A stretch of DNA of 55,699 nucleotides from a virus (IMGVR_UViG_3300032087_006210:1-55699); one strand, 5' to 3'; counted from the first letter of the stretch, positions 1 through 55,699 are shown. Made by a program: numbers and translations. Notes: generated by a model not told the origin, from the letters alone.

Positions 1-28
1 CCCCGCCTTCGGGCGGGGTTTTTTTTGT
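1..28 (+). terminator. Intrinsic terminator of the gene upstream of the window
   Basis: A GC-rich stem, CCCCGCC / GGGCGGGG around a TTC turn, is followed by eight T residues. It should end a plus-strand transcript entering from the left. Confidence 0.85.
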
Positions 29-42
29 GAAAATGCGCAATA

Positions 43-56
43 AAAGTGTATAATAT
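43..56 (+). promoter_or_regulatory. Late-type promoter motif AAGTGTATAATAT
   Basis: AAAGTGTATAATAT lies 14 nt (counted from GTGTA) upstream of the GTG start at 60, and no Shine-Dalgarno sequence is visible. The same AAGTGTA-A/T signal recurs at other late gene starts at nearly the same distance. Confidence 0.5.
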
Positions 57-59
57 AAC

Positions 60-1595
60 GTGGCACGCAATAGAGTAATTTATCAAAGTCAAGCCCTGTA
101 CATCTCACCAGCTTCGACAGGGTATCATTTGCAGTCTGGTCAAGGTAGTGTTGATGAAGCTAGTGGACCGGGCAAATGGGATTATAACGCAAACCTGTCC
201 CAAGACTCAGCTTATCAAAGCGGCTCTTTAAGATGGAGCGGTGTCAATGACCCAGCTACAGGAAATAGTACTTCCTACCTTGGGCCTAGCGGATCAATTT
301 ACAGATCATTGATAGAGCCAATCAATCGCGTTCAAACTATAAACTTTGATTTTAATATTAATAGACAAGATATTAATGAATTTGGTAGGTTAGCTAGAAT
401 AGATTCAATTGTAATGGAATCCCCTACGGTCAATCTAAGTTTTGATTACTATTTGACCGACGGAGAAAATGAAAGAAAAATGGGATTTAATGTGCCCACT
501 AGTAATGGAGACGGAGGTTTTCGCCCCTCAAGTGCAGATTACTGGACAGGCGATTTAGCATTGTCTGGTTATAGCGCCTTGTCCGGTTTGATAGACGATA
601 CAATTGGAAATAATTATTTTATTTTGGTGGGCAAAGAAGGTAAAGATGTTGAAGGCGAAGCTATCACTTCATATGTTTCGGACTCTACAAATTTTGATGT
701 AATTAGCATAGGCAACGGATTTATTAGCGATTATAGCGTTTCGGCTTCTGTCGGCGCTGTGCCAACCGCATCTGTGACTGTTGAAGCATTTAATATTAAA
801 ACAGATAATAACGCTTCCGGTAACTCAACGGCTCATCTAACTAACAGCACAGGCCCGTTGACATCTGGAAATGGTTTAAATTTTCCTTCTATTCCCGCTG
901 TAGATCAAACGAATGGCACAACAGGTATACAATTATCTGACACTGCCAATTTCGGGGGCTCTTCTTGGGCTAGTATACCTCGTTTTGCTAGATACGCAGT
1001 GCCAACTTATAGCACTGGTAACGCAGATGTTGCCGCATTAAGACCCGGAGATATATTGTTTTCAATGGGTAATTCTGGAGATTATATTGGTTTTACTGAT
1101 ATGAATGGAGACGGAAATGCTCATCTTCAAAGCATGGACATTAGTGTACCAATGAGCAGAACTATCTTGCAAAGACTTGGTAATACTTTTGGTTATAGCA
1201 GAGTTATTGATTTGCCTCTTAATGTAGATGTGTCACTTTCTGCTGTTCTTTCAGAATTTAACAAAAATAATCTTTTTGAAAATTTAGCCTCTACGCAAAA
1301 ACATGACTTTACTTTGACATTGCGTACCCCAAACGCCTTAGATGGAACTGCGGGCGATACAGCATTAGTATTTAAAGTCAAAGGCGCTAGGTTAGACAGC
1401 GAAAGCTTTACCAGCGCAATTGGAGACAACGAAACAGTTGATATGACTTTTAGTACGCAAGTAGGCGGCTCTAATGATACCGACAACGGTTTATTTATGG
1501 AAGGTAGTTATTTCAGATTCCCGACAATCAATTATTATCCGTTGGGAACTAAGAAAACTTTAGATGCAGCTTACAAAGGAGACGGTGGTCAGTAA
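60..1595 (+). CDS. Phage structural protein, probably tail tube or tail-associated
   Basis: A 511-residue acidic protein rich in S, T, N and G, with no signal peptide or membrane segment, as in beta-rich virion proteins. The block around residues 88-150 (VQTINFDFNINRQDINEFG, then a YYLTDGENERKMGF stretch) resembles tail proteins of uncultured marine phages; that is family memory, not a search result. The start is GTG at 60, just after a late-type promoter motif and without a ribosome site. It converges with the minus-strand structural genes and overlaps the end of the next gene by a few bases. Virion role is likely; the exact part is inferred. Confidence 0.6.
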   Translation: MARNRVIYQSQALYISPASTGYHLQSGQGSVDEASGPGKWDYNANLSQDSAYQSGSLRWSGVNDPATGNSTSYLGPSGSIYRSLIEPINRVQTINFDFNINRQDINEFGRLARIDSIVMESPTVNLSFDYYLTDGENERKMGFNVPTSNGDGGFRPSSADYWTGDLALSGYSALSGLIDDTIGNNYFILVGKEGKDVEGEAITSYVSDSTNFDVISIGNGFISDYSVSASVGAVPTASVTVEAFNIKTDNNASGNSTAHLTNSTGPLTSGNGLNFPSIPAVDQTNGTTGIQLSDTANFGGSSWASIPRFARYAVPTYSTGNADVAALRPGDILFSMGNSGDYIGFTDMNGDGNAHLQSMDISVPMSRTILQRLGNTFGYSRVIDLPLNVDVSLSAVLSEFNKNNLFENLASTQKHDFTLTLRTPNALDGTAGDTALVFKVKGARLDSESFTSAIGDNETVDMTFSTQVGGSNDTDNGLFMEGSYFRFPTINYYPLGTKKTLDAAYKGDGGQ

Positions 1596-2143
1596 CCGAC
1601 CCTTCCTCTATAATCATAAGCCGCATAAATATCACCGCTAGCGTTCGTAGAAGCGTCTGTACCAGCAACTTGGATAGGCTCCGCTGCGTAGATATTATAT
1701 TTTGCTACAAGGTCGTCTAGACGCTCCTGAGCGTCCTTAGCGAAGCCTCTGTAAGTCTTAGCGATTTCATTTTTGTTTGTTCTGGTGATTACAGAATCGC
1801 CCTCTCTCAAAGATATGAAATCTACAGAGCTGTCAATGCCTTTTAAGACAGCCCGAGCTTTTTTGGTATAATAGTTTGTTAGATATACTTGCTTGTATAT
1901 ATCAGCCTCTTCAAAACGGAAACTGCCCGAAGGTTGCACTACCGTATCATCTGGGTATTCAGTTACAGATCCTGATCCAGAAAATGCCGTATAGAGAGTG
2001 GTATTTAGAAGGCCTACATTATTAGCTAACCAACCTGAAATAGATGCTATTGTCGCAAAGCCAGTGTCGGAATCAAACTCATCATTAAAGATCCCTGTGG
2101 CTATAGTACTAACTAAATAAGGTGTTTTTGACCTGTCTGGCAT
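1589..2143 (-). CDS. Virion protein, possible head-tail connector or completion protein
   Basis: A 184-residue protein with no recognised catalytic motif. Its place downstream of the capsid gene and next to a tail-like gene fits a head-tail adaptor or neck protein. The centre is helical (about residues 80-150, with a conserved-looking AKTYRGFAKDAQERLDDL stretch) between S/G-rich ends. The ATG start is preceded by AAGTGTAAATATATTAT with no Shine-Dalgarno site, so it probably has its own late promoter. Function is inferred from position only. Confidence 0.5.
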   Translation of the reverse strand: MPDRSKTPYLVSTIATGIFNDEFDSDTGFATIASISGWLANNVGLLNTTLYTAFSGSGSVTEYPDDTVVQPSGSFRFEEADIYKQVYLTNYYTKKARAVLKGIDSSVDFISLREGDSVITRTNKNEIAKTYRGFAKDAQERLDDLVAKYNIYAAEPIQVAGTDASTNASGDIYAAYDYRGRVGY

Positions 2144-2160
2144 ATAATATATTTACACTT
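2144..2160 (-). promoter_or_regulatory. Late-type promoter motif AAGTGTAAATATATTAT
   Basis: The minus strand reads AAGTGTAAATATATTAT immediately followed by ATG. It is one of the best copies of the recurrent motif, with 15 nt from GTGTA to the start codon. Confidence 0.55.
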
Positions 2161-2164
2161 AAAA

Positions 2165-2563
2165 TCAAAAACCTTCGCTCATTAATTTTTTTGCTTTTTC
2201 GTGGTTTGGATGATTAGGGTCGTGAATAGGAAGCGGATCTTCCATACTAACAGTGCGAGATCCTTTTGTAATTCTTTTAAACTCTGATCTCAACTTTTCT
2301 TTTAGCCTTGGTAGGCTGCCATCTGGAAAGAGTCCAATTTTCATGGCTAAATTTTGCAAATCACTCAAATTAGAGTCTTTTAATTTATCTTCAAATATGT
2401 TTGGGTCGTTAGTACCAAATGGGTTTACCTGTTTGATCCCAAGAACCTCCTCTAATCGCTTTACTTTTTCGATAGCATCATCTTCTAATCTGCCAGTTGT
2501 AAAATTTTGCAAATCTTCAAGATTGGCTTTTTTCTTTGCTGTTTTTCTTTTCTTCGCTGCCAT
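2165..2563 (-). CDS. Lys-rich small protein with a SAP-like helix-turn-helix
   Basis: A 132-residue protein with a very basic start (AAKKRKTAKKKA). A later segment, LSDLQNLAMKIGLFPDGSL followed by RLKEKLR, has the helix-extended-helix pattern of SAP-type DNA-binding domains. It is encoded between the capsid and connector-like genes. It could bind packaged DNA or act in head assembly. A variant late motif, AGTTGTAATATATT, lies just upstream of its ATG. The SAP call is a pattern judgement. Confidence 0.5.
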   Translation of the reverse strand: MAAKKRKTAKKKANLEDLQNFTTGRLEDDAIEKVKRLEEVLGIKQVNPFGTNDPNIFEDKLKDSNLSDLQNLAMKIGLFPDGSLPRLKEKLRSEFKRITKGSRTVSMEDPLPIHDPNHPNHEKAKKLMSEGF

Positions 2564-2580
2564 GTTAATATATTACAACT
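2564..2580 (-). promoter_or_regulatory. Variant late-type promoter motif AGTTGTAATATATTAAC
   Basis: On the minus strand AGTTGTAATATATTAAC abuts the ATG at 2563. It differs from the consensus AAGTGTAA by one inserted T. Confidence 0.4.
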
Positions 2581-2596
2581 AAAAACGTATTTTTCC

Positions 2597-2628
2597 AAAA
2601 AAAACTCCGCCTCTTTCGAGGCGGAGTT
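2597..2628 (-). terminator. Intrinsic terminator after the major capsid gene
   Basis: AACTCCGCCTC / GAGGCGGAGTT form an 11-bp stem with a 4-nt loop, followed on the minus strand by a run of T. It ends the capsid transcript. Confidence 0.85.
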
Positions 2629-2633
2629 AAGGA

Positions 2634-2653
2634 GGCCGGCGGGCCGGCCGCGA
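2634..2653. repeat. Orphan copy of the palindrome core
   Basis: GGCCGGCGGGCCGGCCGCGA is identical to the core of the 47-bp palindromes at 32567 and 37688, but lacks their TCTAACG / CGTTAGA arms. It sits between the capsid stop codon and its terminator, about 27 kb from the array. Confidence 0.7.
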
Positions 2654-2664
2654 TGAGACCTGAA

Positions 2665-3822
2665 TTACATGATTAAGCCCACTAAGGCTCGGTTATCCAA
2701 CACCATGCGTCCCTCTTCCAAGGCACCGTAGTAACCAATTCTCTGCTGTCTAGAAGAGAACTGATCGTCAGCGACTAAGTTGAACTGAGAGCCAGTTTCG
2801 GAGTCAACCGCGATAGCGCGAATCATTGCATCTCTGCTGCGATCCAAACCAACGATAATTTCCTCTGAAGCACCATTGAATGCGCTAGAAGCGGAAGTAG
2901 AACCGTGATCAAGATAATCGGTAGTTCCAGCGACCGTGTCGAACACGTCGTTGAATCTCTTACCAACACCCATCTCCAGAACTTCCATAATGGCAACACC
3001 GAAGAATTCGGTTAAACCACTCTGGCCGAACACAGAGTTTCTAACAGTGTCGGTAGCAGCGATACCAGCGCCGTCACCGTGAGTAGCAGCGGTTCCGTCA
3101 GGACCTAAAGTGCTAACCGGGTTGTAAGCCATGGAGCGAATCTGCTCAACAACTTCAGGTGAAACCAAAAGATCAGTCAAGGCTTTACGAGCGCCAGCGG
3201 GAGTGCCACCAGAGAAAGAAGCGTTAACTCTCTTCATCTTAGTGAACAACTTGTTTAAGTCATCCAATAAGAAGCGGTTTGCCTGAGCGGTTCTGAAAAC
3301 GTTACGATTAGAAGCAGTGAAAGCTGCTTTACCATTCGTAGCGTTAGCCAAAGCCGTCATAACCAAGTTAGAAGAAGTTCTTTCCTGCTTGAGGAGAACT
3401 TCCTGAGCCACGCGAGTGAAAGTCTTACCAATCACATCAAGGCGTGAGCGCGTAGCATACTTTCTATCGAAAGAAACTGCGCTGTCCAAGTTGTAAGTAG
3501 CGAACTTCAGCTCGGAAGCTGTAGGCTGAACGTAGTTTGTCGGAAGACCGCCTGCTACAGACTGGCTGTAGACTCGAATATAATCTTCGTCGAAAACATC
3601 ATAATACAAATCCAACGGAATCGAAGGATTGTCGTCTGCGTTGTACTCTAAAGCAGTAAATAAGTTACTGAGAGTAGGAGCGTTGTTAATGACTTCGGCT
3701 AAAACAGGGCCAATAAACTCTGCTAATGCAACCTGAGCTGCGAAAGCAGTCTCTCTGTTACGAGAGCCCATTGCTTTTACCAATTCCACTTGCTCGTCAG
3801 TTCTTTTTAATGTAATTTTCAT
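2665..3822 (-). CDS. Major capsid protein
   Basis: A 385-residue protein with an HK97-like organisation: a short charged N-terminus, a helical segment near residues 20-50 (VALAEFIGPVLAEVINNAPT), a mixed body, and a C-terminal IIVGLDRSRDAMIRAIAVDS strand region. It lies directly downstream of the decoration-like and prohead protease genes, the usual head-gene order. AAAGGA stands 9-10 nt before the ATG, and the codons look more GC-rich than in neighbours, as expected for a very highly expressed protein. It ends in a strong terminator. The fold is inferred from size, order and expression signs. Confidence 0.8.
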   Translation of the reverse strand: MKITLKRTDEQVELVKAMGSRNRETAFAAQVALAEFIGPVLAEVINNAPTLSNLFTALEYNADDNPSIPLDLYYDVFDEDYIRVYSQSVAGGLPTNYVQPTASELKFATYNLDSAVSFDRKYATRSRLDVIGKTFTRVAQEVLLKQERTSSNLVMTALANATNGKAAFTASNRNVFRTAQANRFLLDDLNKLFTKMKRVNASFSGGTPAGARKALTDLLVSPEVVEQIRSMAYNPVSTLGPDGTAATHGDGAGIAATDTVRNSVFGQSGLTEFFGVAIMEVLEMGVGKRFNDVFDTVAGTTDYLDHGSTSASSAFNGASEEIIVGLDRSRDAMIRAIAVDSETGSQFNLVADDQFSSRQQRIGYYGALEEGRMVLDNRALVGLIM

Positions 3823-3854
3823 TTTAATTAAATATCCTTTCTTTAGTTAAATGA

Positions 3855-4517
3855 TTAAGCAACATCAATAGAATTAGAGCATTCTAACGCTACTAACGCG
3901 TACTGCGCAGTACCTGTACCAGCGAACTGATCGGACTGACCATTCTGAGATTGGCGGTTACCGGTAGCCAAAATGTGACCAACCAGAGTGCCAACAAGAT
4001 CAGCGAGACCTTCGCGGGTAACACCTGTCAATTTGCCAGCATTAGCCGAGATAGCTGCGACATTACCGGGAACCCAGTTAGAGTCTTTCTCGTATGCAGT
4101 TTCGTCGAACGTAAACAGGCCTCGTGTTGCGACCGGGCAAGCCTGACCGCTGAGAACTGCTTGAAGCTCGTCTCTTTTGACGGGGTTATAAAGGAGCTTT
4201 TCTCCATTCTCGTCGTTCTTAATCGTCTGATTAAGAGTGACGCCTAATACCGGAGCACCAGTTGTAGCAGCTACGACACGTAAAGGTACGACTGGGTACT
4301 TATCAGCTCCCAAGAACGGATAATCAGTTTTACCCAAGTAGTCACTTCCAATTAAATCGAAAGTGTCTTGGTTCAGATTACCGCTCAATACCTTAACCAT
4401 CACACCTGCACTACCGTTACCATTGGTCGTGGGATTGTCGTCTACTACGTTGTTTGCAAACAAGTTGACGACATCCGAATCGTTATATTGCCTAAATGGG
4501 TATAATCTAAGTGCCAT
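3855..4517 (-). CDS. Capsid decoration or stabilisation-like protein
   Basis: A 220-residue protein between the prohead protease/scaffold and the capsid gene, where decoration proteins are common. It is G-, V-, N- and T-rich with predicted strands and no membrane segment. Codon use is capsid-like, suggesting an abundant virion component. I do not recognise a specific family; the role is inferred from position. Confidence 0.5.
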   Translation of the reverse strand: MALRLYPFRQYNDSDVVNLFANNVVDDNPTTNGNGSAGVMVKVLSGNLNQDTFDLIGSDYLGKTDYPFLGADKYPVVPLRVVAATTGAPVLGVTLNQTIKNDENGEKLLYNPVKRDELQAVLSGQACPVATRGLFTFDETAYEKDSNWVPGNVAAISANAGKLTGVTREGLADLVGTLVGHILATGNRQSQNGQSDQFAGTGTAQYALVALECSNSIDVA

Positions 4518-4530
4518 AATGTTTTAATTT

Positions 4531-6141
4531 TTAATAGGTTATTGAAATATTTTCGGTGTTAAAAGCCTTTTTGAACTGGTCAGATAAAGACTCTTCAGTT
4601 GACGAAGCCTCATTGTTGTTGGCCATGCTGGAGTGCGGGACTTCAACATTTTCAACTACTTCTTCAACACTTTCATCGGCTTCAGCAACAGCCTCTTCAG
4701 TCACGTTAGCAACCGCTTCTTCTGTAGAAGCGGAAGCCAAGCGTTTCTCAAGCTCTTCCTGAACCTTTGCCTCAAACTGTTTTTCCTGCTCCAATTTAAA
4801 AGCTTTGCTCTTATGATGAAGAAGAGAAGACAATTTGCCCTGATACGATTCAAAAGCCTCGTCAGAAGCTTCTAAACTTTTAACCTCATTCGCCAAAACC
4901 GTGCGGTCTTGATCGGAAAGGTCGTAAAGCTCATCGATAGCTTCCATGCGACTATTGAATAATTGTTCTGCAGCAGCAGCGTTGATGGAAGACTCTAAAG
5001 AATCAATTTTCTCATTTGCTTCTTCCAACTTTTTCTGAAGATCTTCCATGGAAGCTTTAGCTTCAACTGCATCCTTCTCGGCTTGAGCCTTTTCAGCCTC
5101 AATAGCCTCTCTTTCAGCCTTATACTCCTGATCCTTCTCGCGAATCTTTTCGACCACGTGAGAAGTGATAGTAGCTACGGCTTCCTGAGTGAATTCAGCA
5201 TTGTCCGCTAACTTCGAATCGAGGACCTTCTCGAACTCGGTTTTGAACTCTGTAATATCCATAGTATTAGTATTTTTTACATTAGTTATTTCACTTTGTG
5301 AAATTTTTAAAATATTATTTTTAAAATTATTTTTAAAATTATTTTTTTCTACTGATGCGTCTCTTTTATCTTTGACGTCTAGGTTGATGTTCTTTTCGAC
5401 TATCAAACCGCTAACATCTGCAGCTGGATTTGTAGTGAATCCAATTCCTAAAGGATAAACATCTCCAACAACTAAACGATAAATAGGAGTTCCATCATTT
5501 AAAGCCCCATTTCCATCAAAAGCTTTTAAATAATGCTTCATTTCTTCAATATGATTAGGGTTTGATATAATCTCGGCATCGTTTAAATCTTTAGATCCAA
5601 CCGCCAAAACGAAGTCATTAAATCCTAACTCCCAACTGGCGGAGATTTTTTTAAAGTAGTCGCTTTCTTCATCGCTAGACTTTAGCAATATATCCGCAAA
5701 ATCTTTGTTTACTGTTTTGTAAATTACGGCTGCAAGGGAAATATAATATGGCCCGTTGTTAGATAACGCCGCAGCATTTCCAATAATTTTTTCGTTGTTA
5801 AGGTCTGTAAAACCGGCATTTACAATGTGGCCAACCACTTTTTGCTTTTTGTGTTCGATGTTGGTGGGTTTGTTTACAAAATAGTCAATCAAGTCCACTG
5901 CGGTTTCAGAATTAATTCCGTCTCCATTTTTATTAAACTTGTTGACTACTGCGGCATTAAATGCGGCTCCGACCAAATCGATGTTCCTTTCTAGGTCTAT
6001 TGATTTAGGGATAAGCGGCTTTAAGTTTTCCAAAGAAGCTCGGCTGATATTTAAATCATTTTCTAAATCGGTAGTTGCGTACACCTCACAGTCATAAGTT
6101 GTGGTATACTTACATGATGTATTTTTCATATTCTTTGGCAT
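4531..6141 (-). CDS. Prohead protease fused to scaffold-like coiled coil
   Basis: A 536-residue protein. Residues 40-250 resemble phage prohead proteases that act on assembling capsids (VGAAFNAAVVNKFNKNGDGI, then NIEHKKQKVVGHIVNAGF with the His of such proteases). Residues 300-480 form a long charged coiled coil (KDQEYKAEREAIEAEKAQAEK and following), followed by an acidic E/A-rich tail, typical of scaffolding cores. It lies between portal and capsid genes. An AGGTGTAACATTTTATATAAA signal precedes the ATG. Protease catalytic residues are not certain by eye. Confidence 0.65.
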   Translation of the reverse strand: MPKNMKNTSCKYTTTYDCEVYATTDLENDLNISRASLENLKPLIPKSIDLERNIDLVGAAFNAAVVNKFNKNGDGINSETAVDLIDYFVNKPTNIEHKKQKVVGHIVNAGFTDLNNEKIIGNAAALSNNGPYYISLAAVIYKTVNKDFADILLKSSDEESDYFKKISASWELGFNDFVLAVGSKDLNDAEIISNPNHIEEMKHYLKAFDGNGALNDGTPIYRLVVGDVYPLGIGFTTNPAADVSGLIVEKNINLDVKDKRDASVEKNNFKNNFKNNILKISQSEITNVKNTNTMDITEFKTEFEKVLDSKLADNAEFTQEAVATITSHVVEKIREKDQEYKAEREAIEAEKAQAEKDAVEAKASMEDLQKKLEEANEKIDSLESSINAAAAEQLFNSRMEAIDELYDLSDQDRTVLANEVKSLEASDEAFESYQGKLSSLLHHKSKAFKLEQEKQFEAKVQEELEKRLASASTEEAVANVTEEAVAEADESVEEVVENVEVPHSSMANNNEASSTEESLSDQFKKAFNTENISITY

Positions 6142-6162
6142 TTTATATAAAATGTTACACCT
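6142..6162 (-). promoter_or_regulatory. Weak late-type promoter motif AGGTGTAACATTTTATA
   Basis: A weaker match to AAGTGTAA, with G in place of the second A and 19 nt from GTGTA to the ATG at 6141. Confidence 0.35.
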
Positions 6163-6164
6163 AA

Positions 6165-8195
6165 TTATTTATCCAGAGAATTTTTTCTACTGTGATGCAA
6201 AATCGCTGCAGCGTAATCATCTAGCTCATGTTTTGCACTGATTTCCAATACGGCAGGCAACGGTTTTAGAGATAAGATTTTATCTGGATTTTTAATGCAG
6301 GCTTTGCCGGTATCCACCCAATCTTTTTTATCTTTAGCTACAACTACAGATTCGCATACTCTTTCTAGCATTTGTTTTTGAACTTTGCTCAATCTTTTCT
6401 TTTTAAATACTTTTTTAGCTTCGCTTGTCAAAGTTACATAAAGTTGATTTGTAATATCTGCCGTATCCTTAATGGCAGAAACAGAATATGTTTCTTTGGA
6501 TTTGGCAGTTGATCTTGATCCTGCTGGTCTGCCCGGATTGGAAGCACTTCTAGCTCTATTGTTATTGGCAACTTGAGCCGCGCCTTGAGGATGTTTAATT
6601 TCTTCAATTTGCTCTTCTTCTTCAAAAGTCATTGGTACAGGTGCTCCTCCAACTATAGGATTGTAGTATCCTTTTAATCTATCTTCGACAAATTTCTCTT
6701 GAGACTTTTCTAGTTCTGAGGCTGAAGGAAATACGCCAGTCTCAATAACCTTTATGCCTTCGTTTGGAGGCAAAATGCCCAACTCCATCATTCTGGTGAT
6801 AACTCTTTGAATTTGAGCTTGATCTTGAAGGTCGATAGTTTCGAACTTAGCAACGGGTGCATTTTTGAAGCCATAGTTTTTGCAAATCTGTTTGATTTCA
6901 GGCTGCAAAAAGCTATTAAGAAATGCGTCTCTAGATTCCTTTAATCTTTGTAAGAACATCTGAGCTTTAACTTCTGTGCTGGCAAATTTTTCTTGACTTA
7001 AGATAATATTCTGAAGCCCTTCTTTGATATCTTGATTGACCACTTCATATTTTGATGGGCCAATGACCTTTTGTATGTCAGGTATAACAAATTCTGCTTT
7101 AGTCGTATAATCGCTAACTAAAATGCGACCAACACTTTGATTTTGAAATAAGTTTTGCATAGCCCTGATATTCCTTGGATTTACACCTCCCTTGTCGGGC
7201 GTAGTTCCCATGGTTATCATTAAGACTACGTTTTCGATGGTGCGGCAAATAGCTTGATCAATCTTTTTCATCTCCATTTTAAATTCAATATCATCTAAAA
7301 CTGGAAAAGCAAAAGGCACCGCAAATGGCTCATAGTCTTGCTTCTTGAAGAAAGCGTAACGCAGTCGTTTAGGATCTAAATCTATTTTTACTCCATTTGT
7401 ATTCCAAGAGTCATTCTTAATTCTTTTTTTGATCTCTGGGTCCAATGCATCATACAATTCTCTATCTTCGTCAGTTTTTGGATTTTTCAATCTCTCTAAC
7501 TCATACTCACTTAAAACTTTAGCGTAAACTCCCATGTCAAAAGAAGTAGAGCGCTTCATTGTGATATCGTATGGATTTAAAAGGATATATCTGACGGGTA
7601 ATTTGTTAGTTTTTAAAGTTAAACCTAAATTTCTAACCTTTGCAAAATCTTCTAAATTAATTTTACCTTCGACTGTATACAAAAATACATTGCCGCTTCT
7701 ATAAAACTCTCTGAAAAATTGATCTTTTAAATTCCAAATTTTTATCTTTTTGAGCCAAGCATTAATAAAAGCTCTTGACTTGGCGTTGCCTCCCTCTAAA
7801 TACAAACTAGAGTTTGCAAAATCTGACATCATGTCTATAGCATTTCTAACTACAGCAATATTGCAATAAGCTTTTTGAGTCAATTCGATAGCATCTCTAA
7901 CATTTACGCCATCTAAACCATACTCGTATGGCAGCATTCCCGCTCTAATATTATTGTATTTGAAAAGTTTTGGAGCAATTGAAATATTATTTCTACGTGT
8001 TGTGGTTGTAGAGCTTGGGGAATTAGCTCTTCCGTAAGCTTTTGACTCGTAGTTGTAGAACGACTCACCGAGCAATTCTGGCTCATATTTTTCTTGAGCC
8101 GTGCTATGCATCATACTCTCCAAAGATTTTTCATGCTTTTCTTTGAACTTATTCCAATAATCCGATCTTTTGGTATATCTTCTTTTTTCGGCCAT
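6165..8195 (-). CDS. Portal protein
   Basis: A 676-residue protein, a normal length for large phage portals. It follows the terminase gene and precedes the prohead protease. A portal-like core spans about residues 80-480 (AYCNIAVVRNAIDMMSDFAN; YRSGNVFLYTV; LLNPYDITM; LSQEKFASTEVKAQMFLQRL). The C-terminus has a low-complexity RSASNPGRPAGSRSTAK stretch and a basic helical tail. AAGTGTAATTTTTAAAT abuts the ATG. The portal forms the dodecameric DNA channel at the capsid vertex and docks the terminase. Confidence 0.8.
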   Translation of the reverse strand: MAEKRRYTKRSDYWNKFKEKHEKSLESMMHSTAQEKYEPELLGESFYNYESKAYGRANSPSSTTTTRRNNISIAPKLFKYNNIRAGMLPYEYGLDGVNVRDAIELTQKAYCNIAVVRNAIDMMSDFANSSLYLEGGNAKSRAFINAWLKKIKIWNLKDQFFREFYRSGNVFLYTVEGKINLEDFAKVRNLGLTLKTNKLPVRYILLNPYDITMKRSTSFDMGVYAKVLSEYELERLKNPKTDEDRELYDALDPEIKKRIKNDSWNTNGVKIDLDPKRLRYAFFKKQDYEPFAVPFAFPVLDDIEFKMEMKKIDQAICRTIENVVLMITMGTTPDKGGVNPRNIRAMQNLFQNQSVGRILVSDYTTKAEFVIPDIQKVIGPSKYEVVNQDIKEGLQNIILSQEKFASTEVKAQMFLQRLKESRDAFLNSFLQPEIKQICKNYGFKNAPVAKFETIDLQDQAQIQRVITRMMELGILPPNEGIKVIETGVFPSASELEKSQEKFVEDRLKGYYNPIVGGAPVPMTFEEEEQIEEIKHPQGAAQVANNNRARSASNPGRPAGSRSTAKSKETYSVSAIKDTADITNQLYVTLTSEAKKVFKKKRLSKVQKQMLERVCESVVVAKDKKDWVDTGKACIKNPDKILSLKPLPAVLEISAKHELDDYAAAILHHSRKNSLDK

Positions 8196-8212
8196 ATTTA
8201 AAAATTACACTT
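8196..8212 (-). promoter_or_regulatory. Late-type promoter motif AAGTGTAATTTTTAAAT
   Basis: Immediately upstream of the portal ATG, 15 nt from GTGTA to the start; no Shine-Dalgarno site. Confidence 0.55.
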
Positions 8213-8246
8213 AAAGTTATTAAAGTGACTTTGAAAGTTACTTTAT

Positions 8247-10112
8247 TTACATTATAAACTCAGGAACGAATGTTTCTATAACATCTTCTTGTTGCACATG
8301 CTGAGAGTCAAAGTGGACTTTGGCCATCCAATTTGCTAAAACTAAAGCTGAGTAAGAGTCTTTTCTTGCTTTGTCTGGACCAGTTTGCCTTCTAAGATTT
8401 GAAGGTAAATCAAATGTTTGAGTGCCTTGTGAAGTTGTAGTAATCTGAACTAAAGCGCACTCATTTTTTGTCAAATCTATCATATCTGACTGGTGCTCAA
8501 TAAAATCAATCATTTTAGCTCCGGCGCTTTGCTTCGCTTCTTCCGCGGTACGCAAAAACTTTATATCTTGTATAGGAATGCTTTTGTTTTTTTGTTTTGT
8601 ATATGAGTCGTCTGTGGCCCGACTTGCAAAATATATACGCCTATGGTCGAAATTTGCCTGCAGCAATTCGTTGGCCTGCCTAATCCAATTGCTTGTTGGC
8701 TTTCTTAAAATGACGTACTTATGCTCTTTAGAATTGTATTCGTTCTTGTATTTTTTAAGATCATTTTGATATTCTTCAGGTTTATCTAGCCCTACGTCTA
8801 TCGTTTGGAGTTTTATATTTTTTTCTTTGAAAGTTTCGCTTTCATTGCAAGCTTGTAAAAATTGCACGCCGCCGTTATAGTCACCGCATACTCCAACAAC
8901 GTTAAAGTTTTGCAAACAAAATAAAAAATAATTTATATGATGCTTGAGTGAAGTGCCCGACAATGCATAACTGTGCACGAGAGTTGTTTTTTGTTGTTCT
9001 GGATGTAATTTCAAAATTTGTATGGCGAAATCGTCAGAACTTTCCGTTTGAGACCAAGATGGGTCAAAAGCTAAAATATATTCTGAATCTGGTTCACCTT
9101 GAACTTCAATGCACGGCAAGTCTCCATCTGGAATAGTGCACAGCGCCATCTTGCTAGTTTTAAAATAACCAGAACTATCATCTGTAAATATAGCCCCAAA
9201 TTCTCTTTCAAACTGAGATTGGCTCATCGTTGCTTTTGCTTGGTTAATTAAGTTTTCATCATATAGTTGCTTCGGAGCGCAATCATAACTGTATTGCATA
9301 ATACAACGAGAAGCTTTGTCTTTTTGTTTTTCTGCTACGATTAAATTTTCAAATTGAGTATAGAGCTTATATAAATATTCAAATTTATAAGACGCAGAAG
9401 AAAGAGCTATGAGTTTATTATTGGGCCAAACATACCTTTCATCTTCCGTCATTTTACCCTCCTCTATAAGCCTATTTTCTAATTTGTACAAGTCGTCTCT
9501 TTGAGTTGGATTTTCTACAACAGACAAAAACGGAACAATGACTTCGTTGTAAATTCGTTCTGGCATCAAAAGAAACTCATCAATAATTATTCTATGAAAA
9601 CGAAAGCCACGCAGTTTTTCACCATCACCCAAAGGTAACGCTCTTATTCTGCTTGAACCAATTTCCATCAACCACTCATCATTACTTTTTGAAGTCTTAG
9701 TTATACATTGTCTAAAAAAACCTGCCTCTGGCTTGACCGCTATATCTTCAATCTTTTTGAAAATCATTTTGGCCTGCCTGAAAGATTTTGACAGTATTCC
9801 AATTTCAACCCCTTGATTTAGTACAGCATCAAGAGCTGCATAGATACCAGTTGTAAAAGACTTTGACATCCCACGGCTCCATACGCCCATAAAATAATCT
9901 CTTTCAAACATGGACTTGATAGCCATATGCTGAAATGGAAAAAGCTTGACTCCTAATATAAGGTCCGCAGAAAAAGTAATGTTATTTCGTAAAAATTCAT
10001 AAAGAGCCAGCTTGGCTTCCTTTTCTTCCAAGAAGCCATCTACTTTTAAAAGCTCTTCATTATCTCTTAATTGATGCGAAGGCTTGCCTTGATTTCCTTC
10101 ATGCCAGCTCAT
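8247..10112 (-). CDS. Terminase large subunit
   Basis: A 621-residue packaging motor. Near residues 79-86 SRGMSKSF is the variant Walker A of terminases, IIIDEF near 175-180 is Walker B with the catalytic Glu, and a nuclease domain begins at ILAFDPSW (Asp near 350), followed by VVGVCGDYNGG. The order ATPase then RNase H-like nuclease is standard. The start overlaps the end of the ERCC4-type nuclease gene by 14 bases, indicating translational coupling. It would power DNA translocation through the portal and cut concatemers. Confidence 0.9.
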   Translation of the reverse strand: MSWHEGNQGKPSHQLRDNEELLKVDGFLEEKEAKLALYEFLRNNITFSADLILGVKLFPFQHMAIKSMFERDYFMGVWSRGMSKSFTTGIYAALDAVLNQGVEIGILSKSFRQAKMIFKKIEDIAVKPEAGFFRQCITKTSKSNDEWLMEIGSSRIRALPLGDGEKLRGFRFHRIIIDEFLLMPERIYNEVIVPFLSVVENPTQRDDLYKLENRLIEEGKMTEDERYVWPNNKLIALSSASYKFEYLYKLYTQFENLIVAEKQKDKASRCIMQYSYDCAPKQLYDENLINQAKATMSQSQFEREFGAIFTDDSSGYFKTSKMALCTIPDGDLPCIEVQGEPDSEYILAFDPSWSQTESSDDFAIQILKLHPEQQKTTLVHSYALSGTSLKHHINYFLFCLQNFNVVGVCGDYNGGVQFLQACNESETFKEKNIKLQTIDVGLDKPEEYQNDLKKYKNEYNSKEHKYVILRKPTSNWIRQANELLQANFDHRRIYFASRATDDSYTKQKNKSIPIQDIKFLRTAEEAKQSAGAKMIDFIEHQSDMIDLTKNECALVQITTTSQGTQTFDLPSNLRRQTGPDKARKDSYSALVLANWMAKVHFDSQHVQQEDVIETFVPEFIM

Positions 10113-11055
10113 GTTTTTTTTGGTCCCAAAAATATTGCATGTCAGTACGCCAAATATTTTTACCGTGCATTAAAACTCTTGGGATAAATTTTGAAGCACT
10201 TTCTCTGTCATCAACAAATACAAATTGGCAACACCTAGGAAAATCATGACATAAATCTTTAATCTGCCTAAGCGTGAAATCTACATTGCTACGCCGATTA
10301 AAAATTTTATTTTCTTTAATCATCTTTTCTACATTGGATTCTATCACAATAAATAAATAGGAATCCATTTCTTGCGCTCTTTGTATCTCTCTTCTAAATC
10401 TTTCTATGTTATGTTTATTTAAAGTCCCTTGCAAATCGTTGCCAGATTTTCTATCTACAAAAGTGTAATTGTAATATTTGCCTAATGTAGTATAATCCCC
10501 TATATCTAACTTCAGCACTTCTGATTGGCAAAAATCAAAACTCAAAGGTTTTTGCTCCCTTGTGTCTATAGCGATTTTTAGATCTTCAGGAATCTTATCT
10601 GTAAAAAAATTTTTAGGCAAGTTTTTGTCAAACAAAGGTTCGCAGCCTAAAACTTCGCAAGCCGCATTATAACTGCCAAAAATCTTTTTGTAGACGGAAA
10701 GAGGCGGCAAAAAAGAATTTTTAGTCTCTAAATGAAACGCGCCATACTTTCTATTTTTCTTGTTATGTCTTTTTTCAAGAAGTGACATTGCGTATTTTTT
10801 GACTTCTTCTGAAGAATTCTCTTCGCACCATTTGAATAATTGCTGCTTGGTGGAAAAGTCTCGTTCAAAATATTCTTCATATCTTTTGAAGGGCAATGGG
10901 TCACCTGTTAATTTGTTTTTTCTTGGAAAGTGTTTGGTATAGTAAGAAGCTAAATTTAAACCATGCTGTTTAAAATGTTTGTGCAATGAAGCTCTACTTG
11001 CAAACTCTTTGCCGCATTCTGCACAGGTAAAAACTTTGGACTCCACCACTTCCAT
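10099..11055 (-). CDS. C2H2 zinc finger plus ERCC4-type nuclease
   Basis: A 318-residue protein. Residues 11-31 form a canonical C2H2 finger (C-x2-C-x12-H-x3-H, CAECGKEF...HKHFKQH). Residues 160-300 carry the ERCC4/XPF nuclease signature: IDTREQKPL, then DIGDY, then VDRKSGNDL, then a REIQRAQEM helix. Such enzymes cut branched or flap DNA. It is placed directly between a terminase-like upstream gene and terL, so it may trim replication structures before packaging. The finger may target it to DNA. Active-site residues look intact. Confidence 0.8.
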   Translation of the reverse strand: MEVVESKVFTCAECGKEFASRASLHKHFKQHGLNLASYYTKHFPRKNKLTGDPLPFKRYEEYFERDFSTKQQLFKWCEENSSEEVKKYAMSLLEKRHNKKNRKYGAFHLETKNSFLPPLSVYKKIFGSYNAACEVLGCEPLFDKNLPKNFFTDKIPEDLKIAIDTREQKPLSFDFCQSEVLKLDIGDYTTLGKYYNYTFVDRKSGNDLQGTLNKHNIERFRREIQRAQEMDSYLFIVIESNVEKMIKENKIFNRRSNVDFTLRQIKDLCHDFPRCCQFVFVDDRESASKFIPRVLMHGKNIWRTDMQYFWDQKKHELA

Positions 11056-12125
11056 TATATCGCATCTTCCTTGCTGATACCCAAGACCCTAGCTTTCCAG
11101 TCGGACATTTTCTCTATTTCGTCCGCCTCTTTTCTGATCGCTTGCTTTTGCATATCTGCCATTTTGATCATCAGCTTTCTTTCATTTTCATCTTGAAATA
11201 ACTGCACTAACGAAAGAATAGAGGCATTGCGTTGCTGTTGATTTGCAACCCTCTTTGCTCTTTCGCCATTTAGCTTGGCTAACATTTTATCGATTCTGTT
11301 GATGCATTGGTTATACTCTTCAGCTTTAGTTTTTAACATCTCGGTCAATCTCATGGTCAAATCATTTTGACCCTCAGTGTCATCGAACATTAAATTTAAT
11401 TTTTGCTTCTGCTGCTCTATCTCTTTTAGATTGACATAATCCATGCATACATTAACATACAAATTTAGTTCATCAGAAGTTAAATCAGGCTTGTCCCAAG
11501 TGCTTCTAATATATTCTGATTCAAACAATTCTCGGTTCTGTTTTGTAATGTAAGAATTTATAACTTGCATGAACCTAGGCGCGCATAGATAAGAGATTAA
11601 TTTTTCTACGCATTTTTTGTCTTGCACATTTAGCTTGGTTGGCTCAAAAGATCTTGACGCAACTTTATTCAATCTTTTGATGGCAGTTGAAATTATTGTG
11701 GGCGGTACATACTTTTCTCCAGCCGCATCGTCACGAAGATTGGTTGTGGATGGAAATTCTTTGTTGATATATTCGCAAAGAGCGATGAACTTATCTGTCT
11801 CACTAAAGCCTTTGCTCTCAGCGTCTTTTGGCCACAACAGTTGACCAAGTTCGAGCTTTGTCATTTCAGGGCAATAGTGCTGCTTTACAAAAGATTTTTC
11901 ATCATCATTTAAAAAATGTTTAACAACTCTTTTTTTAACTTTTGTTCTGTAGCTCAGCCCTTTTTCGACCCAATACTTTCGCAGAGCCCTACCTCTAACA
12001 GTGCTGCCTTTTTCATTTTCGTCTTTGAATAATTTTTTAGTGGCTTCGCTTAAATCTCCATCTAGCTCTTGAAATAATTCTAAGCTACGCTTTTTTTCTT
12101 CGTCTGTTAAGGTATACTGCTTCAT
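11055..12125 (-). CDS. Unknown protein, possible terminase small subunit-like
   Basis: A 356-residue, mostly alpha-helical protein with an N-terminal helical DNA-binding-like part (LTDEEKKRSLELFQ; RGRALRKYWVEKGLS) and a long C-terminal coiled coil (about residues 230-330). It abuts the ERCC4-type gene upstream of terL. That position and architecture suggest a DNA-recognition partner of the terminase, but it is much larger than usual small subunits, so this is inference. Confidence 0.45.
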   Translation of the reverse strand: MKQYTLTDEEKKRSLELFQELDGDLSEATKKLFKDENEKGSTVRGRALRKYWVEKGLSYRTKVKKRVVKHFLNDDEKSFVKQHYCPEMTKLELGQLLWPKDAESKGFSETDKFIALCEYINKEFPSTTNLRDDAAGEKYVPPTIISTAIKRLNKVASRSFEPTKLNVQDKKCVEKLISYLCAPRFMQVINSYITKQNRELFESEYIRSTWDKPDLTSDELNLYVNVCMDYVNLKEIEQQKQKLNLMFDDTEGQNDLTMRLTEMLKTKAEEYNQCINRIDKMLAKLNGERAKRVANQQQRNASILSLVQLFQDENERKLMIKMADMQKQAIRKEADEIEKMSDWKARVLGISKEDAI

Positions 12126-12844
12126 TCGAAAAATATATCTGTTTCAAGGCAAATTCTTTTAGCTATTTTCTTGTAAAAATTTTTAAGATTTTTGATTTGT
12201 TTGTAACCGGCTTTCCTGCCTTTTTCGTTACTTTTGTAACCTAAAACTTTGGCAACCAGTTCTTCATCAATATAATCTATAAATAACATTTTATAAATTA
12301 TGTAATGCCTATCATTCAAATACTGCCTCATTTTCAGATGCATATGATTTACAGCTTTGTCAATTTTATAATGATCTTCCGGCGAAGTGTGGCGATCGAA
12401 ATCATTAGTTTCGAGTGAAACTGGTATCTTTATATCATAAGCCTGTTTTCTAGTTTTATACCACTTTGCGTAATCTGGACATTCGTCGGATTGCAATCCG
12501 CTAGATGTCAGAGAGCATAAATTAGAGACTTGGCCCGCGGCTTGTTCTTTTGATTGGTTGTGTTTACAGCTAACGCAAGGCCTTGCAAAATTAGAATAAT
12601 TATTACGTAAAATATTTTTGAGCTGGTTGGATATAATTTTGTTGACCCACGGCTCTATAGGTCTAGACTGGTCCCATTGATCCCATTTGTTATAAATGTG
12701 AGCTCTGATAATTTGCGATACGTCGTCGAAATCTAACCAAGCGAGAGCATGTAAATGCCACTTGTAGTATCGCTTTCTAATCTCGTTATCAATTACCTCA
12801 AATTTATCTTCGTACGTTTGTTTATTGTTGTCCGGCACTGCCAC
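12122..12844 (-). CDS. Phage RNA polymerase sigma-like factor
   Basis: A 240-residue protein. Residues 28-90 follow the sigma-70 region 2 pattern: DFDDVSQIIRAHIYNKWDQW, then a P-W-V-N-K-I-I-S-N-Q-L-K-N-I-L-R helix typical of core binding and -10 recognition. Four cysteines follow near residues 100-135 (CVSCKHN...C...C). The C-terminal part (LDRHYIIYKMLFIDYI, then VAKVLGYKSNEKGR) resembles a region 4-like helix-turn-helix. It overlaps both neighbours. It would redirect host polymerase to late promoters; the recurrent AAGTGTAA motif is the obvious candidate target. Confidence 0.6.
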   Translation of the reverse strand: MAVPDNNKQTYEDKFEVIDNEIRKRYYKWHLHALAWLDFDDVSQIIRAHIYNKWDQWDQSRPIEPWVNKIISNQLKNILRNNYSNFARPCVSCKHNQSKEQAAGQVSNLCSLTSSGLQSDECPDYAKWYKTRKQAYDIKIPVSLETNDFDRHTSPEDHYKIDKAVNHMHLKMRQYLNDRHYIIYKMLFIDYIDEELVAKVLGYKSNEKGRKAGYKQIKNLKNFYKKIAKRICLETDIFFE

Positions 12845-13214
12845 CTACATCCTCGTAATTCCCGCGAGAGCTGCCGCATTCGCGTTGGGACACTTTTAAA
12901 AAATCCTCCTTGGTCATTTTTTTGTACCCCTCAGTGGCTTCAGCATTGTATGCAATTTCTTCCGGATTAATTGGATTATTTACCAAAGTTTCAATTGTAA
13001 CTTTACTTTTTGGCAAATCGATTTCATACTCTAATTTTGAAATGTTAGGCACGGAATCCTCGTCTCGTGAACTGGCAGAAGACTCAGATTTTACTGTTGA
13101 GCCTTTAGCCATTCCAAATGCCGAAAAAGTCTCACCGCAACTTTGACAAAAGTTCGGCTTCTTTAAAGTGAAGTGATTTTTAGCTCCACACTCTGGACAA
13201 AATATACTAGCCAT
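12822..13214 (-). CDS. Zinc ribbon protein
   Basis: A 130-residue protein starting with a CPECGAKNHF...CQSCGETF zinc ribbon (residues 6-28), followed by a Ser/Glu-rich flexible linker and a short helical end. It overlaps the sigma-like gene by 23 bases, so the two may be co-translated. The ribbon suggests nucleic-acid or polymerase contact; a transcription cofactor role is only a guess. Confidence 0.6.
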   Translation of the reverse strand: MASIFCPECGAKNHFTLKKPNFCQSCGETFSAFGMAKGSTVKSESSASSRDEDSVPNISKLEYEIDLPKSKVTIETLVNNPINPEEIAYNAEATEGYKKMTKEDFLKVSQRECGSSRGNYEDVGGSAGQQ

Positions 13215-13224
13215 TTTTTATATT

Positions 13225-13947
13225 TTATTTTTGTAGGTTATTTTCTAATTTATTTACAATAAATTTTAATATTTCGCTGCGAACAATATCCTCGTCTGTA
13301 AAACGAAAAGTGTAGATTCCTTGCTCTTTAGATTCTTCATTGTCAAATATTTCCATAATCGGAGCAAATCCAGTTTTTCCATTTATGTCAGATTGCATCG
13401 GGTCACCGCATATGAAGTACTTGGAATTTTCACCTATCCTTGTTATCAAGGTTATCAACTCTTTTCTTGTAAAGTTTTGAGACTCATCTGCGATAATCAG
13501 TTTATTAGCCCAGCTAGCACCCCTTAAATAATTTATTGGGGCGCACTGTATAATATTTTCCTCTATTAGCATTTTTATTTGATCTTTTTCCAAAAGCTCT
13601 TCAAGTTTATCTTGAAGCGGCATCATGAAAGGATGAAATTTTTCATCTACATCTCCCGGCAAGCTGCCTAAATTCTTTTCTCCACTTTCTGCTATTGTTC
13701 TAACATAAAAAACATCTTGGTTCATATTCATGTTAAAAAGCTGTAAAGCCGCATAAATAGAAACAAAAGTTTTCGAAGACCCTGCTGGTCCTGAAACAAA
13801 AATTATTTTTGTATTTTTATCAAAAGCTATTTTTAAGAACTCATGTTGCTTTTTTGTTAACTCAAAATTTTTCAGATAAAGCTTGTACTTATTTTCATTT
13901 AATGCTATTATCTTTTCCGACGCTGAAGACTTCTTCCGTCTGCTCAT
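13225..13947 (-). CDS. phoH: PhoH-like ATPase
   Basis: A 240-residue P-loop ATPase of the PhoH family, common in marine phages. Walker A is GPAGSSKTF (about residues 56-64), Walker B LIIADESQNF (about 150-160), with an LITRIGENSKYFICGDPMQ segment matching the family. It was probably acquired for RNA or phosphate-stress functions; its role in phages is not settled. An AAGTGTAATATTAT motif lies 15 nt upstream of the ATG. It is divergent from the GT4 gene. Confidence 0.85.
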   Translation of the reverse strand: MSRRKKSSASEKIIALNENKYKLYLKNFELTKKQHEFLKIAFDKNTKIIFVSGPAGSSKTFVSIYAALQLFNMNMNQDVFYVRTIAESGEKNLGSLPGDVDEKFHPFMMPLQDKLEELLEKDQIKMLIEENIIQCAPINYLRGASWANKLIIADESQNFTRKELITLITRIGENSKYFICGDPMQSDINGKTGFAPIMEIFDNEESKEQGIYTFRFTDEDIVRSEILKFIVNKLENNLQK

Positions 13948-13964
13948 TACATAATATTACACTT
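13948..13964 (-). promoter_or_regulatory. Late-type promoter motif AAGTGTAATATTATGTA
   Basis: Abuts the phoH ATG on the minus strand. It overlaps the -35 box of the divergent promoter for the glycosyltransferase (TTGACT at 13963-13968 on plus). Confidence 0.55.
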
Positions 13965-13990
13965 GACTTAGGTAAAATACCTTTTAAAAT
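13963..13990 (+). promoter_or_regulatory. Sigma-70-like promoter of the GT4 gene
   Basis: TTGACT, 16-nt spacer, TAAAAT. The spacer contains an inverted repeat AGGTA-AAA-TACCT (13970-13982) that could be an operator. An AAGAAG ribosome site precedes the ATG at 14002. Confidence 0.5.
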
Positions 13991-14001
13991 ATAAAGAAGA
14001 T

Positions 14002-15105
14002 ATGATTTTCCATGTTCTGTCAGTTCCAATTTACCCTACACGAAAAGAAATAACACTTTGTGCATTCACGCAAAAAGTTTATAAATTTTGCACCGAAATG
14101 ACAAAAAGAGGTCATACGGTATTTCATTACGGGCATCCTGATTCAGACGTAAATTGTACAAAACATTTTGATGTAGTCTCAAGGAACACTTACAACAAAG
14201 TTTACGGTAAACAAAGCTGGAAAGAATTTCACAACCAAAATGTTGATAACGAAGTTCATAATGAATTTAATAAAAATGCTTCCAAATTAATTCAAAAAAA
14301 CAAGCAAAGCGAGAGCGATCTAGTTTTAGCTTTTTGGGGTTTTGGACATGCTAACTGCTGCAATCAATTGAAAGACTTTATAATAGTTGAGCCAAGCGTA
14401 GGATATGATTCTGGATTTGCTCCATTCAAAGTATTTGAAAGTTATGCTCAATTGCATAAGTTACAACATCAGTTATATAAAAACAATATACCATCTTTTG
14501 GTGACGCTGTCATACCTCCGGGCTTCTACTTTGACGACTTTATTTACGAAAAACAAAAAAATGACTATATGCTTTTTCTAGGCAGAATGGTAGATGCTAA
14601 AGGTATAATTCTGGCCCAAGAAGTTTCAAAAATATTAAAATTACCAATAAAATTTGTTGGCCCACAAAATATGAAAAACAGTCTGGCTAAAGATAATCCA
14701 AGAGCTGAATATATTCACACTGTTAGTTTTGATGAAAGAAAAAATTTTTTGGCAAAAGCTAGATGTTTGATAATGCCAAGTTTATATTCTGAGCCTTGCG
14801 GATGGACTATGATAGAATCTTTCATCTCTGGCACTCCAGTAATTTCTACAGATTGGGGTGGAATGTCTGAGTACAACATTCACAGAAAAACCGGATTCAG
14901 ATGCAGGTCTTTAAATGAGTTTGTGCATGCTGTTAATCAAAGTGCTCAAATTCGACCTCAAGATTGCAGAAAACATGCGGAAGATAATTTTGCGATTTCT
15001 GATATCATGGCCACGTACGAAAGGTATTTTTCTTCTGTTATAAATTTAAAAAAATATCAAGGACCGAACTACGTCCTTGAAAAGTGCAATTTTATTGTCA
15101 AATAA
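14002..15105 (+). CDS. Family 4 glycosyltransferase
   Basis: A 367-residue GT-B enzyme. The C-terminal nucleotide-sugar domain holds FLGRMVDAKG (near residue 195) and an E-x7-E motif in SEPCGWTMIESF, followed by GTPVISTDWGGMSEY and G(F)R. The enzyme would move a sugar from an activated donor to a lipid, protein or DNA-base acceptor. Phage copies may modify host surface glycans, virion proteins or modified bases. It has its own sigma-70-like promoter. A hairpin formed by TCAAGGAC / GTCCTTGA lies in the last codons. Confidence 0.85.
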   Translation: MIFHVLSVPIYPTRKEITLCAFTQKVYKFCTEMTKRGHTVFHYGHPDSDVNCTKHFDVVSRNTYNKVYGKQSWKEFHNQNVDNEVHNEFNKNASKLIQKNKQSESDLVLAFWGFGHANCCNQLKDFIIVEPSVGYDSGFAPFKVFESYAQLHKLQHQLYKNNIPSFGDAVIPPGFYFDDFIYEKQKNDYMLFLGRMVDAKGIILAQEVSKILKLPIKFVGPQNMKNSLAKDNPRAEYIHTVSFDERKNFLAKARCLIMPSLYSEPCGWTMIESFISGTPVISTDWGGMSEYNIHRKTGFRCRSLNEFVHAVNQSAQIRPQDCRKHAEDNFAISDIMATYERYFSSVINLKKYQGPNYVLEKCNFIVK

Positions 15106-15152
15106 AAATATAATAGTATTTTTAAAAAATCTGTGTATAATATATCCGTAAT

Positions 15153-15455
15153 ATGGGAGAGCAAGGAAAAAACAAAATAAGCTTTGGTGATCTTGATACA
15201 TTTCTTAAAATAGCGCCAATTATTGGGCTAGCTATTTTAGCTTACCTTCAAACATTGTTTCCTAGTAAAGTTGAATTCGAAAAGTTAGAAGACCATTTAA
15301 TTCAAATGGATAAAAAAATAACAGAAATTACAATTCTTCAAAAAGACACTTCAAACAATACGTCCGAAATTAGAAATTTAAACGCAAGATTGAGAGAGAT
15401 AGAATTAAAATTAGCGCAACATCACCCCTCAGCTCTAAAAACAAAAAACCCATAG
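15153..15455 (+). CDS. Small membrane protein with coiled coil
   Basis: A 100-residue protein with a single N-terminal membrane segment (about residues 17-34, LKIAPIIGLAILAYLQTLF) and a C-terminal coiled coil (VEFEKLEDHLIQMDKKI...). TGTGTATAATATAT lies upstream, a late-type or extended -10 element. A lysis accessory or spanin-like role is possible but not supported by sequence. Confidence 0.6.
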   Translation: MGEQGKNKISFGDLDTFLKIAPIIGLAILAYLQTLFPSKVEFEKLEDHLIQMDKKITEITILQKDTSNNTSEIRNLNARLREIELKLAQHHPSALKTKNP

Positions 15456-15485
15456 AAAAACAAATTTTAAAAAATATTATAACAA

Positions 15486-15911
15486 ATGGCACACTTATCA
15501 GGAACATACACTTATACTTTTAGCCGGTTAGATCCGATGTACAATAACTCCTTGAAAACCGGAGTTGAATCTTTGGTTGTGGGCTTAAGCTGTCAATATA
15601 GCGGTCTTGATGAAAACGGAGTATCTGTTGTTGAAGGCGCATATATTGACGGCACCACAGGATTTTCTCAATGGTATACTGATTTAGATACTGGTACGCA
15701 CCCCTCAAGTTCTGGTTATATTAGTGTTAATTACACCCCTGAATATGTATCTGGAAATATTAGCGGGCTGGCTAATGAATATGTTTCTGGACTAGGGTGG
15801 CTGCACCAGTTAGAAGATCAGATTTATAGCAAATTGCATACGCCGATCCCATGGTCAGATTTTCCATTTCCTCACGACGGGATACCCCCTGTTAATCCAG
15901 AAGATGAATAA
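15486..15911 (+). CDS. Unknown protein, possible virion component
   Basis: A 141-residue acidic protein rich in G, S, T and Y (YTYTFSRLDPMYNNSLKTG; a repeated EYVSG motif at EYVSGNISGLANEYVSGLG). There is no signal peptide. Composition fits a beta-rich tail or fibre accessory protein. It is followed by a strong terminator. Confidence 0.55.
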   Translation: MAHLSGTYTYTFSRLDPMYNNSLKTGVESLVVGLSCQYSGLDENGVSVVEGAYIDGTTGFSQWYTDLDTGTHPSSSGYISVNYTPEYVSGNISGLANEYVSGLGWLHQLEDQIYSKLHTPIPWSDFPFPHDGIPPVNPEDE

Positions 15912-15915
15912 AGAA

Positions 15916-15944
15916 AAGCCCCGCAAAAGCGGGGCTTCTTTTTT
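15916..15944 (+). terminator. Intrinsic terminator
   Basis: AAGCCCCGC / GCGGGGCTT stem with an AAAA loop, then CTTTTTT. Confidence 0.9.
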
Positions 15945-15956
15945 ATGTAATTGGTA

Positions 15957-16355
15957 TTATTCGCCGGGCTTATTACCCTCAATTACTTTGTCGCGTTTGT
16001 TTGCAAATTCTTTTTTGATCTCAGTCATACGCTTTTTCATTTCTTCTGCATGTTTCTTGCGCAGTTCGTGAAGCTCTTTGGTAAGCTCGCGCATTTTTTC
16101 ACGAAGCTCATTTAATTCTTCACTTTGTATACGTTTACCATCCCATCTGCCAAAATGTTTAGGCTTTTTAGTTCCACGCTGCTTTTTTCTTTTTTCGGCA
16201 GCAGCTTTTAAACGCTCTTTGACTTTTTCTCTATCAACCTTCTTTTCCGGACGAGGTTTGTCCGGCTTATCTTTATGTTTATTAGGGCGCGCTTGAACTG
16301 TAGATAATGACATTGCGATAATCGCAACCAATAAGATTTTAGATAAGTATTTCAT
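15957..16355 (-). CDS. Secreted highly charged protein
   Basis: From the ATG at 16355 this encodes MKYLSKILLVAIIAMSLSTVQA, a clear signal peptide, then about 110 residues dominated by K, R and E with a long helix (LNELREKMRELTKELHELRK). In-frame ATGs further up overlap the promoter-like GGTGTATATTATG, so the 16355 start is preferred. A periplasmic helical protein of unknown role. Confidence 0.6.
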   Translation of the reverse strand: MKYLSKILLVAIIAMSLSTVQARPNKHKDKPDKPRPEKKVDREKVKERLKAAAEKRKKQRGTKKPKHFGRWDGKRIQSEELNELREKMRELTKELHELRKKHAEEMKKRMTEIKKEFANKRDKVIEGNKPGE

Positions 16356-16375
16356 ACTTAACATAATATACACCA
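16356..16375 (-). promoter_or_regulatory. Late-type promoter motif GGTGTATATTATG
   Basis: 18 nt from GTGTA to the ATG at 16355; divergent from the motif at 16425. Confidence 0.4.
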
Positions 16376-16398
16376 TAGGGGCTTTTTAGTTACATAAA

Positions 16399-16418
16399 AA
16401 TATTTGGCGCCAAATATT
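16399..16418. promoter_or_regulatory. Perfect 20-bp palindrome, possible operator
   Basis: AATATTTGGCGCCAAATATT is a perfect palindrome midway between two divergent promoters (16355 minus, 16448 plus). That position suits a dimeric regulator site. Confidence 0.5.
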
Positions 16419-16424
16419 CTTTGT

Positions 16425-16440
16425 GAGTGTAAATTCTTTT
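16425..16440 (+). promoter_or_regulatory. Late-type promoter motif GAGTGTAAATTCTTTT
   Basis: 21 nt from GTGTA to the GTG start at 16448; here a GGAG ribosome site also follows. Confidence 0.4.
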
Positions 16441-16447
16441 TGGAGAA

Positions 16448-16714
16448 GTGTTCAAAAGAATAATCATATTGTTTTGTTTTTTTGTTTTATCGGGCTGCAA
16501 GTCGATCGAAGGCGATGGCAGAGTAGAAAAAATACGCGTTTCAATTCCCGCGTTTTTGTCTATAGAGATGGATTATTACAAAGATCAAGAAAATAAAAAT
16601 CCAGAAGGGATGACAAAAACTACAAGTTTTACACCTGTATCAAAAGAAGAAATTGAAATTCCGGGGGTAGGGATAATGCCCAAATTGATGGACATGACCA
16701 AAGGGGGAAAATAA
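16448..16714 (+). CDS. Small lipoprotein
   Basis: An 88-residue protein with GTG start after GGAGAA. The signal sequence MFKRIIILFCFFVLSGCKS has a lipobox (LSGC) with the acylated Cys near residue 17. The mature part is short and unremarkable. It is the first gene of an envelope operon, directly abutting the MscS-like gene. Confidence 0.7.
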   Translation: MFKRIIILFCFFVLSGCKSIEGDGRVEKIRVSIPAFLSIEMDYYKDQENKNPEGMTKTTSFTPVSKEEIEIPGVGIMPKLMDMTKGGK

Positions 16715-17158
16715 ATGGAAACTCAACTTTTAAATAATTTAACAAATTTAGTTAATACTAACGTATTAAATCAACTACAATCTTTTGACAAAAGTCAAGC
16801 AGAAAATATAGCCAAAACTTTATTTTCCGAGTACGGGTGGCTTTTTGCCGCAGGTGTCGCAGTTATTCTGATTAAAGATGTTATGATGAATTTTGCTAAA
16901 GGAATTCTTATATTCTATGGCTCTCATTTTAATAACGACGATATAATTTATATTAGTGGACGTCAAGCAAGAATAGTAAGAGTAGGCTTGACCACTACTA
17001 CGTTTTACATGACAGACCGCAAAACGAAAATGGTCGTACCGAACGAACAGCTTAAGGAGCTTACAATTGAAAAAACTTTACCGCTCAACGGCGGATCTCC
17101 GTATCTACCTAAAGGCAATGACCCTGAGTTTGAAAAACCAAGCTCAAGTAAAAAGTGA
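16715..17158 (+). CDS. MscS-like mechanosensitive channel fragment
   Basis: A 147-residue protein. One membrane segment (about residues 45-65, WLFAAGVAVILIKDVMM) precedes a MscS beta-domain signature: HFNNDDIIYISGRQARIVRV, then TTTFYMTDRKTKMVVPNEQL. Full MscS has three membrane helices and about 280 residues, so this is a minimal version with pore-lining and beta parts only. It starts right after the lipoprotein gene and overlaps the next. It may alter host membrane tension response or assist lysis; that is inference. Confidence 0.7.
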   Translation: METQLLNNLTNLVNTNVLNQLQSFDKSQAENIAKTLFSEYGWLFAAGVAVILIKDVMMNFAKGILIFYGSHFNNDDIIYISGRQARIVRVGLTTTTFYMTDRKTKMVVPNEQLKELTIEKTLPLNGGSPYLPKGNDPEFEKPSSSKK

Positions 17159-17436
17159 GTAAATCTCAACAAAAACTCAAAATGAAAAGAAGAAAACTCT
17201 TGGCAAAACAACAAAGAGCCGAAGCTCTAGAAAAGAAAAAATCTTTAAAAAAGAAAATTATTTTAGGTATAATAGTTATTGTTATCTCTGTTGCCTGCGC
17301 ATTCACATTTGGCAAAAAGCAAGAAATAAAAGAAAAAATTGCTGAAAAAGCTGTAGAACATGTAATTGATGACGCCACAGAAAAGCTAAAAGATAAGGCG
17401 TTAGAAAAAATAACAGAAAATTTTATTATAAAATAA
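17155..17436 (+). CDS. Small basic membrane protein
   Basis: A 93-residue protein with GTG start in a 4-base overlap with the MscS-like stop codon. A strongly basic N-terminus (KSQQKLKMKRRKLLAKQQR) precedes one membrane segment (IILGIIVIVISVACAF) and a charged amphipathic helix. N-in, C-out topology is expected. Part of the lipoprotein/MscS operon; function unknown. Confidence 0.6.
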   Translation: MSKSQQKLKMKRRKLLAKQQRAEALEKKKSLKKKIILGIIVIVISVACAFTFGKKQEIKEKIAEKAVEHVIDDATEKLKDKALEKITENFIIK

Positions 17437-17437
17437 C

Positions 17438-17635
17438 ATGAAATATAATTACAATTTTAATCGAGATGAAGACGTGGACCCTACAGGCCAAGTCGTAGAA
17501 AATATTAGCACAGCAATAAACGGTGATGCCACTAATTTAACTTTAGATGCTGTTTTAAGTGGCGTTGAGAGTTTCACTATCGCTTGTGGTTTTGAACTAA
17601 ATGGAAGTGGTGTAGGACTGGTCAGTAAAGGCTAA
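17438..17635 (+). CDS. Small unknown protein
   Basis: A 65-residue acidic protein (MKYNYNFNRDEDVDPTG...) starting one base after the previous stop. It has no signal peptide. Its stop codon overlaps the stop of a convergent minus-strand gene. Confidence 0.5.
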   Translation: MKYNYNFNRDEDVDPTGQVVENISTAINGDATNLTLDAVLSGVESFTIACGFELNGSGVGLVSKG

Positions 17636-17805
17636 GATTTTTTAATAATTTCAATTCTATTTTTGTATTTTGAAATTAGCGCTATAATTTCATCAGCTAC
17701 ATTTTCAAAATCCTCTTCATCCATTTTAGAAGAACAATACATTAACTGCGAGACTAATTGACATGTGTACGCATATGCTTCATGTCGTTTTTCTTCGTTG
17801 TGCAT
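17632..17805 (-). CDS. Small unknown helical protein
   Basis: A 57-residue acidic protein (MHNEEKRHEAYAYTCQLVSQ...) with ATG preceded by AAAGAA and starting four bases after the oxygenase-like gene. Its last codons overlap the convergent plus-strand gene. Too short for domain recognition. Confidence 0.5.
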   Translation of the reverse strand: MHNEEKRHEAYAYTCQLVSQLMYCSSKMDEEDFENVADEIIALISKYKNRIEIIKKS

Positions 17806-17809
17806 TTCT

Positions 17810-18412
17810 TTATGTTAGTTGATAAAATATTGCGGCAACTAATCGGCAATCTTTTTGCGTTGCTCCCCACGCTTGTTTTGGGAATTTTGAATGAAAATAT
17901 TCAGCCGGATATGCAGTCAATCTATTTTCAATTCCCCCAATGACAGAGCTTAATTCCCACTTTTCAATATTATTATAGTCTTTATTGGAAATTTCTAACA
18001 TTTCTTTTTGCGGGATATCTCTAGGCATTGAGTATCCTAATTCTTTATGCCTCCAGAGTGCTGTCCCACTTAAATCTTGATCGTTTTGGCTAATATAAAA
18101 TACAGCTCCATAATCTGGAATTTTATCAACGCCAACAGATAGATCAGAATGTATCGCCCAGTTTTTATCCAGATATTGCGTAGCTTTACGAATTGTAGAT
18201 AATACCACCTCAATTTTGCAATGATGAATTTTTTCTAAAGTTTTAACTATGGATTCTTGCAATCCGTACGGCATATCTGTTATATAAAATTTTTTATTAT
18301 TATCCCCCTCTACCATTCGATAGACAGCAACATTTTGTAAATAATTTTTATATTCTTCAAACTCTTTTTCGTCCAAAACTTTATCGACAATAAAAGAAAT
18401 ATTTTTCATCAT
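17810..18412 (-). CDS. 2OG-Fe(II) oxygenase-like protein
   Basis: A 200-residue protein. IHSDLSV supplies a plausible H-x-D iron pair, and YFHSKFPKQAWG...DCRLVAAIFYQ supplies a distal His and the Arg that binds 2-oxoglutarate, in the order of small phage 2OG-Fe(II) oxygenases. It would hydroxylate a protein or base. It overlaps the upstream unknown gene by four bases. Family call is from motif order only. Confidence 0.55.
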   Translation of the reverse strand: MMKNISFIVDKVLDEKEFEEYKNYLQNVAVYRMVEGDNNKKFYITDMPYGLQESIVKTLEKIHHCKIEVVLSTIRKATQYLDKNWAIHSDLSVGVDKIPDYGAVFYISQNDQDLSGTALWRHKELGYSMPRDIPQKEMLEISNKDYNNIEKWELSSVIGGIENRLTAYPAEYFHSKFPKQAWGATQKDCRLVAAIFYQLT

Positions 18413-19134
18413 GCGGAAGGATACTCTGGCAAATCTTCGGTATACATTTTAGATCTTAACGGACTAGGCTCTTTAGTCTCTTCCTTATCTTCTTCAGGAT
18501 AGTGATTATAGAAAAAATAAGGGCTATTACCATATGAACGATCGATGTCTTCAGACGTCATTGCGTCTTTAAATATTTTTACTTTTGGCGGGTTATCCAC
18601 AGGATAAGGAACAATAAAATCAGGGTTATGCCAGCGAAGTAGATTATTAGGAGGTATGGCGTAATTTCCATCGTCCAATTGTAAAAAGTGATAACACTTT
18701 GAATCTTGGTCGTTAGCGTATCCGATATTGAGCTCGTTAAGATCTCCCTCGTAGTCGTCAATAGTAAAAACATACTGACCAGAACGCCATACTCTGTCGC
18801 GGCAGAATACGTCAACTCTACGGTTTTGCAAAAAGCCGAACGTTGTAACTGCAATGTCATTATCCTGACAATCCCACGTCTGTAGTAGAGATAATCTTCT
18901 TTGTTCATCTTCGTGCAACGGATCATAATCCTCTTTATGGCAAAAAGCAGATATAGGCATTTGCCAAAAAATAGCGCCAAAGCACGATTGAAAGTGAAAG
19001 TGCATCGGCCTATTGATCATAGATTTTACACCGAAAATGTAACCTTCGGTTAGTCCGGGGTCATCATTTCCAAAAATATATTTGTTTCTTATGAAACATT
19101 CGATGTATGGGGTATTTGCATTTAATTGAGCCAT
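18409..19134 (-). CDS. Conserved-looking phage protein of unknown function
   Basis: A 241-residue protein from the ATG MAQLNANTPYIECFI. Aromatic- and charge-rich, with a C-terminal proline/acidic tail (HYPEEDKEETKEPSPLRSK). Motifs such as MHFHFQSCFGAIFWQMPIS suggest a folded beta/alpha enzyme-like or virion protein, but no family is recognised. A longer upstream start at 19182 is less likely because it would cover the promoter region. Confidence 0.5.
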   Translation of the reverse strand: MAQLNANTPYIECFIRNKYIFGNDDPGLTEGYIFGVKSMINRPMHFHFQSCFGAIFWQMPISAFCHKEDYDPLHEDEQRRLSLLQTWDCQDNDIAVTTFGFLQNRRVDVFCRDRVWRSGQYVFTIDDYEGDLNELNIGYANDQDSKCYHFLQLDDGNYAIPPNNLLRWHNPDFIVPYPVDNPPKVKIFKDAMTSEDIDRSYGNSPYFFYNHYPEEDKEETKEPSPLRSKMYTEDLPEYPSA

Positions 19135-19164
19135 TTTGATTCTTTTGAGTGTAATATAAAAGAC

Positions 19165-19193
19165 TTGACATGCACGTGTCAACTCACTATTAT
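19165..19193 (+). promoter_or_regulatory. Strong sigma-70-like promoter with internal palindrome
   Basis: TTGACA, 17-nt spacer, TATTAT. The -35 box is part of the inverted repeat TTGACATG / CGTGTCAA (19165-19182), a likely operator. It drives the outer-membrane protein gene. Confidence 0.7.
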
Positions 19194-19237
19194 CTTAGCA
19201 GGTTTTGACCTACCTTTAAAAGGTTTTTTTACAAAAT

Positions 19238-19969
19238 ATGAAGAAATTATTTCTTACAACATTATTGATTGGTTCTTGCCTCTCTTTGAGTGCGCAAGAA
19301 GTGGCTCCTAAGCCCTCGTTTACTGCAATCGCCGGCTACGCCGATGAGATCAACATTCGCGGTTTATCTTATGGTGGAGATGGTTTCCTTGCAGGGATTA
19401 ACGGTAAGTTCCCAGTTACACTTCTAGACCAAAGTTGGACTATTGATTCTGGAGCTTACCATCTGTTAGCTTCAGAAGAAGAAACGCAGTCGCATTTTCA
19501 TATCGGCCTTGGTAGAGGCTGGGAGATTGGCGGTTTTGGCCTGAAAACTTCAGGCGGAATCAGCAGTCACCAGATTGCCAATCCTGCCATTGATAGCAGC
19601 GTGGCTGTACAAGGAACTGTGAAGTTAGCTTCTGATCCTTTAGGTGTTAGCGAATGGGTGACTCCATCGATTTCGCTTTGGAAGGATGTAGATTACGGGT
19701 TCACTGGCGCTACATGGAAAGTAGAGAAGGATTTTGGTTTAAATCTTTTAGGAAAAGATTTGTCTTTAACTCCTTCTGTAGCTTGGGGAATTGGCGACGA
19801 GTACGACTATACTCAATTGTCTTTAGGTGCTTCTACTGACATTGAGCTTTTTGGTACAACTTGGGAGCCGAACGTTAACATCACTTATCTTGATAATGAT
19901 GTCGACGTAGACGGACTTAAGGCCGACGAACAGGTTTCTGTTTGGCTTGGCATGAAATATAAGTTCTAA
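19238..19969 (+). CDS. Outer-membrane beta-barrel protein
   Basis: A 243-residue protein. MKKLFLTTLLIGSCLSLSAQ is a typical signal peptide with cleavage after SAQ. The mature part alternates polar and hydrophobic residues with many G, W and Y, as in small porin-like barrels, and it ends in an aromatic (MKYKF), the classic outer-membrane assembly signal. It has its own strong promoter and a terminator. It may change host permeability or block secondary phage adsorption; that is inference. Confidence 0.7.
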   Translation: MKKLFLTTLLIGSCLSLSAQEVAPKPSFTAIAGYADEINIRGLSYGGDGFLAGINGKFPVTLLDQSWTIDSGAYHLLASEEETQSHFHIGLGRGWEIGGFGLKTSGGISSHQIANPAIDSSVAVQGTVKLASDPLGVSEWVTPSISLWKDVDYGFTGATWKVEKDFGLNLLGKDLSLTPSVAWGIGDEYDYTQLSLGASTDIELFGTTWEPNVNITYLDNDVDVDGLKADEQVSVWLGMKYKF

Positions 19970-19992
19970 AAACTAATTTAAAATATTAGTTC

Positions 19993-20023
19993 AAAACCCT
20001 CGGATGAACTCCGGGGGTTTTTT
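19993..20023 (+). terminator. Intrinsic terminator after the outer-membrane protein gene
   Basis: AAAACCCTCGG / CCGGGGGTTTT stem followed by T residues. Confidence 0.8.
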
Positions 20024-20035
20024 GTGTAAATACTT
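20021..20035 (+). promoter_or_regulatory. Late-type promoter motif TTTGTGTAAATACTT
   Basis: 14 nt from GTGTA to the GTG start at 20038, the same arrangement as the gene at 60; no Shine-Dalgarno site. Confidence 0.45.
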
Positions 20036-20037
20036 AT

Positions 20038-20358
20038 GTGATTTCTAATACTTTGATATTTTGCGAAGGTATTGTTGAGCCACCTACAGAAAGTTTAGCG
20101 GTTAGAAGTTTATGTTTGTATTTAGATGTTTTCAGCGATTCCCCTTCGTTTTTATTTGAGACTGAAAAAGATACTACCGATTTATATTACAACTGGCTTA
20201 AAAAAACAGGTATTAACGATTTTATAGAAGAAATCATACATCCAGAATATAATATAAAAGGTTTGCGTTTATCAGAAACAATGAGGCGTTCACCTTGCTT
20301 TAAAATAGATAGGATATCTTGGGATAATTTAAATTTTATTTTAAGCAAAATATCATAA
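20038..20358 (+). CDS. Unknown protein
   Basis: A 106-residue protein beginning at a GTG; there is no signal peptide or membrane segment. It looks globular alpha/beta (TLIFCEGIVEPPTESLAVRS). Placed between an envelope gene and a scaffold-like gene. Confidence 0.5.
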   Translation: MISNTLIFCEGIVEPPTESLAVRSLCLYLDVFSDSPSFLFETEKDTTDLYYNWLKKTGINDFIEEIIHPEYNIKGLRLSETMRRSPCFKIDRISWDNLNFILSKIS

Positions 20359-20359
20359 C

Positions 20360-20375
20360 AAGTGTATACATTTTA
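20360..20375 (+). promoter_or_regulatory. Late-type promoter motif AAGTGTATACATTTTA
   Basis: 21 nt from GTGTA to the ATG at 20383, close to an AAAG ribosome-site-like stretch. Confidence 0.4.
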
Positions 20376-20382
20376 AAGAAAA

Positions 20383-21465
20383 ATGGAAATCGATTTTACA
20401 AAGAAGATTCTAGCGGCCAACGAAAATAAAACTCTTAACAAGCCTTTCAGGACACCAAAAGGCCCCAAAAAGTTCTCTGTGTACGTCAAGAACGAGAAGG
20501 GCAATGTTGTTAAGGTAAATTTTGGCGATCCAAATATGGAGATCAAAAGAGATGATCCCGATCGTCGCCGCAACTTTCGCGCACGCCATAATTGCTCCAA
20601 TCCCGGACCAAAAACCAAAGCTCGATACTGGTCCTGTAAAATGTGGGAAGCTGGCAAATCTGTCACTGATTACACCAAGGGTTCTGCAGATTGGGATGGA
20701 GTTAGTTTAGCTGACCATGATGAATTATTGAGTATTGATCCAGAGTTAGCTTTTGTTGAAGAAGAGGTTACCGAAGGAGAAGATGATTGTGGTTGCGGCG
20801 GCTGTGGATGCAAAGAAGCTCAAGCTGCTGATGATGATCAAGAATCTGGCATGATTTTATCTCAAATTTCTAAATCTATAGATCAGCTTACTGAACTAAA
20901 ATCGATGATCAATGCAATGCCTGAAGACGCAGACTTTGAAGGTTGGGTTCAATCAAAATTTACAAAAATTGCTGATTATGTAAATAGCGTACATAGTTAT
21001 ATTAAATATTACGAATCCGATGATGAAATGGAAGCGTCTTTTAATTATGACATGACTTCAGAGGAATATGACGAAGTTATGACCATTGAGGATATTATTA
21101 GCGCTGCAAGGCCCGGCCCAAAATCTGCAGCTCAAACTCCAGCCAAACCTAGCGAAAGAAGAAAAGGATCAAGTAAAAACAAGCCGGGAAGCGCTGGAAG
21201 TAAAGGTGGTAAGATTAATTTTTCAGAAAGCATAATTACTTCATTAAAAGAAAAAGTAAAAAAACATAATGCGAAATACTCAAAGAAGGTAACGCTCGGT
21301 CAATTAAAGAAAGTTTATCGCAGAGGAGCTGGAGCGTTCTCTTCGTCTCACAGACCGGGCATGAGCCGCGGAGGATGGGCTATGGCGAGAGTTAATATGT
21401 TTTTGAAGATGAAGAGAGGCGGCAAAGTAAAAGACTCTTACAGGAAGGCTGACGGCGATATATAG
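20383..21465 (+). CDS. Phage protein with DUF5824/5872-like C-terminus and Cys/Gly cluster
   Basis: A 360-residue protein. Near residues 55-85 DDPDRRRNFRARHNC with GPKTKARYWSCKMW is a block I recall from phage prohead-associated proteins. Residues 140-150 hold a GC-rich cluster (DDCGCGGCGCKEA), a possible metal site. After an acidic middle and a Pro/Lys linker, the C-terminus (VTLGQLKKVYRRGAGAFSSS, then HRPGMSRGGWAMARVNMFL) is a conserved phage domain. Often linked to head assembly; exact activity unknown. Confidence 0.6.
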   Translation: MEIDFTKKILAANENKTLNKPFRTPKGPKKFSVYVKNEKGNVVKVNFGDPNMEIKRDDPDRRRNFRARHNCSNPGPKTKARYWSCKMWEAGKSVTDYTKGSADWDGVSLADHDELLSIDPELAFVEEEVTEGEDDCGCGGCGCKEAQAADDDQESGMILSQISKSIDQLTELKSMINAMPEDADFEGWVQSKFTKIADYVNSVHSYIKYYESDDEMEASFNYDMTSEEYDEVMTIEDIISAARPGPKSAAQTPAKPSERRKGSSKNKPGSAGSKGGKINFSESIITSLKEKVKKHNAKYSKKVTLGQLKKVYRRGAGAFSSSHRPGMSRGGWAMARVNMFLKMKRGGKVKDSYRKADGDI

Positions 21466-21474
21466 GTATAAATT

Positions 21475-22326
21475 ATGGGCGTTGACTACGGACCACCTTA
21501 CGGATCTCATCCCAATCTTCCAGATGGATTTAATTTAGCTCCATCTAGAAATCTTAACGTCAATCTTAATTACATTTGGGACGAAAACAACCAATATTGG
21601 ACTCCAGAAAAAGGAAGTTCTTTAACTTATGAGTCAATTATTGGCCAAGCAAAAGATCATATACATAAATTTGGAAGTAATCCTGATGTATCTAATACAG
21701 TTAGCTCCACTTCGCCCGAAACTGTTTGGGATGGCTCTGATGAATATACTTTTCCGCCTGACGGAGGAACCGGAATACAAATAAAATCATCACAAGCAGA
21801 TACTCAAGAATTTGTTGTTCAAGGTTTAGATGAGAATTTTGAAAGTCAATACTGGACAGGTAATTTAAATGGCACGAATGCTGTAAATATAGATGGAACT
21901 TGGAGTAGGGTTTTTAGAGCTTACAATAACGGAACAACTGATTACGGAGGAACTGTTGACATTCACGCCAGCGGTGATGCTTCTACTGTTTATGCAAAAT
22001 CATTAGCTGGCAATAACCAAACTTTAATGGCTGTTTATACTGTGCCTGCAACTTGCACCGGTTATTTATTAGGATATCATATGTCTGCGCATAATCCGGG
22101 CAGTGCAACTGAAATTGGATACACGGCGCAAGTTAAAACAAGAGAATATGGCAAAGTCTTTCGTGTTCAAGAAGTTACATCTGTGACTACCAGCTCCTTA
22201 GCTGAAAACTCTTATCCATTTCCATTACAACTACCTCCAAAAACAGATATTATCGTAAATGTTGTATCAGCGAATGGTAACAACGGGGCGGTTGATGCTG
22301 ACTTTGATATAGCTTTACTTTATTGA
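21475..22326 (+). CDS. Tail or fibre-associated structural protein
   Basis: A 283-residue protein rich in G, N, T, S and Y without a signal peptide. The C-terminal 200 residues form a predicted beta domain (GTDY...TCTGYLLGYHMSAHNPGSA; LPPKTDIIVNVVSANGN) like receptor-facing phage proteins. It begins nine bases after the previous gene, so they are probably co-transcribed. Its end overlaps a convergent minus-strand gene. Confidence 0.55.
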   Translation: MGVDYGPPYGSHPNLPDGFNLAPSRNLNVNLNYIWDENNQYWTPEKGSSLTYESIIGQAKDHIHKFGSNPDVSNTVSSTSPETVWDGSDEYTFPPDGGTGIQIKSSQADTQEFVVQGLDENFESQYWTGNLNGTNAVNIDGTWSRVFRAYNNGTTDYGGTVDIHASGDASTVYAKSLAGNNQTLMAVYTVPATCTGYLLGYHMSAHNPGSATEIGYTAQVKTREYGKVFRVQEVTSVTTSSLAENSYPFPLQLPPKTDIIVNVVSANGNNGAVDADFDIALLY

Positions 22327-22535
22327 TTTTGATTTTTACGATCGACACATTCGCTCATTAAAGGCCACTCTAGGTTGGAGTAGTTTTTCATTTCCTTAAT
22401 TTCTCTTCGGCATCTGTCGCACTCGAATTTAGTTTTAGCTCCAGTGACCCATCTAATTGGGTTTTGGGTTACATGACCACAAGCGCAAAACCATTTTCTA
22501 GCTTCTTTTGGTTTTTGGAATGGATCAAAACTCAT
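22320..22535 (-). CDS. Zinc ribbon protein
   Basis: A 71-residue protein with CACGH ... CDRCRREIK, a two-half zinc knuckle typical of small phage nucleic-acid-binding proteins. Overlaps the fucosyltransferase gene by four bases, so it is last in a long minus-strand operon. Confidence 0.6.
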   Translation of the reverse strand: MSFDPFQKPKEARKWFCACGHVTQNPIRWVTGAKTKFECDRCRREIKEMKNYSNLEWPLMSECVDRKNQNQ

Positions 22536-23524
22536 GCTAAGATAGTGTTTTGAAAAAAGTCTAAAACGGCTGCAGGTTTGAATTTATCGGCGACAACTCC
22601 TCCTGTAAATAGAGGAGCATCTACATATTGTTGATAAAGTGAGTCGTCTTGGTCTATTTCTTTAATTCTTTCCACCAAAGCGTCCACCGACTCAAAATCA
22701 TTCAAATTAATAAATGATTGAGGATTGAAATCATTTGAAACGCTAGAGTGCCCCCAGTATATAGGTACCGCTCCAGCAGTTTTAGCGTGAAAAAGTTTTT
22801 CTGTGTGATAGCCCTCACGAATAGCATTCTCAAAACATATCACAAACTTATAATCTTTATAAATTTCGTACTTTCTTTTTTCGTATGGGTAAAAATCATT
22901 ACCAAACAATTGCCCATAACCATCAACTTTTTTGTAAGCGCTTAATTTTTCATGAATTTCTTCTCTGGGATTTTGCCAACTATTATTAAAAATTTGAACG
23001 CAGAACTTCGTCTTCTCAGTTCTTTTGTACTCATTGTCGTTGATTTGATCTTCTGGCAATAAAAAGTCTGGCTCACCGAAAGCCTCTTTGTTAAACCAAT
23101 TTATTTGATAAGCCCACCAAGGAAATCTATAATATCTAGAATCATCTATTACATCGTGAGCCAAAGCAAAATCACATTGACCATAAAAATAATCTCTATC
23201 TCCCGAGCCTTCGTTAAAACTTATTAATTTTCCGTTTTTTCTTGTCTTTATGCTTACTGGCGGAGGATAGGTGCTTTTATCGAATAACGGAGGAACGCCT
23301 TCTATAGTATAGAAAACTTTTTTTGCATTAGTGTCTTTAAATGAATCTCTTTCTATTTTTCGCCAAGGGTCAGATGATAAAAATAATATATCTGGATTTT
23401 CTTTGTCCAGTTCTACATCGTAAACAGTATCTAGCAAATAGTAAAAATAATTATTGTTGTGCCAAAAGTTTGGCCAAAAATCAATAAAATGTAATTTTAA
23501 TTTATCTCCAGTATTTATGCTCAT
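22532..23524 (-). CDS. GT10-family fucosyltransferase-like enzyme
   Basis: A 330-residue protein. The segment YKFVICFENAIREGYHTEKL followed by FHAKTAGAVPIYWG is the donor-binding signature of alpha-1,3-fucosyltransferases (GT10), near residues 225-260. The N-terminal half is the acceptor domain. It would add fucose to a glycan, probably the host lipopolysaccharide or a virion glycan. It overlaps both neighbours in the operon. Confidence 0.8.
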   Translation of the reverse strand: MSINTGDKLKLHFIDFWPNFWHNNNYFYYLLDTVYDVELDKENPDILFLSSDPWRKIERDSFKDTNAKKVFYTIEGVPPLFDKSTYPPPVSIKTRKNGKLISFNEGSGDRDYFYGQCDFALAHDVIDDSRYYRFPWWAYQINWFNKEAFGEPDFLLPEDQINDNEYKRTEKTKFCVQIFNNSWQNPREEIHEKLSAYKKVDGYGQLFGNDFYPYEKRKYEIYKDYKFVICFENAIREGYHTEKLFHAKTAGAVPIYWGHSSVSNDFNPQSFINLNDFESVDALVERIKEIDQDDSLYQQYVDAPLFTGGVVADKFKPAAVLDFFQNTILA

Positions 23525-23840
23525 AATCAGGTGTGTTTTCTTTTAGAAGGGTTTCTCGCCACTCTGCTTTAGAATGTTCAGAAAGTAAAATGTGATTACC
23601 CGTGTTTGTGTCTTCGGATGGAGTCCATCTTCTTGCTAGTTGATACATTTGAGCTTCTTCATATTCAAACATATGTGTCAAGTTAGCAAACTTTTTTAAA
23701 AGTGTTCTACGAGGCGGTGGGTTTATTCCTCTTTCTATTTTGCGCCACATAGTTTTTTTCACTCCTAATATTTTAACAAATTTATCAAGGTTCTTAAAAT
23801 ACTTTAATCTATACTCTTTGATATAAACATTGAACTTCAT
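23502..23840 (-). CDS. XRE-type helix-turn-helix protein
   Basis: A 112-residue protein. Residues 5-55 fit a Cro/C1-type helix-turn-helix (EYRLKYFKNLDKFVKILGVK, then KTMWRKIERGINPPP). The C-terminal half is acidic and W-rich. It could regulate the surface-gene operon it sits in. The gene overlaps the GT10 gene by 23 bases. Confidence 0.6.
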   Translation of the reverse strand: MKFNVYIKEYRLKYFKNLDKFVKILGVKKTMWRKIERGINPPPRRTLLKKFANLTHMFEYEEAQMYQLARRWTPSEDTNTGNHILLSEHSKAEWRETLLKENTPDYEHKYWR

Positions 23841-24058
23841 TTTTCCAATTCGTTTATATATCTATTTAAATCGCAACACTCTTCAAGTAAATTAATAGCG
23901 GTGGTTCTCCAATATTTTCCTACATCTCGCAAAGCTTCGTTCTGATCTCGTAAAGCTTCAAGTTCTTGTTGTGCTTTATCGATAAAGGGACACGTATCCC
24001 CCGGTATTTCAGGGCAATCCTCTGTTAAATCTTTGTATCCTTTTGTCGGGAACTGCAT
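23837..24058 (-). CDS. Small helical protein
   Basis: A 73-residue protein with a short coiled-coil helix (DKAQQELEALRDQNEALRD) and three Cys. Four-base overlap with the next gene. Function unknown. Confidence 0.5.
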   Translation of the reverse strand: MQFPTKGYKDLTEDCPEIPGDTCPFIDKAQQELEALRDQNEALRDVGKYWRTTAINLLEECCDLNRYINELEK

Positions 24059-24060
24059 TT

Positions 24061-24750
24061 TTATTTTTTTCGATCTCGGCTTCTTTCGTCGTATTGCCTA
24101 CGTCTCTCATTAGTTTCTATTTTGCGGTCTATTTTTTCTTGTCCGCTTTGAAGTCTTTCAAGCCTCTGAAGAATATATTCTTTTTTTTCTTTATCGTCTA
24201 TTCTATCTATATACTCTAAGCCCTTTTGTATAATTCTTGGATCTACTTTTGGTCGCCTAGAAGGAACAGTGATAACGTTTGGCTTAGGGGTTGTTGGTGC
24301 TGGTGCAGCAATTTTAACTAATTCACGCTTGTCGTCTTTCTTTTTTATGATTGTGGGTTTAGCGTTGAGCTTGGGTAATGTGACGATGGACGGTAGCTTG
24401 TGAGTGTCAAACGAAAGTAGCTCTGTCACCCCATTATTATCTACTTTCACTAATCCTCTCTCTACACTTAACAGTGTTACTCCGCTATCTGTTCTCCTTT
24501 TGGAGGACAAGGTCAAGAACCTTTTTGGCACATCTTTAGAAAACATGTAGACATTGGTAACTCCTCTCCTAGTTATAATTCCAGTAAGGTTTAGTTTGAT
24601 AGGTGGTTTCTCTAGGAGCTTTGGTAGCTCGACTTTAGCTGGAGGTTTGTCTAATAGCGAAAAAGCATTTCTATCAGTAATTACGTCATAATTTCTCTGC
24701 TCTGCGCTGACAGAACTAGCCAATAATAAAGGTAATAACAATTTCTTCAT
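24061..24750 (-). CDS. Secreted protein with PilP/GspC-like segment
   Basis: A 229-residue protein with signal peptide MKKLLLPLLLASSVSAEQ. The early mature part (ITDRNAFSLLDKPPAKVELP, then PPIKLNLTGIITRRGVTNVY) follows the pattern 'RNPF...KPP...LTGI' of periplasmic pilus or type II secretion assembly proteins. The C-terminus is a basic helical tail (RLERLQSGQEKIDRKIE). The phage may mimic or interfere with host secretion or pilus assembly. The similarity is faint. Confidence 0.45.
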   Translation of the reverse strand: MKKLLLPLLLASSVSAEQRNYDVITDRNAFSLLDKPPAKVELPKLLEKPPIKLNLTGIITRRGVTNVYMFSKDVPKRFLTLSSKRRTDSGVTLLSVERGLVKVDNNGVTELLSFDTHKLPSIVTLPKLNAKPTIIKKKDDKRELVKIAAPAPTTPKPNVITVPSRRPKVDPRIIQKGLEYIDRIDDKEKKEYILQRLERLQSGQEKIDRKIETNERRRQYDERSRDRKK

Positions 24751-24758
24751 TTCTTTTA

Positions 24759-24974
24759 CTAACTATAAATTTTAAATATGGACTCAGCTAGGTTAATAGC
24801 TTTTTCTTTGTTCAAAACAACGTCCCAACAAAGATTTTTAGAATCATCAACTTCTTCAGGGCTACAAGAGTAATGGGTAATAGAAATACTCTCCTCATCG
24901 TCAAACTTAGTTATTCTCAAGAGATGGGCTTGACAGTCGCAGTCGGTAATTACATCGTGAGTAATATTATTCAT
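24759..24974 (-). CDS. Small unknown protein
   Basis: A 71-residue acidic protein with four Cys spread over its length (CDCQAHL; CSPEEV; LCWDVV). Four-base overlap with the upstream gene. No family recognised. Confidence 0.5.
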   Translation of the reverse strand: MNNITHDVITDCDCQAHLLRITKFDDEESISITHYSCSPEEVDDSKNLCWDVVLNKEKAINLAESIFKIYS

Positions 24975-25210
24975 TTTTTTACTTTTATAGGTTCATGCTG
25001 CCTTGTTGTGTATATATGATGTAATTCATCATATGCTTCATTATAATTCCATCTTGGGCATTTTAAAGACATAGTTCTATGTTTTGGATAATCTTCTTGC
25101 CAAACCCATTTGCCAGCGCATCCTACAGTCATTAAACATAAAGTCAAGCCTATTATGGGGATATATAAAGTCCACCTTTCTAAAAATTTTATTTCTTTGT
25201 CAATATCCAC
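24971..25210 (-). CDS. Small membrane protein or lipoprotein
   Basis: A 79-residue protein with one membrane segment (LYIPIIGLTLCLMTVGCAG) ending in a lipobox-like TVGC near residue 30. The mature part is short and aromatic. The stretch before the segment is long for a signal peptide, so an anchored topology is also possible. Confidence 0.5.
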   Translation of the reverse strand: MDIDKEIKFLERWTLYIPIIGLTLCLMTVGCAGKWVWQEDYPKHRTMSLKCPRWNYNEAYDELHHIYTTRQHEPIKVKK

Positions 25211-25212
25211 GC

Positions 25213-25554
25213 TCAGTCGTCTTTTCTTGTTGGGGTGCGCTTGGGGGGCACACCTTTGCTAATCGGCCTGCTAGGGGCATTTACGGGCCGCTGTGGCCTA
25301 TTTGGGAGCGGCTTCGACTTAGTCACATGCTCATGGTAATGTATTTGCCTTGGGGTATAGTGATGATAGTGATGGTGATCTACATGGTGATCAAAATGGT
25401 GATGATGGTCACAATGATGATGATCGCAATCGACAACTTCCCAATTAGCACACCCTGTCAATAAAAATAACAATAAAAATGCTGACATGCCTGCTATTAT
25501 TACTTTTAGACAATCAAATGCTATATTTGCGTTATTTTTAAAAATTTTTTTCAT
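25213..25554 (-). CDS. His-rich lipoprotein
   Basis: A 113-residue protein. After a membrane segment ending in the lipobox LLTGC (Cys near residue 35) comes a run dense in His and Asp (CDHHHCDHHHHFDHHVDHHH and following), then a Pro/Arg-rich tail. About 20 His residues lie within 35 positions, an obvious metal-binding surface. The product should be anchored in the envelope. It starts at its own AAAGTGTAAATTT motif. A zinc, nickel or copper sink is a reasonable inference. Confidence 0.65.
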   Translation of the reverse strand: MKKIFKNNANIAFDCLKVIIAGMSAFLLLFLLTGCANWEVVDCDHHHCDHHHHFDHHVDHHHYHHYTPRQIHYHEHVTKSKPLPNRPQRPVNAPSRPISKGVPPKRTPTRKDD

Positions 25555-25757
25555 TTTTTAAATTTACACTTTAAAATGTTTATAATGTACCGTGGGGCCA
25601 CAAACACCCAACCTAAAAACATAAAAAATACCTCTAAGATCTTTTGTATTTTATTCATTTGTCTTTTTTCTTGATTTATGAGTTGATTTATATTTTTTAG
25701 CGCTTTTTCGTCTGCCGTCCATCTTTCGTCTTTCCAAGAAATACAATATATTTTCAT
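25551..25757 (-). CDS. Small membrane-associated protein
   Basis: A 68-residue protein with a hydrophobic C-terminal segment (ILEVFFMFLGWVFVAPRYII) after a charged N-terminus. Tail-anchored topology likely. Overlaps both neighbours by four bases. Confidence 0.5.
   Translation of the reverse strand: MKIYCISWKDERWTADEKALKNINQLINQEKRQMNKIQKILEVFFMFLGWVFVAPRYIINILKCKFKK
25555..25571 (-). promoter_or_regulatory. Late-type promoter motif AAGTGTAAATTTAAAAA
   Basis: 15 nt from GTGTA to the ATG of the His-rich lipoprotein gene; no Shine-Dalgarno site. Confidence 0.5.
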
Positions 25758-25897
25758 CTAATACCTGAGCCTACTTTTTCGAACATTAAGTCTTTAGTTG
25801 CCATATCGCCTCTAGGCTCACAAGACGAAACTGACACCGCTATAATAAATATAAGCCCTATCAGACACAAGACAAAATGTTTTTGCTTATCATTCAT
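25754..25897 (-). CDS. Tiny lipoprotein
   Basis: A 47-residue protein: MNDKQKHFVLCLIGLIFIIA followed by VSVSSC, a lipobox, with a 20-residue mature part. Linked to neighbours by ATGA-type overlaps on both sides, which supports that it is translated. Confidence 0.6.
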   Translation of the reverse strand: MNDKQKHFVLCLIGLIFIIAVSVSSCEPRGDMATKDLMFEKVGSGIR

Positions 25898-26124
25898 ATT
25901 GTAATATTCAACAACTCAAATTGTGTTGATAGCTGTATTTTACTTGCAACATATTCCTCAAAAAGTGTTTTTTCGTTTGCGCGTCTTTGTAGCGAGTTGG
26001 CCGCAAAGTCAGCTTCACGCACCCGTCTGTCTTGCCACGATTGTATTCCCTTTGAGTATATATCATTATCTTGTATTGTCCATGGCTTATACAATTGGGA
26101 AACCAGTTGAACTTTCCCTATCAT
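25894..26124 (-). CDS. Small unknown protein
   Basis: A 76-residue basic helical protein (VREADFAANSLQRRANEKTL). Four-base overlaps tie it to the cyclase gene before it and the tiny lipoprotein after it. It is the immediate downstream partner of the cyclase, so it is worth testing as an effector or regulator. Confidence 0.5.
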   Translation of the reverse strand: MIGKVQLVSQLYKPWTIQDNDIYSKGIQSWQDRRVREADFAANSLQRRANEKTLFEEYVASKIQLSTQFELLNITI

Positions 26125-27662
26125 TCAAGTTCAACTCTTTTTGTACCTCTCCAGTCCGGAAACTCTGTTCTGCCGAAGCCCGGACCATATGCCGTCCACA
26201 TATGAACTGTAGACCCATGCTTAACTATGACCTGCCCCCAATCTTCGAACTTCAATCCGGGGATATCCATTTCACAAACATATTGATGCACATGATTAGA
26301 AACTAAAATATGATCATTATCCCCAGCGTCCATGCAACGCTGGGCCATGTTGATGCCATCGCCCGAAACATTAGGGTTATCGTTGATATCTTTTACCGGA
26401 ACTACCGGTCCGGTATACAAACCCATTCTTAATCCAATTTGAGCATGTTTATATACTTTTTTTCCTACGTCCACGGCGCATTTAAATGCAGCGTGAACCG
26501 AATTAAAAAAAACTAAAGCCATACCGTCTCCGGTAGGCAATATAATCAATTTACCTTGTCTTTGAGCTTGCTGAAAGCTTTGGGTGCCTTTTACATACGA
26601 TATAAGTTCATCTGTTACTTTTTTTTGCTCTGCCGTACTTTTTTTGGAATATCCAACTATATCCATAAAAAATGTATGAGCTTCGCACGGTCTATCGTAC
26701 TCGAGCGATTCGCCTTTTAATTTAAATGGATCTTCTCCCCACTTCCATTTAATAACTCGCTGTCTTTTTTTCTTTTCTTCTTCTTGTTGGATTTTCTTTC
26801 TAGCTTCGGCGGCCTGACTCTCTTTTTGTTTCATTTGCGCGGCTGCCGCCTCTAATCTTTTTATTTTATCAGATTTAGACTCGAATAATTTGCCCAGCAA
26901 TCCTTCTGGTTGCTTAGGAACATCTTCGTATGTTAGACCTTTGAATTCCGGCTCATCATTACCAACTTTAATTTGACCTGCGGATTTTTTATATTTTACT
27001 TGGCCTCTTGTAGAATGCTTCATTGCGCCTTTGGAAACCAAATATTTTAGCATCTCCTCATTTTCATTATCGTTTGCTATTTCCCAAGGATTAAGTTGGT
27101 CTAGCTCTGGCTCAAATGTAGATCCGTTTACATTAGCTTTGTTTTCTACTAATAATTTAACTATATCAAAATTACCTATCTCAACAGCATAATGTATGGG
27201 CATCCAACCTCTATTATCTCTTTCATTTATTTTTATAGAGTCATCTTCAAGTAAACATTCGATTTCATCGATATCTTGCATTTGAACTGCTTGATGCAAG
27301 TTCAATTCTTCTGCGCAAAATTCTCCACCCTTTGATATGAGATTGTTTAGTATTTTTGTTCGATGAGGACCTTCGGCAACGTCCATAGGATGAACAATGG
27401 AAATTTTATGTTCTTTATTATCTTCTAATGCCAAATTCCAATCATTTTGTTTTTTTGGTTGAGGAGGTTTGCTTTTTATGTTTGGATTGACACCTGCATC
27501 CAAAATAATTTGAACTATCTTGGCTTTACTATAGTTTGCAGCATAATGAAGCGGACTCCAGCCTTGTTCATCATCTAACGACAAAAAAGCCCTCTTGTTA
27601 GAGAGAGCTTTCTTGATTCCTTTGATATTGCCTGTACTCGCTAAAGTATGGATATCTCCCAT
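26121..27662 (-). CDS. Ankyrin-repeat class III nucleotide cyclase
   Basis: A 513-residue fusion. Residues 1-215 contain ankyrin repeats (GWSPLHYAANYSKAKIVQII; GWMPIHYAVEIGNFDIVKLL; a further copy before it). Residues 262-302 are a coiled coil. Residues 328-500 are a class III cyclase domain with metal Asp residues in FMDIVGYS (D334) and LPTGDGMALVF (D379), and the catalytic Asn/Arg pair in GDGINMAQR (N438, R442). All key positions look intact; the purine-selecting residue is not the usual Lys. It would convert an NTP to a cyclic NMP, possibly under control of a protein ligand of the ankyrin part. The start has a late-type motif. Confidence 0.85.
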   Translation of the reverse strand: MGDIHTLASTGNIKGIKKALSNKRAFLSLDDEQGWSPLHYAANYSKAKIVQIILDAGVNPNIKSKPPQPKKQNDWNLALEDNKEHKISIVHPMDVAEGPHRTKILNNLISKGGEFCAEELNLHQAVQMQDIDEIECLLEDDSIKINERDNRGWMPIHYAVEIGNFDIVKLLVENKANVNGSTFEPELDQLNPWEIANDNENEEMLKYLVSKGAMKHSTRGQVKYKKSAGQIKVGNDEPEFKGLTYEDVPKQPEGLLGKLFESKSDKIKRLEAAAAQMKQKESQAAEARKKIQQEEEKKKRQRVIKWKWGEDPFKLKGESLEYDRPCEAHTFFMDIVGYSKKSTAEQKKVTDELISYVKGTQSFQQAQRQGKLIILPTGDGMALVFFNSVHAAFKCAVDVGKKVYKHAQIGLRMGLYTGPVVPVKDINDNPNVSGDGINMAQRCMDAGDNDHILVSNHVHQYVCEMDIPGLKFEDWGQVIVKHGSTVHMWTAYGPGFGRTEFPDWRGTKRVELE

Positions 27663-27679
27663 GTAATATTATTACACTT
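27663..27679 (-). promoter_or_regulatory. Late-type promoter motif AAGTGTAATAATATTAC
   Basis: Abuts the cyclase ATG, 15 nt from GTGTA. It overlaps the stop codon of the preceding small gene. Confidence 0.55.
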
Positions 27680-27839
27680 AATCTTCATTCTTTTCGGCGG
27701 CTTCATCTATCAAATCTGAAATCTGTTTTTCTAATTCTTTGATTTCTTCACGATAACCGGCGGCTGTAGATTTTAGTTCTGTTTTGAGTTGAATGACTTG
27801 TTTAACAAGGTCAACAATTTCTTTTTCTTTATTTTCCAT
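27678..27839 (-). CDS. Small coiled-coil protein
   Basis: A 53-residue acidic protein (MENKEKEIVDLVKQVIQLKT...) that is one continuous heptad-rich helix. Stops inside the cyclase promoter motif. Confidence 0.5.
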   Translation of the reverse strand: MENKEKEIVDLVKQVIQLKTELKSTAAGYREEIKELEKQISDLIDEAAEKNED

Positions 27840-27871
27840 ATGGTATAATAAGTATTAGATTTTAATTTCTA

Positions 27872-28606
27872 TTATGGATTTGATATTTCAATGACTTTTC
27901 TCCAGTTTTGCGGCATACGTCCGGTGAATTCAATTGTTTTAGCTTGAAGCGAATTGTTTAAAACCCAAACTGCTGTTCCAGCAGGTAAGAAATGTGATGG
28001 ATAGTCCCATTCTTCAAAGTCTGGGTCGTAAGAGTTGATTATCCATTTATTGTTGGTGTATTCGTATAAAACAAAATTAGGTGTTGCCCCAAAAATGTCA
28101 GTTACAGTATTATTGTGATAAGAAAACGGTATATGCAGCATGGAAAATCCTGAAGGTATAGATTTTCTTAATTTATATATAGCTGAAGTATTTCCTATTT
28201 CTAATATATAACCATTATAAACATGATCATTTTCCATATTTCTCATGCCCCCTCCATGCCATTCTCCATATTTATGATCATTAGAGTATTTTCCCGGTCC
28301 ATAGCCTACTCGCCAAGGTATATAATGCGAAGATTCGCCTGTGATCCAAGAGCCTCCATTTTCTGTGGTAGCCCCTATAGCCCATGAAATATCAACTGAA
28401 GAAATCATTAAAGGAAATAATTTTTTTAATTTATCTTCTTCTTCTGTAGTAGTGATGGTTACTAAATAACCTCCTCTTGATTCAGCGTCCGCTTTTGCTT
28501 CTAGCCACGTATACGTTTTATCATTAATCAGCTTGTAAGTATTTGGTCCAGCCATTAAAGAAACGGCGCTAAAAAGTATTATTAAAAATAAATATAATTT
28601 CGTCAT
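27872..28606 (-). CDS. Secreted C-type lectin domain protein
   Basis: A 244-residue protein from the ATG MTKLYLFLIILFSAVSLMAG, a signal peptide. Residues 25-130 form a C-type lectin-like fold (YTWLEAKADAESRGGYLVTI; TTEEEDKLKKLF; WAIGATTENGGSWITGE; HVYNGYILE). The C-terminal 100 residues are another beta domain. It probably binds glycans at the host surface. The start at 28606 is chosen because a promoter with a 6-nt gap to this ATG lies upstream and the signal peptide begins here. Confidence 0.75.
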   Translation of the reverse strand: MTKLYLFLIILFSAVSLMAGPNTYKLINDKTYTWLEAKADAESRGGYLVTITTTEEEDKLKKLFPLMISSVDISWAIGATTENGGSWITGESSHYIPWRVGYGPGKYSNDHKYGEWHGGGMRNMENDHVYNGYILEIGNTSAIYKLRKSIPSGFSMLHIPFSYHNNTVTDIFGATPNFVLYEYTNNKWIINSYDPDFEEWDYPSHFLPAGTAVWVLNNSLQAKTIEFTGRMPQNWRKVIEISNP

Positions 28607-28612
28607 GCGAAA

Positions 28613-28641
28613 AGTTTGTTTGTTTTTGTTTGGATTGTCAA
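28613..28641 (-). promoter_or_regulatory. Leaderless-type promoter of the lectin gene
   Basis: TTGACA, 17-nt spacer, CAAACT, then TTTCGC and ATG: only 6 nt from the -10 box to the start codon, so transcription should start at or next to the A of ATG. Confidence 0.55.
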
Positions 28642-28649
28642 GAAAAATT

Positions 28650-29306
28650 TTAAAACTCATATTTAAAAATATCTACATCTACCTTAAAATGATCGTAAAT
28701 AATTTGTTTTTCTTTTTCTCCGTACCAAGCTTGGTATTTTTTTTGAGCTTCATTATTGTTGTTTTGCTTATGTGGAAGCTTTAAGTCAGGTAGCCCCAAA
28801 TTCTTCAGTGTATCTTCGAATTCTGTTTTTAAATTCTCAAAATGTAAAAATTTATCCACAAGGCATTTAAAATCATCACAATGAGCTTCGTATTGAGAAG
28901 CAAAATTTTGTTTAACAAAGCTAGTAGCTTCTACAGCCCAACCGCGAGCACAATTATCATAAACGTCCATAGCCTCGTTTAAACTTGCTTTAACTACTTT
29001 AGCGCTCTCATAATTAGGTGATCCATCTGGGTTCAAAGATCCCTGTTTAATATAAGTTAGATTTTTACTAAAAGTCGCTAAAACCCAATCCCATGGGTTT
29101 CTCACCACAGCAAATTTGAAATATTTTTTAAGTTCTTGATTAGATTCATTAAAAAAATCTCGAGGACAAATGTGTTTAGTTCCATTGTTATCATCATATT
29201 GTTTTGCGTCGTCATGATATGGCCCTAAAGCAGCTTGTATAGAAGAAGTGGCGCAATTTCCCACTGGACAGAAATAAATAAATTTATATTTATGCGAAAT
29301 AACCAT
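28650..29306 (-). CDS. Sulfotransferase family protein
   Basis: A 218-residue protein from MVISHKYKF. The start matches sulfotransferases: KFIYFCPVGNCATSSIQAAL is the 5'-phosphosulfate loop, and FAVVRNPWDWVLATFSKNL is the 3'-phosphate segment binding PAPS. It would move a sulfate group to a glycan. With GT4, GT10 and lectin genes nearby it completes a surface-glycan set. The 43 codons further upstream are low-complexity K/Q/N-rich and are unlikely to be coding. Confidence 0.75.
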   Translation of the reverse strand: MVISHKYKFIYFCPVGNCATSSIQAALGPYHDDAKQYDDNNGTKHICPRDFFNESNQELKKYFKFAVVRNPWDWVLATFSKNLTYIKQGSLNPDGSPNYESAKVVKASLNEAMDVYDNCARGWAVEATSFVKQNFASQYEAHCDDFKCLVDKFLHFENLKTEFEDTLKNLGLPDLKLPHKQNNNNEAQKKYQAWYGEKEKQIIYDHFKVDVDIFKYEF

Positions 29307-29528
29307 TGTTGATTGTATATTTTTTTGTTTGAATTTAAATAGGGCCGCCGATTTTTTTGATTTAGTAAAATTTTGTTTTGTTTGGTTTTGGTTTACATAT
29401 TGAAAAAAAGCACCCCCCGCCGTTATTATAAACATATCATAGTATAAAATTTCAAAAAATGGGTAGGGTTATTGTCAAAAACAATAATTTTAGGCCTAAA
29501 ATTTTTTTAATTTTTTTTGATTTAGGGC
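29307..29528. other. A/T-rich intergenic region with an 18-bp palindrome
   Basis: No gene is supported. It contains AATTTTAGGCCTAAAATT (29486-29503), a perfect palindrome, followed by T-rich runs. It marks the left edge of the cassette array, where the strand and the base composition both change. Confidence 0.6.
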
Positions 29529-29556
29529 TTGCAATTTTCTGTGGTTCTGCTATACT
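29529..29556 (+). promoter_or_regulatory. First promoter of the array, with structured leader
   Basis: TTGCAA, 16-nt spacer, TATACT. The core and spacer are nearly identical to promoters at 31448 and 32667. Here the leader is about 40 nt and holds a hairpin, GCGGG / CCCGC around GGAAGA, before AAAAAAAAGTT-ATG. Confidence 0.75.
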
Positions 29557-29601
29557 GTTTTCAGCAAGCGGGGGAAGACCCGCACAACATAAAAAAAAGT
29601 T

Positions 29602-29748
29602 ATGAAAGACATGAACAATACAGATAAGATGGAGCAGGGTTACGAGGAAGTTTGCACCGGATGCGGCGAGACAGTTTGCTTGTCAAAAGAAGAGCATGAT
29701 CAATGGGATCACGGATTCGACAACTTCATGTGCTGGGAGTGCGAATAA
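29602..29748 (+). CDS. Tiny double-CxxC zinc ribbon protein
   Basis: A 48-residue protein (MKDMNNTDKMEQGYEEVCTG...) with CTGC and CWEC pairs, a zinc ribbon. ATG lies in an AAAAAAGTTATGAAAG context also seen at 30908. First gene of the array. Confidence 0.6.
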   Translation: MKDMNNTDKMEQGYEEVCTGCGETVCLSKEEHDQWDHGFDNFMCWECE

Positions 29749-29767
29749 AAAAAGTTGAAAAAACTTG

Positions 29768-29795
29768 TTGACTTTCAAAAAAATTCTGATATACT
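29768..29795 (+). promoter_or_regulatory. Leaderless promoter, 10-nt class
   Basis: TTGACT, 16 nt, TATACT; exactly 10 nt to the ATG inside GTTATGAG. Confidence 0.75.
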
Positions 29796-29805
29796 GATCC
29801 CCGTT

Positions 29806-30072
29806 ATGAGAGATAAGAAACCATTTTTAAATGTTACCTTCAAAGTGGAGAAGAACCCAACCTACACCGGCAACCACTTCTCGGCCCGTGTTAACCGTGT
29901 CAAGGGCTGCACTTTCCCGCTTGGCACAACCGAGCAGGAAATGATCGACCAGTACCACAACCAAGTGGTGTTGGAGAAAGATATCGACGGCAACAAAGTT
30001 TTGGCTGGTGACATTCACCGCGTCGTTGAAATTGTCAACTGCTTTGAGGATCACGGCTACTTCAGCAAATAA
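29806..30072 (+). CDS. Cassette protein of unknown function
   Basis: An 88-residue globular protein (MRDKKPFLNVTFKVEKNPTY...) with no membrane segment, a beta-rich first half and a helical end. The ATG at 29806 is chosen over the upstream TTG at 29755 because a consensus promoter lies between them and the GTTATGAG context matches other array genes. GC-rich at third positions compared with genes outside the array. Confidence 0.65.
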   Translation: MRDKKPFLNVTFKVEKNPTYTGNHFSARVNRVKGCTFPLGTTEQEMIDQYHNQVVLEKDIDGNKVLAGDIHRVVEIVNCFEDHGYFSK

Positions 30073-30086
30073 AAAAAAATTTCCTG

Positions 30087-30115
30087 TTGACTTTAACATC
30101 TGAATAGACAATAAT
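30087..30115 (+). promoter_or_regulatory. Leaderless promoter, 10-nt class
   Basis: TTGACT, 17 nt, AATAAT; 10 nt to the ATG at 30126 in GTTATGAG. Confidence 0.65.
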
Positions 30116-30125
30116 TTTTCTGGTT

Positions 30126-30425
30126 ATGAGAACAAGAGACAATAACGAAACGGGCGGCTTCGAGCCGCATCAACGCAACCTCGGCGAAAAAGATTTCAGC
30201 AAGCGGCTGAACAATGAGGCCGAACGCTGCGAAGGAATGGCCAATATCAGCGCGGAAGACCTGCGCGGTATCAAGGAGGCTATCGCGGCGGGCTTCCAAA
30301 AGTTCATCCACAAAGACCGCAACATCTACGGCAAAAAAGTAGACCGTAGCCATATGCGCAACCCGTACAACGCGGGCAACTACAACTACGGCAGCAAAGA
30401 CCTGCCGAGCAACGGCACAATGTAA
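30126..30425 (+). CDS. Cassette protein of unknown function
   Basis: A 99-residue, highly polar protein (MRTRDNNETGGFEPHQRNLG...) with a basic, Asn/Tyr-rich C-terminus (NPYNAGNYNYGSKDLPSNG). Probably partly disordered; may bind nucleic acid. GC-rich. Followed by a GC-rich hairpin. Confidence 0.6.
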   Translation: MRTRDNNETGGFEPHQRNLGEKDFSKRLNNEAERCEGMANISAEDLRGIKEAIAAGFQKFIHKDRNIYGKKVDRSHMRNPYNAGNYNYGSKDLPSNGTM

Positions 30426-30431
30426 TCCTTG

Positions 30432-30457
30432 ACGGGGTGCGCGCAAGCGCACCCCGT
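30432..30457 (+). other. Stable hairpin without a T tract
   Basis: ACGGGGTGCGC / GCGCACCCCGT, 11 bp with a GCAA tetraloop, ending two nucleotides before the next -35 box. It is not a classical terminator because no T run follows. Confidence 0.6.
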
Positions 30458-30459
30458 AC

Positions 30460-30488
30460 TTGACAAACGAAATGCGAACATCTACAAT
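30460..30488 (+). promoter_or_regulatory. Consensus promoter with leader
   Basis: TTGACA, 17 nt, TACAAT. The transcript would have a leader of about 55 nt up to an AAGGAG ribosome site and ATG at 30549. Confidence 0.65.
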
Positions 30489-30548
30489 GCCATGAAGAAG
30501 CGAACGAAGAGCGAAGTCTTTAACGATTTTATCCAAGGAGAACCGGAT

Positions 30549-30719
30549 ATGCAGTTGAGAGAAAAATATTATATACAATGCTTTGACAAAAAAGTATTTG
30601 AAAAAGTGTCGGATGCACAAAAGCATGTTAAGAATCAGCAAAAGTATTACAAGACCAAGTCACGTATCTACCAATGCAAAATCTGTGGAAACTACCACAT
30701 CACAACAAAATTCAAATAA
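30549..30719 (+). CDS. Small basic protein with Cys pair
   Basis: A 56-residue protein (MQLREKYYIQCFDKKVFEKV...) ending in CKICGNYHITTK, a zinc-finger-like CxxC...H. AAGGAG stands 8 nt before ATG 30549. Earlier in-frame starts would overlap the promoter. Its stop overlaps the next ATG (TAATG). Confidence 0.55.
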   Translation: MQLREKYYIQCFDKKVFEKVSDAQKHVKNQQKYYKTKSRIYQCKICGNYHITTKFK

Positions 30720-31123
30720 TGAACCAAATAAACGTAAAGCCCGACCTAAAGGCAATTGAGCAAAAGATAAGAGAATTTAATCAACGATTCGACCCGCCCC
30801 GCGCAGAAAAAAAAGTTGAAAAAAAGTTATCAAAAGGGTTGACTCTGCGCTCAATATGGAATAAGCTTTTCTCAGCGGTTCGGAAGAACCCAAACACAAA
30901 AAAAGTTATGATGACAACTGAACAAATCCTAAAGGAAATAGAGAGCGTACCACGCCACCACATCACCTACACTCGGCAGGATGGCCGCACCAACGAATAC
31001 ACGGTAGCCATCACCGAGCGTCACGCCGACCACATTATCGGCTACAAGTTCCAGAACGGCGAAAGCTGCGGCATTCGTCGATTCAACATCGACCAAATCG
31101 GTATCCTTGAGCCGGTCAGTTAG
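30719..31123 (+). CDS. Cassette protein with WYL-like C-terminal segment
   Basis: A 134-residue reading frame. The C-terminal 70 residues (ITYTRQDGRTNEYTVAITER, then IGYKFQNGESCGIRRFNIDQ) recall WYL-type ligand or nucleic-acid-binding domains. An internal ATG pair at 30908 has its own promoter-like TTGACT...TAAGCT (30838-30866), a GGTTC / GAACC hairpin and an AAAAAAAGTTATG context like the gene at 29602, so a 71-residue product may be the main one. The first 60 residues are K-rich and could be leader sequence only. Confidence 0.5.
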   Translation: MNQINVKPDLKAIEQKIREFNQRFDPPRAEKKVEKKLSKGLTLRSIWNKLFSAVRKNPNTKKVMMTTEQILKEIESVPRHHITYTRQDGRTNEYTVAITERHADHIIGYKFQNGESCGIRRFNIDQIGILEPVS

Positions 31124-31303
31124 TGTAGACACCATGTGCATCTGGCGGGGCAGATGTAAAGCTAACCCCGACAATTTTGAGTCGGCGGAGTTAAATACCC
31201 CTGCGAGTTTTTATAGGCAGCTCGCGCCCGTTTTACTGCTGGTGGTGCGGCAGCGACTCAATAATCTGTGGACCCGTGTGTGCGTTGTCTACCTCATAAC
31301 AGT
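31124..31303 (+). ncRNA. Possible structured RNA or long 3' leader
   Basis: 180 bases between a stop codon and a terminator with no convincing gene; an open frame there runs into the terminator's T tract. Several local stems are visible: CATCTG / CAGATG, CCGAC / GTCGG, CTGC / GCAG. It ends with CCTCATAAC (31292-31300). A noncoding RNA is possible but unproven. Confidence 0.3.
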
Positions 31304-31335
31304 AAAACACCCCGCGAAAGCGGGGTGTTTTTTTT
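31304..31335 (+). terminator. Intrinsic terminator of array segment 1
   Basis: AAAACACCCCGC / GCGGGGTGTTTT with a GAAA loop and T run. Preceded by CCTCATAAC. Confidence 0.9.
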
Positions 31336-31356
31336 GAAAAAAAGTGAAGAAAAAGC

Positions 31357-31403
31357 TTGACGTCTAACGGCCGGCGGCCTTGCGCCCAAACGTTAGATGT
31401 CAA
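31357..31403. repeat. 47-bp attC-like palindrome, copy 1
   Basis: Arms TTGACGTCTAACG / CGTTAGATGTCAA (12 of 13 pair) around a GC-rich core. Inner boxes GTCTAAC and GTTAGAT match the integron R'' and R' consensus. A perfect A/T hairpin (AAAAATAAAAAAA / TTTTTTTATTTTT) follows at about 31410-31437. Confidence 0.85.
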
Positions 31404-31447
31404 CAAGAAAAATAAAAAAAGTTTTTTTATTTTTTTTAAAAAAAGGG

Positions 31448-31475
31448 TTGCAATTTTCTGTGGCTGTGCTATACT
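31448..31475 (+). promoter_or_regulatory. Leaderless promoter, 10-nt class
   Basis: TTGCAA, 16 nt, TATACT; 10 nt to ATG 31486 in GTTATGAG. Confidence 0.8.
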
Positions 31476-31485
31476 GTCTCCAGTT

Positions 31486-31629
31486 ATGAGAGATATGATT
31501 AAAAATGCTGAGTTTGCAAACTGGATACGCCAAGCGCAAAAAAAGGAATGGGAAATGATTCCCGAAGCCGAACGCCCCACATGGGAGCAGTTCAAACGCG
31601 GCTTAAAAAAGAAAAAAAATTCAAATTAA
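31486..31629 (+). CDS. Tiny cassette protein
   Basis: A 47-residue basic protein (MRDMIKNAEFANWIRQAQKK...), one or two amphipathic helices ending in a poly-Lys tail. The start is fixed by the leaderless promoter. Function unknown. Confidence 0.6.
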   Translation: MRDMIKNAEFANWIRQAQKKEWEMIPEAERPTWEQFKRGLKKKKNSN

Positions 31630-31632
31630 CGC

Positions 31633-31660
31633 TTGCTTTTTTCTGAGAGTCTGATATACT
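31633..31660 (+). promoter_or_regulatory. Leaderless promoter, 10-nt class
   Basis: TTGCTT, 16 nt, TATACT; 10 nt to ATG 31671 in GTTATGAG. Its -35 box is four bases after the previous stop. Confidence 0.75.
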
Positions 31661-31670
31661 TTTTTTCGTT

Positions 31671-31868
31671 ATGAGAGATATGTTTGATAATATGTACACG
31701 GTTCGGATTGCCAACTCTGGTGATGTTGCTGGTTTCGCACGTTCTCACGATGGTCTTGAAAAGGCCATCACGTTGGCCGCGCGGGAGGATACTGAGGTGA
31801 CCTTCGGCGGCGAGGTCGTTTGGCCGAATATACATTCTGCCACCATAAAGAATGGAGGTGCCAAATGA
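31671..31868 (+). CDS. Cassette protein, paralogue of the gene at 35492
   Basis: A 65-residue protein. SHDGLEKAITLAARE aligns with SHEGLEAAITCAREA of the 35492 product, at the same distance from the start, and both end with an E-V/I-V-W segment. This is a small alpha/beta fold of unknown role. Four-base overlap (ATGA) with the next gene. Confidence 0.65.
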   Translation: MRDMFDNMYTVRIANSGDVAGFARSHDGLEKAITLAAREDTEVTFGGEVVWPNIHSATIKNGGAK

Positions 31869-32329
31869 TGTCGGCCAAATTAACAATGACCGGCAGCGAC
31901 GGATCGCGTTGCGTGGTGGACTTCGGTCTCGAAATGAGAGACCGTCCTTCCATCGATTGGCGCACACTTGAAAACGTTGAGTCAGCTTATACGTTCAGCG
32001 CGTCCGGTGAAATCTCAAATGATTCGTTTGGGCAAAATCTCGATGAAATGTATCGATTGAATGGTGATAACTATCTTTTTCGCCGTATATACAAATACTG
32101 GAAAAAATATCATCTAAATGATCTTCAAGCTGGCACTCAACAGCAAGCGGAAATTTTAAAAAAATGTCCATCAACAGATTACGATGATCGATGTGAATTT
32201 TTGAAAAAAAATGATCTGTATGTTGATCGCGGTTATACGTACGGCACAAAGTGGTTGACTCAAGTCATTCCCGACAATATAGTCAGCGAGATAAAAAAAT
32301 TGATAATTGAAGTGCGCGGCTGGAGTTAA
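31865..32329 (+). CDS. Unknown protein
   Basis: A 154-residue protein starting at an ATG pair eight bases after a GGAGGT ribosome site, so it is translated from a polycistron with the previous gene. The N-terminal 60 residues are beta-like (KLTMTGSDGSRCVVDFGLEM), the rest helical and basic (YRLNGDNYLFRRIYKYWKKY). No family recognised. Confidence 0.55.
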   Translation: MMSAKLTMTGSDGSRCVVDFGLEMRDRPSIDWRTLENVESAYTFSASGEISNDSFGQNLDEMYRLNGDNYLFRRIYKYWKKYHLNDLQAGTQQQAEILKKCPSTDYDDRCEFLKKNDLYVDRGYTYGTKWLTQVIPDNIVSEIKKLIIEVRGWS

Positions 32330-32330
32330 A

Positions 32331-32540
32331 ATGAAAAAAATAATCTGTTTAGTTGGTGCGATCTGTTTAACAGGTTGCGTGGTTACCGAGAAGGAAATTG
32401 TGCATCGTAAAATATCGTTTGCCGATACTAACAGCGTCACAACGGTATATTATCCTCCGTCATGGGATAAGTTTGTCAAAGCTCCCGATGATGGCACGCC
32501 CAAAACTATGCTTGTGCGATTTGGTCAGGCGCTAGAATAA
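32331..32540 (+). CDS. Small lipoprotein
   Basis: A 69-residue protein, MKKIICLVGAICLTGCVV, with lipobox LTGC. Starts one base after the previous stop. A mature part of about 54 residues. Ends directly at a terminator. Confidence 0.7.
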   Translation: MKKIICLVGAICLTGCVVTEKEIVHRKISFADTNSVTTVYYPPSWDKFVKAPDDGTPKTMLVRFGQALE

Positions 32541-32565
32541 AAAACGCACAAAGTGCGTTTTTTTT
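32541..32565 (+). terminator. Intrinsic terminator of array segment 2
   Basis: AAAACGCAC / GTGCGTTTT with AAA loop and T run; the next palindrome begins two bases later. Confidence 0.85.
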
Positions 32566-32566
32566 G

Positions 32567-32613
32567 TTGACGTCTAACGGCCGGCGGGCCGGCCGCGAAA
32601 CGTTAGATGTCAA
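32567..32613. repeat. 47-bp attC-like palindrome, copy 2
   Basis: Arms TTGACGTCTAACG / CGTTAGATGTCAA; core identical to copy 6 and to the orphan core at 2634. The core itself folds as GGCCGGC / GCCGGCC. Confidence 0.85.
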
Positions 32614-32666
32614 GCCTAAAATGCAAAAAATTTAAAAAAGTTTTTTTAAAAAAGTGAAAAAAGTGC

Positions 32667-32694
32667 TTGCAATTTTCTGAAGCTGTGATATACT
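32667..32694 (+). promoter_or_regulatory. Leaderless promoter, 10-nt class
   Basis: TTGCAA, 16 nt, TATACT; 10 nt to ATG 32705 in GTTATGAGG. Confidence 0.8.
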
Positions 32695-32704
32695 GTTTTT
32701 CGTT

Positions 32705-32866
32705 ATGAGGGAAATCGACATCAAAATCCAAAAACTGGAAAAGGAAATCATGTTCGGCAAGTGGCTGGCCTTTGACCCGATCAAAGACCACCAGCTAAAA
32801 GTTCGTAAGTTTAACATCGAGAAGCGGAAGCTTCTCGATGCCGAAGCTCAAAAAAATAAAAAATAA
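32705..32866 (+). CDS. Tiny helical cassette protein
   Basis: A 53-residue, strongly charged helical protein (MREIDIKIQKLEKEIMFGKW...). Start fixed by the leaderless promoter. Unknown. Confidence 0.6.
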   Translation: MREIDIKIQKLEKEIMFGKWLAFDPIKDHQLKVRKFNIEKRKLLDAEAQKNKK

Positions 32867-32869
32867 TTG

Positions 32870-32898
32870 TTGACTTTGAGCGCAAACTGTGATTTAAT
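32870..32898 (+). promoter_or_regulatory. Leaderless promoter, 10-nt class
   Basis: TTGACT, 17 nt, TTTAAT; 10 nt to ATG 32909 in GTTATGAGG. Confidence 0.7.
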
Positions 32899-32908
32899 AA
32901 ACGGAGTT

Positions 32909-33148
32909 ATGAGGACGTACACGTTATACTGGAAGGACGAAGACACCAATAGGGTGCGCAGCGAAGAATTCTCCAACAAGACCGGTTGGGATCACTCTGC
33001 GATGAACGCGGCAATGGAGATGGCCGAAGAGGCCGACAAGAATGGGTTTCCGTGGGTGCTGGAAGAGGACGGTTGCCAAGTTGCCCACGGCAACAACGGC
33101 GACCTGCTCGGAGTCTATCGCTACCAAGGATTTCCCAAATTTGGCTAA
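32909..33148 (+). CDS. Cassette protein of unknown function
   Basis: A 79-residue acidic protein (MRTYTLYWKDEDTNRVRSEE...) with a beta-helix-beta look (HSAMNAAMEMAEEADKNG helix). Marked GC-rich third positions. Unknown. Confidence 0.65.
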   Translation: MRTYTLYWKDEDTNRVRSEEFSNKTGWDHSAMNAAMEMAEEADKNGFPWVLEEDGCQVAHGNNGDLLGVYRYQGFPKFG

Positions 33149-33157
33149 AAATAATTG

Positions 33158-33185
33158 TTGACTTTACCGAAAAACCTGATAAACT
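33158..33185 (+). promoter_or_regulatory. Leaderless promoter, 10-nt class
   Basis: TTGACT, 16 nt, TAAACT; 10 nt to ATG 33196 in GTTATGAG. Confidence 0.7.
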
Positions 33186-33195
33186 AATTTTTGTT

Positions 33196-33417
33196 ATGAG
33201 AGAAATCATGAACATATTCTATCGGCCCGAAATCCACAACGGGGTTATCAACAAGAACAACGACCTGCACAGCTATCGGATTGAGTTGGACGAATCTTTC
33301 GAGAATCGTTCAAACAACGAAAAGTTCGCTGGCATCGGCGGCACTTGCACCGAGACTGGCAAATACAAGCGGTTCCGCATGGATAGGTTGGAAGGTATGT
33401 TCCCCGTCGAAAACTAA
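33196..33417 (+). CDS. Cassette protein of unknown function
   Basis: A 73-residue polar protein (MREIMNIFYRPEIHNGVINK...), Asn- and Arg-rich. First gene of a polycistron that continues into the cell wall hydrolase gene. Unknown. Confidence 0.6.
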   Translation: MREIMNIFYRPEIHNGVINKNNDLHSYRIELDESFENRSNNEKFAGIGGTCTETGKYKRFRMDRLEGMFPVEN

Positions 33418-33428
33418 AAATCAATAAA

Positions 33429-33908
33429 ATGAAAAAAATTCTTTTAAGCAAAAGTTTTAGAATCTTTTACTGGATCTGCTTGGCCATTGTTACCGTCTCT
33501 GCTTATGGAAACACGCACAAAAATCATCAACTCACTAGAGAGCAAAAAATTGTCGCCATTACCATTTTGGCGGAGGCCAGAGGGGAAGGGGAAGCGGGAA
33601 TGTATGCTGTTGGTGCTTGCATCGCTCAGAGAGCATTTGAAAGAAAACAAACCCCATCGGAGGTCTGTCTTAAAAAATGGCAGTTCAGTTGTTGGAACGG
33701 TAAAACCGTCAAAGACCTTGAGCATCTGTTGAAAGTACCGCAAGCCAAGTATGCAATTACCGTGGCCAAAAATGTCAAACATCTGTCGCGTGATTTCATC
33801 GGCTTCGCTAATCATTACCACGCAACATGGATGAAAAAGAAACCGTATTGGGCAAAAGGTCAAAAGCCTGTCAAAGTAATTGGACAACACGCATTTTACA
33901 AGCTATGA
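33429..33908 (+). CDS. Secreted SleB/CwlJ-type cell wall hydrolase (endolysin)
   Basis: A 159-residue protein. Residues 1-27 are a signal or signal-arrest segment (FRIFYWICLAIVTVSAYG). Residues 38-155 are a hydrolase_2 domain: ITILAEARGEGEAGMYAVG carries the catalytic Glu, followed by VCLKKWQFSCWNG and FANHYHATW...W...VIGQHAFYK. It would cleave peptidoglycan; an exported form needs no holin channel. It is the only lysis enzyme seen in the window and lies inside the array. Confidence 0.85.
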   Translation: MKKILLSKSFRIFYWICLAIVTVSAYGNTHKNHQLTREQKIVAITILAEARGEGEAGMYAVGACIAQRAFERKQTPSEVCLKKWQFSCWNGKTVKDLEHLLKVPQAKYAITVAKNVKHLSRDFIGFANHYHATWMKKKPYWAKGQKPVKVIGQHAFYKL

Positions 33909-34012
33909 AATCAATTAAGATAAACTGGAGTTTAGTTGACAAAAAAATTGAAATTGATATAGTCAAGGCACGCTTAAATCGTAACCGTAAATTAAAAAAG
34001 ATATTCAAATGA
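33905..34012 (+). CDS. Tiny basic protein
   Basis: A 35-residue Lys/Arg/Ile-rich peptide (MKSIKINWSLVDKKIEIDIV...) overlapping the hydrolase stop (ATGA) and the next gene's ATG. Real translation is suggested only by the two overlaps. Confidence 0.4.
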   Translation: MKSIKINWSLVDKKIEIDIVKARLNRNRKLKKIFK

Positions 34013-34167
34013 AAAAACCATTGCCCGAACTGAACAGCGACGAAAAACTAATGCTGCGTTGTTACTTGAAAAAAATTATTCAGATTGGCGGCTTGTCCAA
34101 TCGCCTCGTCAAAATCATGGAATCGACTGACACAAAAACTCTGCAAAAAATTTCTTGTCCATCATAA
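34009..34167 (+). CDS. Tiny unknown protein
   Basis: A 52-residue protein (MKKPLPELNSDEKLMLRCYL...) in a four-base overlap with the previous gene. Its stop codon lies in CATAAC directly before CCTCATAAC. Confidence 0.5.
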   Translation: MKKPLPELNSDEKLMLRCYLKKIIQIGGLSNRLVKIMESTDTKTLQKISCPS

Positions 34168-34180
34168 CCTCATAACACTA

Positions 34181-34210
34181 AACACCCCGCTTCGGCGGGG
34201 TGTTTTTTTT
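34181..34210 (+). terminator. Intrinsic terminator of array segment 3
   Basis: AACACCCCGC / GCGGGGTGTT with TTCG loop and T run; preceded by CCTCATAAC (34168-34176). Nearly the same stem as at 31304. Confidence 0.9.
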
Positions 34211-34222
34211 CTAAAAAAAGTC

Positions 34223-34269
34223 TTGACGTCTAACGGTCGGCGGCGCCCCCGCGAAGCGTTAGATGTCAA
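34223..34269. repeat. 47-bp attC-like palindrome, copy 3
   Basis: Arms TTGACGTCTAACG / CGTTAGATGTCAA, core GTCGGCGGCGCCCCCGCGAAG. Followed by the same A/T hairpin as copy 1. Confidence 0.85.
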
Positions 34270-34315
34270 GCAAAAAAATAAAAAAAGTTTTTTTATTTTT
34301 TTTGGTATTAAGGGG

Positions 34316-34343
34316 TTGACATTCTCTGAGTTTGTGGTATTCT
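34316..34343 (+). promoter_or_regulatory. Leaderless promoter, 9-nt gap
   Basis: TTGACA, 16 nt, TATTCT; 9 nt to ATG 34353 in GTTATGAGG. Confidence 0.75.
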
Positions 34344-34352
34344 GATTCCGTT

Positions 34353-34508
34353 ATGAGGTTAGATCAACAGATCGCAGAGTTGGCCCAAGTTTCACTTGAG
34401 GAGGTTTTTCACAATGATCCCCACGCTCGCGCTGAATACGAGGCGCAGTGTGACATCTGGCGCGACGAAGCTATCGCCGCGCAGGATGAGGAGGTGTCCA
34501 ATGGGTAG
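34353..34508 (+). CDS. Tiny acidic cassette protein
   Basis: A 51-residue acidic helical protein (MRLDQQIAELAQVSLEEVFH...). Overlaps the next gene by eight bases; a GAGGAGG ribosome site for that gene lies in its last codons. Confidence 0.6.
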   Translation: MRLDQQIAELAQVSLEEVFHNDPHARAEYEAQCDIWRDEAIAAQDEEVSNG

Positions 34509-34719
34509 CCCGTTTGCCGATATCGATTGGGCGGACTATATGTCCACCTTTCCCACGGGCGACGCGCCCGCCAAGCGCAAGCCAGATCCGGCTTTTCCTG
34601 TGGCCGTGCGCCGTGCCGCTATGATGCTTTGGCTGAATGAATTCAAGCCCACCAAAAGCCCAAAAAAATTGGCTGAATTGGAAAAATTTTCTTTACTTGT
34701 TGAAAAATTTGTGCGATAA
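34501..34719 (+). CDS. Small cassette protein
   Basis: A 72-residue protein (MGSPFADIDWADYMSTFPTG...), acidic start and Lys-rich helical end. Translationally coupled to the previous gene. Unknown. Confidence 0.6.
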   Translation: MGSPFADIDWADYMSTFPTGDAPAKRKPDPAFPVAVRRAAMMLWLNEFKPTKSPKKLAELEKFSLLVEKFVR

Positions 34720-34720
34720 T
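34692..34720 (+). promoter_or_regulatory. Leaderless promoter, 10-nt class
   Basis: TTTACT, 17 nt, GATAAT; 10 nt to ATG 34731 in GTTATGAG. The promoter overlaps the end of the previous gene. Confidence 0.6.
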
Positions 34721-34730
34721 CTTTTTTGTT

Positions 34731-35072
34731 ATGAGAGAAATGAAAACCTATAAGTTCAAGCAGACCGACATGACACCGGAAGGTTTGCAGATAATCGAGG
34801 ACGGTCATGAGTTTTATTATGACCCCGAGGTCGAGCACGAGGATGATGTCAGTAAGATCTGGCACGACATCCATTGTGCTGTCACCACCAAGCGCGTGTT
34901 CCATCTCGACTGGTCGCCGTACTCCAAACCCTCCAGCATCGAACTGGAAATGTGGTTCTCGCTCGGCTGTCCTAATCGTTGGACTATCAACGACGGCAAA
35001 AGCGTCGGCAGCCTGACTAGGAAGCGGCTGCTCGAGGCGATGGGCCGCAACCTCAGTATCGAAGGATACTGA
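34731..35072 (+). CDS. Cassette protein of unknown function
   Basis: A 113-residue acidic protein (MREMKTYKFKQTDMTPEGLQ...), probably alpha/beta, with aromatic residues clustered at VFHLDWSPYSKPSSIELEMW. GC-rich codons. Its transcript should continue into the tRNA. Confidence 0.65.
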   Translation: MREMKTYKFKQTDMTPEGLQIIEDGHEFYYDPEVEHEDDVSKIWHDIHCAVTTKRVFHLDWSPYSKPSSIELEMWFSLGCPNRWTINDGKSVGSLTRKRLLEAMGRNLSIEGY

Positions 35073-35078
35073 GGTACG

Positions 35079-35152
35079 CGCGGGGTAGCCAAGTGGTAAG
35101 GCGGGAGTCTGCAAAACTCTTATCGGCGGTTCGATTCCGCCCCTCGCGTCCA
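35079..35152 (+). tRNA. tRNA-Cys (GCA anticodon)
   Basis: Acceptor CGCGGGG / CCTCGCG with one G-T pair, D stem GCC / GGC, anticodon stem GGAGT / ACTCT with loop CTGCAAA giving GCA, T stem GGCGG / CCGCC with loop TTCGATT, discriminator T as usual for Cys, and an encoded CCA. It is the only tRNA seen and it lies inside an array segment, seven bases after the preceding stop. Confidence 0.93.
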
Positions 35153-35172
35153 AATTTTTTTTAAAAAAAGTC

Positions 35173-35219
35173 TTGACATCTAACGCTGGGCGGGCACGCC
35201 GCGAACGGTTAGAAGTCAA
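35173..35219. repeat. 47-bp attC-like palindrome, copy 4
   Basis: Left arm TTGACATCTAACG, right arm GGTTAGAAGTCAA (one base altered), core CTGGGCGGGCACGCCGCGAAC. R' box GTTAGAA ends in A rather than the consensus Y. Confidence 0.8.
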
Positions 35220-35263
35220 ACAAAAAACAAAAAATAAAAATAAATTTTTTTTCATTTTAGGGG

Positions 35264-35291
35264 TTGACTTATCTGAAAAATGCTGTATACT
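35264..35291 (+). promoter_or_regulatory. Leaderless promoter, 10-nt class
   Basis: TTGACT, 16 nt, TATACT; 10 nt to ATG 35302 in GTTATGAG. Confidence 0.8.
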
Positions 35292-35301
35292 GATTTCTGT
35301 T

Positions 35302-35457
35302 ATGAGAGATAATGTTACTTGTGAGGAGGTTTTTGAGTTGCACGCGGATTCATGGGTTGCGGACGTTACTGTCCCGAACGGCTTCGACGATGTCGAGGCC
35401 GAGGCCGATGATCGGTGCTGGTGCAAGTTTTTTGAGTCATGCTCTGAATGCGCTTGA
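35302..35457 (+). CDS. Tiny acidic Cys-rich cassette protein
   Basis: A 51-residue acidic protein (MRDNVTCEEVFELHADSWVA...) with four Cys in its second half or start (CWCKFFESCSEC). Possible small metal-binding protein. Unknown. Confidence 0.6.
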   Translation: MRDNVTCEEVFELHADSWVADVTVPNGFDDVEAEADDRCWCKFFESCSECA

Positions 35458-35481
35458 CTTTTTTTTAAATTTTGATATACT
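35454..35481 (+). promoter_or_regulatory. Leaderless promoter, 10-nt class
   Basis: TTGACT, 16 nt, TATACT; 10 nt to ATG 35492 in GTTATGAGG. The -35 box covers the stop codon of the previous gene. Confidence 0.8.
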
Positions 35482-35491
35482 GTTTTTTGTT

Positions 35492-35707
35492 ATGAGGATT
35501 CATGCCAAATACTTTGTTGAGGTCAAGTCCGCCACCGGTCGGCTTGAGTTTGTCCATTGGTTCGCTCCGAGCCACGAGGGTCTTGAGGCTGCGATCACTT
35601 GCGCCCGTGAGGCCAAGTCCGCCGTCAAGTGCAAGGTCGCCCCGTGCGACCTGTCCAACTCTCCGTACGATTGGGAAATCGTATGGGAAGATCCCGAAAA
35701 AAATTAA
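35492..35707 (+). CDS. Cassette protein, paralogue of the gene at 31671
   Basis: A 71-residue protein. SHEGLEAAITCAREA matches the 31671 product, and the ends agree in a W-E-I-V-W type segment. Two copies in different segments suggest duplication with the array. Unknown small alpha/beta protein. Confidence 0.65.
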   Translation: MRIHAKYFVEVKSATGRLEFVHWFAPSHEGLEAAITCAREAKSAVKCKVAPCDLSNSPYDWEIVWEDPEKN

Positions 35708-35716
35708 TTTTTTTCG

Positions 35717-35763
35717 TTGACATCTAACGGCCGGCGGGGTCGCCGTGACAGATTAGATGTTTT
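35717..35763. repeat. 47-bp attC-like palindrome, copy 5 (degenerate right end)
   Basis: Left arm TTGACATCTAACG is intact; the right arm reads GATTAGATGT then TTT instead of CAA. Core GCCGGCGGGGTCGCCGTGACA. It is the most decayed copy. Confidence 0.75.
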
Positions 35764-35896
35764 TTTATAATTGCCTGATTATCAACATATTACAAAAGTA
35801 TAATTTATATATTTCAGGTTATTTAGTATTTATGTATTTACTATTTACTATTTCAGAGATTACTATTTGCAATAAAATAATTTATAGATAAAATAA
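35764..35896. other. A/T-rich low-complexity segment
   Basis: No gene. Short repeats of TATTTACTATTTACTATTT type (about 35825-35860) follow the palindrome. Similar to the segment after copy 8; possible unwinding element or decayed sequence. Confidence 0.4.
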
Positions 35897-35924
35897 AAAA
35901 CCCCTCCCTTGCGGGAGGGGTTTT
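35897..35924. terminator. Bidirectional intrinsic terminator
   Basis: AAAACCCCTCCC / GGGAGGGGTTTT with TTGC loop; A and T runs on the two sides allow function on either strand. Confidence 0.85.
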
Positions 35925-36024
35925 ATCGAACTATCCCCAATGCTAACCAGCGGAAACCTAAATGAAATACATCATGTATATAATAACAATGGTAACTTGT
36001 AACGCTCACACCGGAGCCCGACAC

Positions 36025-36062
36025 CTCCCGCCCCAGATGGCTAGCAGATTCTGGGACGGGAG
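36025..36062 (-). terminator. Hairpin downstream of the 36081 gene
   Basis: CTCCCGCCCCAGA pairs with TCTGGGACGGGAG (one mismatch) 19 bases after the stop codon on the minus strand. No strong T run, so it may protect the 3' end rather than terminate. The rest of 35925-36080 shows no gene. Confidence 0.5.
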
Positions 36063-36080
36063 TGGGTTGTTGGCTGCGGC

Positions 36081-36314
36081 TTAGTTGCCGTTGGCCATAC
36101 GGGTCACGGTAGCCTTGTGGCCACGGTACTCGTAATCGGTCAGCTTGAACTGGCGACGAACAGCAGACTTGCTCTTGCCGGAGCGGATCGCGGCGCGAAT
36201 GTTGTTGCTGCGGTCGTTGCCTGTAGCAGTCGCACGGCGAGACGTCGGAGTCTCGGTCAATGCGTCAACTACTGCGCTGACGATTTTGGTAAGTTGGGAT
36301 TCAGTCAATTTCAA
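36081..36314 (-). CDS. Small basic DNA-binding-like protein
   Basis: A 77-residue protein (MKLTESQLTKIVSAVVDALT...) with a TTG start after a GAAAGGAA ribosome site. The C-terminal half (RAAIRSGKSKSAVRRQFKLT, then DYEYRGHKATVTRM) looks like a helix-turn-helix. GC-rich codons as in other array genes, but reversed in orientation. It has a separate promoter and an 80-nt leader. Confidence 0.55.
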   Translation of the reverse strand: MKLTESQLTKIVSAVVDALTETPTSRRATATGNDRSNNIRAAIRSGKSKSAVRRQFKLTDYEYRGHKATVTRMANGN

Positions 36315-36399
36315 TTGAATATTCCTTTCATTACATGGTTAGCATCAGGGCCACTTGGCCAGCACGCGAATGCTCCGTTATGCATCCCGCACTCCAAAA

Positions 36400-36428
36400 A
36401 GTTTGCACTAGTGTCTTCATGATGTCAA
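36400..36428 (-). promoter_or_regulatory. Promoter of the 36081 gene
   Basis: TTGACA, 17 nt, CAAACT on the minus strand, with a leader of about 80 nt containing GGCCA / TGGCC. The remaining sequence 36429-36656 holds a GTGC-rich hairpin near 36490-36512 but no gene. Confidence 0.55.
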
Positions 36429-36656
36429 CGATTAATCCAAACTTTTTTTGTGTTTTTCTTTCCGGGTGTACTTCGTTTTATCCCGGTGCACCACTGCAGG
36501 TGGCGCACTAAGTTTACGTATCTTCTTCCATATGTCAACAAGTTTTTTCAATTTAATTTTTTGATTTAATGTGTAGCATAATAGCAAACAATAAACCCCC
36601 CAATAATATAACTGCTAAATACACGGCCTGAAATATACTCGGTTGCTCGGTTCATG

Positions 36657-37598
36657 TCAAGCGTAACCTCCGCCGTGATGGGCCTTGATCGCACCGACTT
36701 GAGCCGGTGTGCATTTGTACATATCGCACAACTCATCACGGGTAAAACGAAAATATTTTAAATCTGAGGCAAGCTGAGATTTTTTCGAGTCGCTCAACGG
36801 CGCAGATTTTGGAGATTTTGGAGTGGCGCGGTTGATGCGCGAACGAATAGGATTGCAAACCTTCAAAACATCAGCACAATTGCTGAAGCCGATCATCATC
36901 ATCGGATGCTTTTGCGCTTGATACTCGACCGACATGATGCACTTGACCTTATTGCCCGTGCGTTCGTTAATGTAATCGACGACCACATCTGTGATGTGGT
37001 CGGCCATGATGCCGCCGCGCTCCTCAATCCTAGAATCAACAGCAGAAATAATTTCATCTGGCATACAAGACTTGGCAATGACGCAAGCGTCAAACGTGGC
37101 AAACACCAAACTATTATGGACAAAATTTTTGGGGTCAGTCACAATGTCCAAATTGGATTGACTCGGAACGCCCGTGAAATCATACCAAGCAGCAAAATTA
37201 TTTTTTGCGTGTTGGTTGCTGGGAATGTCACTCAAATGATATTCGCCGCTGAAATTAGGATAAAGATCGTTATCGTTACGCATAAAAGCGCGTGTCCCCG
37301 TTTGGGCGCAATATGTGGATTCGTCATTCTCAAAGCAATGCAAATTAATTTGGCCAGAATGCTTAACACCAAACATTGTGCTGATCTCGGACATTTGCAA
37401 ACTTCTAGCAGCAACAAAAGATTCAAAGTCCCAAAGTGTGGCTGGCAAACTGTAAACCGTGCCAACCTTCGCGGTGTATTTAGTGCCTTGCCTAGTCTTA
37501 ACAAAATTTTGCAAGCTATCTAGCCAAATGCTAAATGCTTTCATAACCCACACGCGCTGCTTGGCCTTTTCCTCGTTGACGCAAAGTGTCGTTTCCAT
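36657..37598 (-). CDS. Unknown protein with C-terminal helix-turn-helix-like segment
   Basis: A 313-residue protein from METTLCVNEEKAKQR. The middle is alpha/beta with HSLVFATFDACVIAKSCMPD; the C-terminal 45 residues (LKYFRFTRDELCDMYKCTPA, then QVGAIKAHHGG) resemble a helix-turn-helix. ATG 37598 sits 7 nt after a -10 box, so the start is leaderless; the ATG two codons earlier would lie within the untranscribed discriminator. Reversed relative to the array. No family recognised. Confidence 0.6.
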   Translation of the reverse strand: METTLCVNEEKAKQRVWVMKAFSIWLDSLQNFVKTRQGTKYTAKVGTVYSLPATLWDFESFVAARSLQMSEISTMFGVKHSGQINLHCFENDESTYCAQTGTRAFMRNDNDLYPNFSGEYHLSDIPSNQHAKNNFAAWYDFTGVPSQSNLDIVTDPKNFVHNSLVFATFDACVIAKSCMPDEIISAVDSRIEERGGIMADHITDVVVDYINERTGNKVKCIMSVEYQAQKHPMMMIGFSNCADVLKVCNPIRSRINRATPKSPKSAPLSDSKKSQLASDLKYFRFTRDELCDMYKCTPAQVGAIKAHHGGGYA

Positions 37599-37605
37599 GC
37601 ACAAA

Positions 37606-37633
37606 ATCTTACTACATAGACAGATAGAGTCAA
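37606..37633 (-). promoter_or_regulatory. Leaderless-type promoter, minus strand
   Basis: TTGACT, 16 nt, TAAGAT, 7 nt to ATG 37598. Confidence 0.65.
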
Positions 37634-37687
37634 CCGTCTTTTTAAAAAAAATTTTAAAAAAAACTTACCGAAGGGAAGTTTTTTTGC

Positions 37688-37734
37688 TTGACATCTAACG
37701 GCCGGCGGGCCGGCCGCGAAACGTTAGAAGTCAA
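37688..37734. repeat. 47-bp attC-like palindrome, copy 6
   Basis: Arms TTGACATCTAACG / CGTTAGAAGTCAA; core identical to copy 2. It separates the reversed block from the next plus-strand segment. Confidence 0.85.
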
Positions 37735-37736
37735 GG

Positions 37737-37765
37737 AAAAAATGCACCTCCGGTGCATTTTTTTT
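37737..37765. terminator. Bidirectional hairpin with A/T flanks
   Basis: AAAAAATGCACC / GGTGCATTTTTT with a TCC loop, three bases after palindrome copy 6. Works as a terminator in either direction. Confidence 0.75.
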
Positions 37766-37868
37766 GAGTGTAATTTTTTTTCGATTATTGTGTTTTTTAT
37801 GTTGCAATTCATCTCCAAATGGTGCATCATTTTTTCGTTGGCAATGAGGTCAACACCCTATCAAAGTT

Positions 37869-38636
37869 ATGACAGGTTTAATGTTACACTGCGGGGCGAA
37901 CCGAGTCGAGTACGGCGAAGTTCAGGATTCCGTGACGCCCGAGGCAACTCGGACGCACACGCCCATCCCCCATTCCCACCTCGTTGACCTAGTTCGCGAT
38001 GGTTTGGGCCGTGCGAATATGGCTATCCTTGAGGAAAGTCATGCTCTCACTCACGATGCAAATCGGTACTTCGGTTTGTTTCGCATCGGCACTGGTAGCG
38101 AATCCAGTGAATCTCAGGATTACGGTGCAGTCATGGGGCTGCGTAATTCTCACGACAAAACTTTTCCATCTGCGCTTGCGTTTGGTGCGAATGTTTTTGT
38201 CTGCGACAACCTCTCCTTCAACGGCGAGGTCAAGTTAGGCCGTAAGCATACGGTTCACATCCTCCGCGATTTGCCACAGTTGGTGTCCCGCACCATCGGC
38301 AAGTTGGGTGACGCATGGGGTTTGCAGAAGCAACGCTTCAACGCATACCGCGATCACGGGCTGTCCCGTTCCGAGGCGCACGATGTTATCATCGAGGCGT
38401 TCCGCGCTGGTGCTTGTACAAGCACGCAGATTCGCAAGGTGGTTGATCAATGGCACGCGCCAAACCACCCTGAGTTCAAGCCGCGCAATGCGTGGTCAAT
38501 GTTCAATGCCTTCACCGAGGTGTTGAAAGGCAACCTCAACGAGTTGCCCAAGCGCACGCAAGCTCTCCATGGTTTCATGGACGGTCACTGCGGGGTCAAG
38601 TTCGAGCGTCAGGCTGACGTCGTGCTGGAGGCCTAA
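37869..38636 (+). CDS. DUF932 / phage-plasmid-like protein
   Basis: A 255-residue protein. DYGAVMGLRNSHDKTFPSAL, then ALAFGANVFVCDNLSFNGEV and RKHTVHILRDL are the hallmark segments of DUF932 (phage/plasmid-like protein), a family common on mobile elements and of unsettled role. GC-rich. A weak promoter (TTGCAA at 37802) is likely upstream; the ATG is in a GTTATGA context but without the usual 10-nt spacing. Confidence 0.8.
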   Translation: MTGLMLHCGANRVEYGEVQDSVTPEATRTHTPIPHSHLVDLVRDGLGRANMAILEESHALTHDANRYFGLFRIGTGSESSESQDYGAVMGLRNSHDKTFPSALAFGANVFVCDNLSFNGEVKLGRKHTVHILRDLPQLVSRTIGKLGDAWGLQKQRFNAYRDHGLSRSEAHDVIIEAFRAGACTSTQIRKVVDQWHAPNHPEFKPRNAWSMFNAFTEVLKGNLNELPKRTQALHGFMDGHCGVKFERQADVVLEA

Positions 38637-38642
38637 CACCTT

Positions 38643-38664
38643 GGCCCTCCCTGCGGGGAGGGCC
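38643..38664 (+). other. GC-rich hairpin before the terminator
   Basis: GGCCCTCCC / GGGAGGGCC with TGCG loop, six bases after the DUF932 stop and just before CCTCATAAC. Confidence 0.6.
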
Positions 38665-38680
38665 ATGTCCTCATAACGCA

Positions 38681-38712
38681 AACCTACCCGCGCAAGCGGG
38701 TAGGTTTTTTCT
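38681..38712 (+). terminator. Intrinsic terminator of the DUF932 segment
   Basis: AACCTACCCGC / GCGGGTAGGTT with GCAA loop and T run; preceded by CCTCATAAC (38669-38677). Confidence 0.9.
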
Positions 38713-38734
38713 TTGAATTTTTTTGATTTTTCCC

Positions 38735-38781
38735 TTGACATCTAACGGCCGGCGGGCCGCCCGCGAAGCGTTAGAAGTCAA
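38735..38781. repeat. 47-bp attC-like palindrome, copy 7
   Basis: Arms TTGACATCTAACG / CGTTAGAAGTCAA, core GCCGGCGGGCCGCCCGCGAAG. An A/T hairpin (ACTTTTTTAAAAAAAGT type) follows. Confidence 0.85.
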
Positions 38782-38815
38782 CCAAAAACTTTTTTAAAAA
38801 AAGTTTTTTTAAAAT

Positions 38816-38843
38816 TTGACATTCGGCCGCTTTACTGTAGACT
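38816..38843 (+). promoter_or_regulatory. Leaderless promoter, 6-nt class
   Basis: TTGACA, 16 nt, TAGACT; 6 nt to ATG 38850. Confidence 0.65.
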
Positions 38844-38849
38844 TGGGGC

Positions 38850-39059
38850 ATGGAAACAAATAAGAGCCATCAAATGGAATCTTTTCTTGAAAACATGGGC
38901 CAGCAATTGTTTGGCCGCAGTCGCGAGGTTTCTTCCGACAACCAATTGTGCATTTCATGCGGCGCAGATGCAAATCATTTCCGTGATGAAATTTCACGCA
39001 AAGAGTACGGCATATCTAAGCTGTGTCAAACGTGTCAAGATTCTGTGTTTGGGGGTTGA
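38850..39059 (+). CDS. Small zinc-finger-like protein
   Basis: A 69-residue protein with CISCGADANHF and LCQTCQDS, a four-Cys zinc ribbon in its second half. Its stop codon TGA is part of the TTGACA -35 box of the next gene. Confidence 0.65.
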   Translation: METNKSHQMESFLENMGQQLFGRSREVSSDNQLCISCGADANHFRDEISRKEYGISKLCQTCQDSVFGG

Positions 39060-39083
39060 CATTTGCACAGATAGCTGTTAAAT
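39056..39083 (+). promoter_or_regulatory. Leaderless promoter, 10-nt class
   Basis: TTGACA, 16 nt, TTAAAT; 10 nt to ATG 39094 in GTTATGAG. Confidence 0.65.
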
Positions 39084-39093
39084 TTTTTTTGTT

Positions 39094-39726
39094 ATGAGAA
39101 TGACCGTCAAAGAAGTCACACAGAAAGTTGGTTCGTTGTCCAAGCCGTCCAAGATGCCGGGCCACGGATACAGCACGCCAGCAAAAGATTGTATCACGGG
39201 CAGCAAGCTGGCCAAGATAGTTGATTCTATCTGTTCAATTTGCTACGCCAAAAAAGGCCGTTATGTTTTTCCGAATGTTATCGCGGCAATGGAAAAACGG
39301 TTAAAATCTTTAAGTAGTTTGCATTGGGTGGACTACATGGTTTTTCTTATCGGCAAGCAAGAGAAGAGCGGATATTTTCGCTGGCATGATAGCGGCGATG
39401 TTCAAGGTGTCTGGCATCTTGAGAAGATTGCAGAGGTTGCAAGGCGATTGCCCAACATTAAATTTTGGTTGCCAACCAGAGAATACGGTTTCGTGCGGGA
39501 GTGGATGAAATTCGCTAAAGTGCCAAAAAATTTGACAATAAGACTGTCCGCTTACATGATAGACGGCAAGCCGCCAACTAGCTTGGCAAAAAAATTAGGA
39601 TTAACAACAAGCGGTGTTTCTCCTGACGGGTTCAACTGTCCAGCCTCAAAACAGGACAACCAGTGCGCCGAGTGCCGCGCTTGTTGGGACGGTTCGGTTG
39701 AGAATATCAATTACAAAAAGCACTGA
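39094..39726 (+). CDS. Gp88-like phage protein
   Basis: A 210-residue protein. The layout CSICYAKKGRYVFPNVIAAM, YFRWHDSGDVQGVWHLEKI, FWLPTREYGFV and a Cys-rich end (NCPASKQDNQCAECRACWDG, then SVENINYKKH) matches the mycobacteriophage 'gene 88' family widespread in phages. Six or more conserved Cys could hold a metal or iron-sulfur cluster. Function of the family is unknown to me. Confidence 0.75.
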   Translation: MRMTVKEVTQKVGSLSKPSKMPGHGYSTPAKDCITGSKLAKIVDSICSICYAKKGRYVFPNVIAAMEKRLKSLSSLHWVDYMVFLIGKQEKSGYFRWHDSGDVQGVWHLEKIAEVARRLPNIKFWLPTREYGFVREWMKFAKVPKNLTIRLSAYMIDGKPPTSLAKKLGLTTSGVSPDGFNCPASKQDNQCAECRACWDGSVENINYKKH

Positions 39727-39736
39727 GGTTGATAAA

Positions 39737-39763
39737 AAAAATCTCCGAAAGGAGATTTTTTTT
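39737..39763 (+). terminator. Intrinsic terminator
   Basis: AAAAATCTCC / GGAGATTTTT with GAAA loop and T run, directly before palindrome copy 8. Confidence 0.85.
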
Positions 39764-39765
39764 CC

Positions 39766-39812
39766 TTGACATCTAACAGGCTGCGGGGTCGCCGCGCCGC
39801 GTTAGATTACAA
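39766..39812. repeat. 47-bp attC-like palindrome, copy 8 (diverged)
   Basis: TTGACATCTAACA on the left, GCGTTAGATTACAA on the right, core GGCTGCGGGGTCGCCGCGCCG. Both R boxes (ATCTAAC, GTTAGAT) are intact while the outer arm pairs are weakened. It closes the array. Confidence 0.8.
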
Positions 39813-39972
39813 ATTTATTAAAATTTTATAATTATATATCGCGCCCTTTATTTGTTATTAAGTTATTTATAATTCACTTATTTGTATTTGCCTTATTTAC
39901 AATTTATTTATTTACAATTATATTATTTACTTATTTAGTGTTTATTTATTTAGCTTTTTATTATTTACAATT
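39813..39972. other. A/T-rich low-complexity segment, possible unwinding region
   Basis: No gene. Repeats of TTATTTACAATT and TTATTTA occur several times (39885-39970). It lies where the direction of genes changes from plus to minus. Confidence 0.4.
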
Positions 39973-40164
39973 CTATTTTTTATCCGGCCCATTATATATT
40001 ATTACATTGACATATTCGCTATCTTCGTAATCGTTGAGTGCCATGTTGCCGGTCGCCGCTTCCCACATACGAGAGATCTTCACCTTGTTGGAGGTCGTGG
40101 AGCTTTGCTCCACGACCTCCCTCCGCATATCCTCGATATGCTTACGCTGTTTTTGACTTGACAT
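39973..40164 (-). CDS. Small unknown protein with internal hairpin
   Basis: A 63-residue polar protein (MSSQKQRKHIEDMRREVVEQ...) whose start overlaps the end of the RuvB-like gene by 23 bases. Its mRNA contains a perfect 14-bp hairpin (40090-40120). Unknown. Confidence 0.5.
   Translation of the reverse strand: MSSQKQRKHIEDMRREVVEQSSTTSNKVKISRMWEAATGNMALNDYEDSEYVNVIIYNGPDKK
40090..40120 (-). other. Perfect 14-bp hairpin inside a coding region
   Basis: GGAGGTCGTGGAGC / GCTCCACGACCTCC with a TTT loop. Each arm contains GGAG or CTCC, so folding could hide or expose a ribosome-site-like sequence. Confidence 0.7.
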
Positions 40165-41086
40165 CTGTATCAATATAATCGCTACCTGCCTTGGTGATAT
40201 GCCGCTTGCCGTCGATCTTAATAAGATTTTTCTTCATCAAATAAAGTTCAACGTCACGTTGAATCGCAGTACGACTCATGCCAGTTTTCGCGCACAACTC
40301 CTGCAACGATGCCTGACCTTCCTCGCGCAAAATCTTGAGAATTTTTTTCTCAATGTGACTCACGCCCAACGGATTGATACCCAACTGGTCGCAGAAGTCA
40401 GGGAAATCAGATTCCATGAATATCTTCGACCCCTTCGCGGAGCAAAACAACTCAATATCTTTTGCTCGTTTAACACAATCTCGCGCATTGCCGCGAGACG
40501 TTTCAGCCAACTTGACCAGCACCGATTCCTCAAACGAAATATCTTCGCATTGAGATTCAAGAATTTTTGCCAATTCAGATGCAGAATAATCCTCAAAATC
40601 AACTGTCGTGAGGCGATCTTTGAGCGGCGGGAACAACTTGTCTGGCTCGGTTGTAGCAAACAAAAAAGTCTGCTTCTTGAAGTCAAACGGGTATTCGCCG
40701 TCGCGCCAACGAAAGTCGCGGGTATGTCCGCGCTCAGTATTAAATACCGTGAGGAACGCATTGGTTACGTCCTTGGGCAACTCATGTGCCTCGTCGAACA
40801 ATACGGTGATCTCGTTGTCCATGACGAGCGGAATATAAATCTGGTCGAAGAATCCCTCCAGATTTTTTATTGTGGAGCAGTTAAGCTCAAGAAATGGGCG
40901 GGACTTACCATCTTGATTGCTCAAGTTACTGGCAAATTGCCGCGCAAACTCAGTTTTACCCAACCCCTTGGCCCCAACGAGCAATAGGAACGGGCAAATA
41001 CTTGTATTTTCAAACGCTTTTAAATAAAATTTTAAGCGTTTCTTGACGTTGTTTTGTCCAAACAGTTCAGCAAATGGTTCTGACAT
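40142..41086 (-). CDS. ruvB: RuvB-like Holliday junction helicase
   Basis: A 314-residue AAA+ ATPase. Walker A GAKGLGKTEFA (near 38-48), Walker B VLFDEAHEL, sensor 1 FATTEPDKL, arginine-finger LKDRL, then a winged helix (LCAKTGMSRTAIQRDVELYL; LIKIDGKRHITKAG) as in RuvB. It would drive branch migration in recombination-dependent replication. No ruvA is visible. It is two bases downstream of the next gene in the same operon. Confidence 0.8.
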   Translation of the reverse strand: MSEPFAELFGQNNVKKRLKFYLKAFENTSICPFLLLVGAKGLGKTEFARQFASNLSNQDGKSRPFLELNCSTIKNLEGFFDQIYIPLVMDNEITVLFDEAHELPKDVTNAFLTVFNTERGHTRDFRWRDGEYPFDFKKQTFLFATTEPDKLFPPLKDRLTTVDFEDYSASELAKILESQCEDISFEESVLVKLAETSRGNARDCVKRAKDIELFCSAKGSKIFMESDFPDFCDQLGINPLGVSHIEKKILKILREEGQASLQELCAKTGMSRTAIQRDVELYLMKKNLIKIDGKRHITKAGSDYIDTDVKSKTA

Positions 41087-41087
41087 A

Positions 41088-41354
41088 TCAATCGAATGTG
41101 GTTAACTTGTATGCGATTTTTTCTTGCACCGCATCAGCAGCAGAAGAAGTGTCCTCTACTGGAGCAGGTTTGTCAACAATTTTTTTAAAAAGTTCATCGT
41201 TGAATTTTCTACCAATAACAACATCGTCATCATCACCAAGTCCTGCTGCGATTAAATCGCGCAATTTTACGGTCATTAAACTGACGCTGCCTTTCTTACG
41301 TCCGCTGCCTTTCTTGCGCGGCGTACCGTCTTTATTGTAAGTGACCTTGGCCAT
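41088..41354 (-). CDS. Small basic/acidic protein upstream of ruvB
   Basis: An 88-residue protein with a basic, GK-rich start (MAKVTYNKDGTPRKKGSGRK...) and an acidic middle (GLGDDDDVV). Looks like a nucleic-acid-binding accessory protein. Leaderless promoter upstream. Confidence 0.6.
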   Translation of the reverse strand: MAKVTYNKDGTPRKKGSGRKKGSVSLMTVKLRDLIAAGLGDDDDVVIGRKFNDELFKKIVDKPAPVEDTSSAADAVQEKIAYKLTTFD

Positions 41355-41360
41355 GCGAAA

Positions 41361-41389
41361 AATATATGTCAGTCAACATATCATGTCAA
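41361..41389 (-). promoter_or_regulatory. Leaderless promoter of the ruvB operon, 6-nt class
   Basis: TTGACA, 17 nt, TATATT, then TTTCGC and ATG. The spacer repeats TTGAC, giving a tandem TTGACATGATATGTTGAC. Confidence 0.75.
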
Positions 41390-41443
41390 CTTTTTTTTAA
41401 ATATTTTTTTTAATAACTTTTTTTGATGTATATTATATGTGGT

Positions 41444-41716
41444 ATGTCAAGTCTTAAATTCACCAATTACGAGGGACAAAAATATGAATTAAAAATACGT
41501 AAACCGCGAAAAGAAATTGAGGCTGAGGGAATTTGCTATCCGCCCAAGGACGGAGGTTGCGCCAAAATTTTAATAAATCCTCATCAAGATGATGATAATT
41601 ACAATGAAACTTTAATTCATGAATTGAGTCACGCATTTTTCTGGGGAACTGACGAGGAAAAAATTACTTATTTCGCTAAAAAACTTTCACAAATTTTAAA
41701 AAAATTGGGGCGTTGA
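41444..41716 (+). CDS. Small HExxH putative metalloprotease
   Basis: A 90-residue protein from MSSLKFTNYEGQKY. LIHELSHAFFWGTDEEKITY holds a zincin HExxH motif with a downstream Glu, as in minimal SprT or M48-like proteases. It is the only plus-strand gene in the right arm and is divergent from the ruvB operon. The longer start at 41423 lies within the -10 region and is less likely. Confidence 0.65.
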   Translation: MSSLKFTNYEGQKYELKIRKPRKEIEAEGICYPPKDGGCAKILINPHQDDDNYNETLIHELSHAFFWGTDEEKITYFAKKLSQILKKLGR

Positions 41717-41794
41717 ACATCTATGTTTATGATTAGAAATACACTTTTTGTATTTACAATGTGAAACATACGATGAAACTACTTTTCAACTATA

Positions 41795-42149
41795 CTTGTT
41801 ATTTAGCAAAAAATCATTCATAATTTGGGTTATTTAAAATATCCTTTATTTGTTTATTTGCCGCTCGTAATTCAAACATCAACCTTCCGCGCAATTCTAA
41901 TAAATTTTTTTCAGCTTGTTTACGTTGTTTCTTGTCGCCAAATTTTAATAAATTTTTATTTAAATTTATCTCGTTGTCATAAAATTGTTCGTCATACATA
42001 TATTTGGTATAATATTGTTCATAATTTGAATGCTTATATTTCGCAAAATATCGTTCATAATTCCAACAAATTTAAAAAAATTTAATTTAATGCTTTTAAA
42101 TTTTAAAAAATTTTGGGCATTATATTTGGCAATATTTCATTCACAATTA
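41795..42149 (-). repeat. Four dispersed 31-bp repeats
   Basis: Minus-strand units of type AATTATGAACAATATTATAC followed by CAAATATA occur at 41795-41826, 41996-42027, 42031-42062 and 42115-42149. Two are tandem. Each lies at the border of a small gene; one holds the start codon at 41999. Confidence 0.65.
41814..41999 (-). CDS. Small helical protein
   Basis: A 61-residue highly charged helical protein (MYDEQFYDNEINLNKNLLKF...). It begins and ends within copies of the 31-bp repeat; the last residues NYE plus stop come from the repeat itself. Confidence 0.5.
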   Translation of the reverse strand: MYDEQFYDNEINLNKNLLKFGDKKQRKQAEKNLLELRGRLMFELRAANKQIKDILNNPNYE

Positions 42150-42320
42150 GGCGTTTTCGTCGCGCCCCAAATCAATCTTCGGATTGTTCACAACCTGACG
42201 CATGATCTCGATGATGAGTTCGTCGCGGGGGTCTTTGGGTTTGAAGTCGGCCTCATTAGAAAATATTTTTTCTAATGTTTCAAGATCATAGTCTCCAATT
42301 TTAATTGTTACTGATTTCAT
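42147..42320 (-). CDS. Small acidic protein
   Basis: A 57-residue protein (MKSVTIKIGDYDLETLEKIF...) with a helical C-terminus (DELIIEIMRQVVNN). Stops at a copy of the 31-bp repeat and overlaps the upstream membrane protein gene by 20 bases. Confidence 0.55.
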   Translation of the reverse strand: MKSVTIKIGDYDLETLEKIFSNEADFKPKDPRDELIIEIMRQVVNNPKIDLGRDENA

Positions 42321-42552
42321 TATTTATTTTATTATATTCTTTATCTATTTTTTGTCTATAATATAGAGTCATTTCTTCGTCTACCTTTTGTTCGTATCCC
42401 CTCTGGAACGAAATAAAACCAAATATAAACCACATACAATGTATTAGTATACCTGTTATTAAATCTACTTTACCTATAATTAAAGCAAGTAATAAAAACA
42501 CACTTAATATTAACATTATATTCTTATGTATTATATATTGTATTTGATTCAT
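42301..42552 (-). CDS. Two-helix membrane protein
   Basis: An 83-residue protein with two hydrophobic segments (IMLILSVFLLLALIIG and LITGILIHCMWFIFGFISF) and a charged cytoplasmic tail. Could be a holin-like or superinfection protein; no specific evidence. Confidence 0.6.
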   Translation of the reverse strand: MNQIQYIIHKNIMLILSVFLLLALIIGKVDLITGILIHCMWFIFGFISFQRGYEQKVDEEMTLYYRQKIDKEYNKINNEISNN

Positions 42553-42726
42553 TTAAATTTTAATAAATTTTGGGGAAAGAGAGAGGCTGGCGAGAGAGAA
42601 AGGGGGCGTAGTACATATTTTTTAAATTTCCTTATATTTTTTTAAATATTTTAAATAATTTACTTTCTACTCTATTTATGTTTACCTATTGTTATTTATT
42701 TATTCTTATAGAGAATTATGTACGAA
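42553..42726. other. Intergenic region without a gene
   Basis: A purine-rich stretch (GAGAGAGG...GAGAGAGAAAGGGGG, 42589-42610) followed by A/T-rich sequence. No coding signal seen. Confidence 0.5.
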
Positions 42727-43143
42727 TTATATATTTTCGTAACAATGAATGAATAATGGGGTATAATCACCAACATACGCTGAAACTACGTTATATTCCA
42801 TAAATTCATGCGCTTCTTCAAGTGACATACCATCACGTTCACGCAAAATATCAATACACTTATGGTAAGAATAAGAAATACTTTGCGAATTACCATCCCA
42901 ACCAATAATAGCATCATCAAAGCCATCAGCAAATACTGACTCAGGAAAATTTTCCTCCAGTTCAATGCGCCGCTCAGACTTGGAAACAATGTCTCCCTCA
43001 GTCTCCAGCTTGTTCACCAGAGCAGTCAATTTGTGATACTGTTCTTCGTAGAACTCGCGAGTGTAACCCTCGTTGTGAGGTGCAGACATTTCAACTTGGC
43101 ACTTGCTGATTTGAGCTTTGATCTGATTTATGTCAGTAGTCAT
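42727..43143 (-). CDS. Unknown acidic protein
   Basis: A 138-residue protein (MTTDINQIKAQISKCQVEMS...) with an N-terminal helical hairpin and an acidic centre (NFPESVFADGFDDAIIGWDG). Leaderless promoter upstream. No family recognised. Confidence 0.6.
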   Translation of the reverse strand: MTTDINQIKAQISKCQVEMSAPHNEGYTREFYEEQYHKLTALVNKLETEGDIVSKSERRIELEENFPESVFADGFDDAIIGWDGNSQSISYSYHKCIDILRERDGMSLEEAHEFMEYNVVSAYVGDYTPLFIHCYENI

Positions 43144-43149
43144 GCAAAA

Positions 43150-43178
43150 ACAATATCATGCGTCCTTCGATGCGTCAA
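43150..43178 (-). promoter_or_regulatory. Leaderless promoter, 6-nt class
   Basis: TTGACG, 17 nt, TATTGT, TTTTGC, ATG. Shares TGATATTGTTTT with the uvsE promoter. Confidence 0.6.
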
Positions 43179-43359
43179 CATCTTTTTCAGACTTTTTTTC
43201 AATTTTTTCCAACGCATATTCCATGCTGCTCCACTCATATTTAAAACTTTTCTCCCATTCTTGTTGCGCTTCTTCGTCATTGTCGGCCCAAAAATAGATA
43301 TTGCTCCAATCTTTTGCGCCTTTTATTCTGTATTTTGCGGCGTATTGTTGTTTAGACAT
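43156..43359 (-). CDS. Small unknown protein
   Basis: A 67-residue acidic, W/Y-rich protein (MSKQQYAAKYRIKGAKDWSN...). Its end overlaps the promoter of the next gene. Eight-base overlap with the upstream membrane protein gene. Confidence 0.55.
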   Translation of the reverse strand: MSKQQYAAKYRIKGAKDWSNIYFWADNDEEAQQEWEKSFKYEWSSMEYALEKIEKKSEKDVDASKDA

Positions 43360-43498
43360 GATGTATTACAATGTAATGAACAAGTGAAATGATTAAAATT
43401 GAGGTGAACATAAGCCCTAGAAGCACCAAAATCAGCAGCAAATTCTCATTAAATTTTTTTAAAACTTTTTCGATTTGTAGTTTTTGTTTTTCGCCCAT
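43352..43498 (-). CDS. Tail-anchored small membrane protein
   Basis: A 48-residue protein (MGEKQKLQIEKVLKKFNENL...) ending in one hydrophobic segment (LLILVLLGLMFTSILIISLV). Confidence 0.55.
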   Translation of the reverse strand: MGEKQKLQIEKVLKKFNENLLLILVLLGLMFTSILIISLVHYIVIHHV

Positions 43499-43502
43499 GT
43501 AT

Positions 43503-43721
43503 TTAAACTAAATCGTAATTGCTTACGCCTTCAAGTATATGCCCCAATAATTCGTTCAATGTTTCAATTTGTTCTTCTGTATATTCGCTTCTTGTGCCGT
43601 GATACATTTCGTGCAAGTATTTTAAATCGTCTCCCTTGAAGTTAAGTGTCACTTCTTTTTCTGAAATAAACGTGCCTCCCAAATCGGCATCCTGTCTTGT
43701 ATGTGATTCAACTAATTCCAT
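43503..43721 (-). CDS. Small acidic protein
   Basis: A 72-residue protein (MELVESHTRQDADLGGTFIS...), probably alpha/beta with a long acidic helix (YTEEQIETLNELLGHIL). Unknown. Confidence 0.55.
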   Translation of the reverse strand: MELVESHTRQDADLGGTFISEKEVTLNFKGDDLKYLHEMYHGTRSEYTEEQIETLNELLGHILEGVSNYDLV

Positions 43722-43722
43722 A

Positions 43723-43926
43723 TTAAATATCTCCTGCTGCGACTGTCGCTGAGTTTTCCCTTGCTTTTACCAAAATATAATCGAGCGATTCTTGCACTTG
43801 TTGTCTACCCCAACGGGTTGTAATTACCGTTTGCCCTGCTGCTCTTTCGATTGAAACAACCGTATCAAGATTAAATAATATTTCTTGATTAGTGTTTTGA
43901 TCTGTCAGTTGAATTAAATGCGCCAT
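43723..43926 (-). CDS. FlbD-like small protein
   Basis: A 67-residue protein following the FlbD pattern: LTDQNTNQEILFNLDTVVSI, then TVITTRWGRQQVQESLDYI (strand-turn-strand then 'V.ES...I' helix). FlbD-like proteins are a broad small-beta family; a flagellar link is not implied. Confidence 0.5.
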   Translation of the reverse strand: MAHLIQLTDQNTNQEILFNLDTVVSIERAAGQTVITTRWGRQQVQESLDYILVKARENSATVAAGDI

Positions 43927-44065
43927 TTTCTATATCGTCTTGGTCAGTAGTTGCTACTGCTCTAAACTTATCATACTTTTTTGCTGGTTTTTTCCAGTCG
44001 ATTTCATCAAAATTTTTTTTAAATTCTGACGAAAAACAGTTTCTTGGTTTATCTCCTTTACCCAT
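43889..44065 (-). CDS. Small 'MGKGDKPR' phage protein
   Basis: A 58-residue protein starting MGKGDKPRNCFSSEFKKNFD with a W-rich EIDWKKP motif. Similar short 'MGKGDxPR...Y...I' proteins recur in phages and bacteria. Overlaps the next gene by 38 bases in another frame. Confidence 0.55.
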   Translation of the reverse strand: MGKGDKPRNCFSSEFKKNFDEIDWKKPAKKYDKFRAVATTDQDDIENGAFNSTDRSKH

Positions 44066-44068
44066 AAA

Positions 44069-44287
44069 TTATTTATTTGCTTCTAAAATGGCTTTGCGTT
44101 CCCATTTTTTTTGCAATTTATTTAAATCATCTATCAACTTGACTTCCATTTTGAGCGTGTAGGTATTTTGCCAACTCGCTATGCTATTGATGAGGCGATC
44201 AAATTCTACTTTAGCAAACGGCATATTTTGATTTAATTCGTTTAATCTATTTGATGCTTTGCCGTAGTTGAGTTTTATTTTATTCAT
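44069..44287 (-). CDS. Small basic helical protein
   Basis: A 72-residue protein from MNKIKLNYGKASNRLNELNQ, mostly helical and Lys-rich at the end. The ATG at 44287 overlaps the stop of the upstream gene by eight bases. Confidence 0.5.
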   Translation of the reverse strand: MNKIKLNYGKASNRLNELNQNMPFAKVEFDRLINSIASWQNTYTLKMEVKLIDDLNKLQKKWERKAILEANK

Positions 44288-44657
44288 TGTCTTTAACAAA
44301 TTTCGCTATATCTAGTTGCTCTTGAAAATTTTCGTAAAGAAATTCGTCTGATAAATCGCTATTAGAGGGGTCGTAGTCAGGGTCTAAAAACGGATGCGCT
44401 TGAAATTCATTTGCGGTAATTTGTACGCGAGACTCTTTCTTCCAAGGACGCTTGGCCTCTTTGCATTTTGGGCAATTAAATTTAATAGTCGGGCCATCAA
44501 AATCAGAATCTACTTTTACTATATCAACTTCTTCTGTCATATAGTTTGGTATTTCTCGCTTTGATTCATCTTCCCGATAACAATCCTCGCAGAATACCCA
44601 TGTAATTATATCACGCGAGTTGCCATTCTGAAATTTTAAATAATTTTCACCGATCAT
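44280..44657 (-). CDS. Zinc-ribbon protein
   Basis: A 125-residue protein with CEDC (near residue 23) and CPKC (near 62), forming a split zinc ribbon, and an acidic C-terminus (DPDYDPSNSDLSDEFLYENF). Possibly a nucleic-acid-binding regulator. Confidence 0.6.
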   Translation of the reverse strand: MIGENYLKFQNGNSRDIITWVFCEDCYREDESKREIPNYMTEEVDIVKVDSDFDGPTIKFNCPKCKEAKRPWKKESRVQITANEFQAHPFLDPDYDPSNSDLSDEFLYENFQEQLDIAKFVKDNE

Positions 44658-44662
44658 GTTTT

Positions 44663-44866
44663 TTAATCGTCAATGTCATCCCAATTATTCACAACGCTCA
44701 ACAAAATTGATGCTGCTTCATCATATTTGGCTGCTTGAGATTTGTAATATTCCTTGTCTTGCTTGGAATTTTTTTTAGAAATACGCTTCTTCGACTTTTC
44801 TGCGAGCAAATTTGCATAATGTCGAGCCGCGATTTGAGCTTGTCGGATGCCTTCGTATGTGGTCAT
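44663..44866 (-). CDS. Small basic helical protein
   Basis: A 67-residue protein (MTTYEGIRQAQIAARHYANL...) with a basic central part (EKSKKRISKKNSKQDKEYYK). Four-base overlap with the glycosylase gene upstream, so likely co-regulated. Confidence 0.5.
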   Translation of the reverse strand: MTTYEGIRQAQIAARHYANLLAEKSKKRISKKNSKQDKEYYKSQAAKYDEAASILLSVVNNWDDIDD

Positions 44867-45546
44867 TTCTCTAAAACTTTGCTCCAGTAGCGAGAATTTT
44901 TGCGATTCTGGTTCTTATCCCAATAAATGCAACGTGCCATGTACGGTGCAATGTCACGGTCTGCACTACGTTGTAGCCAATCTGCCTCAATATCGTTGTA
45001 TAACTTGGCATTTTTGCTTTGGTTTAATCCATAAACTTGAAACAAATGAGTGTCCATGCAAACAACTTGAGCTTCAAGTGGAAACATCATTTCGATTGCG
45101 AACGAAGTTTTCGCTTTGCCCAACCCAAGAATGCTTTTGGCAAGCCGATCACGCCACTCAGTCCATCCTTCACCAGTATTACGAGCGAGGTAGTCACTAG
45201 GATTGCCCCAAAAAGCATCAGAAAACTTGCCGATATAATTAGTTCGATTATTCTGCATACCAACCCTTGTCTCTTTGATGCGTCTGAATAAATCGTCCGA
45301 ATCATAATTCCAGAGTCGCATTTGCGGTTCGTCCTCGTATTGCCATTTGCTGAATTGTTTGATTGCATTATATCCTTTACAGTTGTTTTTCCAACTTGTA
45401 TGTACTGACATAAACGCAAACAAATATCTGCGAAATATCGCGCTTTGCGATTGTGGTTTCAATTCGCCCCAATAATCATTATATGCGGCAATATCCTTAT
45501 CTTTGATTGAATCAAAGAACTTTTCAACTTTTTCTGTTTGAATCAT
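44863..45546 (-). CDS. HhH-GPD type DNA glycosylase-like protein
   Basis: A 227-residue protein from MIQTEKVEKFF. The helix-hairpin-helix with catalytic Asp region reads LAKSILGLGKAKTSFAIEMM, then VVCMDTHLFQVYGL, matching the 'G.G..kA......D.h..rv' pattern of base-excision glycosylases; the Asp is in MDTH. The Lys of bifunctional enzymes is possibly K in GLGKAK. It may remove damaged or modified bases, or protect against host base modification. It is co-transcribed with neighbours. Confidence 0.65.
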   Translation of the reverse strand: MIQTEKVEKFFDSIKDKDIAAYNDYWGELKPQSQSAIFRRYLFAFMSVHTSWKNNCKGYNAIKQFSKWQYEDEPQMRLWNYDSDDLFRRIKETRVGMQNNRTNYIGKFSDAFWGNPSDYLARNTGEGWTEWRDRLAKSILGLGKAKTSFAIEMMFPLEAQVVCMDTHLFQVYGLNQSKNAKLYNDIEADWLQRSADRDIAPYMARCIYWDKNQNRKNSRYWSKVLEK

Positions 45547-45676
45547 TTTTAGCAACAATTTGATTTAAAACTTTCAACAAGGCAACTTCCTCTGTTTTGA
45601 GAGGCGCGATCTCGTCGTGAAGTAACTCTAGCATAGCAATGTCATGCTCGTCAACAATTATTTCAACTTTTTTCAT
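45524..45676 (-). CDS. Small helical protein
   Basis: A 50-residue acidic helix-rich protein (MKKVEIIVDEHDIAMLELLH...). Overlaps the glycosylase start by 23 bases. Confidence 0.45.
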   Translation of the reverse strand: MKKVEIIVDEHDIAMLELLHDEIAPLKTEEVALLKVLNQIVAKNDSNRKS

Positions 45677-45942
45677 ATTTTCGGATAAAAACGAAATTCT
45701 ACATCTGCGAAATCAAAAAACTCATTTCCTTCTTTACTTACGCAAGCAACAATCAGTAATGATTTAGCTTCAACTGTCACGCAACTAATCGTAACAATAT
45801 ATTCTTTTGAAGTCTTTGCTGTACTCCAAGACAACTTATGTTCATTCAAGCCAGAAAAATGCAATGTAACATCATCGACTGACAACTTGGGGCGAATGAC
45901 TTCTGGCTTGTTACTCTCTAGTATCTTTATCTTGCCGATCAT
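45673..45942 (-). CDS. Unknown beta-rich protein
   Basis: An 89-residue protein (MIGKIKILESNKPEVIRPKL...) with alternating hydrophobic strands (YIVTISCVTVEAKSLLIVAC). Four-base overlap with the next gene. Confidence 0.5.
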   Translation of the reverse strand: MIGKIKILESNKPEVIRPKLSVDDVTLHFSGLNEHKLSWSTAKTSKEYIVTISCVTVEAKSLLIVACVSKEGNEFFDFADVEFRFYPKI

Positions 45943-46042
45943 TTTTTTTGCTTCGATTGTATGAGCCTTTACCCTTTTTGGGTTGATGAACTCTTTCTCC
46001 CGTGTTCCAAGGAACTTGCTTGCGTATCTTTTTCTTTTTCAT
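45911..46042 (-). CDS. Tiny basic protein
   Basis: A 43-residue Lys/Arg-rich peptide (MKKKKIRKQVPWNTGERVHQ...) whose ATG lies directly after repeat A (GTTATGAGTT-ATG). Overlaps the next gene by 32 bases. Confidence 0.45.
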   Translation of the reverse strand: MKKKKIRKQVPWNTGERVHQPKKGKGSYNRSKKNDRQDKDTRE

Positions 46043-46047
46043 AACTC

Positions 46048-46173
46048 ATAACTCTTTGACTATTAACGGTTTAGAACTTTTGATTTTCAATAATCGTAAC
46101 TCTTTGATTATTAGAGACTTACGACTTAAAAAACTTTTTTTTCGTAAGTCTTTGATGATAAGTGATTTACGAT
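46048..46173. repeat. Three tandem ~30-bp repeats with a 47-48 bp period
   Basis: Units at 46048-46077, 46095-46125 and 46143-46173 follow CGTAACTCTTTGATTATTAG then GACTTACG; each is bounded by CGTAA / TTACG inverted ends. A fourth related unit lies at 53898-53924. They sit upstream of a small gene and could be regulatory sites. Confidence 0.65.
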
Positions 46174-46356
46174 TCTCGCACTACTGTTAACTCTTGTGCT
46201 ATCGCTAGTCGTAACAATGTATCCTTCTGAGCGCAAAGTTTTAATATAATTTTTAATAATATTTGCAATATTAGTTTTTGATTGATCTTGATGATATGCT
46301 ACTTCTTTTGCAACTACATCATAAATGTCTACCAATCTGATTCTAGGTTTCCGCAT
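46126..46356 (-). CDS. Small winged-helix-like protein
   Basis: A 76-residue basic protein (MRKPRIRLVDIYDVVAKEVA...) with NIANIIKNYIKTLRSEGYIV resembling a recognition helix plus wing. Candidate regulator of the adjacent tandem repeats, which overlap its 3' end. Inference. Confidence 0.5.
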   Translation of the reverse strand: MRKPRIRLVDIYDVVAKEVAYHQDQSKTNIANIIKNYIKTLRSEGYIVTTSDSTRVNSSARIVNHLSSKTYEKKVF

Positions 46357-46390
46357 TGTTTCAAAGTAACTTTAAAGTAACTTTAGCAAC

Positions 46391-46621
46391 TTATTTATCG
46401 TTCGTATTTGTATAGCTTTGCGCTTTTACGATGCGATATTCGTGGAACTCTTTGAATTTGTCAACGTATTTTTGTGCGTCCTTTCGATCTTCAAATGAAG
46501 CGTCAGGCTCAGTACCGTTTACATCCATAACGTAATAACGATAATCAACATGATCGTGATGCTTGTATTTGATTTGAGTGCAACCAGTAGTCAATAGAAT
46601 CGCGGCTAACAAGTATTTCAT
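46391..46621 (-). CDS. Small lipoprotein
   Basis: A 76-residue protein from MKYLLAAILLTTGCTQIKYK, with lipobox TTGC. The mature part is Tyr/His-rich then charged. Longer upstream start would overlap the preceding gene's end. Confidence 0.65.
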   Translation of the reverse strand: MKYLLAAILLTTGCTQIKYKHHDHVDYRYYVMDVNGTEPDASFEDRKDAQKYVDKFKEFHEYRIVKAQSYTNTNDK

Positions 46622-46634
46622 ATTTTTAAAAAAT

Positions 46635-46853
46635 TTATTCTTCAACAGTTTTTTCGATGGGCCAAATACCATCAAAATCCATCGTGCCTAATTCTTCGTA
46701 TCCTTTGCGTGTTTCGCGCAAAAATGTAACGAGTCCAGAAACACCTTGAAAACAATCAAAATCTTTTATCGCCACGAATCCTCTCTTACCGTGTTCAACG
46801 GTGATTCGTGCGTGAGTAGTGCCTTTTGGCCTTTCGAGTAAGTTCAAACTCAT
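46635..46853 (-). CDS. Unknown protein
   Basis: A 72-residue protein (MSLNLLERPKGTTHARITVE...) with an alpha/beta look. It has a leaderless promoter of the 6-nt class. Confidence 0.55.
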   Translation of the reverse strand: MSLNLLERPKGTTHARITVEHGKRGFVAIKDFDCFQGVSGLVTFLRETRKGYEELGTMDFDGIWPIEKTVEE

Positions 46854-46859
46854 GCGGAA

Positions 46860-46887
46860 ATTTTATCAATCAGTTTTTGTTCGTCAA
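46860..46887 (-). promoter_or_regulatory. Leaderless promoter, 6-nt class
   Basis: TTGACG, 16 nt, TAAAAT, TTCCGC, ATG. Confidence 0.6.
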
Positions 46888-46894
46888 GCACTTT

Positions 46895-48076
46895 TTATGT
46901 ATTTATTCCATATACATGATTGTATGCGGTATAAACATCATCTTTCTTGTCAATATTTTTTAAAACTTCTGGCTTTTCTTGTTTTTTGGGTTGCACTTTT
47001 GGTTGTGGCTTGGGTTGTGGCTTGGGTTTTACTTGAGCTTTGGGGGCAATCTGCTTCTTACCGTGTATTTCTTCTTTCCAATTTTGCAACTGTTCAATCG
47101 CATAATCTTTCGCCTTTAGCTCGATCTCCCATGCAATCTCCATATCGTAAACAGGAATATTTTCGGCGGCATAATCAGAATGACTACGAATATTATCTTC
47201 TTTGCCCCAACTAAAATGAAATACTGGAACATTCTTTTTCCACGTTCCAGCAAACGCACTTACATTTTGTTCTTGTGTTACAATTTGATCTTGAAAAACC
47301 GTTGGATTACAATGGTCATGTAAGTTGTCATAAGTAAGAGGGAAAAAATGCTTATGCTGAGTGCCGCAATAATTATGAAAATACATGAATAAATTGCCGC
47401 AATTCCAGCATCCTTTATCTTCGTTTTCAACGACAAGTCTTTTTTGTACTCCTTCATCACATTGTTTGAATCCCTCATAAAATCTGTCAACTATTTCACG
47501 CAAATTTTCTTCTGTTTCATCTTTTGTTTTTGTGCTTGGATGAATTGATACGCTTGGATGTATGTTGATTGGTGCTGAGTAATCTTGTGGCAGACCGATC
47601 ATGTCAAGTATTTTTGCGTGGAAATTTAATTCTCGTATAGTTTTTTGAACAACATCGCTTCTTTTGCTCGCAAGTACGTTGAATTGGTCTGGATGTATTG
47701 ATATTGAAATGCCATGCTGTTTTGCAATTTGTCCGATTGTTTTTAGCTCGGCTACAATAGAATTGTAATTATTAAAATTTTCTATTGATAGATTCAAAGT
47801 TGTGTCCGTTATCAACGGGAACAACTTTGATGATAGTCGATAATGAAAAATATCATTGATAGCGCAATGCTTGAGTATTTGCTGAGTCAAACGAATATTG
47901 TGGATGATACGTTCCTCCAGTAAATACTCGGCACTAAAATTACATTTGCCATCAGCATATTTCTTACGCCAATCCAAAAAACTTTTACGAGTCATTGCTC
48001 GAAACGCAAGAGTCTTGTCTTGCTTTTTAAGTTTTTCTGAAATGCAAACTAAACCGTATGTGTATTTGTTGTCCAC
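46895..48076 (-). CDS. uvsE: UV damage endonuclease (UvsE/UVDE)
   Basis: A 393-residue TIM-barrel endonuclease. Family segments in order: YGLVCISEKLKKQDKTLAFR, FHYRLSSKLFPLITD, GISISIHPDQFNVLAS, INIHPSV, VVENEDKGCWN, TYDNLHDHCNP and PVFHFSW, supplying the metal-binding His, Glu and Asp residues. A K/P/Q-rich linker near residues 345-370 precedes a short tail. It nicks DNA 5' of UV photoproducts, useful to a sunlit-water phage. GTG start 6 nt after a -10 box. Confidence 0.9.
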   Translation of the reverse strand: MDNKYTYGLVCISEKLKKQDKTLAFRAMTRKSFLDWRKKYADGKCNFSAEYLLEERIIHNIRLTQQILKHCAINDIFHYRLSSKLFPLITDTTLNLSIENFNNYNSIVAELKTIGQIAKQHGISISIHPDQFNVLASKRSDVVQKTIRELNFHAKILDMIGLPQDYSAPINIHPSVSIHPSTKTKDETEENLREIVDRFYEGFKQCDEGVQKRLVVENEDKGCWNCGNLFMYFHNYCGTQHKHFFPLTYDNLHDHCNPTVFQDQIVTQEQNVSAFAGTWKKNVPVFHFSWGKEDNIRSHSDYAAENIPVYDMEIAWEIELKAKDYAIEQLQNWKEEIHGKKQIAPKAQVKPKPQPKPQPKVQPKKQEKPEVLKNIDKKDDVYTAYNHVYGINT

Positions 48077-48082
48077 GGCAAA

Positions 48083-48111
48083 ACAATATCATACTTTCCA
48101 ATCGAGCGCAA
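48083..48111 (-). promoter_or_regulatory. Leaderless promoter of uvsE, 6-nt class
   Basis: TTGCGC (weak -35), 17 nt, TATTGT, TTTGCC, then GTG. Overlaps the end of thyX. Confidence 0.5.
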
Positions 48112-48727
48112 GTGAAATGTTTGGAAAATGTTCTACAAAAATATCTTTGCAAGCATTTGCTATGTCACGATGTTCTTTTTGCGTGTCCTCCTGCGAACGC
48201 AAATCAATATAATGAACCCATGATCGTATTGTGCCGCTCATATACATCGTAGTTTCTGTCGTGAGTGGTAACAATAACCTTGCTGATTCTTTTGCTACTC
48301 CAAGTTTAATGGCTTGATTGTATAGTGAAACTGATCGACCTAAATGCTCACGAACTTTTGCTAAAAATAAACCATCAGTAAATTCGTCGGTGCTGCTTTG
48401 CCTATTTTTTTCTGCTTGCTTTCGTAACTGGACTTCCTCCAAGTCTTGAGCGACAGAATATCTCTGGCTAAATTCTTGAAAACTAAAGCTGCGATGCCGT
48501 AAAATTTGAGCGGCAATCGCTCGACTTGTCTTGATTTCAAGCGTCATACTTGCCATTTCAAATGGCGACCAATGCTTATGTTTAATTAAATATTTTAATA
48601 ATTTTGGTGCAGTAGCAGTATTATTTTGATTTGATGGGTTGCTCACTCGCGCACAATAAGCAATCAAATCTTCACAATTCATACTGTCATCATGCGGTTG
48701 TGTAAGTGATACGAGTTTTACATTCAT
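48089..48727 (-). CDS. thyX: Flavin-dependent thymidylate synthase ThyX
   Basis: A 212-residue enzyme with the ThyX motif RHRSFSFQEFSQRYS (R-H-R-x7-S) near residues 75-90, and downstream ARLLLPLTTETTMYMSGTIR. It makes dTMP from dUMP with FADH2 and methylene-tetrahydrofolate, supplying phage DNA synthesis. Four-base overlap with the upstream gene. Confidence 0.93.
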   Translation of the reverse strand: MNVKLVSLTQPHDDSMNCEDLIAYCARVSNPSNQNNTATAPKLLKYLIKHKHWSPFEMASMTLEIKTSRAIAAQILRHRSFSFQEFSQRYSVAQDLEEVQLRKQAEKNRQSSTDEFTDGLFLAKVREHLGRSVSLYNQAIKLGVAKESARLLLPLTTETTMYMSGTIRSWVHYIDLRSQEDTQKEHRDIANACKDIFVEHFPNISLALDWKV

Positions 48728-48906
48728 ACAGTATTTAGGTTAATCTCATCTAAATTTTTCTTCAACCATTTACGTCTTTGATTATAGTCTTTTTTATTAA
48801 AAAAATCCTCTACAATTTCGCGTACTTTATTAGTGGGAATATTTGCCCTGACAACTACCTCATTCTGATTAGGAATGTCGTAGTGGATTGGAATATCGAA
48901 CTTCAT
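48724..48906 (-). CDS. Small unknown protein
   Basis: A 60-residue protein (MKFDIPIHYDIPNQNEVVVR...), beta start then charged helix. Overlaps genes on both sides by a few bases. Confidence 0.5.
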   Translation of the reverse strand: MKFDIPIHYDIPNQNEVVVRANIPTNKVREIVEDFFNKKDYNQRRKWLKKNLDEINLNTV

Positions 48907-49046
48907 CGACCTTGGCCTCTGTACGGTTTCTGGTAGTTTTTGCTACGCTTTTGTGCTGATGACTTATTCTTCGCATGACGACCTTTCATATTCTTCTTAT
49001 CGTTTAGCGACCTTTTGATTGTTGATAATGATTTTTTACCTGCCAT
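48903..49046 (-). CDS. Tiny very basic protein
   Basis: A 47-residue peptide (MAGKKSLSTIKRSLNDKKNM...) with about 15 Lys/Arg, likely nucleic-acid-binding. Four-base overlap with the following gene. Confidence 0.5.
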   Translation of the reverse strand: MAGKKSLSTIKRSLNDKKNMKGRHAKNKSSAQKRSKNYQKPYRGQGR

Positions 49047-49052
49047 ATTTTT

Positions 49053-49310
49053 TTAAATTAAATCTGCTTCGTCTATTTCTATAAACCTTAAAAGTTCTAA
49101 AATTTTTGATTGACCTTTTTCTGAACCCATGAACTCTATCGGCATTTTCTCGTCTAGCCCTGAGTTTGGAGTGAAGAACCATTCTCCAATATAATCTTCA
49201 TATTCACCTTCAAATACTTCGCAACATTCGTTTACAATATTTACAAATGCGATCAGATGATTCTCCAGAATATTTCGTAAAAGTTCAACTTTTATATCTT
49301 TATCTACCAT
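49053..49310 (-). CDS. Unknown acidic protein
   Basis: An 85-residue protein from MVDKDIKVELLRNILENHLI, acidic with aromatic residues (YEDYIGEWFFTPNSG). ATG 49310 overlaps the upstream stop (ATGGTAG) after GGAAA; an alternative start at 49340 is possible. Confidence 0.55.
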   Translation of the reverse strand: MVDKDIKVELLRNILENHLIAFVNIVNECCEVFEGEYEDYIGEWFFTPNSGLDEKMPIEFMGSEKGQSKILELLRFIEIDEADLI

Positions 49311-49864
49311 CTGTTTCCTAGTAATACTTTTTCCTGCCATCGTATCAAATTTCGTTGGAATTGAATAATTTTTTTAAATAATTTCCTGACTGGTTTTTCT
49401 GGAGTAGGTTGCGTTTGAACAAGCTCTTGCTCTTTTATTTCTTCAAGTGCTATCTGCTTGATCTCATACAATTTGCCTTCAAGAAAAATAGCCTCAAATT
49501 CAAGCCAATATTCTTTACCTTTGCTTAATTCAACATTGGTATAAAACTGCAATGAAGTTGGAACTTTTGGTGCTGGCTCAAGCCAAGGCTTACCGTCTGG
49601 TTCCAAAAATGGAACATCGGCCCATGATTTTTTGCCGCGATATTTTTTAGGGTCAGGTTCTTTATATTTCTGCCTTCGGACATACAACTTGCCATTTACT
49701 GCTATTTTGAAATGTTCCATACAATTATCTAATGACTTTGTTTGGAACTGAATCTCTTTCCAAGAAAACTTTTTATTTAAAGCGGCAACTTGCTTGGAAT
49801 TTACTTCATCATTTGCCTTTAATGGCAACTTACGATGAACCTCTACTGTATCAAACATACCCAT
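49304..49864 (-). CDS. Unknown protein
   Basis: A 186-residue protein (MGMFDTVEVHRKLPLKANDE...) with a beta-rich centre (LQFYTNVELSKGKEYWLEFE) and basic helical C-terminus. 'MGMFD.' starts are common in a phage family of unknown function. Confidence 0.55.
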   Translation of the reverse strand: MGMFDTVEVHRKLPLKANDEVNSKQVAALNKKFSWKEIQFQTKSLDNCMEHFKIAVNGKLYVRRQKYKEPDPKKYRGKKSWADVPFLEPDGKPWLEPAPKVPTSLQFYTNVELSKGKEYWLEFEAIFLEGKLYEIKQIALEEIKEQELVQTQPTPEKPVRKLFKKIIQFQRNLIRWQEKVLLGNRW

Positions 49865-49879
49865 GACTCTAATAATATC

Positions 49880-50098
49880 TTAATCAAAAGTAAATTCTAT
49901 ATCTCTTTTGATCGTATCTCCGAAATAAGTGATATATTGTTCTTCAATATCTTCATCACTCATATTGTTATAGCCTTTACATCCATCCATCAAAATAGAA
50001 TGTGTCGAGCTAAAGTCTAACAAGTTCATTTCTCGTTCCGCTAAAGCGGTTTTCATTTCATCTATTGACATATTTTTAAATAAATTAGTATTGTCCAT
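49880..50098 (-). CDS. Small acidic protein
   Basis: A 72-residue protein from MDNTNLFKNMSIDEMKTALA, helical, ending in IKRDIEFTFD. Overlaps the upstream gene by 14 bases. Confidence 0.5.
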   Translation of the reverse strand: MDNTNLFKNMSIDEMKTALAEREMNLLDFSSTHSILMDGCKGYNNMSDEDIEEQYITYFGDTIKRDIEFTFD

Positions 50099-50543
50099 AT
50101 ACTTTGCCATACATTTGTTTTGCTTCGTATTTAATATAATCCAATATTTGCGACATTTCAATCAACGTCATGTCCTTTGGTGCTTGCCCATTAAAAATAT
50201 AACCCCTCTCCTTGGCTCTAGGTAAATTGACTATCAGCTTTGACTCTGGATAAGACCATTGGTGCTGATTTCCAAAGTGACGGTGCTGAATATCCCCATA
50301 AAAATAAATGCTGATAATGCCCTGCTTCATGTTGTTCGTCCTGACCGTGACTCCCGCTGGAAAGTCCTCAGTTTTACCTTTCGGAATTTTTTGAGCGTCA
50401 GGTATGTTCGTATTACGTTTGACTTCTGAATTAGTCTCCCAGTAAATTTTCTCCTTCATCTTGTCTACTGAATTTTTCATATCGGCGGCAAATGTAGGCT
50501 GATCTTCATTGTAAAGCAAGTCTTTCATTTCAAATTGATTCAT
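50085..50543 (-). CDS. Unknown protein
   Basis: A 152-residue protein from MNQFEMKDLLYNEDQPTFAA. The centre (GIISIYFYGDIQHRHFGNQH, then WSYPESKLIV) looks like a small beta domain. The longer frame upstream runs through a terminator and is rejected. Confidence 0.55.
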   Translation of the reverse strand: MNQFEMKDLLYNEDQPTFAADMKNSVDKMKEKIYWETNSEVKRNTNIPDAQKIPKGKTEDFPAGVTVRTNNMKQGIISIYFYGDIQHRHFGNQHQWSYPESKLIVNLPRAKERGYIFNGQAPKDMTLIEMSQILDYIKYEAKQMYGKVYGQY

Positions 50544-50573
50544 ATATTTTAAAAAATTTTCGTATGCGTTGTT

Positions 50574-50610
50574 TTTAGAAAAGGGAGGATGCGCGGAGCG
50601 CACCCTCCCC
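50574..50610 (-). terminator. Intrinsic terminator after rIIB
   Basis: GGGAGGGTGCGC / GCGCATCCTCCC stem on the minus strand (one mismatch), followed by TTTTCT. Confidence 0.8.
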
Positions 50611-50626
50611 ATGTTGTTGCTATGTT

Positions 50627-51436
50627 TTAGAGATTACCAACGATCTCGCTGTATGCCGCATCGTAACCAGCATCGTAGCTTTTCTTATCGTAGTCCTCGT
50701 CCTCGGAATCGTCGTAGTATTCGTCGCAAATAGTGTCGGGCATCTTCGTCTTGAAGTGATCGACCACTTTGTATTTGCACGTTCTCAACTTCTGACAATC
50801 GCAGTCATTGGGAACCGAAACTACGTCTTGAGGGTCAATCTCGACAACCATCAAGTGACCTCCATTACCGAACGACTCAGCATAGTCCAAGCTACCAGCA
50901 TGGAAACCATGTGAACAACCTATTTGAGCGTCATCGCAAACATTGTTGCGAACCATTTCCAAAGTCTCTCCGACTTTGTTGCTAAACTTGCCGCTATACC
51001 AATCGGTATAATCGTCCTGAACTGCCTTGTATGCCAAGAAGTTGCCGTCTGGCGTAAGTGGCATTGCCTTATGCTCAAGGAAGCTATACAACTCATTTAC
51101 GGCACGACGAGAAGGATTACTCATCAACTTGTCAAAGAACCTGACAAGTGGCTTGAACGGCAAACCTTCTGCCATGAAGTGAAGAATCTTATCCACGCAA
51201 TAATTGTGAACTCCTTCACCCTTGTAATAAACCAGTCCATCTTTTACAGAGATATTACCTTCTGAATAATCTGCAACTGCTTTACTCGTATCGAACAACT
51301 GTTCGACTCTCTCATAATCCTCCGCTTGTAACGCATCAGTAGCGGCACGAAACGAGGGATTGTCTCCATTCATTGTTAACGATTTCCCGTTAAGAATGAC
51401 CGTTAGACTTTCGTTTGTCAGGATATATGGTATCAT
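50627..51436 (-). CDS. rIIB: rIIB-like protein
   Basis: A 269-residue protein from MIPYILTNESLTVILNGKSL. It matches phage rIIB: LTPDGNFLAYKAVQDDYTDW, then SNKVGETLEMVRNNV, SHGFHAGSLDYAESFG, HLMVVEIDPQDVVSVPND and the CDCQKLRTCKYKVV cysteine segment. rIIB partners rIIA in lysis timing and exclusion defence. GGAG ribosome site before ATG; a late-type motif lies 22 nt upstream. Confidence 0.85.
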   Translation of the reverse strand: MIPYILTNESLTVILNGKSLTMNGDNPSFRAATDALQAEDYERVEQLFDTSKAVADYSEGNISVKDGLVYYKGEGVHNYCVDKILHFMAEGLPFKPLVRFFDKLMSNPSRRAVNELYSFLEHKAMPLTPDGNFLAYKAVQDDYTDWYSGKFSNKVGETLEMVRNNVCDDAQIGCSHGFHAGSLDYAESFGNGGHLMVVEIDPQDVVSVPNDCDCQKLRTCKYKVVDHFKTKMPDTICDEYYDDSEDEDYDKKSYDAGYDAAYSEIVGNL

Positions 51437-51460
51437 ATCTTTCTCCAATAATTTACACTT
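51437..51460 (-). promoter_or_regulatory. Late-type motif AAGTGTAAATTATT plus GGAG ribosome site
   Basis: The only copy in the early arm, 22 nt from GTGTA to ATG, followed by GGAGAAAG. Confidence 0.4.
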
Positions 51461-53822
51461 ACTTGTTCTTTTTACTCACAACCGTTACGTCAATTAAATT
51501 AACGTATTCAACAACTTTTGTCCACAATTTTTCTATCTTTTTCGTATTGTAGGTATGGTAATCTACTGCTGATAGTAAATCGTAGCGTTTCATAACTTGC
51601 TCTACCAAGTCAAATAAATTGTGAGTAGGCTTGAAGTCCAACTTCTCAATGCGTGAAGCTAAATCAATATTCAACTCACGATAAGAACCTCCATCGACAT
51701 TACTCAAAACCTCCAACTGCTTTTCTTGATTTTTAGTTGGACGCATATCATTCCAAGCGTTCAAATACTTTTTCATCAACGAATCCTCAACAACAATTTT
51801 ATCTAAATATTTTTCAAAATTATTGCTCCTATCCTCTTGTCTGCCAAAGTCGCGCCTTTGATTTACAAGGTCAATGATTTCAAGGTCTTGCTGACGAACG
51901 TATTGATAATGCGCTTTAAGATGCTCAATGTCTTTTATCAACTGTCCAGTATTGTTGCGCTTAACAAAGTCGAGCATTTGCTTGTAACCCCACTCAGACA
52001 AAGTTGTCCAGTTGCTCTTGTTTTGAACCTTATGCACCGATTTAGACTTGAACGCATAAATCTTGGGCATGGGAACATTAAGATATTTATTTAAATTTAA
52101 AATAAATGTTTTGATAGCGTGAGGATGCGCTTCCCGATTACTTGCATCAAAGTCAACCCAAAATCTGTCAAGCTCAACATAAATACCGTCCTCAACTTCA
52201 TTCAAATTAACTGCTTCGGCCTTGAAAAATGCACTCCTTTGATTCTCATACGAACCTTTATCACAACCATAATCAAAAATAAATTCAAGACTTTGATGCT
52301 TTTTCTTATCAGCAGTAACACCGTGAGAATTAACATTTGCAGTAGCGGAACGAGGATAAATTGTAGTCAATTTAACCGACTCCAACTCAGAGATTTTTGC
52401 CATTGGTGCGTCAAAATTCAAATCTTTCACGACTTGATCTTTGTTTGGCCCAAAATTAACGAGATAAACCGCATCATACTGCTTCATGTCAGATGGGCGA
52501 CCATCATAATCCTCCAAGAGTGGAGTGATACGATTGAACATACCCCTCTCCAAATTTATATCGTTCTCTACGATTAAAATTTTCTTGTTTGGTTGTGCCG
52601 TTAACTTGTTTTCAATTCCGCTTTTTACACGTTTACCTCTCGCGTTGTAACGATTGAAATAACTTGGTTTAGCATAAATGTGGCATGATGCACCTTTGGC
52701 TTGGTTATTGGAAAAATCAAACCATGAATTAGATAATTTTTTTCCATTCCAAACAATTTTGTCCTTTTTGACAATGTTGCTCAAAGTATATCCAAAACCT
52801 CCATGAGAAAATGTGTTAGCAAATAAATTCTTTGCCTCCCACAATGTTTTGCAATTAGCAAAACTCTCAGAAAGAATTTTAGGTAAATCAGATAAAACTT
52901 CGTCAAGTCTTTTCTTAATCTCTAGCTGAGTAATATCGGTATATTGCAATGCCTCACGACTTGCGGCAACTTCTACCGTACCAATCGGCACATTTAAAAT
53001 TACGCCGCAAGAACTTAACATTTGAACACGGGCATCTCCATAAGGAAGATTCAAAGAACTCCGCTCAAGAGGATATGCGATGTTGCCCATGACCACAAAC
53101 GAGTCAGCACTTTGATACTGCACGTTATTCGTAATCTGCCAACTCTTATCTTTAGCTTCAATTAAAATCTTTTTAGGATTGAAGTTGGACTGCAATTCTT
53201 CCGAACTAACACCGACAATTTCTGGAGTAACCGCAAATCTTTCATAAAGGCTAAATGCCTTTTCTCTGAATGCGTCTACATCATCAACCGAAACAGGAAT
53301 GGAAATCTTGATGCCTTGCGGCTCATCTGAATCTACTTGCTCCATCTTGGCAATGCGACCTACCTTTGAAGGGTCAAGGAAAGCATTGTAAACAGTTTTT
53401 TTACCGTTTATCCATGATGTAATAACAAAATTATCACCATAGGCAAACCCACTTTTTGAACCCAATCCAAGTTGACCAATCTGCTCATTGGTTCCTCTCT
53501 TGGTGCTTTCACCATACATAGCGTAGATTTCACCAATCTCACGCTCAGTCAAACCTCTGCCAAAGTCACGAACCTCAAAATTTAAATTTAACTTTGTTGG
53601 CAATGTGACTTGGATTGGAGTGTCTTGATTTCCGAACTCGGCATGAGCGTCCAAAGCATTTGCGCTATACTCACGAATGACTGCAAGAATCTTATCAGAG
53701 TATAACTGATTGCGAAGGACATTGAAGATATGGGCCAAGCCACTCTCTTTGATGCCGAAAGAATAAGAAGTGAAGTCCTCAGACTGCTTCAACGATTTTG
53801 TATCAACTGCTTTAGTAATCAT
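51459..53822 (-). CDS. rIIA: rIIA-like GHKL ATPase
   Basis: A 787-residue protein. The GHKL ATPase fold is clear: N box REYSANALDAHAEFG, G1 box VRDFGRGLTE, and G2 loop IGQLGLGSKSGFAYGD, all within residues 40-130. It resembles T4 rIIA, a membrane-linked protein that with rIIB counters host abortive systems. Genes rIIA and rIIB are adjacent and co-oriented as in T4. Confidence 0.9.
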   Translation of the reverse strand: MITKAVDTKSLKQSEDFTSYSFGIKESGLAHIFNVLRNQLYSDKILAVIREYSANALDAHAEFGNQDTPIQVTLPTKLNLNFEVRDFGRGLTEREIGEIYAMYGESTKRGTNEQIGQLGLGSKSGFAYGDNFVITSWINGKKTVYNAFLDPSKVGRIAKMEQVDSDEPQGIKISIPVSVDDVDAFREKAFSLYERFAVTPEIVGVSSEELQSNFNPKKILIEAKDKSWQITNNVQYQSADSFVVMGNIAYPLERSSLNLPYGDARVQMLSSCGVILNVPIGTVEVAASREALQYTDITQLEIKKRLDEVLSDLPKILSESFANCKTLWEAKNLFANTFSHGGFGYTLSNIVKKDKIVWNGKKLSNSWFDFSNNQAKGASCHIYAKPSYFNRYNARGKRVKSGIENKLTAQPNKKILIVENDINLERGMFNRITPLLEDYDGRPSDMKQYDAVYLVNFGPNKDQVVKDLNFDAPMAKISELESVKLTTIYPRSATANVNSHGVTADKKKHQSLEFIFDYGCDKGSYENQRSAFFKAEAVNLNEVEDGIYVELDRFWVDFDASNREAHPHAIKTFILNLNKYLNVPMPKIYAFKSKSVHKVQNKSNWTTLSEWGYKQMLDFVKRNNTGQLIKDIEHLKAHYQYVRQQDLEIIDLVNQRRDFGRQEDRSNNFEKYLDKIVVEDSLMKKYLNAWNDMRPTKNQEKQLEVLSNVDGGSYRELNIDLASRIEKLDFKPTHNLFDLVEQVMKRYDLLSAVDYHTYNTKKIEKLWTKVVEYVNLIDVTVVSKKNK

Positions 53823-53897
53823 AGCAACGAGAAAAATCTAGCAAGCATTGAACTCATCGTCAACCCCTTTCTGCAAAAAAAGTGAAAAAAATTTTCA

Positions 53898-53924
53898 GCC
53901 CTTGATTATCAGTAACTTACGATC
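53898..53924. repeat. Isolated copy of the 46-kb tandem repeat
   Basis: GCCCTTGATTATCAGTAACT then TACGATC resembles the units at 46095-46173. It lies between the nuclease-like gene's end and rIIA. Confidence 0.5.
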
Positions 53925-54427
53925 TTTACTGAGGGACTATCCAAAGGCAAAAAAGCATTTTCTCTCTCGGTTGTTCCCTTATGATCGTTGCAACTATACA
54001 TGGTGCGAGTCTTGCGTGATTCAACTGGAATTGTCCATGCTCCTTTGTCATCTGTAATCTTGAAGCTAACAATCTTTTTCTCGGAGGGTAAATTTAAAAA
54101 AACAAATGATGGTATTTGTTTGATAAAGCTAATCTCTCGTAAATTGTCAATTTTTGTTTTGGTGATTAAATATTTGTTGCCGTAATTATTTTTAATAATT
54201 TCGAGCTTGTAAGGTATTTTATCTCTGCGATTAACGTATGGACGGCATTTGATTTCTGCTACTCCAAATAATTTTTTGTGATTATATATCCAGCAATCTT
54301 CTGCTTGAGTATCTTTTTTGGAATGAATAAAATCTAAACTTGGATATAATTTTTTTAAAATATTTGTAGTCTCATGTTGTGCATGAATAAAAGTGCGCCC
54401 TCTACTTGTATGACAATCAAGACTCAT
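53909..54427 (-). CDS. PD-(D/E)XK nuclease-like protein
   Basis: A 172-residue protein. AEDCWIYNHKKLFGVAEIKC provides the D...E-x-K core of restriction-like nucleases, with KLEIIKNNYGNKYLIT as a following strand-helix. A pair of Cys in the first 10 residues and a basic middle fit a DNA-binding enzyme. Role could be degrading host DNA. Confidence 0.55.
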   Translation of the reverse strand: MSLDCHTSRGRTFIHAQHETTNILKKLYPSLDFIHSKKDTQAEDCWIYNHKKLFGVAEIKCRPYVNRRDKIPYKLEIIKNNYGNKYLITKTKIDNLREISFIKQIPSFVFLNLPSEKKIVSFKITDDKGAWTIPVESRKTRTMYSCNDHKGTTERENAFLPLDSPSVKIVSY

Positions 54428-54593
54428 CTATTTCCTCCAATTCTTTTAATGCAGCATCAATTTCTGCTTCGGTAGGATACCTCATTTTGTCTTTCATGTC
54501 TATTGGAATTTCTCCCAACCAACATACTGATCTATTATCGCTATCGCACTCGCCTTTGCAGGTATCGTTGAAGCAGTATTTGTTTTTACACAT
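54417..54593 (-). CDS. Small Cys-rich protein
   Basis: A 58-residue protein (MCKNKYCFNDTCKGECDSDN...) with five Cys in its first 25 residues, then an acidic helix (PTEAEIDAALKELEEI). ATG overlaps the upstream stop (TAATG). Confidence 0.6.
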   Translation of the reverse strand: MCKNKYCFNDTCKGECDSDNRSVCWLGEIPIDMKDKMRYPTEAEIDAALKELEEIDES

Positions 54594-54931
54594 TAAGGTT
54601 TATTATATCTTTTTGGTTCTTTTTTCTTCAACCATTTAATCGAATTAACTTCGTAGCCAGCATTTTTTACTAATCTCTTTATTTCGCTAGGATGTATTTC
54701 TATGCTAATATATTCAACCAAGCATATCTGCTTCTTTGTGTCAAATTTAATTTGTTTAATCAGCTTGGTTTTTTTTAAATTATTTTTAATTCCGATGGCG
54801 CAACTAGGGCAAACCAAACCATTTATTTTAATTTCTACGTCAGGATTAAAATTTTTTCCATATAATAATAATGCAGACGACAATAATAAAATTGCCGTTA
54901 ATAAAATTTTATTTGGCGTTTTTTTGTTCAT
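54593..54931 (-). CDS. Secreted HMA-domain metal-binding protein
   Basis: A 112-residue protein. After an N-terminal hydrophobic signal (LLTAILLLSSALLLYGKNF) comes an HMA fold, VEIKINGLVCPSCAIGIKNN, with C-x2-C metal-binding cysteines like MerP or CopZ. The last helix (IHPSEIKRLVKNAGYEVNSI) fits. It should be in the periplasm. First codons contain the KKTPNK repeat shared with two other starts. Confidence 0.75.
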   Translation of the reverse strand: MNKKTPNKILLTAILLLSSALLLYGKNFNPDVEIKINGLVCPSCAIGIKNNLKKTKLIKQIKFDTKKQICLVEYISIEIHPSEIKRLVKNAGYEVNSIKWLKKKEPKRYNKP

Positions 54932-55169
54932 AAATAACCTCGTAATCTTCTATGATAGAATTATATAATAATTTATCTATTGCTTCTTGTATATTAGATT
55001 TAATTTCTTCGTCTGGCGCATCTTCTACTTGGAGTTCAATATATCTTCCTACGCTAACTTTTTTTAAATATTTGATGCCCATGCCTTCCAAATTTTTCTG
55101 AACGACCGCACCTTGAGGATCGCAAGTATTAGCTTTAGGTTTGGTCATTACTCTAGCTTTGATAATCAT
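54909..55169 (-). CDS. purS: PurS-like FGAM synthase subunit
   Basis: An 86-residue protein of full PurS length. KARVMTKPKANTCDPQGAVV, then VSVGRYIELQVEDAPDEEI and DKLLYNSIIEDYEVIYE match PurS ('DPQG', 'vGK.iel', 'kLLaNp.iEdy'). PurS bridges PurL and PurQ to pass ammonia in purine synthesis. The phage seems to carry only this subunit here. It overlaps the HMA gene by 23 bases. Confidence 0.85.
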   Translation of the reverse strand: MIIKARVMTKPKANTCDPQGAVVQKNLEGMGIKYLKKVSVGRYIELQVEDAPDEEIKSNIQEAIDKLLYNSIIEDYEVIYEQKNAK

Positions 55170-55363
55170 ATTTGGTAGTCTATATAATATACACCATTGT
55201 TCATTGACTCAATGAAACTTTCTATTGTATATGGAATAAAATTTTCTTCTATTAGTTTCATCTCACGCGCGATAAATTTATTTGGCGTTTTTTCTTTCAT
55301 AATTGGAGCCTCGCGCGGCACGAAATTATTTGGCGTTTTTTTATTCACTTTTAGGTCGCTCAT
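55166..55363 (-). CDS. Small protein with KTPN repeats
   Basis: A 65-residue protein from MSDLKVNKKTPNNFVPREAP. Two near-identical blocks, VNKKTPNNFVPREAPI and MKEKTPNKFIAREMKLI, form a tandem repeat. Alternative starts are the GTG at 55348 and the ATG at 55300, which has a GAGG ribosome site. Four-base overlap with purS. Confidence 0.5.
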   Translation of the reverse strand: MSDLKVNKKTPNNFVPREAPIMKEKTPNKFIAREMKLIEENFIPYTIESFIESMNNGVYYIDYQI

Positions 55364-55699
55364 ATTCTTCGTCAAGAAATTCTTCTCTCATTTTAATGCT
55401 TGAAGCGAATGAAGTTAAGCAACCATTTAAATAATCAGCCAAAACATAAGCTGGAACATTTAAAGTTTTATTGAGGTCGCATTTTGCGACCAGTTCCTCC
55501 AAGCCCTGAATAAATGCGACTTCGTTTTTTGCGTTTTTTTCAATATATTTGTCTAAATCGTCTTTCTTAACTTTTTCTTTACAATTCCTTCTCCACAAAG
55601 CTAACAAGTTGTCCATCTCTATGGCAAAGTCTTCGTGATCTGACTCTAAGGAACCGCAAACCTTGTTATATTCTTCGTGGCAAGAGGGGCAATAATAAT
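55341..55699 (-). CDS. Zinc ribbon protein, 5' end outside the window
   Basis: The minus-strand frame runs from the window edge and is open over the ATG at 55616, reading ...YYCPSCHEEYNKVCGSLES upstream of it, so the true start lies beyond the window. The N-terminal CPSC...C looks like a zinc knuckle; the rest is helical (FIQGLEELVAKCDLNKTLN). Function unknown. Confidence 0.6.
   Translation of the reverse strand, partial: YYCPSCHEEYNKVCGSLESDHEDFAIEMDNLLALWRRNCKEKVKKDDLDKYIEKNAKNEVAFIQGLEELVAKCDLNKTLNVPAYVLADYLNGCLTSFASSIKMREEFLDEEYERPKSE

Follow-up and report, generated by a model that had tools for sequence, protein, structure and literature searches.

A repeated promoter-start cassette in a phage gene array, and the complement of its core before terminators, hint at a shared RNA switch

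The window that we analysed, a 55,699-nt stretch of viral DNA, carries an array of genes with a common start. We found that GTTATGAG is present in 12 copies on the + strand, all within 29803–39098, and there is no other + strand copy in the 55.7 kb. When both strands are counted there are 16 matches as compared to 1.44 expected from dinucleotide shuffles, and none of 100 shuffles reaches 16. Every + strand copy lies 3' of a sigma70-like promoter, with a spacer of 16–17 nt to the –35 and 9–10 nt from the –10 to the ATG.

In cassette 1 (29768–29815, + strand like all those that follow), TTGACT and TATACT are followed after 10 nt by the ATG of the start element GTTATGAGAGATA, which opens the gene at 29806–30072; GTTATGAG begins at 29803. 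The same 10-nt gap is found in cassette 2 (30087–30135; TTGACT, AATAAT; GTTATGAG from 30123; gene 30126–30425), cassette 3 (31448–31495; TTGCAA, TATACT; from 31483; gene 31486–31629), cassette 4 (31633–31680; TTGCTT, TATACT; from 31668; gene 31671–31868), cassette 5 (32667–32714; TTGCAA, TATACT; from 32702; gene 32705–32866), cassette 6 (32870–32918; TTGACT, TTTAAT; from 32906; gene 32909–33148), cassette 7 (33158–33205; TTGACT, TAAACT; from 33193; gene 33196–33417), cassette 9 (34692–34740; TTTACT, GATAAT; from 34728; gene 34731–35072), cassette 10 (35264–35311; TTGACT, TATACT; from 35299; gene 35302–35457) and cassette 11 (35454–35501; TTGACT, TATACT; from 35489; gene 35492–35707). Cassette 8 (34316–34362; TTGACA, TATTCT; from 34350; gene from 34353) has a gap of 9 nt, and in cassette 12 (39056–39103; TTGACA, TTAAAT or TAAATT; from 39091) the gap is 9 or 10 nt, depending on the choice of –10 hexamer. 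The –10 hexamers are weaker at 30087 (AATAAT), 32870 (TTTAAT) and 39056 (TTAAAT). Cassette 12 opens a GP88-family gene (39094–39726); for the other cassette genes, we found no protein family of known function. The initial annotation had located all 12 of these promoters correctly. It had described the start as almost always GTTATGAG, and we found that sequence at every one of the 12 sites; the 10-nt gap that it reported holds at most of them, as does its 9 nt at 34316, and only 39056 can be read either way.

Some starts in the array are off this pattern. At 29529–29610 (+), a promoter of the same type is followed by a small hairpin and an A-run, with GTTATGAAAG at 29599, and at 30840–30917 (+) a promoter with a hairpin leader and an A-run has GTTATGATG at 30905; at both, GTTATGA stands behind a small-hairpin leader. 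At 37866 there is a GTTATGA, and a clear promoter is absent. At 38816–38852 (+), TTGACA and TAGACT are followed after 6 nt by the ATG of a gene at 38850–39059, which sits right on the predicted transcription start site.

To compare the arrangement across relatives, we scanned IMG/VR for the pattern TATACT-N7-GTTATGAGRGA, which returned 28 stretches, many of them with multiple copies. We took 17 relatives and dropped one as a duplicate of another, so that the window and 16 IMG/VR relatives together comprise 1.03 Mb. No close isolates were found by DNA comparison, and a search against Rfam gave nothing but the tRNA at gathering scores. The terminase matches are about 25% identical; one MAG-binned contig and a 27% match of RIIA to phage DSS3_MAL1 hint at a link to Rhodobacteraceae.

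We searched these sequences for promoters with matrices built from the –35 and –10 parts alone, so that downstream sequence was unable to bias the scan, and kept those that scored 12 or more (about 330 promoters). Exactly 10 nt separate the ATG from the –10 in 122 of these promoters, and 9 nt in another 20; the contigs are kin, and the site counts are therefore not independent. At the remaining offsets the median is about 6 ATGs, and the largest number is 26, at 19 nt. The promoters are of the sigma70 type with an extended –10, marked by TGn ahead of the hexamer, and have TTGACT or TTGCAA, TGNTATACT and, in the great majority, a spacer of 16–17 nt. When we compared the three frames at 154 sites, 40 or more codons without a stop followed in the ATG frame at 145 of them, as compared to 6 and 13 in the other two frames. 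Together with the conserved orthologues, this establishes that the cassette ATGs open real genes. The spacing noted in the window is kept in its relatives, and the loss of spacing there that the initial annotation had named as a refutation is not what we observe. This regularity bears on the alternative that these are ordinary leadered genes whose promoters lie farther upstream and whose gap is incidental. Some array genes do overlap or closely adjoin, as such genes might; however, the spacing is fixed in more than 120 promoters and 9–10 nt from the –10 to the ATG is too short for a Shine-Dalgarno (SD) site, and we find this alternative scarcely credible. Genes of these phages outside this set have an SD peak at –9 to –17, and few of their starts carry GTT (3.7%) or AG (9%).

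The bases that flank the ATG are strongly conserved. In the 122 sites, G–3 is present in 94%, U–2 in 93%, U–1 in 95%, A+4 in 87% and G+5 in 80%, after which A, G, A, T and A follow at 57–77% each and conservation drops off past +10; this range of conservation defines the 13-nt start element GTTATGAGAGATA. The start of the coding sequence is biased at the codon level as well: Arg at codon 2 is encoded by AGA or AGG in 88 of 88 cases (background 56%), Asp at codon 3 by GAT and GAC at 53:6 (background 63:37) and Glu at codon 3 by GAA in 25 of 27 (background 67%). This bias indicates selection on nucleotides and not on the peptide. Many unrelated proteins, from families of promoter-coupled proteins, do begin with MRD or MRE, as would be expected if this N-terminus had been selected as a protein tag. 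But the exclusive use of AGA/AGG and the strong preference for GAT and GAA are constraints at the nucleotide level, and GTT precedes the start codon; we give selection of a peptide almost no likelihood and reject it on the grounds of codon choice. The predicted 5' end folds weakly, with a mean of –2.3 kcal/mol for the first 40 nt as compared to –7.7 kcal/mol within genes.

We found that orthologues of one protein can bear either a GTTATGAGAGATA-type start or a different start, and GTTATGAGAGATA with its promoter is a modular promoter-start cassette, shared by unrelated proteins and exchanged between genes. A second class of start is present in five relatives, in which a predicted A is followed by GTG AGT GAG AGA (A-GUGAGUGAGAGA) and the GTG lies 7 nt from the –10; in 22 of 25 such starts the reading frame of the GTG extends beyond 40 codons, and the nearest downstream ATG is mostly in frame. 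A third type has its ATG exactly on the predicted start site, as at 38850 in the window and at several places in the relative G001, and these zero-leader ATG starts are without the AG flank. The GTT-ATG, GTG and zero-leader types indicate a preference in these phages for 5'-end starts of more than one kind.

The two promoter-coupled classes also raise the question of whether the letters after the start site serve transcription, as an initially transcribed sequence for start-site choice and promoter escape, with translation context secondary. The purine-rich TGAGAGA is found at a similar distance from the –10 in both the ATG and GTG classes, and only 2 of 124 sites have a G at –4, an avoidance that would set transcription to begin at G–3. 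Against this, where the gap is 9 nt the GTT shifts along with the ATG, and the coding frame is the ATG frame; a role in transcription is in our estimation quite improbable as the main reason for the element.

We return to the reading in which the element belongs to translation initiation near the 5' end. The transcripts would be made by the host RNA polymerase under its main sigma factor and begin with the G of GTTATG or the base before it, which would leave the mRNA a leader of about 3 nt, GUU-AUG-AGA-GAU. With only 9–10 nt from the –10 to the ATG, the mRNA is without room for an SD site, and since the predicted messages begin with GUU-AUG we infer, from the position of the –10, that near-leaderless initiation is very likely. 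The leaderless reading of the initial annotation is in this way supported, in that the room for a leader is predicted to be about 3–4 nt, the ATG frame is open, the spacing is kept and the 5' fold is weak. Ribosomes would be loaded by the near-5'-terminal AUG independently of an SD site, helped by extended pairing with tRNA, and the purine-rich AGAGAUA would keep the 5' end unstructured.

The possibility of extended pairing comes from the sequence of the initiator tRNA. GUUAUGAG is the exact reverse complement of CUCAUAAC, which consists of the initiator-tRNA anticodon loop and C39, the first 3' stem base. In the tRNA-Met of a Rhodobacteraceae MAG and in E. coli metZ the initiator tRNA reads GGCTCATAACC around the anticodon, and CTCATAAC is present in both, so that the AUG flanks are complementary to it. 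U–2 and U–1 would pair with A38 and A37, and A+4 and G+5 with U33 and C32, so that with GUUAUGAG the codon-anticodon helix would span the entire anticodon loop. Esposito and colleagues reportedly described in 2003 (cited in PMC9841429) an extended codon-anticodon interaction, in which bases beside the AUG pair with the loop of the initiator tRNA. The likeness to that case is that AUG-flanking bases match the anticodon loop; in contrast to it, here the whole loop and C39 are covered by one motif on a set of genes, at the level of sequence complementarity. That such pairing is the reason for the conserved flanks is a tentative proposal, which we think may hold but probably does not. A published test in E. 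coli found that leaderless translation is not driven by codon-anticodon complementarity alone (reviewed in PMC4611024), and this result and the zero-leader starts that are without AG count against the tRNA-pairing part.

The complement of the start is also found at the other end of transcription units. Of 131 distinct terminators in these phages, 16 have CTCATAAC, in sense orientation, in the 40 nt before them, as compared to 0.47 expected. In 14 of the 16 it is 2–8 nt from the terminator hairpin, and it ranks among the 8-mers with the highest enrichment in this position. As controls, the reverse complement and the reversed CTCATAAC were each found upstream of none of the 131. In the window, three such anti-start elements (CCTCATAAC) lie on the + strand, each with an intrinsic terminator just downstream: at 31292–31334 (octamer at 31293), at 34168–34209 directly 3' of the gene at 34009–34167 (octamer at 34169) and at 38669–38710 in the 3' UTR of a DUF932 gene (octamer at 38670). 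Most anti-start elements are located in 3' UTRs. The 13-nt start element is longer than the tRNA loop or the anti-start octamer accounts for.

By folding, CTCATAAC is predicted to be mostly unpaired, and in several phages it would be displayed in the loop of stems that are unlike one another (GGCAAC-CUCAUAACU-GUUGCU, CGACUCU-CUCUCAUAACU-AGAGUCG and CUGUUA-CCUCAUAAC-UAACAG). The relative G010 appears to encode a stand-alone small RNA, which has a strong promoter of its own, the loop CUCUCAUAACU and a terminator; it has an 11-nt match to GUUAUGAGAGA and no GTTATGAG of its own. A phage-like contig of the Rhodobacteraceae MAG carries both the start element and the anti-start element. When the long 3' region at 31118–31340 was aligned with three relatives, only the last ~60 nt (GTGTGTGCG...CCTCATAACACTAAACACC-terminator) proved to be shared, which lends no support to a conserved long RNA in the window. 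We rejected opposite-strand genes that begin at CTCATAAC sites, which have no promoter, a terminator upstream and early stops.

Pairing of start and anti-start, over 8–9 bp, is predicted to yield –8 to –11 kcal/mol. As one 5'-terminal octamer is common to these messages, each of them is a possible partner for any RNA with an exposed CUCAUAAC, and we infer that anti-start RNAs would mask the common start and turn off the short genes, or cap their 5' ends, as a set. Two results count against the masking part. At 13 of the 16 terminators a C precedes CTCATAAC, although most starts, where the mRNA base is A, would ask for T, and a co-variation test failed, in that the phages with A-GUGAGUGAGAGA are without its complement before terminators. 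We put a functional role for the anti-start pairing at slightly less than an even chance.

The pairing might also take place in cis, with the 5' GUUAUGAG of a transcript closing on the 3' CUCAUAAC of the same transcript as a guard against decay or a limit on translation. The position of the element directly upstream of the terminators of array transcription units would suit such a loop, as would the predicted pairing energy. But several array terminators, e.g. near 32543 and 39742, are without CTCATAAC, and the stand-alone RNA of G010 bears the element without a GTTATGAG of its own; we consider a loop in cis improbable.

The main rival to the model of tRNA pairing and masking is a protein, in which the 13-nt element (GUUAUGAGAGAUA in RNA) is the operator of a phage repressor that covers the start codon, of the T4 RegA kind, on a message whose leader is short. 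About 30 T4 mRNAs have a RegA site over their AUG, and the RegA SELEX consensus, aaAAUUGUUAUGUAA, includes GUUAUG (PMC3014915), the core matched by the start element, which makes a RegA-like repressor a serious lead. The 13 unstructured nucleotides exceed what pairing to the tRNA or to CUCAUAAC needs, and GTTATG is found at some leadered starts too (29599, 30905). The T4 operators resemble the present case in placing a common sequence over the start codon of many phage genes; they differ in that known RegA sites are loose, A+U-rich and on leadered mRNAs with an SD site, whereas the element here is strict and predicted to be near-leaderless. A repressor of this kind also leaves CTCATAAC before terminators unexplained. 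RegA (PF01818) was not found in the window and 15 relatives (16 records, which include contigs of 170 and 144 kb and may be incomplete), although the same search recovered T4 RegA with an E value of 2e-75. We regard such a repressor, which may also be a protein other than RegA, as unlikely, if less so than a loop in cis.

Taken together, these observations lead us to favour, by a narrow lead over its failing, a reading of the whole as near-leaderless cassettes with tRNA-extended initiation and anti-start masking. A start signal with its complement before terminators hints at a shared RNA switch. A further possibility, which we hold only tentatively and think more apt to fail than to hold, is a phage RNA regulon in which tRNA-loop mimics carrying CUCAUAAC, in hairpin loops or immediately ahead of terminators, would compete with the initiator tRNA for dozens of near-leaderless starts and control them all.

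None of the three kinds of component, leaderless genes, small RNAs and start-codon repressors, is new in itself. Like the leaderless mRNAs of lambda cI and the TANNNT leaderless genes of Deinococcus and actinobacteria, the cassettes have a fixed spacing from –10 to ATG, no SD site and a start codon that coincides with the predicted transcription start or adjoins it. They differ in their predicted leader of 3 nt (GUU), in the strict 13-nt element that unrelated genes have in common and in being arrayed within a single phage family, in which an SD peak is seen for the other genes. The predicted anti-start RNA resembles trans-acting phage small RNAs (reviewed in PMC12197685) in its stable hairpins, exposed loop and intrinsic terminator; in contrast to those, it would target the phage's own messages through their common near-leaderless start. 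In open-licence papers, we found no description of a strict 13-nt module on an array of unrelated phage genes together with anti-start elements. A 2022 review sees no obvious reason that small RNAs acting on leaderless messages will not be found (PMC9031893), wording that implies that none were known to that review.

Most work on leaderless initiation deals with genes one at a time. This phage family supplies one strict element in more than 120 natural copies, and since they match the tRNA loop and adjoin SD-bearing genes, pairing between the AUG flanks and the initiator tRNA becomes directly testable. These phages also provide a candidate case of leaderless messages under the control of a small RNA, something that the recent review held to be possible and not yet found.

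In the window, a long inverted repeat occurs eight times; in it, TTGACRTCTAACG and CGTTAGAnGTCAA flank a GC-rich stretch of about 20 nt. The copies start at approximately 31359, 32569, 34225, 35175, 35716, 37690, 38737 and 39768, and each lies between a completed transcription unit and the promoter that follows it; the IMG/VR relative G002 also has two copies. The repeat could be an insulator, a protein site or a mobile repeat. Two genes of the plus-strand array (29529–29610 and 30840–30917) are leadered: a small hairpin, followed by an A-run, lies upstream of GTTATGA. An A/T-rich tandem repeat of approximately 15 nt, with TTATTTA units (39825–39982), separates the array from a clamp-loader gene of opposite direction. 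The phage also encodes RIIA/RIIB, ThyX, this clamp loader, a sulfotransferase-family protein (28650–29435, minus strand) and a glycosyltransferase (14002–15105, plus strand); no close isolate of it was found.

In five relatives (G004, G008, G010, G013 and G015), we observed a second start class, A-GTGAGTGAGAGA. Because its GTG lies 7 nt after the –10 element, the predicted leader would be a single base. Three relatives have an array-type promoter in front of a predicted short conserved transcript that begins with GGTAGTAAGGCTTGGA or GAAGTAAGGCTTGGA (G011, near 131900, minus strand; G014, 14855, plus strand; G003, 44, plus strand), which is a candidate for another small RNA.

Many larger genes in the relatives that are not coupled to array-type promoters are preceded by a AAGTGTAATA motif, most commonly 16 nt from the ATG. 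This motif is likely a late promoter of this phage family, and the genes behind it perhaps have short leaders too.
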